From positions 1-48,628 of the forward strand of contig JAFQCX010000036.1 of assembly GCA_017416245.1 (NCBI GenBank): a DNA stretch of 48,628 bases, given 5' to 3'. The position numbers were made by a program, and so were the translations under genes. Below the pieces are notes generated by a model that was not told the DNA's origin, did not search any database, and worked only from the letters and a program-made list of their open reading frames with translations. Shown here piece by piece: positions 1 to 48,628 of this stretch (position 1 is the first letter of the stretch; every line of letters starts with the position of its first letter). Source of the stretch: Oscillospiraceae bacterium (GTDB lineage: Bacteria > Bacillota > Clostridia > Oscillospirales > Oscillospiraceae).

Positions 1-2346
1 CATTTCAATTGTTTGTATCAGCTTGCCATTGTTGTAGACCTTTGCTATCTTGTACTCGCCGGTGGCGTTCATCCAGGATACGCGGTATACCGCATCCTCC
101 TTGGTAGCTGCGGAGATATCGTTGATCCGCATACCGGTGTCTGCTTCATAGAGCCGCAGCTCTGTGGTCACGCCGGTTGCGCGCAGGCGGTAGTTATCGA
201 TATAAGCTTTATCCACATTAGTAGCGGAGAAGGCTATGTTCTTTACAGGAATGGTCACCTGCCCCATAGCTACATTCTTCTTCTCGGCAACCAGGGAGCC
301 GTCCGCGTTCTTTACGGTATAGGTGCTGGTAAACGCATTTTCGTTACGGAAGTCCACTTCTCTGCTGATGATGTAGGTCTTCCCTGCTGTTACGCTTGCC
401 AGTTCGGTGGTTCCGTTATAGTAGACCTTGCCGCCGGAGATCTTGATGCCGCTGTCGTTTTCACCGCAGGAGAGGACCTGCAGCTCGCCGCTACCCGGTA
501 CTGTCACCGTCACTTCCCAGATCTGCTGCTTGGCATAGCTGTCGCCTGCGGTGACATTCAGAGGGATCTTTGTATTCTCAAGCACTACATCGCCGGTCAT
601 TTCCAAGGCCTTGCTGCCGTTATGGCTCTGCACAGTAAGACCCGTTGCGCCGATGATCCAGCCGTCGGAATGACGGGCAGTAGACTTTGTAAAGGCAGCG
701 CCTGCATTGTAGGTCTCAAAGTTCTCCTCGTAGGCGGGGTATTTCTCATAACGGTCTGTGTCGTTAACAAAAACAGGCGTTACATCTGCGGGGGTTTCGA
801 TCCAGTAGCCGCAGGTGCCTGTGGCAAAGATCTTTTTATCCTCAATGATCCTACCCCGGGGGAAGATCACCGTTTCACCGTCAATGGTGAAGGTAGGCGC
901 TTCGTCCTTCACTTTAAAGCTCGCGAGGGTCGTGCCTTCACAGGTGTTGGGTGTAATACGCCACACGTTTCTGCCCGCTGCGTACATGCCGGACAGAACG
1001 AAGTTGCTGTTCCAGGTTTTGGGAATGAAAATGGGCTTTCTGTCTGTATAGCCCACCACACGGGTCAGTTCTTTCAGGATCTCAGAGATGTTCCGTATGA
1101 CATCGGTATAATCATACGGATCGTCATTTTCATCGGTGTCACGAGGGCCGATCACGTAGCCGATGAAGGGCTTGGGATCCAGTAGGCCGATGTGGAACAG
1201 GGTTTCTGCATAATAGGGTGTGTAGGCTATGCCGTTTGCAGGACGTGTCGTAGCCGCCTGGTAGTTGAAGCCGGCAAGCCACGCGCTGACCTGCTTATTA
1301 TCTGAGGAGGCATACATCTCCTTAAAGATATTGGTTTCCATCAAAAATGCATTGAAGGGATTGTCCTCATACACAGCCTCATTGTAGGTTATGGGGGTTA
1401 CGTATTTGGTACTGGTATTCCGCATACCGCTGTAGGGTCTTCTTAAGTACATGTTTTCGTTTGCGGTGTTACCTGCATACATTGTGTTACCGGCTGGATT
1501 GAGCTGACCGCCATCCTGGCTGGTGCCCTCCTCCCACTGGTTGCCGCCGGGGAAGCGGTAGTTACTTGTGTATGCCTCGGGATAGAGCTCCGTAAAGGGA
1601 GAGCAGGCCTCGTTGATATAGCGGCAGTAGCGGTTACGCATAACCGCATTCCAAATGGAGTATTCAGCGCCGCCGGTTATAGAATAGATCTCAGATTTAT
1701 CCCCTCCCACCTGCTCGTAGAACTTGAAACCTCTTTCTACCAGGTAGGGGCGCACATCAGTTGCATAACGGGGGTCATTGACAATATCATTAAAGATATT
1801 CTTTTTCAGCTGGACGGTGACCGGTGTTCCCTCTTCCTCATCTATAATGGTTGTCTTTTCCTTGTATGCCTTATTGATGTAATAAGCGCCGATGGGAGAA
1901 TACTCCGTGTCAAAGATCAGGCCGTCGATCTTACCGCCGATTCTCTTATACTCGGTGAAGAACTCCTTCATCCAGGCCTTAAACATAGCCACGGTCTTGT
2001 CCATATAGATCATATGCTCCACCTGCGCCTCAACAGCCAGGGGGAAGTTTATGTAGCGCGTACCCTCAGGCCGGCTGTTAAACTCTTCCTTCAGCTTTTG
2101 GGCCATTGTGGGAATGTCCGTGGTATCGTACAGGGTGAGGGTGATTTTTGTGTCACCTTCTTTAATATCCGTCAGCTGAGGTTTCGGCATGACTTCCACA
2201 TTATCCGGGAATTCCTTATAGGAGGGTCCCTGCCAGTTTACAAAATAGAACGGGGATTTTTCATACTTGGCTGCGCTGCCAGGCACAACAGCGCCTAAGG
2301 AAATCAGGATCGCCAGGCATAATAAAACGGCTAACAGTCTTTTCAT
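1..2346 (-). CDS. Large secreted protein, C-terminus cut off by window edge
   Basis: The reading frame is open from an ATG at 2346 to base 1 (782 codons) and continues outside the window. Residues 1-26 form a typical signal peptide (positive start, long Leu/Ile core, small residues before the cut), so the product should be exported. I do not recognise the family of the main part, residues about 27-550. A stretch reading GGKIDGLIFDTEYSP resembles the end of a TIM-barrel beta strand carrying acidic residues, as in glycoside hydrolases, but this is only a resemblance. Residues about 555-735, starting near YEENFETYNAGAAF, look like a beta-sandwich of the LamG/concanavalin type that binds or surrounds carbohydrate. 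The gene follows a GH2 glycosidase but has its own consensus promoter and a terminator before it. A secreted glycan-acting protein is the best guess. Confidence 0.8.
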   Translation of the reverse strand, partial: MKRLLAVLLCLAILISLGAVVPGSAAKYEKSPFYFVNWQGPSYKEFPDNVEVMPKPQLTDIKEGDTKITLTLYDTTDIPTMAQKLKEEFNSRPEGTRYINFPLAVEAQVEHMIYMDKTVAMFKAWMKEFFTEYKRIGGKIDGLIFDTEYSPIGAYYINKAYKEKTTIIDEEEGTPVTVQLKKNIFNDIVNDPRYATDVRPYLVERGFKFYEQVGGDKSEIYSITGGAEYSIWNAVMRNRYCRYINEACSPFTELYPEAYTSNYRFPGGNQWEEGTSQDGGQLNPAGNTMYAGNTANENMYLRRPYSGMRNTSTKYVTPITYNEAVYEDNPFNAFLMETNIFKEMYASSDNKQVSAWLAGFNYQAATTRPANGIAYTPYYAETLFHIGLLDPKPFIGYVIGPRDTDENDDPYDYTDVIRNISEILKELTRVVGYTDRKPIFIPKTWNSNFVLSGMYAAGRNVWRITPNTCEGTTLASFKVKDEAPTFTIDGETVIFPRGRIIEDKKIFATGTCGYWIETPADVTPVFVNDTDRYEKYPAYEENFETYNAGAAFTKSTARHSDGWIIGATGLTVQSHNGSKALEMTGDVVLENTKIPLNVTAGDSYAKQQIWEVTVTVPGSGELQVLSCGENDSGIKISGGKVYYNGTTELASVTAGKTYIISREVDFRNENAFTSTYTVKNADGSLVAEKKNVAMGQVTIPVKNIAFSATNVDKAYIDNYRLRATGVTTELRLYEADTGMRINDISAATKEDAVYRVSWMNATGEYKIAKVYNNGKLIQTIEM

Positions 2347-2399
2347 CTTTTATCTCCTATCTGAATACTATCGATAAACCCTATGTTTATACTGGTTTA

Positions 2400-2428
2400 T
2401 TTATACTATATTTCGGCAGTTGTGTCAA
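2400..2428 (-). promoter_or_regulatory. Sigma-A promoter of the secreted protein gene
   Basis: On the minus strand a perfect -35 TTGACA (2428-2423) is followed after 17 bases by TATAAA (2405-2400). It lies about 55 bases upstream of the ATG at 2346 and just past the terminator of the GH2 gene, so the secreted protein is transcribed on its own. Confidence 0.8.
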
Positions 2429-2449
2429 CAAATTCTTGTGCAAAACTAA

Positions 2450-2479
2450 TATGAGGTGTGCCGTCTGGCACACCTCATA
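2450..2479 (-). terminator. Terminator of the GH2 gene
   Basis: A perfect stem of about 12 base pairs (arms ATGAGGTGTGCC and GGCACACCTCAT) with a four-base loop begins seven bases beyond the GH2 stop codon at 2486. The T tract that follows is weak (ATATTAGTTTT). Confidence 0.7.
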
Positions 2480-2485
2480 AGTTAT

Positions 2486-4729
2486 TTATTTAGGCGCTTT
2501 GATTCTGCTGAGCTTCTTGTTCAGTTTCAGCAGGTCTTCCTTGGTGAATTTGGCATCCATCATACCGCCTGCCATAGTCAGCAGACGCAGCACGGTGAAG
2601 CCGCCCATCATGCTCATCAGCTCGGGGGTCATATCAAAGCCCATGGGCTTTGCCTTTTCGCCCTTCTTGCCGCCACCAAGCATTTTGCCCATCAATTTAG
2701 CAAACAAGAGCTTACCGCGGAGAGTGGAGATCACATCGCTCATTTTGGAGTTCAGAGAGAGTCTGCCGGGCTTTTCCTCAATGTCAAACCAGTTGAGGAT
2801 CGCGCCAACCTCTACCAAACGGTAGTCCTCGTTGAAGGTATCTACCTTGCGGATCATACCCTCGTCACGCAGCTCCCCTGCTACAGCTTCCAGCTTGGTC
2901 TCGCCGGCATTGGGTACTTCAAAGTAGAAGAAGTGGTCGGGCGCTTCCTTTACACCCAGGCTCTCGCCGTTGGCGAACAGCTCAACAGCAGGCTGGTTGG
3001 AGTAAACGGTCACCTTGGTTACGTCCTCAACACGGTCAACATAGCGCTTGCCGCACAGGTGGACGAAGGGCTCGTCACTGAGCCATGCCTTGTAGGCATA
3101 GAAGGAATCCTTCTTGTACTTGCGGTCAAAGGTCACAAGACCCTTGTGGTTCTGGCCGTTTTCGCCGCCCTCTGCACGGGCATCGGCGCCGAAGTCGAAC
3201 ATATTCCACACGTGGGTTGCCCACATATACTTGCGGGTAAACAGCTGCTTGATCAGCTCCTCGTGGTAGTATGCCTGGTACTCCTCGGTGTAGTCGCCCT
3301 GGCGGGGATCGGAGTTATGCCAGTTCAGGGCTTCACAGCCGTACTCGGAGCAGCCAATGGGAATATTGGGGTGCATAGCGTGGAACTTATCGAACCAGGG
3401 TCCGTTCATAGAAGTGTCGCCGCCGTACCAGCCGAAGTAGTGGTTGTAGGAGACCACATCGGGAATCTGCAGGTAGGGATCGTCCATCTTACACATGGAA
3501 ACTGCTGCGATGGTGGTGAGTCTGGTCTTATCCATTTCGTGGCACAGATCGTTGAGGATACGGTGGTTCTCCAGTAGATCAGCGTCACTGCCGCCGATGG
3601 AGATCTCATTGCTAAGACCCCAAACCACGATGGAAGGGTGGTTGTAGTTCTGAGAAATCAGTTCCTTCATCTGGCTGATGGTGTTCTCCCGGCCGGTGGG
3701 CATATGCTTGGAGATGTAGGGAATCTCTGCCCAGATCACAAGACCCTTCTCATCACACAGATCGTAGAAGTACTGATCGTGCTGATAGTGGGCAAGACGG
3801 ATGGTGGTTGCACCCACCTCGCAGATCAGCTCGATGTCCTCCTTATGATCCTCGGGACTCAGGGCATTACCTTTACCCCAACGGTCCTGGTGACGGGATA
3901 CGCCACGCAGAGGATACTCCTCGCCGTTAAGGATAAAGCCGTTATCGGGGTGGATCTCAAAGCTGCGGCAACCGAAGCGGGTATCCACGCTATCGATGGC
4001 GTTGCCCTCTTCCAGCAAAGCAGCCTGTGCGGTGTACAGGTAGGGATTCTTGCGGCCGTGCCACTTATTAACGTTCTCAATGGTGAAGTTCACCTTGGTG
4101 TCTGCGCTGACAGTCTGAGCAACCAGGTTGCCCTCACGATCGGTGATAGTGTAGGAAATTTCTTGACCGTCCTTCTTGTTGGTCACAAACACTTCTACTT
4201 CCACATTGGCATTATTGCCGTCCACTACAGGGGTAACCTTGATACCGGGAGCGCCGTAGTAGCTAAGATCAAAGTGGGACTGGCTCACGCAGATGATGTT
4301 TACATCACGATACAGACCGCCGTAGAAGGTGAAGTCTGCCATTTGGGGATATACGGTCTCGTTGGCTGCGTTGTCCACAGAGATCACCAGCAGGTTCTCC
4401 TCCTGCAGGTTTTCGGTCAGCTCCACACGCCAGGTGGAGTAGCCGCCGTCGTGGTGAGCAAGCTTTGCGCCGTTTAAGGTTACATCGGCAGAGGAGTTTG
4501 CGCCGCGGATCTCCAGATAGTAGCGATCAGCTCCGGGCAGCTCGGACTTGGTGAAGGACTTGGCATACTGGCAAGTACCGCGGAAATAGTCGTTGCCGCC
4601 ATCCTGTCCGTCCACTGCGTTCCAGCAGTGAGGAACACTCACCTGCTCCCAGTCTGCAGGCAGCGCTGCAGGCACCTCGGCCTGCTTTGCAAACAGCCAG
4701 GAAGCGTTAAAATTGAATACATTTCTCAT
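2486..4729 (-). CDS. Glycoside hydrolase family 2 (beta-galactosidase or beta-glucuronidase)
   Basis: This 747-residue enzyme has the GH2 layout: jelly-roll sugar-binding domain (about 1-150), immunoglobulin-like domain (about 155-260), TIM barrel (about 260-560) and a C-terminal extension. The general acid/base is E375 in GLSNEIS and the nucleophile is E462 in CSEYG. N527-H528-K529-G530 matches the NxKG signature used to recognise beta-glucuronidases, but some Bacteroidetes-type GH2 beta-galactosidases carry the same pattern, so the substrate stays open. Residues about 655-747 form a Lys/Met/Leu-rich helical tail that is not part of the core fold. There is no signal peptide, so it should act in the cytoplasm on a sugar brought in by the symporter encoded just upstream. 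The start has an AAGGAG site seven bases upstream. Confidence 0.93.
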   Translation of the reverse strand: MRNVFNFNASWLFAKQAEVPAALPADWEQVSVPHCWNAVDGQDGGNDYFRGTCQYAKSFTKSELPGADRYYLEIRGANSSADVTLNGAKLAHHDGGYSTWRVELTENLQEENLLVISVDNAANETVYPQMADFTFYGGLYRDVNIICVSQSHFDLSYYGAPGIKVTPVVDGNNANVEVEVFVTNKKDGQEISYTITDREGNLVAQTVSADTKVNFTIENVNKWHGRKNPYLYTAQAALLEEGNAIDSVDTRFGCRSFEIHPDNGFILNGEEYPLRGVSRHQDRWGKGNALSPEDHKEDIELICEVGATTIRLAHYQHDQYFYDLCDEKGLVIWAEIPYISKHMPTGRENTISQMKELISQNYNHPSIVVWGLSNEISIGGSDADLLENHRILNDLCHEMDKTRLTTIAAVSMCKMDDPYLQIPDVVSYNHYFGWYGGDTSMNGPWFDKFHAMHPNIPIGCSEYGCEALNWHNSDPRQGDYTEEYQAYYHEELIKQLFTRKYMWATHVWNMFDFGADARAEGGENGQNHKGLVTFDRKYKKDSFYAYKAWLSDEPFVHLCGKRYVDRVEDVTKVTVYSNQPAVELFANGESLGVKEAPDHFFYFEVPNAGETKLEAVAGELRDEGMIRKVDTFNEDYRLVEVGAILNWFDIEEKPGRLSLNSKMSDVISTLRGKLLFAKLMGKMLGGGKKGEKAKPMGFDMTPELMSMMGGFTVLRLLTMAGGMMDAKFTKEDLLKLNKKLSRIKAPK

Positions 4730-4751
4730 AAATATCTCCTTCCGGAAAATG

Positions 4752-4778
4752 CCGGGCAGGCATTTTCTGCCTGCCCGG
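4752..4778 (-). other. Strong hairpin between symporter and GH2 genes
   Basis: A perfect 10-bp GC-rich stem (CCGGGCAGGC / GCCTGCCCGG, seven-base loop) fills the 67-base gap between the two genes. It lacks a good T tract on either strand, so it more likely stabilises the upstream mRNA or partly attenuates it than ends transcription. Confidence 0.6.
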
Positions 4779-4796
4779 ACATGGTTTTACATACAA

Positions 4797-6254
4797 TTAT
4801 TCAGCAATTCTTCTTGCTTCCAACTCTTCGTTCATAACTGCAAGGGTCTTCTTGTCCAGATTATAAACCAGACCCAGACCCACAAACAGGAAGATGCCGG
4901 CAACCAGGAACAGGATGCCTACCAGCTGACGAACCTCCAGAGCAAAGGCCCAGTCAAACAGGGTAACATCAATTTCGGTGAACTTTCCGGCTGCGTCGGG
5001 CTTAGCATTATTCACATAGCCCATGCCCTGCATAATGGTCAGAGCAACGGCGGGGCCAACGCCCTGAGCCAGCTTGCGGAAGAAGGAGTGCAGAGAATAC
5101 ACAACGCCTTCCTCACGGGAGCCGGTCTTCCACTCGTTGTAGTCGATGGCATCGCCCATCATAGCCCAGGAAACAGTGGAGTAGATACCTATGCCCAAAG
5201 CCATAATCAGCTGCGCAACCACATACATAATCAGGTCAATTCCGGTGTTGTTCTCAGCAACAGGAATAATACCCAAAGGTGCCAGCAGCAGAACAGCAGC
5301 GCCGGCTACATAGCAGATAGAGCCAACGATGGAAAGCTCCTTCTTGCCGTACTTGGTAACCATCTTACGGGCCAAGGGAGTAAAGACCACGATAGGAATC
5401 ATGGAGAACATCGTGATCAGACCGGAGATCTGAGCGTTCTTGAAGTAAATCTGGAAGGTAACAGAAACCGCGGTATTTGCGCCCTGCATACCAATGAACA
5501 TACCCATAGCTGCCAGAGTTGCGCCAACTGCGGGACGGTTCTTCAGGAAGTTGCCCATAGCCTTGATAACATTGAACTTGGGCATCTCTTCACCGGTGGT
5601 AGCCTCGGTATCCACGCGGATCTCGGTGTTCTTGATCATAAACTGGAAGCACAGGAAGCCCAGACCGCCCATAACCAGAGCAGCAACGAACACCATAGGA
5701 CCATTCAGGGACTGATCCTTGTTATAAACCAGGAAAGGCAGAATGACCATAGGCACCATATTGCCGATCATAGAGCCGATGGAACGCCATGCGGACAAGG
5801 ATGCGCGGTCAGCAGGCTCCTTGGAAATCAGGGACAGCAAGCTGCCGTAGGGAACGTTTGCTACGGTGTAGAAAGCATCCCAAACAATGTAGCCGGCCAT
5901 GAAGACGATGATCTTCGCCCACTCGGGAGCGCCCGGCACAGGAATGAAGCAAAGCGCGCCGCCAACGATCAAGCCGATAGAGCCTACCCAGATGTACTGC
6001 AGGAACTTGTTTCTCTTATACTTATGTCTGTCGGAGTCGATCATAGTACCGATCAGAGGATCGTTGATAGCATCCCACACCTGCAGGATAACGATCAACA
6101 GAGAATACCATGCGCTCAAGCCCATAACCTGGGTCCAGAACAGAGGCATAATGGTGCCCTTCAGGGCAAAGCTCATGTTACAGCCCAAATCGCCGGCTGC
6201 ATAGGCAACGGAGTCGCGAATGCCAAAGGGACGAAGTTGTTTTGTCGCTTTCAC
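4797..6254 (-). CDS. GPH-family sugar:cation symporter (MFS fold)
   Basis: The protein has 485 residues and about 12 hydrophobic segments. Its N-terminal part reads SVAYAAGDLGCNMSFAL and then WDAINDPLIGTMIDSDRHKYK, which is the hallmark of the glycoside-pentoside-hexuronide (MelB/GusB) family. These carriers import glycosides with Na+ or H+. I place the start at the GTG at 6254 because a GAGGAGG site lies eight bases before it; an in-frame ATG 14 codons earlier has no such site. The GH2 gene follows by 67 bases and the two form an import-then-hydrolyse pair. The AraC gene is divergent and is the obvious regulator. Confidence 0.92.
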   Translation of the reverse strand: MKATKQLRPFGIRDSVAYAAGDLGCNMSFALKGTIMPLFWTQVMGLSAWYSLLIVILQVWDAINDPLIGTMIDSDRHKYKRNKFLQYIWVGSIGLIVGGALCFIPVPGAPEWAKIIVFMAGYIVWDAFYTVANVPYGSLLSLISKEPADRASLSAWRSIGSMIGNMVPMVILPFLVYNKDQSLNGPMVFVAALVMGGLGFLCFQFMIKNTEIRVDTEATTGEEMPKFNVIKAMGNFLKNRPAVGATLAAMGMFIGMQGANTAVSVTFQIYFKNAQISGLITMFSMIPIVVFTPLARKMVTKYGKKELSIVGSICYVAGAAVLLLAPLGIIPVAENNTGIDLIMYVVAQLIMALGIGIYSTVSWAMMGDAIDYNEWKTGSREEGVVYSLHSFFRKLAQGVGPAVALTIMQGMGYVNNAKPDAAGKFTEIDVTLFDWAFALEVRQLVGILFLVAGIFLFVGLGLVYNLDKKTLAVMNEELEARRIAE

Positions 6255-6334
6255 AAAGAAAACCTCCTCAACATTTTTAACAAAGAAATCTGTCACAACG
6301 ATTTCTTTTTTTACATTTTACCATACATAACCTC

Positions 6335-6363
6335 TTGCGAAAACAACAATTCTCTGTTATTAT
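6335..6363 (+). promoter_or_regulatory. Promoter of the AraC regulator
   Basis: TTGCGA (6335-6340), a 17-base spacer and TATTAT (6358-6363) stand 35 bases upstream of the TTG start at 6398. Their position argues against any coding start upstream of 6398. Confidence 0.65.
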
Positions 6364-6397
6364 AACACATATCTCACACAAGTATGGAGGTGTCCTT

Positions 6398-7588
6398 TTG
6401 GAGAAAACGATCCTCTTTCTGCAACAGCTGCTGGAATGCGCTTCCGGCGTATCTTTAGCCTGCGTTCCCAATGCAGCATCCACCGTAGCAGCATTTCTGA
6501 AGGGCAGCACGAAGCATATTTTTGACCGGCTGACACCACAATATTTTATGCCCGCCATTGCCGAGGATGTCCTCTGTGAGCATCGCATACTGGAGCGTAT
6601 CACCTATTTGGCATATGAAAACCGGCAGGATAACACGGTCATTTTTCTCGGGCCGGTCTTGACCCAACCCTACTCCCGGGAGGATATGCTCGCTGTTATA
6701 GAACGAAACAATGTTCCCAAGCAGATGATATCCCCTATTTTGCAGTATTGCAGCCGCTTGGCTGTGGTGCCCGGCCATATACTATACCGAATGGGGGATC
6801 TAATCGTCCGCCACCTGACAGGGCAGGAAAAGCCCCTGGATATTGCGCAGGAAAAGCCCCTCCCCTCCCCGGAAGGATTACTGCTGCACCAGGCCATTCC
6901 TATGGGTGAGAACATTGTAAAAATGCGGCAGGTGGAAATGCGGTACGAGCACAGCGCCGCCCTTACCGACGCCATCAAGCAGGGTAATCTCTCCCTTGCC
7001 CTGCATATGATCGGGCAGTACTCCCCCGGTGAGCAGACGCCGGTGCGTAACAGCAATCCCCTGCGAAATGCCCAAAACTACTGCATCGTGCTGAACACCC
7101 AGCTCCGTCACGCCCTGGAGGAATCCGGCATTCACCCCTATCAGATCGATACCCTTTCCAATGAAATCGGTTTGGAAATCGAGCAAATAAAAAACATCTC
7201 CCAAATGCCTGCATTCTTCAACAGTGTGATTCGCAGGTACTGTCGGCTGGTGCAGGAACACGCCTATCCCAATTTAAAGCCCCTTGTGAACCTGGCGGTC
7301 ACCTACATCAAGGAGCATTTGGCGGACAATCTGACGGTAAAGGACACTGCCAGGGCGCTGACGGTGAACGCCAACTATCTGTCTACCCTGTTTCACAAGG
7401 AGATGGGTATGACCTTTATCGATTTTGTAAACAAGGAACGGACCAATCAAGCGGCTGCCCTGTTAAAGCACACCAATCTGCAGATTCAGCAGATCGCCAC
7501 TACCGTAGGGTACAACAACACCAGTTATTTTGCCAGGCAATTTGTACGGTTTCAGGGAAACTCCCCCAGCCAATACAGACGAAGCTAA
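6398..7588 (+). CDS. AraC-family transcription regulator of the GH2/symporter pair
   Basis: This 396-residue protein ends in an AraC/XylS DNA-binding domain (about the last 100 residues). The first helix-turn-helix is near VKDTARALTVNANYLSTLF and the second near IQQIATTVGYNNTSYFARQF, followed by the usual FxxxxGxSPSQYR ending. The N-terminal 280 residues are not a recognisable cupin; this shape is common in Clostridia regulators of sugar genes. A TTG start at 6398 is chosen because GGAGGTG precedes it by five bases and the promoter occupies the region just upstream. The gene diverges from the symporter/GH2 unit, so it probably activates it when the glycoside or its product is present (inference). 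Confidence 0.9.
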   Translation: MEKTILFLQQLLECASGVSLACVPNAASTVAAFLKGSTKHIFDRLTPQYFMPAIAEDVLCEHRILERITYLAYENRQDNTVIFLGPVLTQPYSREDMLAVIERNNVPKQMISPILQYCSRLAVVPGHILYRMGDLIVRHLTGQEKPLDIAQEKPLPSPEGLLLHQAIPMGENIVKMRQVEMRYEHSAALTDAIKQGNLSLALHMIGQYSPGEQTPVRNSNPLRNAQNYCIVLNTQLRHALEESGIHPYQIDTLSNEIGLEIEQIKNISQMPAFFNSVIRRYCRLVQEHAYPNLKPLVNLAVTYIKEHLADNLTVKDTARALTVNANYLSTLFHKEMGMTFIDFVNKERTNQAAALLKHTNLQIQQIATTVGYNNTSYFARQFVRFQGNSPSQYRRS

Positions 7589-7615
7589 AAAATGGAGGCA
7601 TATGCCTCCATTTTT
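7589..7615. terminator. Bidirectional terminator
   Basis: A perfect palindrome (AAATGGAGGCAT / ATGCCTCCATTT) flanked by A and T runs lies between the converging AraC and aldo/keto reductase genes and can serve both. Confidence 0.85.
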
Positions 7616-8794
7616 TTAATACAGTTTCAGAATTTCCACCACTTTACGGGCAGTCTTATACAACGGTCCTTCCAGGGCTTTCTGAACGTTTTTCAGCTCC
7701 TGACGGATTTGGATACCCTGAGGGCAGTGGGTTTCGCATTTGCCGCAGCCGATGCAGTTATAGGCAGCGGTGGAATCCTGCCGGGCAGCGCTGCACATAA
7801 AATGCTCCTTAAGACCGGCAAATTTCCCTTCGGATGCCAGGCGGTTATAGGCTGCAAAGGCGCCGGGGATATCCACGCCCTTGGGACAGGGCATACAGTA
7901 GCCGCAGCCGGTGCAGCCCACCTTCATACCCGCATTGATGGCAGATACCACCTGCTTTAGCATCTGCTGCTCTTTTTCGCCCAGCTCGCCGATTTCCGTT
8001 TCCGAGGCGGTTTTCACGTTATCGGAAAGCATTTCCATAGAATTCATACCGGACAGAACGCAGGTGACCTCTTTCTGATCCCACAGCCATCGGAAGGCCC
8101 ACTGGGCAGGGGTGCGTTTTACGGGGTAATTTTCAAAAATTTCCCGTGCCTTTTGGGGCAGGCGGTTTACCAGCTTGCCACCACGCAGCGGCTCCATAAT
8201 AATCACAGGCAGACCCTTTTCGTGGGCATACTGTAAGCCTCTGCGGCCGGCCTGGGAATGTTCGTCCATATAGTTGTACTGGATCTGGCAGAAATCCCAA
8301 TCATAGGCATCCACCAGCTTGCAGAACATATCGGTATTGCCGTGGTAGGAAAAGCCGATCTGGCGGATCGCGCCGGAGGCTTTCTTTTCTTCCAGAAACT
8401 CCAGAATGCCTAACTTTTTCAGCTTCTCCCAAGTCTGCACGTCAGTGAGCATATGCATTAGATAATAATCGATGTAGTCGGTTTTCAGCCTCTTTAAATG
8501 CTCCTTGAACAATCGCTCCATACCCTCACGGGATTTGATCAGGTAATGGGGCAGCTTGGTGGCAATGTAGATCTTTTCGCGGACATTGTTTTTGGCGAAG
8601 ATCTCGCCGATGACAGCCTCGCTGCCGGGGTATATATAGGCAGTATCGAAGTAGTTGACACCGGCGTCTATTGCCGCCATCAATTCCCGCTCCGCCTCTG
8701 CCATATCGATTGACCCGCCGCTGCGCTGAAAGCGCATACAACCGAAGCCTAAGGTAGAAATTTCGTTGCCGTATTTGTCCTTGCGGTATTTCAT
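7616..8794 (-). CDS. Aldo/keto reductase with C-terminal two-[4Fe-4S] ferredoxin domain
   Basis: Residues 1-280 form an aldo/keto reductase barrel with the catalytic tetrad D50, Y55, K80 and H114. Residues about 285-392 hold two Cys clusters, C294-x2-C297-x2-C300-x2-C303-P and C347-x2-C350-x2-C353-x3-C357-P, as in bacterial ferredoxin domains. Such fused proteins are common in anaerobes and probably pass electrons between ferredoxin-like clusters and a carbonyl substrate; the substrate is unknown. The start codon overlaps the stop of the PAP2 gene by four bases (ATGA), so the two are translationally coupled. It is the last gene of a three-gene operon. Confidence 0.92.
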   Translation of the reverse strand: MKYRKDKYGNEISTLGFGCMRFQRSGGSIDMAEAERELMAAIDAGVNYFDTAYIYPGSEAVIGEIFAKNNVREKIYIATKLPHYLIKSREGMERLFKEHLKRLKTDYIDYYLMHMLTDVQTWEKLKKLGILEFLEEKKASGAIRQIGFSYHGNTDMFCKLVDAYDWDFCQIQYNYMDEHSQAGRRGLQYAHEKGLPVIIMEPLRGGKLVNRLPQKAREIFENYPVKRTPAQWAFRWLWDQKEVTCVLSGMNSMEMLSDNVKTASETEIGELGEKEQQMLKQVVSAINAGMKVGCTGCGYCMPCPKGVDIPGAFAAYNRLASEGKFAGLKEHFMCSAARQDSTAAYNCIGCGKCETHCPQGIQIRQELKNVQKALEGPLYKTARKVVEILKLY

Positions 8795-9468
8795 AGCTTC
8801 ACCTTTTTCCTTGCTTTATAATAGTTGCGGAAGGCAAATATCTCTGCTACCAAGCATACGGGGATCGCTGCAAAAATATCCACCACGGAATGCTGCTTGG
8901 TAAAGGCTACCGACAGGCAGACCATAACCACAAATACCGTTACGATGAGCTTTACGTACCACGCGGCAGACTTCTCTTTCAGCCACGCAGAGGCAATGCC
9001 CACGGAATATGCCACGTGCAAGGAGGGACATACGCCTGTATTGGTATCGAACTGATAGATGATGCCCATGATCCAGGTGAGGAAATTCTCTCTGGGGAAT
9101 TCCTCCGGGCGCAGGTCCTGACGGGTGGGAAATGCAATATAGCAAATCATCGCCAGCGCCTGAGTCACCATAATATAAGTTTGCAGGCCCTTGAAACTCT
9201 CTACGCTATACAAAAGGAAGTAGCCTAACGACAGAACGATCAAAACATACCAGCCCACATAAAAGATCACGAAAAATTCGTTAAAGGGAATCATATCATC
9301 CAGCGTGCACCACACAGGGTAGCAATCTTCCACGGGGATCAGATTTTCTGTCAGAAAATACAGGCAGAAATATACCACCCAGCCCAAAAGCAAAAGCAAA
9401 TGGCGGTACTGGGGCGAGGTAATGTTGGAAAGCCGCAGCTTGCGGTAATCAACCACAGGTTTTCTCAT
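8791..9468 (-). CDS. PAP2-superfamily membrane phosphatase
   Basis: The 225-residue protein has about six membrane segments. The PAP2 motifs are CPSLHVAYS (C147-S155, catalytic H151) and FTKQHSVVDIFAA, with H193 and D197. The placement of these motifs is typical of the inositol-phosphotransferase/Aur1-like branch of the PAP2 superfamily, which acts on lipid phosphates at the membrane. It overlaps the preceding acyltransferase gene by four bases and the following reductase gene by four bases. Together with the acyltransferase it suggests a role in making or remodelling a phospholipid or glycolipid; the exact lipid is not visible from the sequence. Confidence 0.88.
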   Translation of the reverse strand: MRKPVVDYRKLRLSNITSPQYRHLLLLLGWVVYFCLYFLTENLIPVEDCYPVWCTLDDMIPFNEFFVIFYVGWYVLIVLSLGYFLLYSVESFKGLQTYIMVTQALAMICYIAFPTRQDLRPEEFPRENFLTWIMGIIYQFDTNTGVCPSLHVAYSVGIASAWLKEKSAAWYVKLIVTVFVVMVCLSVAFTKQHSVVDIFAAIPVCLVAEIFAFRNYYKARKKVKL

Positions 9469-10229
9469 TGCGCTTTCTCCTTCTCTACATTATAAGGGTA
9501 CTCCTTCTTGGGAAGGTTGGGATATGGCACTACCCTGTGCCGGGGTAAATTCACTGCCAGCTCCGTAACTGCATCCATTAGGTATGCAGAAATACGGCAT
9601 CTCTCTTCTTCTATGGGCGCTTCGGGATCAAAAACAACAGGCTTGCCGATATACATCTTTTTCAGTGCCGGAGCGATGTACATTGGCACAAAGGAAATTG
9701 CCTTTCCCGTGCGCTTATAATAAAGCTTTGCCACATCGATAAAATGGTCCTGAAACTGATAGACAATGTGGTTGTGAGGCTCATAGCACTCAGGAAATAT
9801 GATCACATTCTCCCCTGCTCCCAGCGCAGACACTGTTTGCTTGAAGGTTGTAAGCAATCGGCCATCCCGGAACACAGGTATAGTATTGGCGTTATTAAAA
9901 ATACAGACAGAAACGGGGGCAATTATGTAGGACAGAAGCTTATAAAACCAACGGGTCGCCTTGGGCTTTTTGCTCCAAAAATCCTGATAGGCATAGCCGG
10001 GGACTTCCTTCAAGTACATCATCTGGTGATTGCACCAGATTTTCCGTTTGCCGGGGAAATGGATTTCTCCGCAGATAGGGCCGTTCATTTGGCTATGGTT
10101 TCCTACAACAACGCAGGCTTCCTTCGGCAGGTTTGATATTCCCTCAACAGTCGTTTTCGGGTAAAACAGCCATATAAAAAACCGGAGAATCCGGTAGCAC
10201 ACATAGGAAAAAGTTTTTCTCTTTTTCAT
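9465..10229 (-). CDS. PlsC-like lysophospholipid acyltransferase with altered active site
   Basis: The 254-residue protein has an N-terminal membrane helix and the general order of motifs of the PlsC/LPLAT family: NHSQMNG (N44-G50), a central substrate region (NTIPVFRDGR), IIFPEC (I143-C148) and FVPMYIAP. In normal members the first motif is HxxxxD and the third FPEG. Here H45 is kept, but the position of the catalytic Asp is Gly (G50) and FPEG is FPEC. Either another residue supplies the acidic partner or the protein transfers something other than a usual acyl group. AAGGAAGG precedes the ATG. It is the first gene of the operon with the PAP2 and reductase genes. Confidence 0.85.
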   Translation of the reverse strand: MKKRKTFSYVCYRILRFFIWLFYPKTTVEGISNLPKEACVVVGNHSQMNGPICGEIHFPGKRKIWCNHQMMYLKEVPGYAYQDFWSKKPKATRWFYKLLSYIIAPVSVCIFNNANTIPVFRDGRLLTTFKQTVSALGAGENVIIFPECYEPHNHIVYQFQDHFIDVAKLYYKRTGKAISFVPMYIAPALKKMYIGKPVVFDPEAPIEEERCRISAYLMDAVTELAVNLPRHRVVPYPNLPKKEYPYNVEKEKAQ

Positions 10230-10262
10230 TTGGACCTTCCTTACTGTTAATTGCTAAAGAGC

Positions 10263-10290
10263 ATTATATCACAAAAATTGCTTCTGTCCA
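10263..10290 (-). promoter_or_regulatory. Promoter of the acyltransferase operon
   Basis: On the minus strand TGGACA (10290-10285), a 16-base spacer and TATAAT (10268-10263) with an extended -10 TG lie about 35 bases upstream of the ATG at 10229. Confidence 0.75.
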
Positions 10291-10336
10291 TTAAATATTT
10301 ATAAACATTATTAAAAACTTGGTATCCGGTCGGGTC

Positions 10337-10365
10337 TTGCTTTTCCCTACTCGCCGTGATACACT
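10337..10365 (+). promoter_or_regulatory. Probable promoter of the CapA-like gene
   Basis: TTGCTT (10337-10342), a 17-base spacer and TACACT (10360-10365) with an upstream TG fit a sigma-A promoter. It would give a leader of about 95 bases before the ATG at 10469. Confidence 0.5.
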
Positions 10366-10468
10366 AACTACACATACGAAACAAAAACCCATTCCCTCCA
10401 ATCGCGAGCGCAGTCTCGCAAACAAACGGTCTACGAGATGATTCTTCACCACATATAAGGAGAAAAAA

Positions 10469-11770
10469 ATGGCTGAGAAAACAACCTTTATTGCCACCGG
10501 CGATGCTTTTATGACCCGTCGGCTGCCCGAAGGCGGCTATCCCGGTTTTGCCGAGATCCGGGAGATCATCGGCAGGCACGATGTGAAATTCAACAATCTG
10601 GAGATCACTATCCACAATCAGGAAGGTTACCCTGCGGTGGTATCCGGCGGAACCTGGGCTATGGCTGAGCCGGAGATTCTGGACGATCTGCAGAAATACG
10701 GCTTTAACCTGTATAACACTGCCAACAATCACTCCGGCGACTACAGCTGCGGCGGCGTTTTGGCAACCATAAAATATCTCCGTAAGCGGGGTATGATCTT
10801 CGCCGGCACAGGCGCAACCCTCCGTGAGGCCGCTGCACCAGCCTACTTAGAGACCCCGAACGCCCGTGTGGCGCTGATCGCCGCCAGCGTTTGCGACAAC
10901 ACCTATGCCGGCATTGCAGGTGATCAGAGTGTGGATGTGATCGGCCGTCCCGGTCTGAATCCGCTACGTATCAAGACTACTTACCACGTGGAGCAAAAGT
11001 ACTTTGACGTGCTGAAGGAAGTGGTGGAAAAGACGGATATGAATGCCGCCAAGAACTATTCCATCTCCAACGGCTACGCCAATCCTCTGCCCGAGGATGA
11101 GCTAACAATGGAGTCCTTAGGTTTCAAGTTGGATACCGAAACTGCGCAACACACTGCCCCTAACAAAAAGGATCTGGACCGGATGATCGCCAACATCCAG
11201 GAGGCAAGACGGCAGGCAGATTATGTGCTGGTCAGCATCCACTCTCACAAATTTGCCGGCACGGATACGGTGAATCCTGCGGAGTTTATGAAAACCTACT
11301 GCAAGGCCTGCATCGATGCCGGCGCTGACGCTATCTTAGGCCACGGACCTCACGAGCTGCAGGGTATTGAAATTTACAAGGGCAAGCCTATTTTCTACTC
11401 CTTGGGTAATTTCATTTTCCAGACGGAAACTGTGAGCCTGCAGCCTGCCGATGCCTATCAGAACAAGGGAATGCCCCACGACACCTTTGTGGGCGAATAT
11501 ATGGCAAACCGCAGCAAAAACGGCACCAAGGGCTACTGTGTGTTGGAGAACATCTGGCGCAGTGTGATGGCCGGCTTTACCGCCGAGGACGGAAAGATCA
11601 CCCAGATCCAGCTCTATCCCGTCACCCTGTGTCAGGGTGCGCCCAGAAGCAAAATGGGTATTCCCCACCTTGCCGAAAACAACAAGGTTTTGCATTATTT
11701 GGCTGAGCTCTCCAAGCCCTTCGGCACAAAAATAAATGTCGGCGAAACCATGGCTACCATTGATCTTTAA
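10469..11770 (+). CDS. CapA-family metallophosphatase-like protein
   Basis: The 433-residue protein belongs to the CapA/PgsA family (calcineurin-like fold). It begins with a beta strand and ATGDAFMTRRLP, followed by NNLEITIH, then NTANNHSGDY, IHSHKFAG, and near the C-terminal half GADAILGHGPHELQGIEIYKGKPIFYSLGNFIF. These Asp, Asn and His residues are the expected metal-binding set. Family members take part in poly-gamma-glutamate export or other surface polymer work, and usually carry a membrane anchor. None is visible here and no other capsule gene is nearby, so this may be a soluble intracellular phosphatase-like member. An AAGGAG site precedes the ATG by seven bases. Confidence 0.88.
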   Translation: MAEKTTFIATGDAFMTRRLPEGGYPGFAEIREIIGRHDVKFNNLEITIHNQEGYPAVVSGGTWAMAEPEILDDLQKYGFNLYNTANNHSGDYSCGGVLATIKYLRKRGMIFAGTGATLREAAAPAYLETPNARVALIAASVCDNTYAGIAGDQSVDVIGRPGLNPLRIKTTYHVEQKYFDVLKEVVEKTDMNAAKNYSISNGYANPLPEDELTMESLGFKLDTETAQHTAPNKKDLDRMIANIQEARRQADYVLVSIHSHKFAGTDTVNPAEFMKTYCKACIDAGADAILGHGPHELQGIEIYKGKPIFYSLGNFIFQTETVSLQPADAYQNKGMPHDTFVGEYMANRSKNGTKGYCVLENIWRSVMAGFTAEDGKITQIQLYPVTLCQGAPRSKMGIPHLAENNKVLHYLAELSKPFGTKINVGETMATIDL

Positions 11771-11778
11771 AAAAGCAA

Positions 11779-11812
11779 ACAGGGCGTGTTGCATTGCAAC
11801 ACGCCCTGTTTT
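11779..11812. terminator. Bidirectional terminator
   Basis: A perfect 15-bp stem (AACAGGGCGTGTTGC and its complement, loop ATT) flanked by A and T runs lies between the converging CapA-like and aspartase genes. Confidence 0.88.
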
Positions 11813-13224
11813 TAGTTCTTACCGGGAATGCCGGGTTTTGTCATATTGTGGGCATTGAGAATGTTTTCCATTTCCTCAATGGTAAGCACGCCTCTTTCAA
11901 GCAGTAGCTTACGAACAGGAATGCCTGTTTTCAGCGCTTCCTTTGCCAAAGTCGCAGCCTGCGCGTAACCAATATAAGGACATACTGCGGTAATGGTGCC
12001 AACACTGGCATTGAGCAGATCCAGACAACGCTGTTCGTTGGCAGTAATACCCTCTACGCAATTTACAGTCAGCGTATTTACTGCGCCGGTCAACGCAGTA
12101 ATCGACTGAAACAGCGCATCAAACACCACAGGTTCAAAGGCATTTAGTTCAAATTGCCCTGCCTCCACTGCCATAGAAATTGTTACATCATTTCCTGCAA
12201 CACGGAATGCTACCTGATTGACCACCTCGGGAATCACAGGATTCACCTTGCCCGGCATAATAGAAGATCCGTTTTGACGGGCAGGCAGGTTGATTTCTCC
12301 AAAGCCGGTTCTTGGGCCGGAGGACATCAGCCGCAGGTCGTTGCAAATTTTAGACAGTGCCAGCGCACATTCTTTTAGCGCGCCGGATACGGCTGCAAAA
12401 CAGTCAATATGCTGAGTACGGTCGATCATATCCTCCGGCTGATAATAGGGTGTGCCTGTCAGTTCGGATAATATTTTTGTTACATTATGATAGTAAGTAA
12501 GGTCTGCATTGATGCCGGTGCCGATAGCCGTGCCGCCCATATTCACGGCATACATTTCCTTCTGCGCCAGTTCAATTCGTTTTATGCTTCGGCGCACTGC
12601 CGAGGCATAGGCGTTGAATTCCTGTCCCAGACGGACAGGAACTGCATCCTGCAGCTGGGTGCGTCCCATTTTTATGATGGCATCAAATTCTACGGCTTTT
12701 TTTGCAAATGCTGCCTCCAGCTGTGCCAAGTTTTTCAGCAAAGGCTGCAGCAACGCCACAACTGTCATTTTGCCTGCGGTAGGTACAATATCGTTGGTGG
12801 ACTGGCCTTGATTCACATGATCGTTGGGATGGACAAGGGTATAATCCCCCAGCCGGCCTCCCAGCTTTTCAATGGCAACATTGGCAACCACCTCGTTGAT
12901 GTTCATATTCATAGAAGTGCCTGCGCCGCCCTGAATGGGATCTACAACAAACTGATCCCGGTACTTGCCGTTGCAGATATCCTCGCAGGCAGAAACAACG
13001 GCATCCGCCACCCTTTCCTCCAGCACGCCTGCCTGTTTATTAGCAAGGGCGCAAGCTTTTTTCAGCAGCGCTAAGCTATGGATCATAGTCGGCACCATCC
13101 GGTTGCCGGTAATAGGGAAATTCTCCAGTGCCCGCAGGGACTGCACCCCGTAGTAGGCCTGTGCTGGGATCTGTCTGGAGCCGATGGAATCCTGCTCAGT
13201 TCGCATATCTTTGTTGGATGTCAT
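11812..13224 (-). CDS. aspA: Aspartate ammonia-lyase (aspartase)
   Basis: The product is 470 residues, the usual length, and is a member of the fumarase/aspartase superfamily. It should convert L-aspartate to fumarate and ammonia. The superfamily signature GSSIMPGKVNP is at residues 319-329 and contains the mobile catalytic serine (S320 or S321). AGTSMNMNINEVVAN and the substrate-binding NDHVNQGQSTND are also typical of AspA rather than of class II fumarase. The start is the ATG at 13224, five bases after GAGGGTGA; a longer reading frame upstream runs through the promoter. A divergent LysR gene and a perfect inverted repeat between them suggest regulated use of aspartate for anaerobic fumarate respiration or nitrogen supply (inference). 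Confidence 0.95.
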   Translation of the reverse strand: MTSNKDMRTEQDSIGSRQIPAQAYYGVQSLRALENFPITGNRMVPTMIHSLALLKKACALANKQAGVLEERVADAVVSACEDICNGKYRDQFVVDPIQGGAGTSMNMNINEVVANVAIEKLGGRLGDYTLVHPNDHVNQGQSTNDIVPTAGKMTVVALLQPLLKNLAQLEAAFAKKAVEFDAIIKMGRTQLQDAVPVRLGQEFNAYASAVRRSIKRIELAQKEMYAVNMGGTAIGTGINADLTYYHNVTKILSELTGTPYYQPEDMIDRTQHIDCFAAVSGALKECALALSKICNDLRLMSSGPRTGFGEINLPARQNGSSIMPGKVNPVIPEVVNQVAFRVAGNDVTISMAVEAGQFELNAFEPVVFDALFQSITALTGAVNTLTVNCVEGITANEQRCLDLLNASVGTITAVCPYIGYAQAATLAKEALKTGIPVRKLLLERGVLTIEEMENILNAHNMTKPGIPGKN

Positions 13225-13252
13225 AAAATCACCCTCTCTTTTGTTTTCTTTA

Positions 13253-13282
13253 AGTATAGCACCGACCGAGATTTCATTCCAA
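13253..13282 (-). promoter_or_regulatory. aspA promoter
   Basis: On the minus strand TTGGAA (13282-13277), an 18-base spacer and TATACT (13258-13253) with an extended -10 TG give a start site near 13246, about 22 bases before the aspA ATG. The -35 is imperfect, as expected for a promoter that needs an activator. Confidence 0.7.
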
Positions 13283-13296
13283 TACACAAACATTAT

Positions 13297-13328
13297 GCGT
13301 AATTATAACTTTTTTGTTATAATTACGC
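13297..13328. promoter_or_regulatory. LysR-type operator between aspA and its regulator
   Basis: A perfect 13-bp inverted repeat, GCGTAATTATAAC and GTTATAATTACGC, is split by six T residues. Its centre lies about 66 bases upstream of the predicted aspA start site, the classic place of the LysR recognition site, and just upstream of the -35 of the LysR gene. It also contains the T-N11-A core. Confidence 0.85.
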
Positions 13329-13338
13329 GAATTATATA

Positions 13339-13367
13339 TTGACATCATCTTTTACGAGTGCTAAAAT
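13339..13367 (+). promoter_or_regulatory. Promoter of the LysR regulator
   Basis: TTGACA (13339-13344), a 17-base spacer and TAAAAT (13362-13367) are close to consensus and lie 30 bases before the ATG at 13398. Confidence 0.8.
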
Positions 13368-13397
13368 TTTTACAACACACAGAAAAGAGGCTACATT

Positions 13398-14354
13398 ATG
13401 GATGATTTGTTTCACCGCAAGGATCTGATCTACACCATTGCCAAGGAACAGAGCTTTTCCAAGGCTGCGCAGAAGCTGTTTGTTGCCCAGCCGTCCTTGA
13501 GCCTGTTGGTAAAAACTTTGGAAGATGAATTGGGCACTCCCCTGTTTGACCGCAGCAGCAAGCCGATCCGCCTCACCGAGGCCGGCAGGGAATACATACG
13601 CGCCGCCGAACAGATCAAGGAGATCGAGCGAGCCTACGAAGAGTACATCCTGGCGCTGAACAATCTGGAGGCCGGCTCTCTGCGCATTGGCAGTAACCAG
13701 TTATTGTCGTCCGTTGTGCTGCCTGCGTATATCTCTGCATTTATACAGGCGCACCCTAAAATCAACCTCTCCATTATGGATGCCAACTCCACCACGCTGG
13801 AAAACGAGATCAGTAACGGCACCCTTGACGTGGTGATCGATAACAGTATGCTGCCGGCAGATCTGTTTGAGCAGCGGCTTCTTGCTACGGAGCACCTTTT
13901 ATTAGCCGTGCCTGCCGGTTTTTCCGTCAATGAAGCCTGCCGTGGCTACGGCTTCTCCATTGATGACATCTTGCAAAACAAGCACATTGAAAACACAAAG
14001 CCTGTGCCGTTTAAGCGCTTTGCCCAAGTTCCGTTTATTCTGATGAACCGGAACAACGACACCCGCAAGCTCAGCAATTCTATTTTCCAAGAGGCAGGCT
14101 TTACCCCCAACGTGCTATTCGAGCAGGACAGGCTCACCACGCTGTACTCCTATGTGGAGCAGGGCGTTGCCGCCTCTCTTGTATCTGACACCTTGGTGCG
14201 AAACATCCGGGGCGTCCGGCAGGAAAATATCGTTTTTTACACCTTGCCTGTTTCCCACAGTCACCGTAATATTTACGCCTATTACAAGAAGAATAAATTC
14301 TGCACCAAGGCTATGACCGCATTTATTGACGGTCTGCATACGCTCCCCTGGTAA
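13398..14354 (+). CDS. LysR-family regulator of aspA
   Basis: The 318-residue protein has a standard LysR N-terminal winged helix-turn-helix (residues about 5-65, core FSKAAQKLFVAQPSLSLLVKTLEDELGTPLF) and a C-terminal periplasmic-binding-like effector domain from about residue 95 (SLRIGSNQLLSSVVLPAYI). It is transcribed away from aspA, with 173 bases between the two start codons. That space holds both promoters and a perfect operator-like repeat. It most likely activates aspA in response to a small molecule such as aspartate or fumarate; the ligand is inference. The start follows AGAGG by seven bases. Confidence 0.93.
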   Translation: MDDLFHRKDLIYTIAKEQSFSKAAQKLFVAQPSLSLLVKTLEDELGTPLFDRSSKPIRLTEAGREYIRAAEQIKEIERAYEEYILALNNLEAGSLRIGSNQLLSSVVLPAYISAFIQAHPKINLSIMDANSTTLENEISNGTLDVVIDNSMLPADLFEQRLLATEHLLLAVPAGFSVNEACRGYGFSIDDILQNKHIENTKPVPFKRFAQVPFILMNRNNDTRKLSNSIFQEAGFTPNVLFEQDRLTTLYSYVEQGVAASLVSDTLVRNIRGVRQENIVFYTLPVSHSHRNIYAYYKKNKFCTKAMTAFIDGLHTLPW

Positions 14355-14365
14355 AGAATAAAAAA

Positions 14366-14397
14366 TGAGGCTTTTACCCAAAAGGTAAAAGCCTCTT
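14366..14397 (+). terminator. Terminator of the LysR gene
   Basis: GAGGCTTTTACC and GGTAAAAGCCTC pair perfectly around a CAAAA loop and are followed by a short TTT, 12 bases after the stop codon. Confidence 0.75.
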
Positions 14398-14398
14398 T

Positions 14399-14674
14399 GG
14401 GCAACGCTCCGCAAGGAAGTAATGCCCGAAAAGTCCGTTTATTCCCGCCATTCGGCGTTAAAAATGCTCGAAATACACAAAGTATTTCTGCGCTTTTTGC
14501 CTTGACTGGCAGAAATCTCCGCCCTTTTCGGGTGCTATGCAGTTTTGAAGTGGTAACTTTTTTGATTAACAAATAACAAAATCTCCGGAATGCTGACGCA
14601 TTTCGGAGATTTTTTATGCAGTTAAGCGAAAAAGGGATCGTTCAAAACCAATACTTCCTTACGGAGTGTTGCCC
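14399..14674. repeat. 276-base non-coding segment bounded by imperfect inverted repeats
   Basis: The 324 bases between the LysR and CNNM/CorC genes hold no convincing gene. Most of this space is a segment whose ends are inverted copies: 14399-14421 (GGGCAACGCTCCGCAAGGAA and three more bases) and 14652-14674, matching at 21 of 23 positions. Inside are a short hairpin (GAAATAC / GTATTTC, about 14470-14488) and a terminator-like hairpin at 14580-14613 (AAATCTCCGGAATGC / GCATTTCGGAGATTTTT). The form is that of a MITE or a dispersed palindromic repeat. No target duplication is obvious. Confidence 0.5.
14580..14613 (+). terminator. Terminator-like hairpin inside the repeat
   Basis: A long stem with an internal G-T pair and a TGAC loop ends in six T residues on the plus strand. 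No gene on that strand precedes it except the LysR gene, which already has its own terminator, so it may end a small RNA starting within 14400-14560. Confidence 0.55.
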
Positions 14675-14678
14675 TTAT

Positions 14679-16004
14679 TTATTCTTCTTCTGCTACCATA
14701 ACAGGCACTTTTCGTACCAGCGCAGTTTCTACCTGATAGTTGTGCATCTTGGAAACGGAGATCTTCAAGCCCTCCAGTTCCACCTGGGCATCCACCTCGG
14801 GGGAAGTGCCTAAGTGGTGGAAAATCAAGCCGTTCAGGGTGTCGTACTCCTCTGATTCCAGGGACATCTCCAAAACCTCTGACAGCTCCTCCAGCAAGAC
14901 ACTGCCTTCTACCTGCCAAAGATCCTCCTCCAGCTGAACGATCTGTTCAACCAGCGCTTCCTCTGTCTCGTCATCCTCCAGGTCGCCCACCAATTCCTCG
15001 ATCAGGTCCTTGATGGTAACGATACCGCTCATTCCGCCGTACTCGTCCAAAACCACAGCAATTTGCTGGTGCTCCTTCTTCATATTGCGGAACAGCACGT
15101 CTGCCTTCAGGGATTCGGGAACCACGTAAGCCTCCGTCACAGCCTGCTCCATAACCGCTTCCTTGGTTTTTTCCTGCATACGGAAGTAGATCTTGGCATT
15201 CAGCACACCTACGATATGGTCGGGCGTTTCATCACATATGGGATAATATGTAAAATGCGATTCTACAATGGTCTTATCCCATTCCTCCAAACTGTCCTCC
15301 AGATACAGGAAGGTCACGTCGGTTCTGTGGGTGATGATCTCCTCAACAGACAGGTTGTCAAACTCAAAAACATTCTGAATGAACTCACGTTCTTCATTGT
15401 CGATGGTGCCCTTTTCGTTGCCCGCATCCACCATCATCAGAATTTCTTCCTCACCGGCTTCCTCTTCCTGAGCATTGGGGTCAATGCCCATCAGCCGCAG
15501 AACACCGTTGGTGGAAACTGTGAGCAACCAGACCAGCGGCGCGCACAGCTTGGAAATGCCGCTGATGAGGCCGGACATACCCAGCGCCAGCTTCTCTGCC
15601 TTTCGCATTGCCACCTGCTTGGGAACCAATTCACCAAACACCAAGGTGAAGTAGGACAGCAAAATGGTAATGATCACCACAGAGATCGAGTGCATCGTTT
15701 CCAGCGGCAGGGGGATCCCCAAGCCTAACACCAGCCAGTTAGACAACATACCGGCAAAATTCTCTGCCGCAAATGCAGAACCCATGAAGCCGGACAGGGT
15801 AATTGCAACCTGTATGGTTGCTAAAAAACGGGCAGGCTGGCTGGTAAGACGGGCAAGACGCACCGCGCGCTTATCCCCCTCTTGGGCCAGCTTGGCAAGC
15901 TTATTGTCATTCATTGAAATCACGGCAATCTCCGCGCAGGCAAAGATCGCATTCAGGGCTATCAGCAATATTTGCAAGCCCAGCATTAAAAATATAGAAT
16001 CCAT
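14679..16004 (-). CDS. CNNM/HlyC-CorC family membrane transporter-like protein
   Basis: The 441-residue protein has the three-part layout of the family: a DUF21/CNNM membrane domain with four hydrophobic segments (about 1-190), two CBS domains (about 205-335, containing EIITHRTDVTFL and VVLDEYGGMSGIVTIKDLIEELVGD), and a C-terminal CorC_HlyC domain (about 355-440). Members export or sense Mg2+ or other divalent cations, with nucleotide binding at the CBS pair. The older name hemolysin C is misleading. The ATG at 16004 is preferred because AAGGGA stands 10 bases before it; a TTG six codons upstream overlaps that site. A 28-codon frame in the leader may couple to it. Confidence 0.92.
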   Translation of the reverse strand: MDSIFLMLGLQILLIALNAIFACAEIAVISMNDNKLAKLAQEGDKRAVRLARLTSQPARFLATIQVAITLSGFMGSAFAAENFAGMLSNWLVLGLGIPLPLETMHSISVVIITILLSYFTLVFGELVPKQVAMRKAEKLALGMSGLISGISKLCAPLVWLLTVSTNGVLRLMGIDPNAQEEEAGEEEILMMVDAGNEKGTIDNEEREFIQNVFEFDNLSVEEIITHRTDVTFLYLEDSLEEWDKTIVESHFTYYPICDETPDHIVGVLNAKIYFRMQEKTKEAVMEQAVTEAYVVPESLKADVLFRNMKKEHQQIAVVLDEYGGMSGIVTIKDLIEELVGDLEDDETEEALVEQIVQLEEDLWQVEGSVLLEELSEVLEMSLESEEYDTLNGLIFHHLGTSPEVDAQVELEGLKISVSKMHNYQVETALVRKVPVMVAEEE

Positions 16005-16072
16005 CTTAAAAAATCCCTTCAAAATATATCAAAATTTCCTCAAAAAACGCGCAAAAAGGCAAAGCCTATCTC

Positions 16073-16159
16073 CTACATCCGCAGATGAGGACTACGCTTC
16101 GCCCACTCAAATTTATGATATAAGGGAGGATTATCGGGATTACTGTCGCCGTCGTCCAT
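16073..16159 (-). CDS. Possible 28-residue leader peptide upstream of the CNNM/CorC gene
   Basis: Between the promoter at 16200-16227 and the transporter start lies an ATG frame of 28 codons. It begins MDDGDSNPDNPPLYHK and ends SPHLRM. It is rich in Asp, Asn, Pro and Trp/Tyr/Phe residues rather than the low-complexity peptide expected by chance. An AAGGAG site precedes it, but with a long spacing of about 15 bases, which weakens the case. A short hairpin (AGGC / GCCT followed by four or five T residues on the minus strand) lies just after the stop near 16050-16066. It could be a small protein or an attenuation leader; I do not know the family. Confidence 0.45.
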   Translation of the reverse strand: MDDGDSNPDNPPLYHKFEWAKRSPHLRM

Positions 16160-16199
16160 AGCTTTAAAGTTTTTCTCCTTTCAAGAATTATCACTGCAG

Positions 16200-16227
16200 A
16201 TTATAGCATACTTTTTAAAAAATGCAA
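16200..16227 (-). promoter_or_regulatory. Promoter of the leader peptide and CNNM/CorC gene
   Basis: On the minus strand TTGCAT (16227-16222), a 16-base spacer and TATAAT (16205-16200) with extended -10 TG. The transcript would carry a leader of about 190 bases. Confidence 0.7.
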
Positions 16228-16230
16228 GTA

Positions 16231-16593
16231 TTATTCGCTTTCTTTTTGCAAATCTTTTTTCTCTTGCTTTTTCTCTTTCCTTCTCACGATTGCCGCCTTG
16301 GCCTTATTACGCATATCGTACAAAACGGCCAAAGTCTTCTGATCTTTGGGAAACAGCCAACGCAGCAGCGCCAGCGCAATGGCCAGGGTCGCCAGCTTTT
16401 CCGGCGAGAACGGAAACCACAAAAATGCCAGATAGGTGCCCGAAACCGCGATCATCCAGCCGATTCCAAAGTACGTTCCCATTCCCATCATAACATAGGA
16501 CCAGCCGTTGGTGATCATCCATGCAATGGCTACGCACAGAAGGAGTCTAGGATTGGATATGAACAGCAGGAATTTTTTCAGTTTCTCTTTCAT
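16231..16593 (-). CDS. Small membrane protein of unknown function
   Basis: The 120-residue product has an N-terminal basic stretch, about three hydrophobic segments (FLLFI..LLLCVAIAWMI, YFGIGWMIAVSGTYLAFLWF, LATLAIALALLRWLF) and a highly charged Lys/Glu-rich tail (AKAAIVRRKEKKQEKKDLQK) that should lie in the cytoplasm. I recognise no family. The ATG at 16593 is preferred because of AAAGGAG and GGAGAAGA just upstream and a promoter with a good -10 32 bases before it. A longer in-frame opening upstream runs through the terminator of the next gene and is not believable. Confidence 0.75.
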   Translation of the reverse strand: MKEKLKKFLLFISNPRLLLCVAIAWMITNGWSYVMMGMGTYFGIGWMIAVSGTYLAFLWFPFSPEKLATLAIALALLRWLFPKDQKTLAVLYDMRNKAKAAIVRRKEKKQEKKDLQKESE

Positions 16594-16624
16594 TCTTCTC
16601 CTACTCCTTTCTAAGTGTTTTTTC

Positions 16625-16653
16625 ATTATAGCACATAGTTTGCCTTTTTGCAC
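16625..16653 (-). promoter_or_regulatory. Promoter of the small membrane protein gene
   Basis: A perfect TATAAT (16630-16625) with an extended -10 TG on the minus strand; the -35 17 bases upstream (GTGCAA) is poor. Confidence 0.55.
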
Positions 16654-16688
16654 TACTTTTCTCTTGCACTTCCCTTTTGGCGAAAACA

Positions 16689-16719
16689 AAGCGCCCCAAA
16701 AGCCTTGGCCTTTGGGACG
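16689..16719 (-). terminator. Terminator of the isomerase/amidohydrolase operon
   Basis: An imperfect stem (GCGTCCCAAAGG pairing with CTTTTGGGGCGC) followed by TTTGTTTT on the minus strand lies about 25 bases after the isomerase-like stop. Confidence 0.65.
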
Positions 16720-16741
16720 CATTGTTTTGGATAATCGGGCT

Positions 16742-18142
16742 TTATACGCGTACGCACTCGAAGTCCATTGCCTGTGCAAAGACCTCGATCTCCTTGGACA
16801 GGTCGCCAAGGCCCAGCGCGCTGTGGTGGCCGGGGCCGTTGATGCACCAGTCGTTGTAGAACTCAGGGATCGGCTTGTGCATACGGATGCGGCAGTTGGG
16901 ATTGCCGATGTTCAGAATGTCACCGGGGACGATCTCCGCAACGGTGTAGATCAGCTTGAAGGTCTTTTCTGTACCCACCTGGGTCAGATTCAAAATGGTG
17001 ATGGGGCCCTGCTTCATATCGAAGTCAATGCCCAGACCCTCACCGATCTTGCCGTGGTGAACGGTCAGATTCTGCAGCTTGGGCTTGCCCACAGCCAGAT
17101 CCACGTTGGAAGGACCGTCGTGACCCATCATAATGAAGTTCTCATCGAAGTCCTGAGAGAAGAACTCCAGGAACATTCCGCCACCACCCAGCAGGTTCAA
17201 AATTTTCATTGCCATTGCTGCCTTTACGTCACCCTCGGTAACGGTGGGAATGCCCATTGCGGTCAGGCGGGATGCTGCCAATGCGGACTGGCTGCGCAGC
17301 TCGATCATCTTTTCGGACTGACCCCACCAGTAGAAGCCCATACCGTCGATGGCATACTTCTTTACGATCTCATCAAAGGCAACGGCAATCTTTGCAGATT
17401 CCCGCATCATATCATCGGTAACGGATTCATCCACCTCGTAGTACTCCCGGAATTCCTTGTACATCTCCTGGAGCTGCTCCTCGGTAACGGCATCGTATGC
17501 CTTCTCCACTTCCTCAATTTCAGGACGGCAGACAAGCTGGCCGGTAGCGCGAAGGATTCTGTGGTCATCCACGGGCATATCCACCATATTGGTGTAGGTA
17601 TTGCCGATAACGCCGAAACGGCATCTGGAATAAGCCTTTGCAGCTGCTGCGCCCATACAATGACGGCGGATCTCCTCCCAGAAATGATCCTGTCCGAAGT
17701 AGCCGGTGATGACCTGGAACTGCCGCTTCAGAGCAACCAGGGTGCAGGAGTATTCGGGAATGGGGCAAGCGCCCTCGTGGTGCAGGTACAGCTCGGTGTC
17801 TGCGTTCTTATAGTCGTAGGAAGCATCCTCGTGGGCATTGATCAGGCGGATGGGTACGTTGGTTGCCTTTACGGTGGGAGCGATCATCATACCTGTGGTG
17901 TAGCCAAAGGGGAAGATCAGCAGAATGTCAATATCAGACTGGCTCAGCAGCTCTGCTGCCTTTGCCGCGGTTTCGTATGTATCCACCAGGCCGGGGCTGA
18001 TTACCTCTGCGTACTCCTCCAAATGAGCAAGCAGCTTGCCGTACATAGACATACCCATTTCCTTCAGATTGGGATACTGCTGGAAATACATATTCAGTCC
18101 TGTGGGCAGCAAGCCAATTCTGGGTTTCAGTTGTGTTTTCAT
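16742..18142 (-). CDS. L-fucose/L-arabinose isomerase-superfamily protein
   Basis: The 466-residue protein has the layout of the sugar isomerase superfamily that includes L-fucose and L-arabinose isomerases: an N-terminal Rossmann-like part (ISPGLVDTYETAAKAAELLSQ, DILLIFPFGYTTGMMIAPTV), a middle domain with VTEGDVKAAMAMKIL, and a C-terminal part with MGHDGPSNVDLAVG, HHGKIGEGLGIDFDMKQGPI and WCINGPGHHSALGLGD. The conserved Glu, Asp and His residues fit a Mn2+-dependent aldose-ketose isomerase. Overall it is a divergent member, so the substrate need not be fucose or arabinose. It starts one base after the stop of the amidohydrolase gene and closes a four-gene operon read from the AraC-controlled region. 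Confidence 0.82.
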   Translation of the reverse strand: MKTQLKPRIGLLPTGLNMYFQQYPNLKEMGMSMYGKLLAHLEEYAEVISPGLVDTYETAAKAAELLSQSDIDILLIFPFGYTTGMMIAPTVKATNVPIRLINAHEDASYDYKNADTELYLHHEGACPIPEYSCTLVALKRQFQVITGYFGQDHFWEEIRRHCMGAAAAKAYSRCRFGVIGNTYTNMVDMPVDDHRILRATGQLVCRPEIEEVEKAYDAVTEEQLQEMYKEFREYYEVDESVTDDMMRESAKIAVAFDEIVKKYAIDGMGFYWWGQSEKMIELRSQSALAASRLTAMGIPTVTEGDVKAAMAMKILNLLGGGGMFLEFFSQDFDENFIMMGHDGPSNVDLAVGKPKLQNLTVHHGKIGEGLGIDFDMKQGPITILNLTQVGTEKTFKLIYTVAEIVPGDILNIGNPNCRIRMHKPIPEFYNDWCINGPGHHSALGLGDLSKEIEVFAQAMDFECVRV

Positions 18143-18143
18143 C

Positions 18144-18926
18144 TTATTTATCCTCCATATTTAGCAGTCTCAGAGCATTATCTCTGAAAATCAATTTCTT
18201 TTCTGCATCGGTAATATCGGCCGCCAGCACAGCGCCCTGGATAAACCGATAGCCCTGCATAGGCGCATCTGTGGCATAAAGAACCTTCTGCGCGCCCACG
18301 GCAGCTACCATTTTTTCAATAATGCCATTGAAACGACCGGTGTCACACAGATCCAGATAGGCATTTTCGTAGTCTTTCGCGATCTTAATGGCAATATCCG
18401 ACTGACCCTGAATGGAATGACCCATAATAAACTTCAAATCGGGATAGGTTTCCACGATCTGACGGATCTTCTCGGCGGAGTTGCACTGCTCGGCATTCAT
18501 GGAAAGTCCCCAGGTATGGGATAGCACGATCAGCTTTCGCTCGTTGGCAAATGCCAGGGCATCGGCGTAGCTGGGGTCGGTAATGTTGGTGCGGTGGTAG
18601 TCCGGCAGGAACTTCAGTCCCACATAGCCGGGATTCTCGGCAAAGGCCTTTTCCATTTCCTGCACGGTTGCGCCGGTATTGGGATTGAAGGCAAAGTAGC
18701 CCTTGATGCGGTCGGGATATGTGCGCATCGCGGTGGTGATATCCCTGCGGACACTGCCTGTAACAAACAGATCCTCACAAGGCGCGGAAACGATCAGCTC
18801 CACACCGCACTCGTCCATGTACCGCACCATACTGTCAGCATCGTGCTCCGGGTAGTAGATGGGATATTCCGGACCCATATGGGTGTGAATATCGATCATT
18901 TTGTAATCCAGATTCCAGTTGATCAT
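18144..18926 (-). CDS. Amidohydrolase (COG2159-type TIM barrel)
   Basis: The 260-residue protein is a compact metal-dependent hydrolase. Metal ligands of the family are all present: H14 and H16 in IDIHTHMG, H137 in LSHTW, H170 in IMGHS and D220 in YATDAP; K105 in GLKFLP is also typical. Relatives open lactones, decarboxylate ring acids or hydrolyse amides. With a phosphotriesterase-family enzyme and a sugar isomerase in the same operon, a lactonase-like role on a sugar derivative is plausible (inference). The ATG overlaps the stop of the upstream paralogue by four bases, which supports this start over the internal ATG at codon 10. Confidence 0.88.
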   Translation of the reverse strand: MINWNLDYKMIDIHTHMGPEYPIYYPEHDADSMVRYMDECGVELIVSAPCEDLFVTGSVRRDITTAMRTYPDRIKGYFAFNPNTGATVQEMEKAFAENPGYVGLKFLPDYHRTNITDPSYADALAFANERKLIVLSHTWGLSMNAEQCNSAEKIRQIVETYPDLKFIMGHSIQGQSDIAIKIAKDYENAYLDLCDTGRFNGIIEKMVAAVGAQKVLYATDAPMQGYRFIQGAVLAADITDAEKKLIFRDNALRLLNMEDK

Positions 18927-19708
18927 AGCTTTACCTCCCCAAGGAGCCGCTCCATATTCCGGTGGGCGATATTTTCCCGTTCCTCATCGCTGATTTTTGC
19001 TTTCAGCAGGCAGTTTAAGCTGCAGCCGGGGCTGTTGGAGGGGAAATTGGAGCCGTACAGCAAACGGTGGCTGCCAAATTTCTGGCAGATCTCTTCATAG
19101 GCGTGGGTCAGGCCCGTATCTCCTGTTTCCAGGTAGACGTTGGGATACCGCTTCAGTAGCGGATAGATCAGTCTTGCACTGGGCCAAATGCCGATATTGT
19201 TGAGAATTACCGTTAAGTTGGGGAATTCCTTCAGCACGTCATAGATGTACTGATAGTCCGGCTGGGGTTCTAAGTAAAGGGGAATCTGCAGCTCCTCCAT
19301 TGCCTTGAGCTGGTCTCCCATAGTGACATCGCACAGAATGTAGCGGTTCTGCAAGGGAAATGCCTTCAGCATTTTTACGCCGTTTTTCTTCATCTTATCA
19401 AAGAAGGTATCGGGCGCAAATTCTGTATCGGAGATCGCAGGCAGAATGGTCCAAACAGGTAACATTCTGTCCTCATAGCCGCGGATTGCCTCGGTGAGGA
19501 CCTCGTTGCCCTTAATTGGATCATAATCGAACATCGCCCGATGCCACACCGCTGCCTGCTGGATCTCAAACTTATCCATAACGGAAATCAGCTCCGCGGG
19601 GGTCTCAGCCGTTTTCACATTTTCCATTACGATAAAGCTCTCGTGGTTGACGATCGGGTGCTTTACAAAATCACTGCCTATGCAAGCATTGGCATCAATC
19701 AGCTTCAT
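18923..19708 (-). CDS. Amidohydrolase paralogue lacking the metal ligands
   Basis: The 261-residue protein aligns by eye with the neighbouring 260-residue amidohydrolase over its whole length, but the metal site is gone. HxH is N7-x-C9 (IDANACIG), the strand-5 His is E147 (LYLEPQ), the strand-6 GH is N170-N171 (ILNNIG) and the final Asp is N221 (YGSNFP). K115 in MLKAFP is kept. The frame is intact and tightly coupled by ATGA overlap to the next gene, so it is not decaying. It may be a partner or regulator of the active paralogue, a metal-free lyase, or bind a ligand. It starts 19 bases after the phosphotriesterase-family gene. Confidence 0.82.
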   Translation of the reverse strand: MKLIDANACIGSDFVKHPIVNHESFIVMENVKTAETPAELISVMDKFEIQQAAVWHRAMFDYDPIKGNEVLTEAIRGYEDRMLPVWTILPAISDTEFAPDTFFDKMKKNGVKMLKAFPLQNRYILCDVTMGDQLKAMEELQIPLYLEPQPDYQYIYDVLKEFPNLTVILNNIGIWPSARLIYPLLKRYPNVYLETGDTGLTHAYEEICQKFGSHRLLYGSNFPSNSPGCSLNCLLKAKISDEERENIAHRNMERLLGEVKL

Positions 19709-19727
19709 AGAATCACCTCGATTATTC

Positions 19728-20777
19728 TTACAGGGCTTCCTGCAGCAGGAAACGCATAGGATTCTCCTCGATGATCAGCGCGATCTCCTCGGCAGAGAAG
19801 CCTTCTTGCTGCATCATAGGAATGATGTTCTCAAAAATGTGATCGTAGCCCCAGCCGCCGTACTTATGAAGGCTTGCCTTCAGGCAGATGTCGGTGGCAA
19901 CCAGCACCTGCTTGCCAAAGCCGGCGCTTATCAGCCGCTTCAGCATACGCACACGTTCCACATCCGTAGCAAAGGGGCCGCCGGCAAAGGCGCCGTCCTG
20001 AGGCGGGAAATAGAACTCCTTGCTGAAGTTATCAAACTCAATGTAGAAGCCGGCGTTCAGCATTTCCAGCAGGTAGTCGTAATCAAAGGTAACGTCGATA
20101 TGGCAAATGCAGATATTATGGGGCGCAACACCGTTTTCCACCAGCAGATTTGCAGCCTCCAGGCCTGCGCGACTCCAGGGATAGGTGTGCAGGTACACAG
20201 GCAGGCCGGTCTTTTTATGGGCAATGGCAGATGCCAGCAGCGCCTTTCTCTCAACAGGGTAGATCACCTCGCTGACACCGATCTCTCCGATGACACCGGC
20301 GCGGATATCCGTTCCGTCGATCCCGTTTTCGATCTCATTGATCATATAATCGGCCATCTGCTCTACAGTCATAGCGCACACCTCTTCACTCAGGGTGTCG
20401 TGCACATAAAAGCCTGTTCCCAGAACAATGTCCACCTTGGAATGGTCGCTGATGTAGCGAATATCGTTCACGTCCCGCTTGATGCCGTTGCAGCTCAAAT
20501 CGATAAACAGCCCCACATTGTGCCGCTCCAGGAACTTCAGCTCGTTTATAGAATCTTCCTTATTGTCCAGGAGCAGATTGTCACGGACTATGTAAGGATT
20601 TCTGCGCAGAGGTCCCAAAATCTCTATGCGTACCTTGCTGTGAAACAGTTCCTTTGCTTCCGGGGTAGTAGGCTCAATGGCTTCGTGAATCAAGTCGCAA
20701 AAAAGATGCTCATGGGGGCAGATTCTTTTATACTTGCTCAGCGGCATTTCCCCACGAAATGTATTAATATGTTTCAT
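19728..20777 (-). CDS. Phosphotriesterase-family metal-dependent hydrolase
   Basis: The 349-residue protein has the ligand set of the phosphotriesterase family of the amidohydrolase superfamily: H22-E-H24 (CPHEHL), the bridging residue E165 in IGEIG, H197 (YLHTYP), H226 (CHID) and D296 (ATDIC). In true phosphotriesterases the bridging residue is a carboxylated Lys; the Glu version seen here is found in Php-like and several lactonase members, so a lactone or sugar ester is likelier than a phosphotriester. It is the first gene of the leftward operon and diverges from the AraC gene. AAAGGA precedes the ATG by 11 bases. Confidence 0.88.
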   Translation of the reverse strand: MKHINTFRGEMPLSKYKRICPHEHLFCDLIHEAIEPTTPEAKELFHSKVRIEILGPLRRNPYIVRDNLLLDNKEDSINELKFLERHNVGLFIDLSCNGIKRDVNDIRYISDHSKVDIVLGTGFYVHDTLSEEVCAMTVEQMADYMINEIENGIDGTDIRAGVIGEIGVSEVIYPVERKALLASAIAHKKTGLPVYLHTYPWSRAGLEAANLLVENGVAPHNICICHIDVTFDYDYLLEMLNAGFYIEFDNFSKEFYFPPQDGAFAGGPFATDVERVRMLKRLISAGFGKQVLVATDICLKASLHKYGGWGYDHIFENIIPMMQQEGFSAEEIALIIEENPMRFLLQEAL

Positions 20778-20838
20778 CGTGACATCTATCCTTTCTTACT
20801 TTTGGTTATTCCATCGGCTTAAACGCCGGTTTGCCCTA

Positions 20839-20887
20839 TGGTACGTTTGTATTATACATTATTTTTTTCTGTTTTCATACTGGTACG
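20839..20887. promoter_or_regulatory. Two TGGTACG half-sites, possible AraC binding
   Basis: TGGTACG occurs at 20839-20845 and 20881-20887, as direct repeats 42 bases apart (four helical turns), on either side of the leftward -10/-35 region. The following bases (GAAACGG and TTTGT) differ, so the site is tentative. Confidence 0.4.
20851..20856 (-). promoter_or_regulatory. -10 box of the leftward operon promoter
   Basis: TATAAT on the minus strand, about 75 bases before the phosphotriesterase-family ATG. No good -35 stands 16-18 bases upstream (TATGAA or ATGAAA), which fits dependence on the divergent AraC activator. Confidence 0.6.
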
Positions 20888-20931
20888 AAACGGTTTTTTC
20901 TGGCATTTTACGTCATTATGCTGTTAATTCC

Positions 20932-20960
20932 TTGAAAAATACTTCTATATATTGTATATT
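20932..20960 (+). promoter_or_regulatory. Promoter of the AraC-esterase-M24-ASRT operon
   Basis: TTGAAA (20932-20937), a 17-base spacer and TATATT (20955-20960) stand about 34 bases before the ATG at 20994. Confidence 0.65.
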
Positions 20961-20993
20961 AAGTATACATAAAAGAGGAAGGAGGCGCTGTTT

Positions 20994-21956
20994 ATGGACA
21001 ACCGGTTTCCTGTTCCGGACGAAATTCCGGTGATTACAGAAACTCAGATTTTCAGGCCCGGGGAAAATGTCTATGTGCAGTTTCCTCCCCAGTATTCCGA
21101 TTTTATAGGTGTGATCCACAAACACACCTTTATTGAGATCGTATATATCGTTTCCGGCTCTGCCACCCACATCGTGAACAACCGGGAGGTAGCCGCCTCC
21201 AAGGGCGACCTGTTTATTATCAATTACGACACGCCCCACGCGTTTTTCCCCAATGAGGACGATGAGCCGTTTTTGGCATACGATCTGATGTTCACTCCCG
21301 CCTTTTTAGACGCCTCTCTGCTGAACAGCGTGCGTCTGGAGTCCATCCACTCCTCTTTTCTGTTCTACTCCCTGTTCCCCTCTCAGCAAATGGGACCGGA
21401 CGCACATATCTCCGGCTCCAGCTACAACGAATTCGGTGAGCTGTTCGGCAAGATCCATTTGGAGTTTATCAACCGTGAGAATGGCTATGTGGATATTCTG
21501 CGGGCATACGTTGTGGAGCTGATCATCAAGATCTTCCGCAAAATGAATACAGATGTACCGTCCGACCAGGCATCCCGCCAATCACAGATCGTAGAACAGG
21601 CGCTTACCTATTTGAAGAGCAATTATCAAAAGCATCTGTCACTGGATGACTTTGCCGCCCAGGTATTCTTAAGTAAGGACTATTTCTCCCGCCTGTTCCG
21701 GGAAACCACCGGCGTGCCCATCAGTACCTATTTGAAGAAGGTGCGTATTGAAGAAGCCTGCAAGCTTTTGGTGAACACCGATTACACCGTAGACCATATC
21801 GCAGAGCTTTGCGGTTTTAGTGACACCAAGAATTTTTATCTGAATTTCAAAAAGCACACGGGATTAACGCCCAAGCAGTACAAGCAATCCAGTTTGTCCG
21901 GCACAAGGATATCCGGCGCATCAAAAATATCTACGAAAGAAGGATCCCATAAATGA
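20994..21956 (+). CDS. AraC-family regulator with cupin sensor
   Basis: Residues about 20-150 form a cupin-type sensing domain with HKHTFIEIVYIVSGSATHIVN and GDLFIINYDTPHAF, as in sugar-sensing AraC regulators. The C-terminal 100 residues hold two helix-turn-helix motifs (LSLDDFAAQVFLSKDYFSRLF and DHIAELCGFSDTKNFYLNF) with the family ending GLTPKQYK. The gene has GGAAGGAGG before its ATG. It diverges from the leftward phosphotriesterase operon and overlaps the following esterase gene by four bases, so it is part of the rightward operon and probably controls both sides. Confidence 0.93.
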   Translation: MDNRFPVPDEIPVITETQIFRPGENVYVQFPPQYSDFIGVIHKHTFIEIVYIVSGSATHIVNNREVAASKGDLFIINYDTPHAFFPNEDDEPFLAYDLMFTPAFLDASLLNSVRLESIHSSFLFYSLFPSQQMGPDAHISGSSYNEFGELFGKIHLEFINRENGYVDILRAYVVELIIKIFRKMNTDVPSDQASRQSQIVEQALTYLKSNYQKHLSLDDFAAQVFLSKDYFSRLFRETTGVPISTYLKKVRIEEACKLLVNTDYTVDHIAELCGFSDTKNFYLNFKKHTGLTPKQYKQSSLSGTRISGASKISTKEGSHK

Positions 21957-23017
21957 AGTGGTATAACCCCCAGACAGAACCCTTTTTGATCTCCGGCTTT
22001 CCTTTCTATGAAACCGACCGCACCTATCGGCGGATGCCTCTGCATCCGGCCCACCCCATTCCCGAGGCGGTAGACGGTTTGGCAAACGAAACTGCCGGTG
22101 GTCAGATCCGCTTTCACGGCAAGCTGAAGACCCTTTCCATTCAGGTCAGCCTTGCCTCCAAGCCTCTGCACTTCTGTAAGATCCCCGGCGCCCATCTGTC
22201 ATTGACAGCCAAGAGTGCTTTTGACCTGTATGTTGCCCGTGACGGTGGCGAATACATCTTCTCCGGTCTGCCTACCCGGTTTACCACGGAGGATAGGTTT
22301 TATGAGAAGGTTCTCATTGATCTGCCGGAGGCAGAGGAGTTTGACATTCTGCTGAATTTCCCCCTGTACAATGCAGTGGATAAAATTCTGATCGGCGTAG
22401 ATGACGAGGCTGAAATTTCCGAAAGCCACAAGAAATTTGTGGACGACAAGAAAATCGTGATTTACGGCGGTTCCATTCAGCAAGGCGCCTGCGCCAGCCG
22501 TCCCGGTATGAGTGACGCCAACATGCTCTCCCGCTGGCTTAACCGGGAGGTTTACAATCTGGGCTTTAACAGCAGTGGCAAGGCCGAACCGGAAATAGCC
22601 CACGTCATTTCCCAAATCGAAAATGTTGCCGCGCTGATCATCAGCACAGAGGGCAACTGCCCTGATTGTGAATGGCTGGACGAAAAGCTGCGTCAGTTCT
22701 TAAAAATCTACCGTGAAAAGCATCCCGAAACTCCGATTATTCTGATGCCCTTTGTTGTCGGTGGTACAGATATGCTCAACCCCGTAAAGCTGAAAGATCG
22801 TATGGCAAGACGGGCTGTTCAGCAAAAGGTCGTTGAGGATCTCCGGGCAGCCGGTGATGAAAACATCCACCTGTTGCTGCGGGATGAATATCTGGAAGCA
22901 GAATTTGACGGGCATCCCATTTTGCACGAGGCAACCGTGGACGGATTGCACTACACCGATCTGGGTTACTTTTGGTCAACACAAGTGCTTTATCAATTCT
23001 TGAAAAAACTTTTATAA
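21953..23017 (+). CDS. SGNH/GDSL hydrolase with N-terminal beta-sandwich domain
   Basis: The 354-residue protein has two parts. Residues about 1-160 are a beta-rich domain as found before many carbohydrate esterases. Residues about 165-354 are an SGNH hydrolase: block I YGGSIQQGACASRPG with nucleophile S174, block II near NLGFNSSG, a changed block III STEGN (N235) and block V D330-G-L-H333. Such enzymes remove acetyl or other acyl groups from sugars. No signal peptide is present, so it should work inside the cell, possibly on the same compound as the leftward enzymes. The ATG overlaps the AraC stop by four bases. Confidence 0.87.
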   Translation: MKWYNPQTEPFLISGFPFYETDRTYRRMPLHPAHPIPEAVDGLANETAGGQIRFHGKLKTLSIQVSLASKPLHFCKIPGAHLSLTAKSAFDLYVARDGGEYIFSGLPTRFTTEDRFYEKVLIDLPEAEEFDILLNFPLYNAVDKILIGVDDEAEISESHKKFVDDKKIVIYGGSIQQGACASRPGMSDANMLSRWLNREVYNLGFNSSGKAEPEIAHVISQIENVAALIISTEGNCPDCEWLDEKLRQFLKIYREKHPETPIILMPFVVGGTDMLNPVKLKDRMARRAVQQKVVEDLRAAGDENIHLLLRDEYLEAEFDGHPILHEATVDGLHYTDLGYFWSTQVLYQFLKKLL

Positions 23018-23032
23018 TAAAGGAGAATGCAT

Positions 23033-24229
23033 ATGTATTACGCAAAAGACATCGAAGGACAGGAATACCTGCAAAGAGTGAACGCGCTCCGCGCAAAAAT
23101 GGCTGAGCAGAATGTGGATCTGGTGGTTGGTTACTCCAACCTGCTGGAGATCGCCATCGTGCGGTACTACTGCGGCTTCGCTCCCACCAACGAGAACTCT
23201 GCCATCGTGATCCCCGCTGAGGGCGAGGTAGTGGTCTGCTCCGGTCAGGCATCCTACGATGACTGCCAGCTGAAGAACAAGCTGCCTAATAGCCGTATCG
23301 CCATTCTGCCTGAGATCGGCGAGGTATCCGGCTTTGAGTATGACACCGAAGGTCAGCTGGAGTTTGAGGAGCTGTTCCGTCAGATCAAGGCTGAGCACCC
23401 CGGCGTGAAGAGAGTTGGCTTTATCGGCCGCCTGATCTTCCCCGCCATCATTATGGATAAGCTGAGAAAGGTCTTTGCCGGCTGCGAGATCGTGGATATG
23501 GACGATATCCACTACGAGCAGAGAATTCGCAAGAGCCCTGCAGAAATTGAACTGCTGAAGACCAACTGGGAAATCGTTTCCGAGATGTTCAACAACGTGA
23601 TTCCTCAGATCAAGCCCGGTATGACCGAGCGTCACATTGAGGGTCTGTTTATGGGTGAAATGATGCGTCTGGGCGCAGAGAGCTACGTGCAGTCCTTCTC
23701 CCCCATGATCGCTTCCGGTCAGCAGAACTCCTTCGTCAGTATGCGCAGAAATGAGATGCGTCCCGTTCAGGAGAGCGAGATGATCAGCATCGGCGCCGGT
23801 GTCTGCTACGGCGGCTACAACGGCATCATCTGCACTCCCCTGGTACTGGGTGATATCCCCCAGAAGATGAAGGACGCCGTTATGTGCGCCTATGATGCCC
23901 TGAACTTCGCATCTGCAAAAATGCTCCCCGGCACTCCCTGTGACGTGGTGCTGAATGCGTACACCGACTACCTGACCAAGTACGGCTACATCGACTACTG
24001 CCCCTACGGCAGCCTGCACAGCACCGGTATGCTGGAGTGCGAAGCTCCCGTCTTCTCTGTTAACAACAAGCGTGTGATTGAAGAGAATATGGCGATCTGC
24101 ATCGACGCTTACTTCAAGGGTATGGAATGGGGCTCCTTCCGTGTTGAGGACTGCTATCTGATCGGCGCAAACGGCGCTCAGAGAATGACCACCTACAACG
24201 ACAAGGCTCTGCCTATTCTTTTCAAATAA
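23033..24229 (+). CDS. M24 (Xaa-Pro peptidase/creatinase) family protein without a metal site
   Basis: The 398-residue protein has the creatinase-type N-terminal domain (about 1-165) and the pita-bread M24 catalytic domain (about 170-398). In metallopeptidases of this fold five ligands bind two metals (D, D, H, E, E). Here the two Asp are S252 (MISIG) and I265 (GYNGII), the first Glu is D358, and H329 (SLHSTG) and E372 (RVEDC) remain. Creatinase likewise works without metal, so a creatinase-like C-N hydrolase or another non-peptidase activity is likelier than a prolidase. The ATG at 23033 is chosen because AGGAG ends seven bases before it; the ATG at 23027 is only one base away. Confidence 0.83.
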   Translation: MYYAKDIEGQEYLQRVNALRAKMAEQNVDLVVGYSNLLEIAIVRYYCGFAPTNENSAIVIPAEGEVVVCSGQASYDDCQLKNKLPNSRIAILPEIGEVSGFEYDTEGQLEFEELFRQIKAEHPGVKRVGFIGRLIFPAIIMDKLRKVFAGCEIVDMDDIHYEQRIRKSPAEIELLKTNWEIVSEMFNNVIPQIKPGMTERHIEGLFMGEMMRLGAESYVQSFSPMIASGQQNSFVSMRRNEMRPVQESEMISIGAGVCYGGYNGIICTPLVLGDIPQKMKDAVMCAYDALNFASAKMLPGTPCDVVLNAYTDYLTKYGYIDYCPYGSLHSTGMLECEAPVFSVNNKRVIEENMAICIDAYFKGMEWGSFRVEDCYLIGANGAQRMTTYNDKALPILFK

Positions 24230-24243
24230 GGAGGATATGACAA

Positions 24244-24612
24244 ATGGCAATCGGTAATAAGAATTGGGTTTTCTGCGACGGCTATCTGCCTCCCCACGGC
24301 GACAATCCCGACTTTGAGGGCCACGAGGCTCTGATGCTGACCAACCTGAACAAGAAGAAGGCAACCATCGAGCTGACTCTGGTTTTTGAGGACAAGGATC
24401 CTGTTGAGGGTATCTTCGTTGAGCTGGACGGCATGCGCACCACCTGCGTACGTATGGACCACCCTCTGGGCAAGGACGGCTTTATGCTGGGCGAGGCTGA
24501 GCAGTACACCGTTTGGGTCAAGAGTGATGTGCCTATCTGCGCCTGCTTCGGCAGACTGGATGTCCGTCAGACCAATATGGCTTACTACAGCGTAGAGGGC
24601 TACGCATTCTAA
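24244..24612 (+). CDS. ASRT (sensory rhodopsin transducer) family protein
   Basis: The 122-residue protein matches the pattern of the Anabaena sensory rhodopsin transducer family: GNKNWVFCDGYLPPHG near the start, HEALMLTNLNKKKATIELTLVFEDKDPV, VRMDHPLG and SDVPICACFGRLDVRQTNMAYYS near the end. The Anabaena member is a small soluble beta-sandwich that forms tetramers and binds DNA. Many non-phototrophic Firmicutes carry relatives next to sugar or hydrolase genes, and no rhodopsin is encoded here, so the role is probably binding of a small ligand or regulation. It follows the M24 gene by 14 bases with AAGGAGG before its ATG and ends the operon. Confidence 0.8.
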   Translation: MAIGNKNWVFCDGYLPPHGDNPDFEGHEALMLTNLNKKKATIELTLVFEDKDPVEGIFVELDGMRTTCVRMDHPLGKDGFMLGEAEQYTVWVKSDVPICACFGRLDVRQTNMAYYSVEGYAF

Positions 24613-24628
24613 GAGTTGCTTATAACGC

Positions 24629-24661
24629 CAAAGACCGCTATCCAAAGATAGCGGTCTTTGT
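24629..24661. terminator. Bidirectional terminator
   Basis: AAAGACCGCTATC and GATAGCGGTCTTT pair perfectly around CAAA and are followed by GTGTTTTT, between the ASRT and alpha/beta hydrolase genes, which converge. Confidence 0.85.
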
Positions 24662-24665
24662 GTTT

Positions 24666-25400
24666 TTATTGCATGAATTTTTTAAACTCAGAAAGCAGAA
24701 ATGCAAAATCTGCCTTTTCGTAATAGTAATGGGTTGAATTTTTCAGTTCAATTACATCCATACAGGAATTTTTATTTAAGTAGCTGATCGACTTTTTTGA
24801 GACCATTTCATCGCAAACAGATTGATAGGCGACGCACTTAGTTTTCAAGGCCGGCAGAATTTTTCGTGTCTTGCGAATTTTAGAAAACAGCTCCAAATAT
24901 CTGGGCAGCCATCCGAAGTATTTGACTGGATTTTTATCGGGGTGGATGCCATAACACGCTTTGGCGGCAAGGGCAATGGTGTCATCCGGCCTTATGCGGT
25001 CAAAGTACACCTTCATTGCATTGGAAAGCATTCTTGGCTTTATAAACAACTTTATGGGCACTGCCATTAAAAACAAGCCGGAAATCCTATCGTTATTCAC
25101 CGCTTGCTCGATTGCAAACAACGTGCCCATTGAGTGCGCCACTATAAAAAGTTCATTATGCTGCGCAAGCAATTCTGCAACCGCCGCTTCCACCTGTGCT
25201 TCCCACTTTTTCATAGTTGTTTTCCCAAAATCCGCGGCGGTTTTTCCGTGCCCGTCAAGGAGCATATTGTAAACAGAAACATCCCCAGGAACTAACTTTA
25301 TGAATTCTGCAAAATGATTTGGCGTGCCTACGATCCCGTGTATGTACAGAATCGCCCTTTCCGCACCTTCCACTATGCGCTTTTCCGGTTTGTGTGTCAC
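24666..25400 (-). CDS. Alpha/beta hydrolase
   Basis: The product is 244 residues from the GTG at 25400. It has the oxyanion region YIHGIVGTP, the nucleophile elbow AHSMGT (Ser about 90), an acidic residue in VCDEMVS (about 197) and the catalytic His in NSTHYYY (about 224). This matches carboxylesterase/monoacylglycerol-lipase-like enzymes of Firmicutes; the substrate is not clear. A GTG three codons earlier (25409) is possible, but it sits only a few bases from the likely transcription start, whereas GGTGA precedes the chosen start by five bases. Confidence 0.85.
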   Translation of the reverse strand: MTHKPEKRIVEGAERAILYIHGIVGTPNHFAEFIKLVPGDVSVYNMLLDGHGKTAADFGKTTMKKWEAQVEAAVAELLAQHNELFIVAHSMGTLFAIEQAVNNDRISGLFLMAVPIKLFIKPRMLSNAMKVYFDRIRPDDTIALAAKACYGIHPDKNPVKYFGWLPRYLELFSKIRKTRKILPALKTKCVAYQSVCDEMVSKKSISYLNKNSCMDVIELKNSTHYYYEKADFAFLLSEFKKFMQ

Positions 25401-25421
25401 AATTCTCACCGCCTTTTTTCC

Positions 25422-25450
25422 ATTTTAGCATAAAGCAAGGAAAAGCACAA
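25422..25450 (-). promoter_or_regulatory. Promoter of the alpha/beta hydrolase gene
   Basis: On the minus strand TTGTGC (25450-25445), a 17-base spacer and TAAAAT (25427-25422) with an extended -10 TG. The leader is very short (about 15 bases). Confidence 0.6.
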
Positions 25451-25546
25451 GGCCTGGCAGAGATAGCAGAGCAACTATACACCGAACAGTTGCATTTAGA
25501 CGGGTTCGAATTTCACTGCCAACGCTAAGTAACAAAATGACTATAA

Positions 25547-25598
25547 GGGATGGTGGATTCGATTTGCTTTTTCCTCTGGGATGGTGGATTCGATTTGC
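25547..25598 (+). repeat. Two direct copies of a tRNA-Tyr 3'-end fragment
   Basis: An identical 21-base unit beginning GGGATGGTGGATTCGATTTG occurs at 25547-25567 and 25578-25598, 31 bases apart. Its first 15 or so bases are the same as the acceptor/T-arm end of the tRNA-Tyr gene at 25746-25830 read on the same strand. Confidence 0.8.
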
Positions 25599-25675
25599 AT
25601 TTTCGCCAAGGGCGAAAATTATGGTAGCCACCAGTTTGCGAACTGGTGGCTGCAAGTGTCCACCGGACACTTGCA
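25599..25675. repeat. Three adjoining perfect hairpins
   Basis: ATTTTCGCC-AAG-GGCGAAAAT (25599-25619, 9-bp stem), AGCCACCAGTT-TGCG-AACTGGTGGCT (25626-25651, 11-bp stem) and TGCAAGTGTCC-ACC-GGACACTTGCA (25651-25675, 11-bp stem) follow one another with almost no space. The three stems are unrelated in sequence. They sit between inverted tRNA-like fragments. Confidence 0.85.
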
Positions 25676-25682
25676 CTGCTAT

Positions 25683-25713
25683 GGGTTCGAATCCACCACC
25701 TATCCCCCACCAA
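25683..25713 (+). repeat. Inverted partial copy of the tRNA-Tyr 3' end
   Basis: GGTTCGAATCCACCA, three extra bases (CCT), then ATCCCCCACCA is the T-arm, acceptor and CCA end of the tRNA-Tyr gene on the opposite strand. With the true gene at 25746-25775 and the terminator between them it makes one long inverted repeat of about 88 bases. Confidence 0.8.
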
Positions 25714-25714
25714 A

Positions 25715-25744
25715 CAAAAAACCAGACCTCTCGGTCTGGTTTGT
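25715..25744 (-). terminator. Terminator of the tRNA pair
   Basis: AAACCAGACC and GGTCTGGTTT pair around GAGA and end in a run of six T residues on the minus strand, directly after the CCA end of tRNA-Tyr. Confidence 0.85.
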
Positions 25745-25745
25745 T

Positions 25746-25830
25746 TGGTGGGGGATGGTGGATTCGAACCACCGAAGCTATAAGCAGCAGATTTACAGTC
25801 TGTCCCCTTTGGCCACTCGGGAAATCCCCC
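25746..25830 (-). tRNA. tRNA-Tyr (anticodon GTA)
   Basis: The 85-base gene folds with acceptor arms GGGGGAT and ATCCCCC, discriminator A and an encoded CCA. The anticodon loop reads CTGTAAA with GTA, a long variable arm typical of bacterial tRNA-Tyr is present, and the T-arm is GGTGGTTCGAATCCACC. Confidence 0.95.
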
Positions 25831-25871
25831 ATATTGAATTTGTTCCAGTCCATTTGAGCATTGGCTTTGCT

Positions 25872-25947
25872 TGGAGCCGGTAGACGGACTCGAACCCCCG
25901 ACCTGCTGATTACAAATCAGCTGCTCTACCAACTGAGCTATACCGGC
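25872..25947 (-). tRNA. tRNA-Thr (anticodon TGT)
   Basis: The 76-base gene has acceptor arms GCCGGTA and TACCGGC, discriminator T and an encoded CCA. The D-arm is AGCTCAGTTGGTAGAGC, the anticodon loop is TTTGTAA, and the T-arm reads CGGGGGTTCGAGTCCGTC. It is transcribed ahead of tRNA-Tyr, 41 bases away. Confidence 0.95.
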
Positions 25948-26076
25948 GGCTCAAACAGAACACGCTTATTATAGCCACCTAAGCCTGTTTTGTCAAGCCT
26001 TTTTTGCTGAAAATCCAAAAGAAATTCCCGCCTCCCATTTAAGCTGCAAATTCTTTGTAAACCTTTTGTGATTATG

Positions 26077-26105
26077 TTGTTTTTATTTGGAATTTGTGGT
26101 AAACT
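26077..26105 (+). promoter_or_regulatory. Probable promoter of the LtaS-family gene
   Basis: TTGTTT (26077-26082), a 17-base spacer and TAAACT (26100-26105) lie about 33 bases before the GTG at 26138. Confidence 0.5.
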
Positions 26106-26137
26106 AAGCATACTATCTGACTTTGGAGGTTTTGTCT

Positions 26138-28006
26138 GTGAACAAGCCGTCCCGGACGCCTGTTTGGCGTTATTTGGTTGATTTTTTGCTGCTGGTCGCA
26201 GCCTTTTTTCTAATTGAATTACTGGTATGGCAGCTTCTGAAGCCTGAGGGCGCTACAGGTCTTTTATTCGGCATCGTCTGGTCGTTTATGCTCTCAGGCC
26301 TGCTGCTGTGTTTGCCCAGAAAGGCCGCCAGGATCAGCTTTGGTATCCTCTATTTTGTCTTTCTGCTGTGGGGCTTGGCGCAGGCTGGCTACTACCAGGT
26401 ATTTGACAAAATGATGTGGCTCTCCACCATCGGTTATGCCGGTGAGGGCGCTGTGTTTTTGGGAGATGTGCTCTCCTACTTTCCCGTGTTATGGTGGGTG
26501 GGTCTGCTGGTGATGATCGGCATCGGCGTGGCGCTGTTGCGGTTTTTCCCGAAAGCCCCCGGTAAATTCCTCTTCCGTCTTCCCTATCTGCTTACCGGTG
26601 CTGTTTTTCTCATCAGCCTGTTCTTCCTGCCGGAAATCATATTTCAGCGGGATAAGGATGTATGGGGTACCCGTTCAGAGTTCGGCCAGTCCTCCTCCTA
26701 CCGGGCAACCTACAACACCATGTATGATGCCAAGAAGGTCTACAATATCACCGGCATTTATCAGCTTACTGCCCGGGATATTTGGGTCAACGAGATCTAC
26801 CCCCTCACCCCCGGTTACCGCGCTACGTTAAAGCAGCAAACCCAGGTGGTTGACGATTATTTTAACAAGCGGGGCGAAACTCAGGCAAATTCTATGACAG
26901 GACTTTTTAAGGGCAAAAACGTGGTCATGGTGCTGATGGAGTCTATGGATGACTGGTTGATTACGGAGTCCAATACGCCTACCATTTGCAAGCTGATGGA
27001 CGAGGGTATCAACTTCACCAATTTCTACACCCCCGGTTTTGGCAGCGCCCGCACCTTAAATTCCGAGTTCTGTATGAACACAGGCATTTATCTGCCCACC
27101 ACTGGTCATTACGTGTTCGACTATGTTACCAACAGTTTTGACCAATCCATCGCCTCCCAAATGAATCACAACGGCTACACAAGCTATGTGTTCCACTACA
27201 ACGACCCTAATTTTTACTCTCGCGGTGTTTTTGAGCCGGCTATGGGCTACGAAAGCTATGTGTGCTATGAGGATTATACCGACGACAAGAATGCCCTTTA
27301 CAGCGACAATCTCCTGTTTGATTTGCAGGAGATCAGCGATATTTTCTTCCGGCAAGGGCCTACCTTCAACACCATTATCACCCGTTCTGCCCACCTGAGC
27401 TATAAGTACAACGAGGTGCTCAGCCACTACGCTCTCAAGAAATATCCCCAGTATCGCGGACTGTATGAAAGCGAAGAGGAGGATTGCGCCCGGGTAAAGG
27501 CAAAGCTGGTGGACAATATGTTTGCCCGCCTGTTGCAAGAGCTGGAGGCTCGTGGACAGCTGGAAAACACGGTGATCGTGGCCATGACTGACCACTACAC
27601 CTATGGCTACAAGAATATGGATGAGCTATACAGCCACTCTGGCGTGTCCCAGGAGCTTTTGCTGGAGAAGACCCCCTGCTTTGTTTGGTCTGCCGACGGT
27701 CCGCAGGTGGAGGTGACCAAAACCCTGAATACCTCTGATTTTCTGCCCACGGTGCTGAATCTGTTGGGTATCGACTCCCCTCACCGCTATCTGGGGCAGG
27801 ATGCCTTCGATGAAAACTACAAGGGCTACGCCCTGTTCCCCGACGGAAGCTGGATCTGCGACGGACTTGCCTATCAAAACGGTGAGATTCTGATGAACCT
27901 GCAGAATCGTCCTCTCGCACAGGAGGAAATCGATGCTATGGCAGAGCTGTCTGCAGATTACCAAAATGTCAGCAATCTTTTGCTGACCTGCAACTATTAC
28001 AAATAG
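26138..28006 (+). CDS. LtaS-family membrane sulfatase (lipoteichoic acid synthase-like)
   Basis: The 622-residue protein has four or five membrane segments in residues about 10-175 and an extracellular sulfatase-fold domain from about residue 260. The domain begins KNVVMVLMESMDDW (metal-binding Glu), has the nucleophile threonine in SARTLNSEF, RSAHLSY, and the metal-binding DH in AMTDHYTYG. LtaS enzymes add glycerol-phosphate from phosphatidylglycerol to a growing polymer; other members transfer phosphoglycerol to different acceptors, so the product is open. The start is GTG at 26138, eight bases after GGAGG; a TTG five codons earlier overlaps that site. The protein stands alone between a tRNA region and nagB. 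Confidence 0.9.
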   Translation: MNKPSRTPVWRYLVDFLLLVAAFFLIELLVWQLLKPEGATGLLFGIVWSFMLSGLLLCLPRKAARISFGILYFVFLLWGLAQAGYYQVFDKMMWLSTIGYAGEGAVFLGDVLSYFPVLWWVGLLVMIGIGVALLRFFPKAPGKFLFRLPYLLTGAVFLISLFFLPEIIFQRDKDVWGTRSEFGQSSSYRATYNTMYDAKKVYNITGIYQLTARDIWVNEIYPLTPGYRATLKQQTQVVDDYFNKRGETQANSMTGLFKGKNVVMVLMESMDDWLITESNTPTICKLMDEGINFTNFYTPGFGSARTLNSEFCMNTGIYLPTTGHYVFDYVTNSFDQSIASQMNHNGYTSYVFHYNDPNFYSRGVFEPAMGYESYVCYEDYTDDKNALYSDNLLFDLQEISDIFFRQGPTFNTIITRSAHLSYKYNEVLSHYALKKYPQYRGLYESEEEDCARVKAKLVDNMFARLLQELEARGQLENTVIVAMTDHYTYGYKNMDELYSHSGVSQELLLEKTPCFVWSADGPQVEVTKTLNTSDFLPTVLNLLGIDSPHRYLGQDAFDENYKGYALFPDGSWICDGLAYQNGEILMNLQNRPLAQEEIDAMAELSADYQNVSNLLLTCNYYK

Positions 28007-28021
28007 CGCATTTCTCTATCA

Positions 28022-28054
28022 GAAAACCCCCTCGGCTTATGCCGAGGGGGTTTT
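28022..28054. terminator. Bidirectional terminator
   Basis: AAAACCCCCTCGGC and GCCGAGGGGGTTTT pair perfectly around TTAT between the LtaS-family gene and nagB, which converge. Confidence 0.9.
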
Positions 28055-28057
28055 GCA

Positions 28058-28843
28058 TTACTTTTCGTTCTTGTAGATTTCCTTAAAGTATTTGTAGGTA
28101 TCTACCTTCAGTTCACCGCAGGCTGCTTCATCGCAGGCTACGATGCCGTCCTTATGCAGCTGCAAAGCGCTGACCGTCCAGGCGTGATCCACGCCGCCTT
28201 CCACACAATGGCGCAAGGCGCGGGCCTTATTATGGCCGGTGATGATCAGCAACACCTGCTTGGAATCACAGACAGTGCCAACGCCAACAGACAGAGCCGT
28301 CTTCGGTACCTTATTAGGATCGTTGTCGAAGAAACGGGAATTGACGATCAGCGTGTCCTCGGTCAGGGCGCGAACGCCTGTGCGGGAGGTGAGGCTGGTG
28401 AAGGGCTCATTGAATGCAATGTGGCCGTCCACACCGCTGCCGCCCAGGAACAGGTCGATGCCGCCGTAAGAAGCGATCTTGGCTTCGTAGCGGGCGCACT
28501 CTGCCTCCAGATCCTCAGCCATACCGTTGAGAATGTTGATGTTCTCAGCAGGAATATCGATGTGGTCGAAGAAATTGTCGTGCATAAAGTACCAGTAGCT
28601 CTGGTCGTGCTCACGGGGCAGGCCTACATACTCGTCCATATTGAAGGTCACCACATTCTTGAAGGTAACCTCACCGGCCTTGTTCATCTCAATGAGGCGC
28701 TTATAAATACCCAAAGGAGAAGAGCCGGTGGGCAAGCCCAAAATAAAGGGACGATTCTCCTTGTGATTATTGATGGCATTCGCAATGTGCTGGGCTGCCC
28801 AGGCGCAAGTATCATCATAGTTGTTTTTAATAATCAGTTTCAT
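28058..28843 (-). CDS. nagB: Glucosamine-6-phosphate deaminase
   Basis: The 261-residue enzyme converts glucosamine-6-phosphate to fructose-6-phosphate and ammonia. It has the phosphate-binding [12 protein letters not shown], the [17 protein letters not shown] signature with D70, and [11 protein letters not shown] with D139, H141 and E146, which match D72, D141, H143 and E148 of the E. coli enzyme. No nagA or transport gene lies beside it, so the amino-sugar pathway is spread elsewhere. The promoter lies about 60 bases upstream of the ATG and GGAGTG precedes the start. Confidence 0.97.
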
Positions 28844-28874
28844 TTACAATCACACTCCAACGTGTTAAAAGGTA

Positions 28875-28899
28875 GTTACCTAAAAGATATTCCGGTAAC
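28875..28899. promoter_or_regulatory. Inverted repeat in the nagB leader, possible operator
   Basis: GTTACC and GGTAAC are separated by 13 bases just downstream of the nagB start site, a place suited to a repressor. The arms are short, so chance is possible. Confidence 0.35.
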
Positions 28900-28905
28900 G
28901 CACAT

Positions 28906-28934
28906 AGTATACTCCCATTTTTGCTCTTTTGCAA
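28906..28934 (-). promoter_or_regulatory. nagB promoter
   Basis: On the minus strand TTGCAA (28934-28929), a 17-base spacer and TATACT (28911-28906). Confidence 0.75.
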
Positions 28935-28992
28935 TATTTTTTTATCAATGCAATTTCGGAAAATATAGGGAAATTTGTATGGTTATTACCGA

Positions 28993-29625
28993 TTAAATGC
29001 TGATTTTCTCGCCAATTTGGGGGATCCACAGGGGGATCTCCCTGTTTGCCACCGTTTGTTCCACGGAATCCCATAAACCGTATGGGTCTGCCTCCCGAGG
29101 CGGTAGATGCAACAGCATTACCTTATCGGTGAGCCGTTTTGTTACTTCCCAGGCGCTTTTGGTGTTTGCATAGGCATAAGGGCCGATCAGCAGGTCAGGA
29201 CGGGGCAAATCGCTCCTATCCTTCCACTGCATAGGCGCCGCATCACCCATAAACCACACGCATTGACTGCCCTTTATGATATAGCTTACGTGCTGCAGAT
29301 CCGGCTCTACCCTACCCAAATGGCGGCTTGCTATGGGCGTGATCGTCACATCCCCCATTCGTACCGCGCCTTTATGCAGTAACTCCGGCCCAAGAATGGG
29401 CCGGAGATTCTGTTTGCGGTAGGTCAGAAGCAACGCATCACTACAATGGTCCTTATGATAATGGGTGAATGCCAGAACATCCGGCGGATTCTCCATTAGC
29501 TTTTCAACCATTTCGGCAGGTGTGGGAAGATAGTGCTCTACCCTGTCTGCCAAGCCATCCAGCAGAATGGACACCCCGTCCATTGTTAAAAGAACACCGG
29601 CATTGGCTGTGCGTTGTAGCTCCAT
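28993..29625 (-). CDS. Metallo-beta-lactamase-fold hydrolase (UlaG-like)
   Basis: The 210-residue protein has the metal motif THYHKDH (H55, H57, D59, H60), then SRHLG, FMGDAAP with the bridging Asp and LLHLPP with the last His. The short length and layout fit the UlaG/YycJ-like group of the fold, whose substrates include lactones, phosphodiesters and others. It starts only six bases after the E1 gene of the 2-oxoacid dehydrogenase and is in the same operon, so it may act on a thioester or lactone tied to that complex (inference). Confidence 0.85.
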   Translation of the reverse strand: MELQRTANAGVLLTMDGVSILLDGLADRVEHYLPTPAEMVEKLMENPPDVLAFTHYHKDHCSDALLLTYRKQNLRPILGPELLHKGAVRMGDVTITPIASRHLGRVEPDLQHVSYIIKGSQCVWFMGDAAPMQWKDRSDLPRPDLLIGPYAYANTKSAWEVTKRLTDKVMLLHLPPREADPYGLWDSVEQTVANREIPLWIPQIGEKISI

Positions 29626-29631
29626 ATTTTC

Positions 29632-32109
29632 TTATACGCCTTCCTTAGCGCGGCGGATGTGCTCAGCCTCGGTGCAGCCGGTGGTGGACACGTGGCCTTC
29701 CAAAGGAATCAGCTTATCATTGATAGCGTCAATGATCCACTCAGCCTGCGGGAAGAAGTACTTGTCGAACTCGAAGGGAGGTGTGATCCAGTTCTTAGCG
29801 CCGATCACAACGGGAGGTGCATCCAGATCGTCGAAGCACAGCTCAGTGATGTTGCGGGCAACATCGTTCATAAAGCCGCCGCGAGCGCAAGCATCGGATA
29901 CCAGTACCACACGGCCGGTCTTGCGGACAGACTCAATGATCTTGGTGTAATCCAGCGGTGCCAGGGAGTGCAGGTTGATAACCTCGGCCTCCATACCGTA
30001 CTTCTCAGACAGAGTCTTAACTGCGTCCATAGCCCGGTACAGAACAGCGCCCAAAGTCAGAATGGTAACATCCTTACCGTCGCGGACCTTGTTCACATCA
30101 CCGATGGTGATCTCGTAACGCTCCTCAGGAACGCCACCCTTGTGGAACTGCTCGCCCACGTCGTAAATTCTCTGAGATTCGAAGAAGACAACAGGGTCAG
30201 TGCCCTTCAGCGCGGTCTCCATCAGGCCCTTAGCTTCCCAGGGTGTTGCGGGGAATACCACCTTCAGACCGGGGATGTGTGCACACAGTGCGGTCCAGTC
30301 CTGAGAGTGCTGTGCGCCGTACTTGGAGCCAACAGAAACACGAAGCACCAGAGGCATCTTCAGGATGCCGGCGGACATAGACTGCCACTTAGCCATCTGG
30401 TTGAAGATCTCGTCACCGGCGCAGCCGATGAAGTCAGCGTACATCAGCTCTACCAGAGCGCGGCCGCCGGACAGTGCGTAACCAACAGCAGTACCAACGA
30501 TTGCGCCTTCAGCCAGGTTGGAGTTGAACAGACGGCAGTGAGGCAGAGCGTCCATCATACCACGGTAAACAGCGAATGCGCCACCCCAGTCACGGCAGTC
30601 TTCGCCGTAGGCGATCAGAGTGGGATCCTCGTAGAAGCGGTCCCAGATAACCTCGGACAGAGCGTCACGCAGGTTGTACAGCTTCATCTTGGAAACGGGC
30701 TTGCCGTCTGCATCCCAGGGGCTGCGGCTCTTGGACTTGATCTTCTTGTAGCCTTCGGCCTCTTCCTTGGGAACGGTGAACTCAGGAGTACGATGTGCTT
30801 CAAAAGCCTCGACCTGCTGATTGGAGAACATCAGGCGCTCAACCACAGCGGGATCCTTATCGAAATCGCAGTAGGGGCTGATCTCGGGATCGGCAGCTGC
30901 CTTGCAGATCAGAGTCATACGCTCCTTGGTCTCTTCCAGGATAGCGTCCACCTCAGCCTGGGTCATAACACCGGCCTTAACCAGCTCTGCGGGGTAAGTG
31001 GTCAGAGGATCTACTTCCTTCCAGGCGTCCATCTCTTCCTTGGTGCGGTATGCGTTCTGGTCGGAGACGGAGTGGCCGGAGAAACGGTAAGTAAGGGTTT
31101 CCAGCATAACGGGGCCCTGGCCATTGCGCAGCAGCTCCAGCTTGCGCTCCATAGCATCGATCACTGCCAGGGGGTTGAAGCCGTCAACAGTCTCAGCGTG
31201 GAACTGAGTGGGGCTTACGCCGGAAGCGATACGAGCCATAACGCCCTGGCCCATGGTCTCGCCACGGGTCTGGTCGCCCATACCGTAGGAGTTGTTGAAG
31301 ATGTTGTACAGGATGGGCATGCCGTCGGTGTGGGACTCCCACAGGGTCTTGTACTGGTCCATAGCCGCAAAGTTCAGAGCTTCCCAAACAGGGCCACGGG
31401 ACATAGCAGCGTCGCCAACGTTGCAGACAACGATACCCTTCTTGTCGTTGACCTTCTTAAACAGGGCTGCGCCGGTGGAAATGGTGCCGGAGCCGCCAAC
31501 GATGGCGTTGTTGGGGTAGATGCCGAAGGGCAGGAAGAAGGCGTGCATAGAACCGCCCATGCCCAGGTGGAAGCCGGTCTCACGGGCAAAGATCTCGGAC
31601 AGTGTGCCGTACAGGATGAAGCGGATCGCCAGTTCCTTGACGTCCTTGGTTTCGCCCAGCTTCTGAGTAGAACGCAGGCACTTACCTTCCAGAAAGTTCT
31701 CCATCACGTTCATCAGCTGCTCGTCGCTCATCTTGTTGATGGTGGAAAGCGCCTTAGCCAGAATCTCGGAGTGGGAGCGATGGCTACCGAATGCAAAGTC
31801 GTTCTCGTCCAGCAGGTATGCCTGACCAACGCAGGCTGCTTCCTGACCGATGGACAGGTGGGCAGGACCGGGATAGGTGTGGTCGATGCCGTTGTAGCCG
31901 CCCTGGGTCTTGATGTTGTTCAGCATGGTCTCGAACTCACGCAGAACGGTCATATCACGGAAGATACGGATCAGGTCTTCCTTGGTGTACTTGCCGGACT
32001 TCAGCTCGTCCTTTACAGATTTGTTGTACTGGTTTACAGGGATATCGTTGAAAGTAACTTTACCCGCTGCGCGGACTTCTTTGGGGTCCACAAATAAACT
32101 CTTAGGCAT
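29632..32109 (-). CDS. 2-oxoacid dehydrogenase E1, alpha and beta subunits fused
   Basis: The 825-residue protein joins the two subunits of an alpha2-beta2-type E1. Residues about 40-410 are the alpha part with the thiamin diphosphate site GDAA (232-235) and N272-N273 and the active loop H346 (FSGHSVSD). Residues about 470-825 are the beta part with AEGAIVG (E534) and AQHSQD (H601). The GDxx-to-NN distance is about 10 residues longer than in ordinary pyruvate dehydrogenase, and GDG is GDA. The substrate could be pyruvate, acetoin or a branched-chain oxoacid. It follows E2 and E3 in one operon. Confidence 0.92.
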   Translation of the reverse strand: MPKSLFVDPKEVRAAGKVTFNDIPVNQYNKSVKDELKSGKYTKEDLIRIFRDMTVLREFETMLNNIKTQGGYNGIDHTYPGPAHLSIGQEAACVGQAYLLDENDFAFGSHRSHSEILAKALSTINKMSDEQLMNVMENFLEGKCLRSTQKLGETKDVKELAIRFILYGTLSEIFARETGFHLGMGGSMHAFFLPFGIYPNNAIVGGSGTISTGAALFKKVNDKKGIVVCNVGDAAMSRGPVWEALNFAAMDQYKTLWESHTDGMPILYNIFNNSYGMGDQTRGETMGQGVMARIASGVSPTQFHAETVDGFNPLAVIDAMERKLELLRNGQGPVMLETLTYRFSGHSVSDQNAYRTKEEMDAWKEVDPLTTYPAELVKAGVMTQAEVDAILEETKERMTLICKAAADPEISPYCDFDKDPAVVERLMFSNQQVEAFEAHRTPEFTVPKEEAEGYKKIKSKSRSPWDADGKPVSKMKLYNLRDALSEVIWDRFYEDPTLIAYGEDCRDWGGAFAVYRGMMDALPHCRLFNSNLAEGAIVGTAVGYALSGGRALVELMYADFIGCAGDEIFNQMAKWQSMSAGILKMPLVLRVSVGSKYGAQHSQDWTALCAHIPGLKVVFPATPWEAKGLMETALKGTDPVVFFESQRIYDVGEQFHKGGVPEERYEITIGDVNKVRDGKDVTILTLGAVLYRAMDAVKTLSEKYGMEAEVINLHSLAPLDYTKIIESVRKTGRVVLVSDACARGGFMNDVARNITELCFDDLDAPPVVIGAKNWITPPFEFDKYFFPQAEWIIDAINDKLIPLEGHVSTTGCTEAEHIRRAKEGV

Positions 32110-32123
32110 ATTTCAGTTCCTCC

Positions 32124-33491
32124 TTAAATATGGAATATTGCTTCTCGTATAATTTCTGCAACTGTGGGGTGCGGGAATACCAGCTTTTTAAGCCTTTCGG
32201 GGGTCAGCTCGGTATCCACCATTATAGTTGCGGTCATAATGATCTCAGAGGCGTAGGAGCCTACCATATGGCAGCCCACCAACCGGTTCCGGTCGGTATC
32301 CACCACCAGCTTGATAAAGCCCTTGCCACCGTTGGTCTCAGCCAGGTAACGGCCTGCGTAGGACATAGGAAGCTTCACTTCCTTCACGTTCATACCCAGC
32401 TTTTCTGCGCCCTCTTTACTGTGGCCGACAGAAGCCACCTCGGGATCGGTGTAGATGACGGCGGGAATTACGTCGTAGCGCATTTCGTCGGGCTTGCCCA
32501 GCATATGGTTTACAGCAACCTCTGCTTCCCGATAGGCGGTATGCGCCAGCATAGACTTGCCGTTACAATCGCCCACTGCGTACACATTCTGCACGGTGGT
32601 GCACATATGACGGTCGGTGACGATGGCGGCTCTGTCCATTTGCAGGCCCAGGGTCTCCAAACCGATACCTGCGGTAGCAGGACGGCGGCCGGCGGAAAGC
32701 AGCACCTTATCACAGGCGATTTCCTTTTGCTGGCCGTTTTCCTCGTAGATGACGGAATTGGTTTTCACTTCCAGCACCTTGGAGGAGAGCTTAAAGACCA
32801 TTCCCCGCTTTTCAAAAGCGTCGGTAAGTACCTTGCAGATCTCCGGGTCGGTCGCGCCGGCGATCTTGGGCATCATTTCAATGACGGTCACCTTTACACC
32901 CACAGATGCAAAGTAGTAGGCCATTTCCAAACCGATGACACCGCCGCCGATCACCACCAGGTCCTTAGGCAGCTGGGTCAGATCCAGCACCTCGCGGTTG
33001 GTAACCACGAAGCCGGCTGCCAGGCCCTCTTTCAGACCGGGGACGGGAGGGATCACGGTTTCGGAGCCGCTGGCAATTGCCAGACGGCGTCCTGTATAAG
33101 TGGTTCCGTTTGCTTCAACGGCAAAGCCATCGTCAGCGCGACCTGCGATGACCGCATCGCCGGTGATCACGGTAACCTTGTTGGCATTCATCGTTGCGCC
33201 AACACCGGCAACCAGTGTTTTTACCACATTGTTCTTCCGCGCCACTACCTTCGCGTGGTCATAGGTGACACCTGTCGCGGTGACACCGTAGGCTTCGCTT
33301 TCTGTAGCGTGGCGATACATTTTGGAAGAGTTCAGCAGTGTCTTGGTGGGGATACAGCCCTCGTTCAAACAGGTACCGCCAAGGGCTCTTTTCTCAAACA
33401 AGGCAACCTTCATACCGCCTTGAGCAGCGCGCTCTGCGCACAAATATCCGCCGGGTCCGCCGCCAACGACCAGTAAATCGAACAGTTCCAT
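32124..33491 (-). CDS. lpdA: Dihydrolipoyl dehydrogenase (E3)
   Basis: The 455-residue flavoprotein reoxidises dihydrolipoamide. It shows the FAD-binding VVGGGPGGYLCAERAA, the redox pair GGTCLNEGCIPTK, the NAD-binding VVIGGGVIGLEMAYYF, the second FAD segment VYAVGDCNG and the C-terminal FPHPTVAEIIREA with the active His. The ATG at 33491 is used because AAGGAG stands five bases before it; a GTG two codons earlier overlaps that site. The gene lies between E2 and E1, an order seen in Firmicutes operons, and it has no lipoyl domain of its own. Confidence 0.96.
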   Translation of the reverse strand: MELFDLLVVGGGPGGYLCAERAAQGGMKVALFEKRALGGTCLNEGCIPTKTLLNSSKMYRHATESEAYGVTATGVTYDHAKVVARKNNVVKTLVAGVGATMNANKVTVITGDAVIAGRADDGFAVEANGTTYTGRRLAIASGSETVIPPVPGLKEGLAAGFVVTNREVLDLTQLPKDLVVIGGGVIGLEMAYYFASVGVKVTVIEMMPKIAGATDPEICKVLTDAFEKRGMVFKLSSKVLEVKTNSVIYEENGQQKEIACDKVLLSAGRRPATAGIGLETLGLQMDRAAIVTDRHMCTTVQNVYAVGDCNGKSMLAHTAYREAEVAVNHMLGKPDEMRYDVIPAVIYTDPEVASVGHSKEGAEKLGMNVKEVKLPMSYAGRYLAETNGGKGFIKLVVDTDRNRLVGCHMVGSYASEIIMTATIMVDTELTPERLKKLVFPHPTVAEIIREAIFHI

Positions 33492-33500
33492 ACACACTCC

Positions 33501-35381
33501 TTACTTGCTCAGCAGAACAGTGAAGTTCTCCAGATTGTTGCCCAGTTCCTTCTGGAACTTAGCAGCGGGAGTGCCGTCCACAGCCCGGTGGTCATAGGTC
33601 AGGCTCAGGCCCATTGCGGGATAAATCTCGATAGAGCCGTCTGCGCCCTTGCGGACACGGTCGATGGTGCCGCAGACACCCAGAATGCCGGTCTGAGGAG
33701 GATTGATAACGGGAGTAAAGGACTCAACACCCATATTGCCCAGGTTGGACACGGTGAAGGAGCCGCCGGACAGCTTGTCGGGGCTGATAGCGCCGTCACG
33801 GCACTCAGCAGCCAATGCCTTAACAGCCTTGGAGATTTCCAGCAAGCTCATCTCGTCTGCGTGGAAGATGGTAGGTACCATCAGGCCGCGGGGTGTATCC
33901 ACAGCAACGCCCAGGTTTACGTGGTTGAACAGACGGATGGAGTTATCATCCAGCATATTGGCGTTCAGGTCGGGGTGGTTCAGCAGGGTGCGGGAAACAG
34001 CGTACAGAATGATGTCGCCCAGGGTAATGCCTGCGTATTCGCCACCGGCAGCCTTCAAAGCCTTGCGGTAGTTCAGAATATTGGTTGCATCGAAGGAGGT
34101 GTTGTGGGTCAGCTGCGCCATAGTGTGCAGAGAAGTTGTCATGGACTTGCTGATCGCGCGGCGGATACCGCTGAACTTCACATCCTTGTACTCGGCATCG
34201 CTTGCAGCTGCGGGAGCAGGAGCGGCAGCAACAGGTGCGGCAGCAGGTGCTTCGGCAACAGCTGCGGGAGCAGCGGCCACTGCGGGAGGATTGGCCATCA
34301 GCTCGCGCACGTCACGCTCGATGATACGGCCGTTGGGGCCGGTGCCGGTTGCCAGAGTTGCATCAACACCGGCAGTAGCTGCCAGCTTTCTGGCTCTGGG
34401 AGATACGGCAGCGCCTGCATTGCCGGCAGGTGCTGCAGCGGCAGCGCCCTTGACACCGATCTTACATACAGCTTCCAGGCAGGGAACTTCGTCACCCTCG
34501 TTGAAGAGGATCTCCAGCAGCTCGCCTTCTGCAGTGGACTCACACTCGAAGGAAGCCTTGTCGGTTTCGTAAGTAAACAGAACGTCGCCGATCTTGATCT
34601 GATCGCCAACCTTCTTCAGCCATTCGCCGATCAGGCAGGACTCAACAGTGATACCGGCCTTGGGCATAATGACAGTTTCTACACCAGCGGCTGCGGGTGC
34701 AGCAGCTACGGCAGCAGGAGCAGCCTCGGCAGGAGCCTCAGCGGCTGCGGGAGTGCCGCCGATGCCCTTCAGGCAATCGGTGGGCTCGCCGTGAGGACCA
34801 ACGGCGCAGACGTTTTCCAGGCAGGGAACTTCGTCGCCGGCCTCGTAGAAGATAGCCAGCAGCTCACCTTCTTCGGTGGACTCACACTCGAAGGATGCCT
34901 TATCAGTTTCGTAAGTAAACAGAATGTCGCCGACCTTGACCTGATCGCCAACGTTCTTCAGCCACTCGCCGATGATGCAGCTCTCGACGGTGATACCGGC
35001 CTTGGGTATCAGAACGCCACGAGCCTTGGTGGCGCAAGCAGCAGGCGCGGCAGCAGGAGCAGCAGCGGCTGCGGGTGCGGCTGCGGGAGCCTCAGCAGGA
35101 GCGTCAGCAGCGGAGCCGCCACGCAGAGCAGAGGTGTCTTCGCCGGGGTTGCCGACAGCGCAGACGTTTGTCAGACAGGGCACTTCGTCGCCTGCTTCAT
35201 AGAAGATGTCGAGAAGGGTACCTGCTGCGGTGGATTCGCATTCAAAGCTTGCCTTGTCGGTTTCGTAGGTAAACAGAACATCGCCAACGTTTACGGTGTC
35301 GCCAACATTCTTCAACCATTCTCCGATGATACAGCTTTCCACGGTGATGCCCGCCTTGGGCATAATAACAGCATTTGCCAA
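33501..35381 (-). CDS. 2-oxoacid dehydrogenase E2 with three lipoyl domains
   Basis: The 626-residue protein has three N-terminal lipoyl domains joined by Ala/Pro-rich linkers, a subunit-binding domain (about 325-362) and a C-terminal acyltransferase domain ending in YDHRAVDG. Lipoylated lysines are K43, K161 and K275, each in ETDKASFE. Each lipoyl domain carries four Cys at the same places (for the first: C17, C48, C69 and C74), which is unusual. The three domain coding segments are highly alike in DNA, so they arose by recent duplication or are kept alike. A TTG start at 35381 follows GGAGG by seven bases. Its promoter overlaps a likely DeoR-type operator. It is the first gene of the E2-E3-E1-hydrolase operon. 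Confidence 0.93.
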   Translation of the reverse strand: MANAVIMPKAGITVESCIIGEWLKNVGDTVNVGDVLFTYETDKASFECESTAAGTLLDIFYEAGDEVPCLTNVCAVGNPGEDTSALRGGSAADAPAEAPAAAPAAAAAPAAAPAACATKARGVLIPKAGITVESCIIGEWLKNVGDQVKVGDILFTYETDKASFECESTEEGELLAIFYEAGDEVPCLENVCAVGPHGEPTDCLKGIGGTPAAAEAPAEAAPAAVAAAPAAAGVETVIMPKAGITVESCLIGEWLKKVGDQIKIGDVLFTYETDKASFECESTAEGELLEILFNEGDEVPCLEAVCKIGVKGAAAAAPAGNAGAAVSPRARKLAATAGVDATLATGTGPNGRIIERDVRELMANPPAVAAAPAAVAEAPAAAPVAAAPAPAAASDAEYKDVKFSGIRRAISKSMTTSLHTMAQLTHNTSFDATNILNYRKALKAAGGEYAGITLGDIILYAVSRTLLNHPDLNANMLDDNSIRLFNHVNLGVAVDTPRGLMVPTIFHADEMSLLEISKAVKALAAECRDGAISPDKLSGGSFTVSNLGNMGVESFTPVINPPQTGILGVCGTIDRVRKGADGSIEIYPAMGLSLTYDHRAVDGTPAAKFQKELGNNLENFTVLLSK

Positions 35382-35431
35382 AGGGATTCCTCCTTTATTT
35401 TCCGGGGTTGCTTTTTGTCACAACTTCCCAT

Positions 35432-35455
35432 TGTTATAGCCTGTTAATTATAACA
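35432..35455. promoter_or_regulatory. Operator at the E2-E3-E1 promoter
   Basis: TGTTATA and TATAACA form a 7-bp inverted repeat separated by 10 bases, with another TGTTAAT inside. It covers the -10 box and the start site, as expected of a repressor site, and its half-sites match those near the DeoR and lplA genes. Confidence 0.7.
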
Positions 35456-35476
35456 CCAAATACCACCTTTCGTCAA
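35447..35476 (-). promoter_or_regulatory. Promoter of the 2-oxoacid dehydrogenase operon
   Basis: On the minus strand TTGACG (35476-35471), an 18-base spacer and TATAAT (35452-35447) with extended -10 TG. Confidence 0.8.
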
Positions 35477-35499
35477 TAGGTATATTTGTCAGAATAGCA

Positions 35500-35542
35500 A
35501 AAATGCCGGACCCGGAGATTCTCAGCGGGTTCGGCATTTCTA
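35500..35542 (-). terminator. Terminator of the DeoR-type gene
   Basis: AAATGCCGAACCCG pairs with GGGTCCGGCATTT around a 12-base loop and ends in TTTTTGC on the minus strand, just after the regulator stop and before the dehydrogenase promoter. Confidence 0.75.
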
Positions 35543-35544
35543 CT

Positions 35545-36294
35545 TTATAGAATTTTCAGGCCTGCCTCGTCGGCAGCATTGCGGAAAGCCTCAGGCATAG
35601 GTCCGTCGGAAATCAGGTAGTCCACGTCAGACATCTTGGCAAAGGTATAAGGCATCAGGCACTTCAGCTTATCCTGGGTGCACATCACCACGCTGGTGCG
35701 CGCCTTTTGGATCACCATGCGCTTTACCAGCATATCCCCCTCTGTGCCGCAGGTAAAGCCTGCATCCACAGAGCAGCCGGACACGCCGATGAATGCCAGA
35801 TCAATATTGATCTTATCCAGCATTTCCAAGGTGTTCTGACCGTAAAGGGCAAGATTCTTCCGATTGATCATGCCACAGCACAATGTTACAACAGGATTAT
35901 GCAGCCTGCAAAGCTCCAGGGCAATGCTGGGGCCTGTGGTTATAATATTCAAATTCATATCCGGCAGGCTTCTTGCCAGCATCAGATTGGTGGTGCTGGC
36001 ATCCAGGAATACAGAGCTGTGGGGCTGCAGCAGCGCCATAGCCTTTTGGGCAATGGTATACTTGCCTGCGTTGTTCTCCCCAATCCGCACATTGAACTCA
36101 GGATCGCCTGTATGGCGCACGGACTTTGCGCCACCACGGAACTTTACCACGTAGCCCTCTTCCGTCAGTGCGTCCAGGTCCCTGTGGATGGTCATAAGCG
36201 ACACCTCGGGAAACAGCATTTGCAGCTGCTTGATCGTCACCACGTTCTGTTTTTCAATATAATCCTTCATTTTGGCAAGGCGGATCTGATTCAT
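35545..36294 (-). CDS. DeoR/GlpR-family regulator
   Basis: The 249-residue protein has a DeoR-type winged helix-turn-helix (residues about 5-58, VTIKQLQMLFPEVSLMTIHRDLDALTEEGYVVKFRGGA) and a sugar-phosphate isomerase-like sensor domain with FLDASTTNLMLARSL and GVSGCSVDAGFTCGTEGD. DeoR proteins are mostly repressors released by phosphorylated sugars. Its own upstream region has four TGTTATA-type half-sites, and the same half-sites lie at the dehydrogenase promoter, so it probably represses itself, the dehydrogenase operon and lplA. That makes a link between lipoate scavenging and oxoacid oxidation. Confidence 0.92.
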   Translation of the reverse strand: MNQIRLAKMKDYIEKQNVVTIKQLQMLFPEVSLMTIHRDLDALTEEGYVVKFRGGAKSVRHTGDPEFNVRIGENNAGKYTIAQKAMALLQPHSSVFLDASTTNLMLARSLPDMNLNIITTGPSIALELCRLHNPVVTLCCGMINRKNLALYGQNTLEMLDKINIDLAFIGVSGCSVDAGFTCGTEGDMLVKRMVIQKARTSVVMCTQDKLKCLMPYTFAKMSDVDYLISDGPMPEAFRNAADEAGLKIL

Positions 36295-36308
36295 CGTGAC
36301 ACCTCAAA

Positions 36309-36343
36309 TGTTATAATGTTATTTTCTTATAACAAATATAACA
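36309..36343. promoter_or_regulatory. Clustered operator between the DeoR-type gene and lplA
   Basis: Four half-sites are arranged as TGTTATA, TGTTATT, then the inverse TATAACA twice, each pair nine bases apart. The whole 35 bases are nearly palindromic. They lie 15 bases from the DeoR start and just upstream of the lplA promoter. Confidence 0.75.
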
Positions 36344-36385
36344 TCATCACACAAATTTTGTCAAGTACATTTCACAAAAATATCA

Positions 36386-36414
36386 TTGACGGACGGAGCG
36401 GTCTATTTTATAAT
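36386..36414 (+). promoter_or_regulatory. lplA promoter
   Basis: TTGACG (36386-36391), a 17-base spacer and TATAAT (36409-36414), 30 bases before the lplA ATG. Confidence 0.85.
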
Positions 36415-36444
36415 AGCCCCATACCCATTTAGAAAGGGAAATCT

Positions 36445-37431
36445 ATGATTACACAACTGCGTATTTACAAAAGCCAAAGCTTTGACCCGCACATCAATTT
36501 GGCGATAGAAAAGCATTTAATGGACATTACCCCCGTAGGCTGCTGCACACTGTACCTTTGGCAAAACCAAAACACCGTGGTGATCGGCAAGAACCAAAAT
36601 GCCTGGCTGGAGTGCCGCACCTCCCTCTTGGAAGAAGAAGGCGGCAAGCTTGCCCGCCGCCTCTCCGGCGGAGGCGCAGTATTTCACGACTTGGGGAATC
36701 TGAATTTCACCTTTATTATGCCCAAAGAGGATTACGATCTGGATAAGCAGGTTTCTGTGATCCAGCAGGCCTGCGCATTGGCCGGTATCAAAGCCGAAAA
36801 ATCCGGGCGGAACGATCTGCTGGCTGACGGGCGAAAATTCTCCGGCAACGCCTTTTACCAAAACAGCACTCACGCCTATCATCACGGCACCTTAATGCTG
36901 GATGTGGACAAAGAGAAGCTGGGCAGGTATTTAAGCCCGCCAAAGGCCAAGCTGGAGGCCAAGGGTGTGGCATCTGTCCGCAGCCGTGTGGTGAATTTAA
37001 AGGAGCTGTCCCCTGCCCTTACTGTGGACAAAATGAAGCAGTATATGGTTGAGGCTTTTTGTCAAGTCTACGGCATAGAAGCTGTTGCGCTGACGTTGCA
37101 GGAAGAGGATATGGCGATCGTACAAGCCCTCAGCGCTGCCTACAGTTCCTGGGATTATCTCTATGGTGCGCCCCTTCCCTTCTCCTTCCAATGCCAGGCC
37201 CATTTCCCCTGGGGGCATATCCAGCTGCAACTGGATGCAAAGCAGGGGCACATTACCGGTGCAAAAGTTTACTCCGACGCTATGGACTGGACACTTCCCG
37301 GCGTTTTAGAAGCCGCGTTAACCGGCTGCCGGTTTGAAACCGCCGCTATGACAAAACGCCTGCAGGAATCCACATTGGATTTGGCTGTCTGCAGGGACCT
37401 GTGTCAAATGCTGGAAGAACAAATGCTATAA
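36445..37431 (+). CDS. lplA: Lipoate--protein ligase
   Basis: The 328-residue enzyme uses ATP to attach free lipoate to a lysine of lipoyl domains. It has the lipoate-binding RRLSGGGAVFHDLGNLNF, the catalytic-Lys region DGRKFSGNAFY and a C-terminal accessory domain of about 85 residues as in LplA of Firmicutes. Its substrate in this cell is most likely the three lipoyl domains of the neighbouring E2. The gene is divergent from the DeoR-type regulator and shares an operator region with it. It suggests that lipoate is scavenged rather than made. The ATG is preceded by AAAGGGA. Confidence 0.96.
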   Translation: MITQLRIYKSQSFDPHINLAIEKHLMDITPVGCCTLYLWQNQNTVVIGKNQNAWLECRTSLLEEEGGKLARRLSGGGAVFHDLGNLNFTFIMPKEDYDLDKQVSVIQQACALAGIKAEKSGRNDLLADGRKFSGNAFYQNSTHAYHHGTLMLDVDKEKLGRYLSPPKAKLEAKGVASVRSRVVNLKELSPALTVDKMKQYMVEAFCQVYGIEAVALTLQEEDMAIVQALSAAYSSWDYLYGAPLPFSFQCQAHFPWGHIQLQLDAKQGHITGAKVYSDAMDWTLPGVLEAALTGCRFETAAMTKRLQESTLDLAVCRDLCQMLEEQML

Positions 37432-37433
37432 AA

Positions 37434-37467
37434 TTGAGGCACACTCTTTACGGAGTGTGCCTCATTT
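37434..37467. terminator. Bidirectional terminator
   Basis: TGAGGCACACTC and GAGTGTGCCTCA pair perfectly around a short loop, with A and T runs at the sides, between the converging lplA and LCP genes. Confidence 0.85.
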
Positions 37468-37472
37468 CTTTA

Positions 37473-38489
37473 TTATTTTGTGAGCATTTCCCGCAGGAAC
37501 TGGCGATTGGCCTCCAGATCCGGCACCAGAACGCTCATACCCCGAATGGAAGCATATTTGTAGGTATCATCCAGGGGAATCCGCTGGGTGGTCATCTTCA
37601 AGCTGCCCAGCATGGGCGCGATCTCCACAAAGCAATCCATAATTTCACGGTTGCTCATATCCGTGGTGATCTTAGGAAGGATGCTTTCCAGCATATTATT
37701 CAGCTGGGTCAGGCTTAAGCCCTTGCATTTTTCAAGCACTGCGCTCAAAACGGCTCTCTGCCGTTGTGTGCGGGAGAAGTCACCGCTGCCAACAGAACGG
37801 TTACGGGCGTGGGCCAATGCGGTTTTGCCATCCAGATGATTCATCCCGGCTGTTACATTATAGCCCTGGTTAGCTAAGTGATTGGCTTCGGAATTGGACA
37901 GCTTAATGTCCACGCCGCCCACCAGATCGATGACCTCTGTAAACCCATCAAAATCCACTTCAATGTTTCCGTCAACGAAAACACCGAAGTTTTCCTTCAG
38001 GCAGGTATTGAGCAGCTTCATACCGCCGAATGCATAGCAGGCATTCATACGGTTATCCTGATAGCCGGAAATCTGCACGTACATATCCCGCATAAAGGAG
38101 GTCATAGTCAGCTCCTTTGTTTTCTTGTTGATGGTGCAAAGGATCATAGAGTCGGAACGGGTCCGTCCCTCTCCGGGGCGGCGATCCTGTCCGATCAGCA
38201 TAATGTTGACAATATGGTCTCCGTGCTTAACCGCCTCTGTGCCTTCCGTCCACTCCACATCGGTGGGGTCAATGGTTTCTCCGGTAAAGGTAGGGTCCAC
38301 CGTTTCCGTTTGGTTGTTCATAAACTCTTCGTATTCCGACGAGGACATAGTGCTGTCATCGGGGTTTTTATTGATGAGATTCAGCAGATTTTCCATATAT
38401 GCCGTGCCGACGATCAGCGCGATCAGAATCAGCGCCAGCACAACGCTGAGGACGATCAGCAGAATTCTCTTTACTTTTGCATTATTCAC
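37473..38489 (-). CDS. LytR-CpsA-Psr (LCP) family cell-wall ligase
   Basis: The 338-residue protein has a short cytoplasmic start, one membrane helix (about residues 8-31) and an outside LCP domain. The domain shows GQDRRPGEGRTRSDSMILCTI, SFMRDMYVQI and HARNRSVGSGDFSRTQRQRAVL, the conserved Arg and Asp residues that bind the polyprenyl-pyrophosphate. LCP enzymes attach teichoic acid or capsule polymers to peptidoglycan. The start is GTG at 38489, seven bases after AGGAGG. It begins 18 bases after the HtrA-like protease gene and is cotranscribed with it. Confidence 0.94.
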   Translation of the reverse strand: MNNAKVKRILLIVLSVVLALILIALIVGTAYMENLLNLINKNPDDSTMSSSEYEEFMNNQTETVDPTFTGETIDPTDVEWTEGTEAVKHGDHIVNIMLIGQDRRPGEGRTRSDSMILCTINKKTKELTMTSFMRDMYVQISGYQDNRMNACYAFGGMKLLNTCLKENFGVFVDGNIEVDFDGFTEVIDLVGGVDIKLSNSEANHLANQGYNVTAGMNHLDGKTALAHARNRSVGSGDFSRTQRQRAVLSAVLEKCKGLSLTQLNNMLESILPKITTDMSNREIMDCFVEIAPMLGSLKMTTQRIPLDDTYKYASIRGMSVLVPDLEANRQFLREMLTK

Positions 38490-38507
38490 AGTTGTGCCTC
38501 CTGTCTA

Positions 38508-39887
38508 TCAGAAGAACGGTGTAAAGAAGTCAAACCAGTCTTCAAAGCCATTCCAGCCGTCATAGTTGCCACCATTGCTATCTTCGTTCTGTGTGGGCTC
38601 CTGCTCCTGGGTGGGTGTATCCTCTGTTTGCGCAGGCTTTTCATCCAGCGTAACGTCCAAATAGACCTGCTTTCCGCCCCGGTAAACCGTCACGGAAACC
38701 GTGTCGCCTGCCTTGAACCGACGCAGAACTCTTGTGAGGGTGGTAACAGAATCCACGTCGTAACCACCCAGATTTACAATGATATCCCCGGTCTTTATGC
38801 CGCCGGCCTTGGCGCAATAGCCATCGATTGCTTCCTCTATGTATGCGCCTGCGGGCAAGCCATAGGACTGAGCAGAGGCATCCACGTCCCGTACATAAAC
38901 GCCCAAATACGCGCCGGTCACATAACCATAGGTCTTTAAATCTGTTAGAATACCGACTACGTCATCCATGGGAATGGCAAAGCCCAAGCCCTCAATGGTG
39001 GCGCCGGAATTGGTGTTGCCGGAATATTTGGCGGTGGTGATGCCAATGACCTCACCGTTCATATTGAACAGAGGGCCGCCGGAGTTGCCGGCATTGATAG
39101 CAGCGTCTGTTTGCAGCATATTGATGACCGTGCCGTCTGTATTGACAATGCGGTCCTTTGCGCTGACATAGCCCACTGTCAGTGTGGCAGTCAGCTCTCC
39201 CAAGGGAGTGCCGATGGCTGCTACCTGATCGCCTACCAACAGCTTATCGCTGCTGCCCAGGGTGACATAGGGCATATTTTCCCCTTCCACCTTCAAAAGA
39301 GCTACATCGTTGGAGGAGTCTGCGCCCACGACCTTGGCCTTCATAGTCTCGCCACCGTGGGGAATCACTTCCACCTGCGTAGCCTTTTCGATCACGTGGT
39401 AATTGGTTACCACGTAGCCGTCTGCGGAGATCACAAAGCCGGAGCCTACGCCTTCCCCGTAGCTGCCGTTGCTCTGCACGTAGGATTTTACCGCTACAAC
39501 AGCATTGACGTTTTTAGCATATACCTGGCCGGGGGTCATAGGGCCCTGGCTGGGCAGCTGCTGACTAGGCGCAGATTGAGCTTGATTCTCTTTATAAAGC
39601 TGCTCCAGGGCGGCAAATTTCTCGCTCATCGCCTGTTCCATTTTAGTCATCTGATTCTGCCAGATGCAGGACACGCCTACGGCGGTTGCCGCGCAGCACA
39701 GCACGATCACCAGCGCCACCAGCAGGGGTCTTTTCCGCCTGGGCTTTGGCGCTGCAGGCTGCTCAGTTTCTTCCTGATCGGCAGAGATATAATAAGTTTC
39801 ATATGGAGAATCCGCAAAGGGGGACTTTTTCGTAAGCTTGGGAGTGTTCTCCTGCTCGGGTGTGTATTCGTTTTCGTATGTATCCAT
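38508..39887 (-). CDS. HtrA/DegP-like membrane serine protease with PDZ domain
   Basis: The 459-residue protein has a cytoplasmic N-terminus of about 53 residues, one membrane helix (about 54-76), a short coiled stretch, a trypsin-like domain and a PDZ domain (about 330-420), then an acidic Gln/Glu/Asn-rich tail ending in aromatic residues (GWNGFEDWFDFFTPFF). The catalytic triad is H164 (TNYHVIE), D194 (SSNDVALL) and S269 (NAGNSGGPL). Such proteases remove damaged proteins at the cell surface. It has its own promoter and is followed by the LCP gene. Confidence 0.95.
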   Translation of the reverse strand: MDTYENEYTPEQENTPKLTKKSPFADSPYETYYISADQEETEQPAAPKPRRKRPLLVALVIVLCCAATAVGVSCIWQNQMTKMEQAMSEKFAALEQLYKENQAQSAPSQQLPSQGPMTPGQVYAKNVNAVVAVKSYVQSNGSYGEGVGSGFVISADGYVVTNYHVIEKATQVEVIPHGGETMKAKVVGADSSNDVALLKVEGENMPYVTLGSSDKLLVGDQVAAIGTPLGELTATLTVGYVSAKDRIVNTDGTVINMLQTDAAINAGNSGGPLFNMNGEVIGITTAKYSGNTNSGATIEGLGFAIPMDDVVGILTDLKTYGYVTGAYLGVYVRDVDASAQSYGLPAGAYIEEAIDGYCAKAGGIKTGDIIVNLGGYDVDSVTTLTRVLRRFKAGDTVSVTVYRGGKQVYLDVTLDEKPAQTEDTPTQEQEPTQNEDSNGGNYDGWNGFEDWFDFFTPFF

Positions 39888-39995
39888 AAAATGCTCCTAT
39901 ATAGGCTGTTTCGGTTCGTGTCCGTTCAGCCTGTATTATTGTATTCCTGAAATATGAAATAATTTTGTCTAAAAAACTCGTTATTTCGCATACAT

Positions 39996-40023
39996 ATCAT
40001 ATCACAATCCTATTTTTCGTCAA
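39996..40023 (-). promoter_or_regulatory. Promoter of the HtrA-LCP operon
   Basis: On the minus strand TTGACG (40023-40018), a 16-base spacer and TATGAT (40001-39996) with extended -10 TG. The leader is about 100 bases. Confidence 0.7.
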
Positions 40024-40036
40024 GAGGAAATATTGA

Positions 40037-40063
40037 AAAAGGCAACCCTGCAGGGTTGCCTTT
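40037..40063 (-). terminator. Terminator of the MBOAT/DHHW operon
   Basis: AAAGGCAACCCTGC and GCAGGGTTGCCTTTT make a perfect palindromic stem just after the DHHW gene stop, followed by TCAATATTT on the minus strand. Confidence 0.75.
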
Positions 40064-40066
40064 TGA

Positions 40067-41161
40067 TTATTTCAGGGTCGCGCTGTTGTTCAGAATCAAA
40101 GTGCTGTACGCGAACAGCACGTCCTGCCCGCGGAAGGTCAAATACTCTCCCAGTAGGTTCGGGCTGATATAGCGGGTGTCCACCAGCGTTACGGTTTTGT
40201 AATCCTGCACCAGCAATGGCGCTAAGGCGCTGGCAAAGGAGTCCCGGAAGATGATCAGTTCCTTCTGTGTGGCGGCTTTTGGGTTCTCAATGGTGAGCAA
40301 TGCCTGTGAGCCGGAAAGGTACACCTCATAGGGGTCGGTGCCTGGCAGCTTCTTTTGATCGTAGATGCTGCCGTACTCCCCTGTTTCGTGGTTGTACACA
40401 CGGCAAGCAGCAAGGATATCATTTTCCATCAAGTAAAGTTCATCCGGCTCCATAGGAAGCGCCGCCTGTCCGTAGTACACGCCGTAAAACTTCTGAGTCG
40501 CCAAGGTCGGGGTAAACGCTCCCGCGGTAACGCCCATTGCATCTGCAATGCGCTGCGCCACCTTCATTAGTTTCTCCTGCCGCCAATGGGTATCGGTACG
40601 ATAGTAGTCGGAAATGGTCAAATCGCCGGTAATATCCACCATCTGCGCCCAAGGGGTCGCAGCTTTTACGGCTGCAAACAGTTTTTCATAATCCATTGAC
40701 GGATAGCCGTTCTCCTGGGCTAAATAATAGCCCTTGTCCGGAATGACGGTCATATAGATGTTACTGCCCGACTCTTTGAGATATTGCTCGTAGATGAACT
40801 GAAACCGCTTCATTGCGTGGGAAACGGAAACAGAATTCAGCGGGTATTCCAGTTTTCCCGCGTAGCCCTTTTCTACATAAATGCCGTTGTTATCCGACTG
40901 CTGCAGAACGTTATAAGAAAACAGGGACTTTAAGGTACGGAAGGAATCCCGCAGGGGGAACTGGTCTAAACTGTAGCTTTCAAACTTCTTCATAAAGCTG
41001 CCGTCCAACAGAGAATTCTCTGTAATTGGGGGCATTTTCTGCAAGGGACGCCGCTCCCACAGGGAAACATCCTTACTGGGCGCAAACCAGGCAAAGGCCG
41101 TCAGCGCCACCCAAATGGATATCAATGCGAGGATGCCTATATTGCGAATTCTTTTATGCAT
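40067..41161 (-). CDS. DHHW/AlgJ-like O-acetylation protein
   Basis: The 364-residue protein has an N-terminal membrane anchor (about 7-26) and an outside SGNH-like domain. DYYRTDTHWRQE contains the DxHW signature of the DHHW/AlgJ-AlgX group, and FRDSFASALAPLL holds the likely catalytic Ser. These proteins move acetyl groups from an MBOAT membrane partner onto a surface polymer. The MBOAT gene stands 10 bases upstream. The ATG at 41161 is chosen because AAGGAGG precedes it by five bases; the frame opens further upstream into the MBOAT gene but without a site. Confidence 0.9.
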   Translation of the reverse strand: MHKRIRNIGILALISIWVALTAFAWFAPSKDVSLWERRPLQKMPPITENSLLDGSFMKKFESYSLDQFPLRDSFRTLKSLFSYNVLQQSDNNGIYVEKGYAGKLEYPLNSVSVSHAMKRFQFIYEQYLKESGSNIYMTVIPDKGYYLAQENGYPSMDYEKLFAAVKAATPWAQMVDITGDLTISDYYRTDTHWRQEKLMKVAQRIADAMGVTAGAFTPTLATQKFYGVYYGQAALPMEPDELYLMENDILAACRVYNHETGEYGSIYDQKKLPGTDPYEVYLSGSQALLTIENPKAATQKELIIFRDSFASALAPLLVQDYKTVTLVDTRYISPNLLGEYLTFRGQDVLFAYSTLILNNSATLK

Positions 41162-41171
41162 ATCATCCTCC

Positions 41172-42557
41172 TTAAAAGCGGAAATACAGGAACGGACTAA
41201 AGGAGCCATCCACCAGGTAGGCGGTGCACAGCAGCAACAGCGCAATCAGCAAAATTGGCTCCAGCACACTACCAACGGGGGTTTTGCCTATTCGGCAGGC
41301 TAAGCTTTTCACAATGGGAGTTGCGCCCACAATGCCTGCTATAAACAACACACCGAAGCTTTTCAGGTAGTACAGCGTTTCTCCTGTGACAAGGGGCAAT
41401 CCCGCAAGGCCGAACATACTCTGCAAATCCGCGCCTGCCTGGGCAATCGTTTCCGCATTAAACAGAACAAAGCTGATACACACCAGCAGCAGTACATAGA
41501 AATGCTTGCAAACAGCAGGCAGTTTTTGCAGGGCAGGTATCCATTTTTCTACCAGCAAAAGGAAAGCGAACAGAAGTCCCCACAGGACAAAGTTCCACGA
41601 TGCCCCGTGCCATAGGCCTGTGAGAAGCCACACTGTCAGAATATTCAGCACCCAGCGAGGCCGTTTCACCCGATTGCCGCCCATAGGGATATACACGTAA
41701 TCCCGAAACCAGCTACCCAGACTGATATGCCAGCGGCGCCAGAATTCTGTGACGCTTTTGGAGATATAGGGATAGTTAAAGTTCTCGTTGAAATGGAAAC
41801 CGAAGATCCTGCCTAAGCCGATGGCCATATCGGAATAACCGGAAAAGTCGAAATAGATATTCAGCATAAAGGCAATGGCATACATCCAGTAAAACAGAAC
41901 GGACTGCCCCTGGGACTGGCGGAACAGTTTGATGAGCAGTGCAAACTGGTCGGCTACCAAAATCTTTTTTCCCAATCCCAGCAAAAAGCGCCGCAAGCCG
42001 CAGGCGGCATTTTCCCAGCTATGGGTGCGGCGATCCAGCTCCCGCGCCACGTCAATGTATCGCACGATAGGCCCTGCGATCAGCTGGGGAAACAGGGTCA
42101 CATAGGCGGCAAAGCTCACAGGATTCTTTTGCACAGGTACGTTCCCGCGGTAAACATCAATGGTATAGCTCAGGCTTTGGAAGGTGTAAAAGCTGATGCC
42201 AATGGGCAGCGCCAACCGCAAAAGCGGAACACTCAGCCCGGTGGCAGCATTGAAGTTGCCGATAAAGAAGTCGGCATACTTAAACACTGCCAGCAGCCCT
42301 AAGCTCACAACCACCGAAACGATCAGCCAGACCCGCTTCCAAGTTGTGGTTTGTGCCTTGCCGATCGCCAGACCGCAACCGTAAAAAAGTCCTATGGTCG
42401 CCAGCATCAAAAATACGTACCTTGGCTCACCCCAGGCATAAAAGCCCAGGCTGAACACCAACAAAACGCTGTTCTTCAGGCTTTTCGGCACTGCAAAGTA
42501 GCACAAAATCACCAAGGGCAGGAAGTAATATAAAAATGGAATACTGGAAAAAAGCAT
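41172..42557 (-). CDS. MBOAT-family O-acyltransferase
   Basis: The 461-residue membrane protein has about 11 hydrophobic segments and the AlgI/DltB-like signatures PIGISFYTFQSLSYTIDVYRG, FPQLIAGPIVRY, NIYFDFSGYSDMAIGLGR and EFWRRWHISLGSWFRDYVYIP. The conserved His residues are H277 in RRWH and the catalytic H317 in LTGLWHGASWNF. It should carry acetyl groups across the membrane for O-acetylation of a wall polymer or exopolysaccharide, with the DHHW protein as its partner. It follows the DUF4358 lipoprotein gene after a terminator-like hairpin. Confidence 0.95.
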   Translation of the reverse strand: MLFSSIPFLYYFLPLVILCYFAVPKSLKNSVLLVFSLGFYAWGEPRYVFLMLATIGLFYGCGLAIGKAQTTTWKRVWLIVSVVVSLGLLAVFKYADFFIGNFNAATGLSVPLLRLALPIGISFYTFQSLSYTIDVYRGNVPVQKNPVSFAAYVTLFPQLIAGPIVRYIDVARELDRRTHSWENAACGLRRFLLGLGKKILVADQFALLIKLFRQSQGQSVLFYWMYAIAFMLNIYFDFSGYSDMAIGLGRIFGFHFNENFNYPYISKSVTEFWRRWHISLGSWFRDYVYIPMGGNRVKRPRWVLNILTVWLLTGLWHGASWNFVLWGLLFAFLLLVEKWIPALQKLPAVCKHFYVLLLVCISFVLFNAETIAQAGADLQSMFGLAGLPLVTGETLYYLKSFGVLFIAGIVGATPIVKSLACRIGKTPVGSVLEPILLIALLLLCTAYLVDGSFSPFLYFRF

Positions 42558-42576
42558 ACTTGCGCTCCTTGTAAAA

Positions 42577-42601
42577 AACGGGCGTGTTGCCCACGCCCGT
42601 T
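42577..42601 (-). terminator. Hairpin terminator or attenuator between DUF4358 and MBOAT genes
   Basis: ACGGGCGTG and CACGCCCGT pair perfectly and end in TTTTTT on the minus strand, only 20 bases before the MBOAT start. With no clear promoter in that gap, the MBOAT pair may depend on readthrough. Confidence 0.75.
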
Positions 42602-42605
42602 ATCA

Positions 42606-43160
42606 TCAAATGGTAAAATCCAATTTGCCGCCGCAGAGGTTTTGAAAGGCATCTACATAGGATTGGGCCGTTTTACCAAGCTGAGAGTCCACCATAATGA
42701 ACATTACCGTGTCCTGATAGCCGGCAGCCATCACCTGATCGGCCATGGCGCAGATCCACTTGCGGGGGTCAATATTGTCCTTCATCTTTTGGGCAATTTC
42801 CTTGGGGTTTGCATTCTCTGCCACACGTACCATTACCAAAGAAAATGCCTGTGCACCGGTCATAGGCTCATAAACCGCCACATCTGTAATGTCCTTGGCA
42901 GAATCAAGGCCGGTGTAGCTTTGCAGCGCCCAAAGTCCCTCCTCAGAGGTGTCCTTTAAGTCCACGGGCATAAGGCCGCCCATAAACTCTACAGGGTTTG
43001 CCTGGATCAGCTTACCTACATTCTCCTCCATAGTGCCGGACAATGCAGCTTGTGTGCCTTCCGTTGTATTGGCAGAAGGGGCGCTGTTATTATTGCAGCT
43101 GCAGGCGGTCATGCCAAAGAGTAGTACCACTGTTAAAAGAATTGCTGTCAGTTGTTTCAC
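42606..43160 (-). CDS. DUF4358 lipoprotein
   Basis: The 184-residue protein has a signal peptide ending in the lipobox FGMTAC with Cys at about residue 20, so it should be anchored outside the membrane. The mature part (from about residue 45) has the length and pattern of DUF4358 proteins, which in Clostridia are often next to MBOAT and DHHW genes, as they are here. The function of the family is unknown; a part in surface polymer acetylation is inference. The start is GTG at 43160, which overlaps the VanZ stop by four bases (GTGA) and follows GGAGG by 10. Confidence 0.82.
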   Translation of the reverse strand: MKQLTAILLTVVLLFGMTACSCNNNSAPSANTTEGTQAALSGTMEENVGKLIQANPVEFMGGLMPVDLKDTSEEGLWALQSYTGLDSAKDITDVAVYEPMTGAQAFSLVMVRVAENANPKEIAQKMKDNIDPRKWICAMADQVMAAGYQDTVMFIMVDSQLGKTAQSYVDAFQNLCGGKLDFTI

Positions 43161-43621
43161 TTGCTTGTATCCTCCAAACATTGTTTTGCTTGTTTTTTAC
43201 GGATAGTATACCCCAAAAACAGCAAGCTTATACCAACCAACGCGCCGGCGGTGTCGATCAAAACATCCTTAAAGGCAGGGCCTCGATTGGGTACGAAATA
43301 CTGGATGGTTTCGTCGATACTTGCCACAAGAAAACCAAACAGCAACGCAAACGGCAAGGGTTTACAAAGCATACCCAACAGCCACGCAAGCAGCGCGCCA
43401 AGGCAGGCAAACTCCGTAAAATGCGCCAGTTTCCTCAGCAGGCCGTGACCTGCATTGGGATCGCCGCTGCTACTGCCAAGAAGAAATGCCAGCAAATCCC
43501 GCACAAACTGGCTGATCGCGCCGGACACCGAGCCGGGCAGCAGAGAATTGCCCCATATAAACAGGATGTTCAGCGCCAGCAGCGTCCCGCACAGGCGCAC
43601 TCTTCTGTCTGTTCGAATCAT
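43157..43621 (-). CDS. VanZ-family membrane protein
   Basis: The 154-residue protein has four membrane segments and the VanZ pattern: RKLAHFTEFACLGALL in the middle and ASIDETIQYFVPNRGPAFKDVLIDTAGALVG at the third and fourth segments. VanZ relatives can give low-level teicoplanin resistance, but most members in Clostridia are of unknown role. It overlaps the mntP stop by one base (TAATG) and the DUF4358 start by four, so the three are translated together. Confidence 0.9.
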   Translation of the reverse strand: MIRTDRRVRLCGTLLALNILFIWGNSLLPGSVSGAISQFVRDLLAFLLGSSSGDPNAGHGLLRKLAHFTEFACLGALLAWLLGMLCKPLPFALLFGFLVASIDETIQYFVPNRGPAFKDVLIDTAGALVGISLLFLGYTIRKKQAKQCLEDTSK

Positions 43622-44193
43622 TACAGTACTCCCAAATGCTCCAGGAGGATCTTTACACCCAGCGCTATGAGGATCACACCGCCTGCCACCTGGGCTTTCT
43701 TTTCAAAGCGGTTGCCAAACAGGTTGCCGATTTTTACGCCTAATCCGGAGAGCAGGAAGGTTACTGCGCCAATCAGCGCCACAGCCACATAGATATTCAC
43801 ATTTCCTGCCATCGCCAGAGAGATCCCCACTGCCAGGGCATCGATGCTGGTGGCTACCGCCATAACAAACATGGTCTTTACGGAAAAATCCGCGTTTTTC
43901 TCATCGCAGCAATCGCACTTCTTCTCAAAGGCTTCTTTCAGCATATTGATACCAATAATAGCAAGCAAGCCAAAAGCTATCCAATGGTCAAAAGCCTGTA
44001 TCGCTTCGGCAAACATCGTTCCCAGGAAGAAACCGATCAGGGGCATCAGACCCTGAAAGCCTCCAAACCAGATACCGCAGATGGCGCTTTCCTTCACGCT
44101 CGCTTTCTTCACTGACAGACCCTTGCACACAGACACCGCAAAGGCGTCCATACTAAGGCCCACTGCCAGTAAAACCAATTCTCCGAAGCCCAT
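43621..44193 (-). CDS. mntP: Manganese efflux pump MntP
   Basis: The 190-residue protein has six membrane segments in two similar halves. The family Asp residues are in LSMDAFAVSVCKGL (first half) and ATSIDALAVGISLAM (second half); both are needed for Mn2+ export in studied members. A cytoplasmic loop with KKCDCCDEKNAD could bind metal. The ATG at 44193 has GGAGG five bases before it. A TTG four codons upstream is less likely. No Mn riboswitch fits in the short leader of about 48 bases. Confidence 0.93.
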   Translation of the reverse strand: MGFGELVLLAVGLSMDAFAVSVCKGLSVKKASVKESAICGIWFGGFQGLMPLIGFFLGTMFAEAIQAFDHWIAFGLLAIIGINMLKEAFEKKCDCCDEKNADFSVKTMFVMAVATSIDALAVGISLAMAGNVNIYVAVALIGAVTFLLSGLGVKIGNLFGNRFEKKAQVAGGVILIALGVKILLEHLGVL

Positions 44194-44247
44194 ATGTACC
44201 TCCAAAATTCAGTTGCAAGTCCTCAATACTTGTCTTTCACTTGAAAA

Positions 44248-44276
44248 ATTATAGCAACAATCCCTTAGCTTGTCAA
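44248..44276 (-). promoter_or_regulatory. Consensus promoter of mntP-vanZ-DUF4358
   Basis: On the minus strand a perfect TTGACA (44276-44271), a 17-base spacer and a perfect TATAAT (44253-44248) with extended -10 TG: one of the strongest promoters in the window. Confidence 0.9.
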
Positions 44277-44284
44277 CGGAATGA

Positions 44285-44320
44285 AAAACCAGCCTATGCA
44301 GATTTTTGCACAGGCCGGTT
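44285..44320 (-). terminator. Terminator of the XRE regulator gene
   Basis: AAACCGGCCTGTGCA pairs with TGCATAGGCTGGTTT (two G-T pairs) around a six-base loop, followed by TTTTTC on the minus strand. Confidence 0.8.
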
Positions 44321-44337
44321 TATTTATTTACAGTTTC

Positions 44338-45396
44338 TCAAATCCTACCAACAAGCCGCTCTTTGAGGTTCAAATAACGAGGGGTATCCTTGATTGAAGC
44401 AAACACCATCTCATTGTTGTTGAGATATCTCAAATAAGAATGACCGAGCGTTTCTGCACTGCTCTTGGTAATATTGGTTTGATCGATCTTAATTCTATTG
44501 ACAAGCAAGGACGAATGCGAAATTTCAGTAAAGCTTTGTTCCTTTTCCAGATGAACAAGCATTTGTTCAAGCTCACGAGTGGCTCTTTCAAACGATTCGG
44601 TCTTCCCACTTTCAAGTGCCATAAAGAAGCTGATTCGAGCCAAGCGGTCATGCCAAAATCCAAAATCTTGGTTTGGGAAAATCATATGAAACATTTTGTA
44701 CAGAGTACCCCACATTTCATGTTTTTCTTCGTCGGTGTATCCGTTGTCTGTGCAATCGAGCAAATACTTCATATAGACATACATTCTGTCACAGGCCTTC
44801 CAAAAATAATTTTGACAATGCTCTACAAGCTCATCACCTTCCAAAACGTGTACGTGGAGGTCTTCTGCCGGAGGAATCATATCCGCATACTGTAAGGCTT
44901 TAGCTCTGTTTCCCTTGTGCAAATAGGTAAAGCACAGACCGCGAATGGCTCCCGTTCGATATTCCATATTTGTGGATTCCATAAGCTGTTCGCCGAGCAT
45001 AACGATCTCATCAAAGGTTTCATCGATATATCCATTTTGCAATACTCTCATCAAGTAATAACGCACCGTCTCATCGTTCGGATATTTCTTCTGCATTGAA
45101 CGGCAAAGATTTAATCTTTCTTCCGTTTTTCCTTGGCTGTGAAATTCAGCGTACTGGGCTGTGAACTCCTTAATCTCAGATTGCTTTTTGCTCTTAGCAA
45201 TATCGATTTCAAGAAGGACATCAGCGCTGACCTCAAAAATATTTGCTAACACGGGAAGGTGTGAAATATCGGGCGAGGTCTTGTCGCATTCCCATTGGGA
45301 AACAGCATTGGTGGATACACCAAGTAATTCGGCAAGTTGTTCTTGCGTAATGTTTCTGTCACGTCGCAGTTTTTTAATTGTTGTTCCGATAGACAT
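44338..45396 (-). CDS. XRE-family regulator with helical-repeat C-terminus
   Basis: The 352-residue protein begins with a Cro/C1-type helix-turn-helix (residues about 4-60, TIKKLRRDRNITQEQLAELLGVSTNAVSQWECDKTSPDISHLPVLANIFEVSADVLL). The remaining 280 residues are all-helical and look like TPR-type repeats, the layout of RRNPP-like or related peptide-sensing regulators. No small peptide gene is seen next to it. The ATG at 45396 follows AAGGAG by seven bases. Its GC content looks lower than that of the neighbours, which may mean transfer. Confidence 0.9.
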   Translation of the reverse strand: MSIGTTIKKLRRDRNITQEQLAELLGVSTNAVSQWECDKTSPDISHLPVLANIFEVSADVLLEIDIAKSKKQSEIKEFTAQYAEFHSQGKTEERLNLCRSMQKKYPNDETVRYYLMRVLQNGYIDETFDEIVMLGEQLMESTNMEYRTGAIRGLCFTYLHKGNRAKALQYADMIPPAEDLHVHVLEGDELVEHCQNYFWKACDRMYVYMKYLLDCTDNGYTDEEKHEMWGTLYKMFHMIFPNQDFGFWHDRLARISFFMALESGKTESFERATRELEQMLVHLEKEQSFTEISHSSLLVNRIKIDQTNITKSSAETLGHSYLRYLNNNEMVFASIKDTPRYLNLKERLVGRI

Positions 45397-45419
45397 AATA
45401 ATTCTCCTTTTTGATAATT

Positions 45420-45448
45420 CAAAAGCGCTTTTGTACCCTAATTGTACA
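45420..45448. promoter_or_regulatory. Possible operators in front of the XRE gene
   Basis: A perfect 14-base palindrome CAAAAGCGCTTTTG (45420-45433) is joined to an inverted repeat TGTAC/GTACA (45432-45448), 24 to 52 bases before the start codon. They suit autoregulation by the XRE protein. Confidence 0.45.
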
Positions 45449-45668
45449 TTTCCTTTGAGGTTTTTTACACCAAGCATTTAGCCAGTGCAATTAAATCAAG
45501 GCTTTAATTATTACAGGAATAACTTAATAAAAAACGATTAAAAAGTCAAATTACGAACTCTCATTTTCTGCTTTCCCGACGCTTGTGTCTGGGGCAAGCA
45601 TAGCGCATGGACGTCCACGCACGATCAGGCAGAAGCCTGAACCCACCATCCGCAGAGGAATGGCACTT
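45449..45668. other. Non-coding, AT-rich spacer
   Basis: I see no gene here. The first half is AT-rich (many A/T runs, no convincing promoter). The second half is GC-richer, holds a small hairpin (CAGGC-AGAA-GCCTG, about 45629-45642) and leads into the REP-like repeat. Confidence 0.6.
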
Positions 45669-45800
45669 CGTAGGGCGGGGGCTTGCTCCCGCCGAAAGAA
45701 TGTCTTTCACAACTCAAAAACGGACGACCGATGGTCGCCCCTACAAAAAGAATTCTAGTTTTATGAAAACGAAATGGCGGGAGCAAGCCCCCGCCCTACG
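45669..45800. repeat. REP-like palindromic element
   Basis: A perfect 25-bp inverted repeat (CGTAGGGCGGGGGCTTGCTC and five more bases at 45669-45693; its complement at 45776-45800) brackets 82 bases. These contain a second palindromic motif, CGACCGATGGTCG (45724-45736). GC-rich palindromes of this kind (GTAGGGGCG... and GGCGGGAGCAAGCC...) are frequent between genes of gut Firmicutes. The element lies between two minus-strand genes. Confidence 0.85.
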
Positions 45801-45830
45801 TTATAAAATTGTTTCTCTTTTTGTGCGTTG

Positions 45831-47768
45831 TCAGAATACTTTTTCCACGCGGAGGGTGTTCTCGCCGAGCATATACATATAGCCGTCGATATACACGCCG
45901 CGCTTTAAGCTGTTTTCACCCTGGAGCTCCACATTCAGCAGCTGAACCAAATTGTAGCCGTCAAAGTGCAGCAGGATATAACGGGAATTTACGGTATTGC
46001 TTGTAGGGTAATCCACAATGGCGTCTTTGCTGTAATCTATAATACCCAGACCAAGCAGACGGTTCTCACGGTCGATATAGTAGGACTTGTAATCGGTAGA
46101 ATAGTTCACATGCTCCAAAACGTATTTGCAGAAGCCCTCCACGCCTGTTTCGGTTTCCGTGTAGATCTCTGCCTTGAAGGTAGACCAGTTTTCCTGACCG
46201 ATGCCCAGGAGGTACTCCTCTCCAAAGTTGACCAGTGAGCTGGAGAAGCCCTCGATGGTGCCGGTATCCTTGTAGGTGATGTTATTCAAGTCCGACAGGT
46301 CGAAGAAGAACACAGGGTCACTCATCTCGATAGAGGTACACACATAGGCGGTGTCCTTATCAAACCGCACGGACTGCACTTCCTCTCTGGGAGGCGCAAA
46401 ATCCTCTACGCTGGCCACGACCTTATAGTCCTTCAGGTCAATGCAGTACAGGCTTGCGTTGGAATCACCGGTGGCAGTGACCAGAATGTCCAAAGACACG
46501 TAGCCGCCTGCATAGCTGCTGCTCAAGGTGGTGGCATTGGTGGTGGTGACCACCCGCAGAATGCCCTCGTATTCGTCCATACTCCACTGGTCCTTCACAT
46601 AGCCGCGGACCACTGCAGTCCCTTTCTTTTCAAAGGAATCTGCATAGCTCAGTGCTGTGATTTCTGTCATTGCGTTGCGGATAGGCTTGTCATCCTTTTT
46701 CTGCACATCCTCATATACGCGGGTCAGGAAGATATGGTTATGGGACACGTAAATATCCTCGGTATAGGACAGGAAGGCCGTCTTATTCTCCACCTTGAGA
46801 GTGCTTTCGTCCAGCTTCATAATCACAGTATAGCGGGCGGAATTGACCTCCTCCGGTAAAACAATGCAGTCGGCAGGAATACTCAGCCCGTTGATCTGAG
46901 GCAGGAAGGTCTCCTCCTTGTCGAAATCCATCGTCCGATTGTTCATCACGAACTCAGTCATCAGCAGGATCTTGCCGTCGGTGATCCGGGAGGACAGGTA
47001 GTTGCCGGTGATCTCCAGCCGGTTCTTCACCCCAGGCTTTGCCGGGTCGCTGACATCCACGGAGATCACGCCTACGCAGACCTGCTTGTTTTCATTCTGA
47101 TACTTGGTAAACACCGTTGCGGTCTTGCAGTCGGCAGACAGGTAGAACGCCCACTGGTGCAGGTAAGCAGTAGGGACAGATTCCTCTAAGGGCAGCTCGC
47201 CCACCAGCTTGGATTCCGATCCGGCGATATTATAGATTTTCAGAGTGCAGCCGTCCAGATAGTAAATGTGGGTGCTTGACCGTTTGATGCGGTCGGCCTC
47301 GGTGATGCCCGCCACCTGATTGTCGGTGATTTCCTCGTAGGTGCCTGTGGTGTACTCGAAGTTTCCGTCACCACGGTCGACATGATCTTCCATCAGCACA
47401 TCTCCCGGCGCTGCCTCCGGCACGGCACCATCGCCCTTTACGCCGCCCAGAAAAAGATCCCCCACGTCGTCCACAATCATATCAAAATTATTACCGTATT
47501 TAGACGGCTCTGTCTTAAGGCTATTCAGTTTCTCGATAACCGCGTAGTATTGGTTCTTTTCGTGGTGCTCGATGCTGGGCGGCGCGTTGTCATAGGGCAT
47601 AAACAGCCAAAGGCCGGTCAAGGTAAGTGCAAGGCAGGCTGCGCTTGCCACAAGGGTCGTGATGATGCGTTTTGTCCGCAGCGGGGTCACCTTACGGTCA
47701 GGATTTGCCTCTTCAATATATTGTTCGTCCACCAAATGCAAGGTGCGAAGCCAGTTTTCCTTCTTCAT
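45831..47768 (-). CDS. Membrane-anchored beta-propeller protein (COG4880-like)
   Basis: The 645-residue protein has a cytoplasmic stretch of about 33 residues, a membrane helix (about 35-56) and a long outside domain. The outside part resembles the secreted C-terminal beta-propeller proteins of COG4880: TYEEITDNQVAGITEADRIKRSSTHIYYLDG near residue 145, then repeated strands such as LYCIDLKDYKVVASVEDF and VQSVRFDKDTAYVCTS. The cytoplasmic start with WLRTLHLVDEQYIEEANP looks like an anti-sigma contact. It overlaps the ECF sigma gene by four bases, so it is likely the anti-sigma and sensor. The signal it senses is unknown. Confidence 0.85.
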   Translation of the reverse strand: MKKENWLRTLHLVDEQYIEEANPDRKVTPLRTKRIITTLVASAACLALTLTGLWLFMPYDNAPPSIEHHEKNQYYAVIEKLNSLKTEPSKYGNNFDMIVDDVGDLFLGGVKGDGAVPEAAPGDVLMEDHVDRGDGNFEYTTGTYEEITDNQVAGITEADRIKRSSTHIYYLDGCTLKIYNIAGSESKLVGELPLEESVPTAYLHQWAFYLSADCKTATVFTKYQNENKQVCVGVISVDVSDPAKPGVKNRLEITGNYLSSRITDGKILLMTEFVMNNRTMDFDKEETFLPQINGLSIPADCIVLPEEVNSARYTVIMKLDESTLKVENKTAFLSYTEDIYVSHNHIFLTRVYEDVQKKDDKPIRNAMTEITALSYADSFEKKGTAVVRGYVKDQWSMDEYEGILRVVTTTNATTLSSSYAGGYVSLDILVTATGDSNASLYCIDLKDYKVVASVEDFAPPREEVQSVRFDKDTAYVCTSIEMSDPVFFFDLSDLNNITYKDTGTIEGFSSSLVNFGEEYLLGIGQENWSTFKAEIYTETETGVEGFCKYVLEHVNYSTDYKSYYIDRENRLLGLGIIDYSKDAIVDYPTSNTVNSRYILLHFDGYNLVQLLNVELQGENSLKRGVYIDGYMYMLGENTLRVEKVF

Positions 47769-48316
47769 ACAGAAACGCCCTCCTTCTGAAGATATCGTTT
47801 AAATTTGTTTCTCGTCCTATGGAGGATGACATGGATGTGATTTTCCGACATACCCATGCTTCTTGCGATTTCTCCGGCGCTGCAGGCATACCAGTATCTG
47901 CGCAGGAATATGATACGGGTCTTCCTGTCAAGGCTGCCCAAGAAGCCGTTGATCAAGTCTTTGAGCACCGTTTCATCTTCCACGGATATTTCCCGATCGG
48001 GAATGCACTGCCAGTATTCATCCAGAAGCGTTTCCATATGGGCATTTCGCTTTTTGGCTGTGCGGTAGCCATAGCGGTCCAGCGCCAGATTCCGTGTAAT
48101 GCACCCAAAGAAGGCCGGCAGATTCCCGGGTCTTTCCGGCGGAATGGCGCGCCAGGCATTATGCCAGGTATCATTGACGCACTCCTCGCTGTCCTCGTGG
48201 GAGAAAAGAATGCGGTAGGCAATGGTATGGCAGTATTTGCCGTACTTTTGGTCAGATTCAGAAATCGCCGATGGATCCCGCGCCCAAAACAGGTCTATAA
48301 TTCGGTTATCATCCAT
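47765..48316 (-). CDS. ECF-type RNA polymerase sigma factor
   Basis: The 183-residue protein has sigma region 2 (DSEECVNDTWHNAWRAIPP, with aromatic residues that open the -10) and region 4 (LDRKTRIIFLRRYWYACSAGEIARSMGMSENHIHVILHRTRNKFK). There is no region 3 or 1.1, as in the ECF group. The ATG at 48316 is used; GGGGGTG ends five bases before it and a longer frame upstream lacks a site. The last bases overlap the beta-propeller gene (ATGA), a common arrangement for an ECF sigma and its membrane anti-sigma. Its promoter (48407-48435) is of housekeeping type. Confidence 0.93.
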   Translation of the reverse strand: MDDNRIIDLFWARDPSAISESDQKYGKYCHTIAYRILFSHEDSEECVNDTWHNAWRAIPPERPGNLPAFFGCITRNLALDRYGYRTAKKRNAHMETLLDEYWQCIPDREISVEDETVLKDLINGFLGSLDRKTRIIFLRRYWYACSAGEIARSMGMSENHIHVILHRTRNKFKRYLQKEGVSV

Positions 48317-48406
48317 TGTGTCACCCCCTATGCTTTGTTCAAGGCCTTTCACTTTAATAGAAGAAAAACAAATGCAAAAACTTACAGAATTGGTGTTTTT
48401 TATTTT

Positions 48407-48435
48407 ACTATACCACGAACTGTTTGTTTATGCAA
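48407..48435 (-). promoter_or_regulatory. Promoter of the ECF sigma operon
   Basis: On the minus strand TTGCAT (48435-48430), a 17-base spacer and TATAGT (48412-48407). Confidence 0.65.
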
Positions 48436-48440
48436 AAAAG

Positions 48441-48477
48441 ACTACGACATTTTAATGTCGTAGTCTTTTTATTATTA
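48441..48477. terminator. Terminator at the right edge
   Basis: AAAAGACTACGACATT and AATGTCGTAGTCTTTT pair perfectly around TT, with T runs on both strands. It probably ends a minus-strand transcript that enters from beyond the window. Confidence 0.8.
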
Positions 48478-48628
48478 GTCTAACGGCTTCATTGTGGGGA
48501 AATGAAACCCCTAAACTTCATGGCTCTTCATCAAGCTTCATCTAAGCTTGTTTGCAAGGATTTCCCTTCATTTAGCTCTTCATATTCATTCAGGGAGCAT
48601 TGCTAATTTGTTGTCAACTTGTTGTCAA
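48478..48628. other. Right-edge segment without a recognisable gene
   Basis: All six frames close within a short distance. On the minus strand ATGAAG occurs repeatedly (five times or so between 48490 and 48590), and TTGTCAAC/TTGTCAA stands as a direct repeat at the edge. It may be the tail of a gene outside the window. Confidence 0.45.

Follow-up and report, generated by a model that had tools for sequence, protein, structure and literature searches.

The window analysed here is a 48,628-nucleotide stretch of DNA in which eight genes leave a single control region in two divergent, tightly packed units (Table 1). This raises the question of whether the two units serve one pathway and, if so, on which compound it acts. 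A sequence-only reading had proposed the stepwise cleavage of an esterified or lactonised sugar-like compound, followed by isomerisation. The location and gene families that it described are confirmed by the ORF list and a family profile scan, and the spacings agree; its interpretation is partly supported.

Table 1. Features of the divergent cluster, in order along the window.
Feature	Position	Strand	Basis
Terminator-like hairpin 3′ of ISO	16691..16720	-	13 pairs, T-rich tail
ISO, isomerase-like protein, L-arabinose isomerase superfamily	16742..18142	-	Pfam PF11762 + PF24856
AH1, Amidohydro_2 protein, complete HxH/His/His/Asp set	18144..18926	-	domain match, 7/7 rows, PDB 3cjp nearest solved relative
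AH2, Amidohydro_2 pseudoenzyme, metal-site His lost in 5/5 orthologs	18923..19708	-	domain match and alignment
PTE-family hydrolase, full metal site with bridging Glu	19728..20777	-	domain match, PDB 9efa best-scoring
Promoter-like site reading into PTE arm	20851..20878	-	10/12 matches
Promoter-like site reading into AraC arm	20932..20960	+	10/12 matches
AraC-family regulator, cupin-type ligand domain	20994..21956	+	domain match
SGNH esterase, GxDLY/Lipase_GDSL_3 type	21953..23017	+	domain match, PDB 4lhs nearest
M24 (creatinase/prolidase-type) protein without both Asp metal ligands; ASRT gene partner	23027..24229	+	domain match and alignment
ASRT protein, Cys-less class (GHEALMLTN)	24244..24612	+	domain match and alignment
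Terminator-like hairpin 3′ of ASRT	24629..24660	+	14 pairs, T-rich tail

On the minus strand, PTE and AH2 are separated by 19 bp, AH2 and AH1 overlap by 4 bp and AH1 ends 1 bp from ISO. On the plus strand, AraC and SGNH overlap by 4 bp, with gaps of 9 bp between SGNH and M24 and 14 bp between M24 and ASRT. The promoter scan returns three sites with 10/12 matches; two of them, in opposite orientations, occupy the interval that separates the start of PTE from that of AraC, and the third is at the SGNH end. The hairpins 3′ of ISO and ASRT are the two longest of the terminator scan. Across the region, neither promoter-like sites (13 versus a shuffle mean of 9.7) nor terminator-like sites (8 versus 10.2) are clearly above shuffles. 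An operator common to the window and loci L085 and L086 was sought, with no convincing candidate. A foreign base composition was rejected, as the cluster does not stand out in this respect. The flanking CNNM gene is present in three of four other genomes examined.

Chance packing of unrelated genes can be rejected because the gene order recurs in other genomes. As the sequence-only reading had anticipated, the order PTE-AH2-AH1-ISO is found in three other Clostridia. It is contiguous in L086, where the one-strand order is M24-PTE-AH2-AH1-ISO; in L085 an additional AH1 and a gene of 451 aa precede ISO. In L089 the order on one strand is ASRT-M24-LacI-PTE-ABC-AH2-AH1-ISO; the ABC genes between PTE and AH2 give this cluster a sugar ABC transporter of its own, in line with the expectation of a transporter in some copies. 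A further locus, L088, holds AH2-AH1-ISO, with AH2 cut by the contig edge. The presence of both arms on one strand in L089 suggests that they belong together. The idea of eight genes as one set holds to that extent, but it must accommodate two modules of unequal spread. PTE-AH2-AH1-ISO is rare, the species scan having given 13 ISO loci of which three hold the full set, and M24-ASRT is widespread, elsewhere with other hydrolases.

It is unlikely, though worth weighing, that PTE-AH2-AH1-ISO forms one pathway and AraC-SGNH-M24-ASRT another, the two having been joined at one control region by chance or recent rearrangement. Bare AraC-M24-ASRT groups occur in L171, L172 and L174, with M24 79-81% identical to that of the window, and L085 carries PTE-AH2-AH1-ISO with no M24 or ASRT within its 21 kb. 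The window M24 subtype is also only 23-24% identical to the M24 of L086, L089 and L090, yet in these same loci M24 lies in one gene run with PTE or ISO. Moreover, the AraC homologs most similar to the window’s among the fetched loci adjoin the PTE/ISO module, in L085 (62% identical) and L086 (69%), which argues against separate modules. SGNH matches GxDLY at 79.2 bits and Lipase_GDSL_3 at 120.5 bits (cut-off 27), and its second-nearest PDB relative is SsfX3 3skv. The profile scan detected this SGNH type in none of the other long loci covered; the SGNH gene of L101 belongs to another Pfam family.

The active sites of the hydrolases differ in state, largely as first described. PTE (229.9 bits; domain cut-off 22.4) aligns with the complete set of HxH, Glu, His, His and Asp, including the bridging Glu. 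AH1 retains four His and the Asp in 7/7 rows, as befits its description as active-type. AH2, described as metal-free, has none of the four metal-site His in 5/5 rows, and Asn replaces the Asp in 4/5, L091 retaining it. Decay of the AH2 gene is rejected, as the losses are common to orthologs and Ka/Ks is well below 1 (0.076 against L085 and L086, a rough ratio at the Ks of 2.2 to 2.6 seen in the AH2 and M24 comparisons).

The M24 domain scores 101.5 bits against a curated cut-off of 23. The five metal ligands D, D, H, E and E were transferred from prolidase 1wy2, whose residues we take to be the ligands. Both D are lost and an E is changed to D in 59/59 full-length rows, the window included and each place counted once, and the His and last Glu are retained in all 59. 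The earlier label “metal-free M24” is therefore better given as M24 without both aspartate ligands. The alignment indicates that the protein is likely metal-free, and a one-metal H/D/E site is possible. His331, Glu337, Glu339, Asp360, Arg372 and Glu374 are invariant in a 28-row alignment. The L111 row of the M24 profile ran two codons past the stop, and L111 was left out of the later alignment (A3). As with AH2, the losses common to orthologs and a Ka/Ks well below 1 (0.057 against L101, equally rough) reject a decaying gene; the values of 0.46 to 0.98 for distant M24 pairs are meaningless at such divergence.

The ASRT domain is matched at 92.3 bits (Pfam cut-off 25). In the ASRT-like family of De Souza 2009 (PMC2739507), an SHExxC motif is described as near-invariant, with its Cys placed in the ligand pocket. 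The window motif, GHEALMLTN, keeps the His and has Met in place of the Cys. ASRT rows split into a Cys class (n=91) and a Cys-less class (n=79), and M24 lies within 1.5 kb of ASRT in 0/91 of the former and 65/79 of the latter. Fisher’s test gives 1.5e-33 for 65/14 versus 0/91, and 4e-17 for the first 99 rows; since the rows are related, both overstate independence. That first set held 20 order loci chosen for low Pfam score and guessed to be M24-linked, so the remaining matches of the two ASRT searches were added; seven weak or fragmentary matches from one of them and L208, which gave no usable row, were left out. Fifty-nine of the 65 linked rows are strictly adjacent, among them four partial or weak M24 matches (L152, L207, L218, L234). 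The six loose rows (L107, L140, L142, L199, L206, L214) have M24 more than 300 bp away, that of L140 being also weak and on the opposite strand. Some rows without M24 adjoin contig ends (L139, L213). The split is a single branch of the ASRT tree, also with the motif columns removed, although this is a quick tree of 110 columns with two long branches joined, in which it depends on the root whether the Cys-less side forms a clade. The M24 label requires about 11 changes on it.

On this gene linkage, M24-ASRT is a widespread protein partnership. Its partners in 34 long loci are creatininase (11), M81/MlrC (9) or PTE (6), never two together, with none of these in eight. The neighbour profiles were built from hand-picked seeds, so that matches on the seeds are circular; Pfam scans confirm some seeds. 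No description of the pair was found in the literature searched, and the main text of De Souza 2009 (PMC2739507) contains no word starting M24, creatin-, aminopeptidase, peptidase, amidohydrolase or phosphotriesterase.

It has been argued that ASRT binds sugars, and a sensor role was proposed in the same study (PMC2739507). By extension, M24 and ASRT could be regulators or sensors, ASRT reading a sugar and controlling enzymes or DNA. The study of Anabaena ASRT as a DNA-looping protein (PMC8660804) and the loss of the usual two-metal site in M24 agree with such a role. It is nevertheless improbable, as M24 keeps its six invariant residues as a working site would, and the Cys-less ASRT lacks the very residue placed in the ligand pocket.

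The nature of the compound is approached through ISO. In a profile alignment to AraA chains, the conserved AraA motifs are matched by Glu303, Glu326, His341 and the HH at 439-440. Its domains and motifs, together with columns invariant in 17 homologs, place it in the L-arabinose isomerase superfamily. Rhamnose genes adjoin ISO in six of 13 loci: rhaM in L091 and L095, GH78 in L092 and L093, RhaA in L094 and L097, FGGY kinase in L095 and L097, and class II aldolase in L095. By profile, none was found within the fetched stretches of the other seven, which include some short contigs and each of the three full PTE-AH2-AH1-ISO copies. In Diplocloster modestus strain ASD4241 (Lachnospiraceae), ISO, rhaM, the AH pair and ABC genes share one cluster. 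In the genome that holds the window, rhaM is part of the second M24-ASRT cluster. Among 14 genomes, all ISO-bearing, RhaM is matched in 11, RhaA in 10 (one weak) and GH78 in nine. The best guess from the six loci is a rhamnose-type sugar derivative as substrate. The isomerase, kinase and aldolase genes of a rha operon are absent from the window’s eight genes. The genome encodes a canonical RhaA elsewhere; plain rhamnose therefore does not require ISO, and ISO as the only rhamnose isomerase is rejected. Two same-genus genomes sampled gave no matches to ISO or ASRT.

A non-sugar N-acyl or amide compound, with another role for ISO, has little probability as the substrate. Creatininase and M81 families, which elsewhere accompany M24, act on amide-like bonds, and L090 has a gene of the PIG-L deacetylase family close to ISO. 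The best match of PTE, 9efa, is a phosphotriesterase-related protein, and PTER is an N-acetyltaurine hydrolase (PMC11374699). Against this, ISO retains the AraA motifs and adjoins rhamnose genes, and glycosidase-family and sugar-transport genes lie nearby in relatives’ loci.

Gene content, packing, end hairpins, active-site states, the repeated occurrence of the two modules within a single cluster and the gene linkage of M24 with ASRT are evident from the sequence. Beyond these, the whole locus may serve the catabolism of a modified sugar as a single unit under AraC control, and the sugar would most likely be an L-rhamnose-type 6-deoxyhexose arriving acylated, amidated or as a lactone; we hold this at slightly less than even confidence. 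Binding of an inducer by AraC would switch on both arms. The SGNH esterase would remove an acyl group and the PTE-family metal hydrolase would open an amide or lactone bond. PTER, the best-scoring solved relative of PTE, is an N-acyl amidase. The next step, another hydrolysis or else a decarboxylation, may fall to AH1, which would have AH2 as a non-catalytic partner subunit, and ISO would convert the freed aldose to a ketose for the cell’s rhamnose-type pathway. M24 and ASRT would act together: M24, lacking the usual two-metal site, would be an enzyme or a binder, and ASRT would be the sugar-binding subunit that partners it. Several points count against a single unit: the eight genes include no kinase, aldolase or dehydrogenase, no sugar transporter was found among 20 other window ORFs scanned, a RhaA is encoded elsewhere, and M24-ASRT also occurs with AraC alone. 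One of the 20 ORFs matches an ABC-2 membrane family below the cut-off.

More tentatively, and on balance doubtful, M24-ASRT may be a new two-protein module, in which a creatinase-fold M24 without the two-metal site depends on a tetramer of Cys-less ASRT to act on a sugar derivative. The pathways into which it plugs would each begin with a creatininase, an M81/MlrC or a PTE-family protein, hydrolases unrelated to one another, and in the window it would be coupled to a hydrolase-pseudohydrolase-isomerase pathway. On this view ASRT would be a subunit of an enzyme and not a rhodopsin transducer. In the portion of the literature covered, it is mostly discussed with one cyanobacterial rhodopsin, and De Souza 2009 (PMC2739507) had already asked its role in genomes without rhodopsin. 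The absence of the pocket Cys tracks both a single side of the ASRT tree and a single gene partner, and this offers a testable handle on that role. The ISO family and the AH1/AH2 pair would likewise be new enzymes around a sugar class.

No described pathway of like make-up was found in the literature searched, in keeping with the sequence-only reading. ISO shares the Pfam domains and Glu/Glu/His/HH motifs of L-arabinose isomerase AraA, but reaches only 71.4 bits where the NCBIfam equivalog cut-off is 622, and its N-terminal part aligns poorly. Creatinase, like other M24 proteins without the two-metal site, is an M24-fold protein with lost metal ligands; compared by description only, it differs from the window M24, whose gene adjoins ASRT and which has its own pattern of lost and kept residues. 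PTE resembles PTER/phosphotriesterase homology proteins in its full metal site and best PDB match, a likeness of sequence similarity only, and lies far below the NCBIfam equivalogs (176.6, 94.1 and 58.0 bits; cut-offs 486, 500 and 630). Likeness to the L-rhamnose clusters presented in Rodionova et al. 2013 (PMC3870299) lies in AraC- or LacI-type control and in relatives, where rhaM, rhaA, kinase, aldolase or GH78 genes neighbour the ISO family and, in one case, the AH pair adjoins rhaM; the window differs in lacking RhaA/RhaI, RhaB and RhaD, and its ISO matches the AraA and not the RhaA family. With the ASRT sugar operons presented in De Souza et al. 2009 (PMC2739507), the window shares a single-domain ASRT gene accompanied by a sugar isomerase and other carbohydrate genes, and it is set apart by the missing pocket Cys of its ASRT and by the M24 gene that partners it.

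The eight genes proposed by the sequence-only reading lie where it placed them, as an ORF check of the window confirmed, and domain profile searches returned the same families. On the reverse strand are a phosphotriesterase-family hydrolase (PTE), two amidohydrolases (AH2 and AH1) and an isomerase-like protein of the L-arabinose isomerase superfamily (ISO). The forward strand carries an AraC regulator, an SGNH esterase, a creatinase/prolidase-type protein (M24) and the small protein ASRT. The packing is as tight as had been described, with neighbours in each arm overlapping by 4 bp or sitting 1 to 19 bp apart. The 216-bp stretch between PTE and AraC holds two outward-facing promoter-like sites (10 of 12 in a consensus scan), and T-rich-tailed hairpins follow ISO (13 pairs) and ASRT (14 pairs); these are consensus matches whose totals over the scanned region do not clearly exceed those of shuffles. 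On one flank the cluster is bordered by a small ORF that matches no Pfam family and a gene for a CNNM-type membrane protein, on the other by a gene for an alpha/beta hydrolase and two tRNA genes. Genes of the pyruvate dehydrogenase complex lie farther along the window; a 2-oxoacid dehydrogenase acyltransferase there matches the lipoyl domain three times, and next to it stand genes of the E1 and E3 types and one for a lipoate ligase. A Pfam scan showed no sugar transporter among 20 other window ORFs. As the host genome (1.55 Mb, 51 contigs) is only 65.6% complete, absences from it are weak evidence. A profile search found the canonical-type isomerase RhaA in it.

Coordinates of the features discussed, by locus
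Locus	Feature	Position
Window	Two-arm cluster	16742-24612
Window	2-oxoacid dehydrogenase acyltransferase	33501-35381
L003 (G000:C37)	Second ASRT locus of the host	3460-7610
L085	PTE ortholog	5170-6219
L085	Tandem AH1 duplication	7021-8578
L085	Protein with Glyco_hydro_20b match	11434-13605
L086	Protein with Glyco_hydro_20b match	664-2841
L091	Protein upstream of ISO	8636-9973
L094	Protein upstream of ISO	5048-6355

At residue level, the active sites assigned to the left-arm hydrolases were upheld. All metal ligands of PTE, including the bridging Glu of its complete site, align with those of 9efa, 3k2g and E. coli PHP. In the alignment, the PTE ortholog at locus L085 shows a Lys, beside a one-residue gap, opposite the window's Glu, and the metal bridge may thus differ between close orthologs. 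AH1, called active-type, has its four His and Asp in all seven rows; it is duplicated in tandem at L085, next to a single AH2. AH2, called metal-free, retains none of the four His in any of its five rows (window, L085, L086, L089 and L091), and four of the five lack the metal-site Asp as well. Rough Ka/Ks values (Ks 2.2 to 2.6) of 0.076 for AH2, compared with L085 and L086, and 0.057 for M24, compared with L101, argue that both are working proteins. In a profile alignment ISO shares with AraA the EGD, E, H and HH motifs, which form the metal site of AraA and are invariant across 17 homologs of ISO.

Homologs of ISO occur in 34 of 150 sampled same-family genomes (own genome counted), all at 34% identity or less except the window's own gene; the best other match among 391 genomes of the class reaches 52%. 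A scan of one genome per species (84,980 species) gave 13 loci with 51-94% best-segment identity, with record titles naming Clostridia or Firmicutes, Brocadiaceae, Kiritimatiellaeota, Acidobacteriaceae, Actinomycetota and Phycisphaerales. Recurrence of the gene set in distant Clostridia, in some copies with a transporter, had been named as what would support the sequence-only reading. Among the 13 loci the left-arm order PTE, AH2, AH1, ISO is found in L085, L086 and L089, and L089 holds both arms on a single strand, accompanied by LacI and by an ABC transporter whose binding protein is of the Peripla_BP_4 type. The order is AH2-AH1-ISO in L088 and ISO-rhaM-AH2-AH1-ABC in L091. L086, L089 and L090 carry an M24 gene that lacks the Asp ligands, and rhamnose genes adjoin ISO in L091, L092, L093, L094, L095 and L097. 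The profiles used found neither cluster-type nor rhamnose genes in L087 (a 3.2 kb contig) and L096. The protein upstream of ISO in L091 and L094 has no Pfam match and weak ISO-profile scores (55 and 43 bits); it may be a paralog that partners the isomerase. Near the PTE/ISO module of L085 and L086, flanking the cluster, is a 723-725 aa protein whose sole match is an N-terminal Glyco_hydro_20b, below the curated cut-off in L086.

The part of the cluster worth following is the M24-ASRT module. Genomes with an ASRT match number 54 of 295 in the order, 70 of 391 in the class and 20 of 398 in the phylum (own genome counted each time). The comparison set comprises 170 distinct rows after the fetching of matches first left out; it omits seven weak or fragmentary order matches and one too-short fetched row, and its L089 row entered through the ISO search. 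The motif His is present in all 170 rows; at the pocket column 91 have Cys and 79 a different residue. Of the 79 Cys-less rows, 65 have an M24 homolog no more than 1.5 kb from ASRT, and in 59 it is on the same strand and no more than 300 bp away; of the 91 Cys rows, none has one within 1.5 kb. The 71 newly fetched rows alone give 27/29 against 0/42. A single tree branch separates the classes, with an SH-aLRT of 95 without the nine motif columns and 97 in the first tree, which included them. Cys-less ASRTs with KGHEC or RGHEC, which place a Cys two positions ahead of the pocket column, occur at L199, L206 and L215; M24 is there missing, or about 1.1 kb off and partial.

M24 had been read as metal-free, which is likely: aligned with prolidase 1wy2, both Asp are lost and the first Glu is replaced by Asp, with the His and last Glu kept. 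All 59 full-length M24 rows, including L086 and L090, share this pattern. The partner hydrolase in 34 long M24+ASRT loci is creatininase-family in 11, M81/MlrC in 9, PTE-family in 6 and none of these in 8, never two together, counts that include genes not always adjacent (a creatininase 3.5 kb away in L189) and stretches of varying length. The host's second ASRT locus is also divergent, with AraC on one side and ASRT, M24, creatininase, rhaM and a ureidoglycolate-lyase-like gene on the other. Glycosidase-like neighbours of the pair are DUF4838 proteins (L101, L109) and GHL6 proteins (L107, L180, L181), and L107 has the one alpha-L-fucosidase-family gene. The module's smallest form is an AraC-M24-ASRT group at L171, L172 and L174; its M24 shares 79-81% identity with that of the window, and the three partner families are missing from its surroundings.

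Both arms most likely serve one pathway, since relatives hold members of both in a single gene run. Transporters, glycosidase-family genes, RhaM, RhaA and kinases speak for a carbohydrate context. An L-rhamnose-type substrate is the best specific guess, a tentative one that is likelier wrong than right, because the clusters have neither a kinase nor an aldolase and RhaA is present in the host. Matches to RhaM, RhaA and GH78 occur in 11, 10 and 9 of 14 ISO genomes, some of them weak, and without a background rate these counts alone prove nothing.

In T. maritima, rhamnose raises expression of the rhaMADBC operon 27- to 37-fold (PMC3750489). The Thermotoga ASRT operon of De Souza is presumably this operon. 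In the accessible portions of De Souza 2009 (PMC2739507), ASRT is proposed to be a sugar sensor, its neighbours are isomerase, aldolase, kinase and transporter, the Thermotoga ASRT stands with isomerase, aldolase and kinase, and M24 goes unmentioned. Among the papers listed by literature searches on ASRT, alone or combined with the M24 and hydrolase families, none dealt with the M24-ASRT pairing; the body searched leaves out most subscription papers and all preprints. The window's cluster can be likened to the known ASRT-containing sugar operons.
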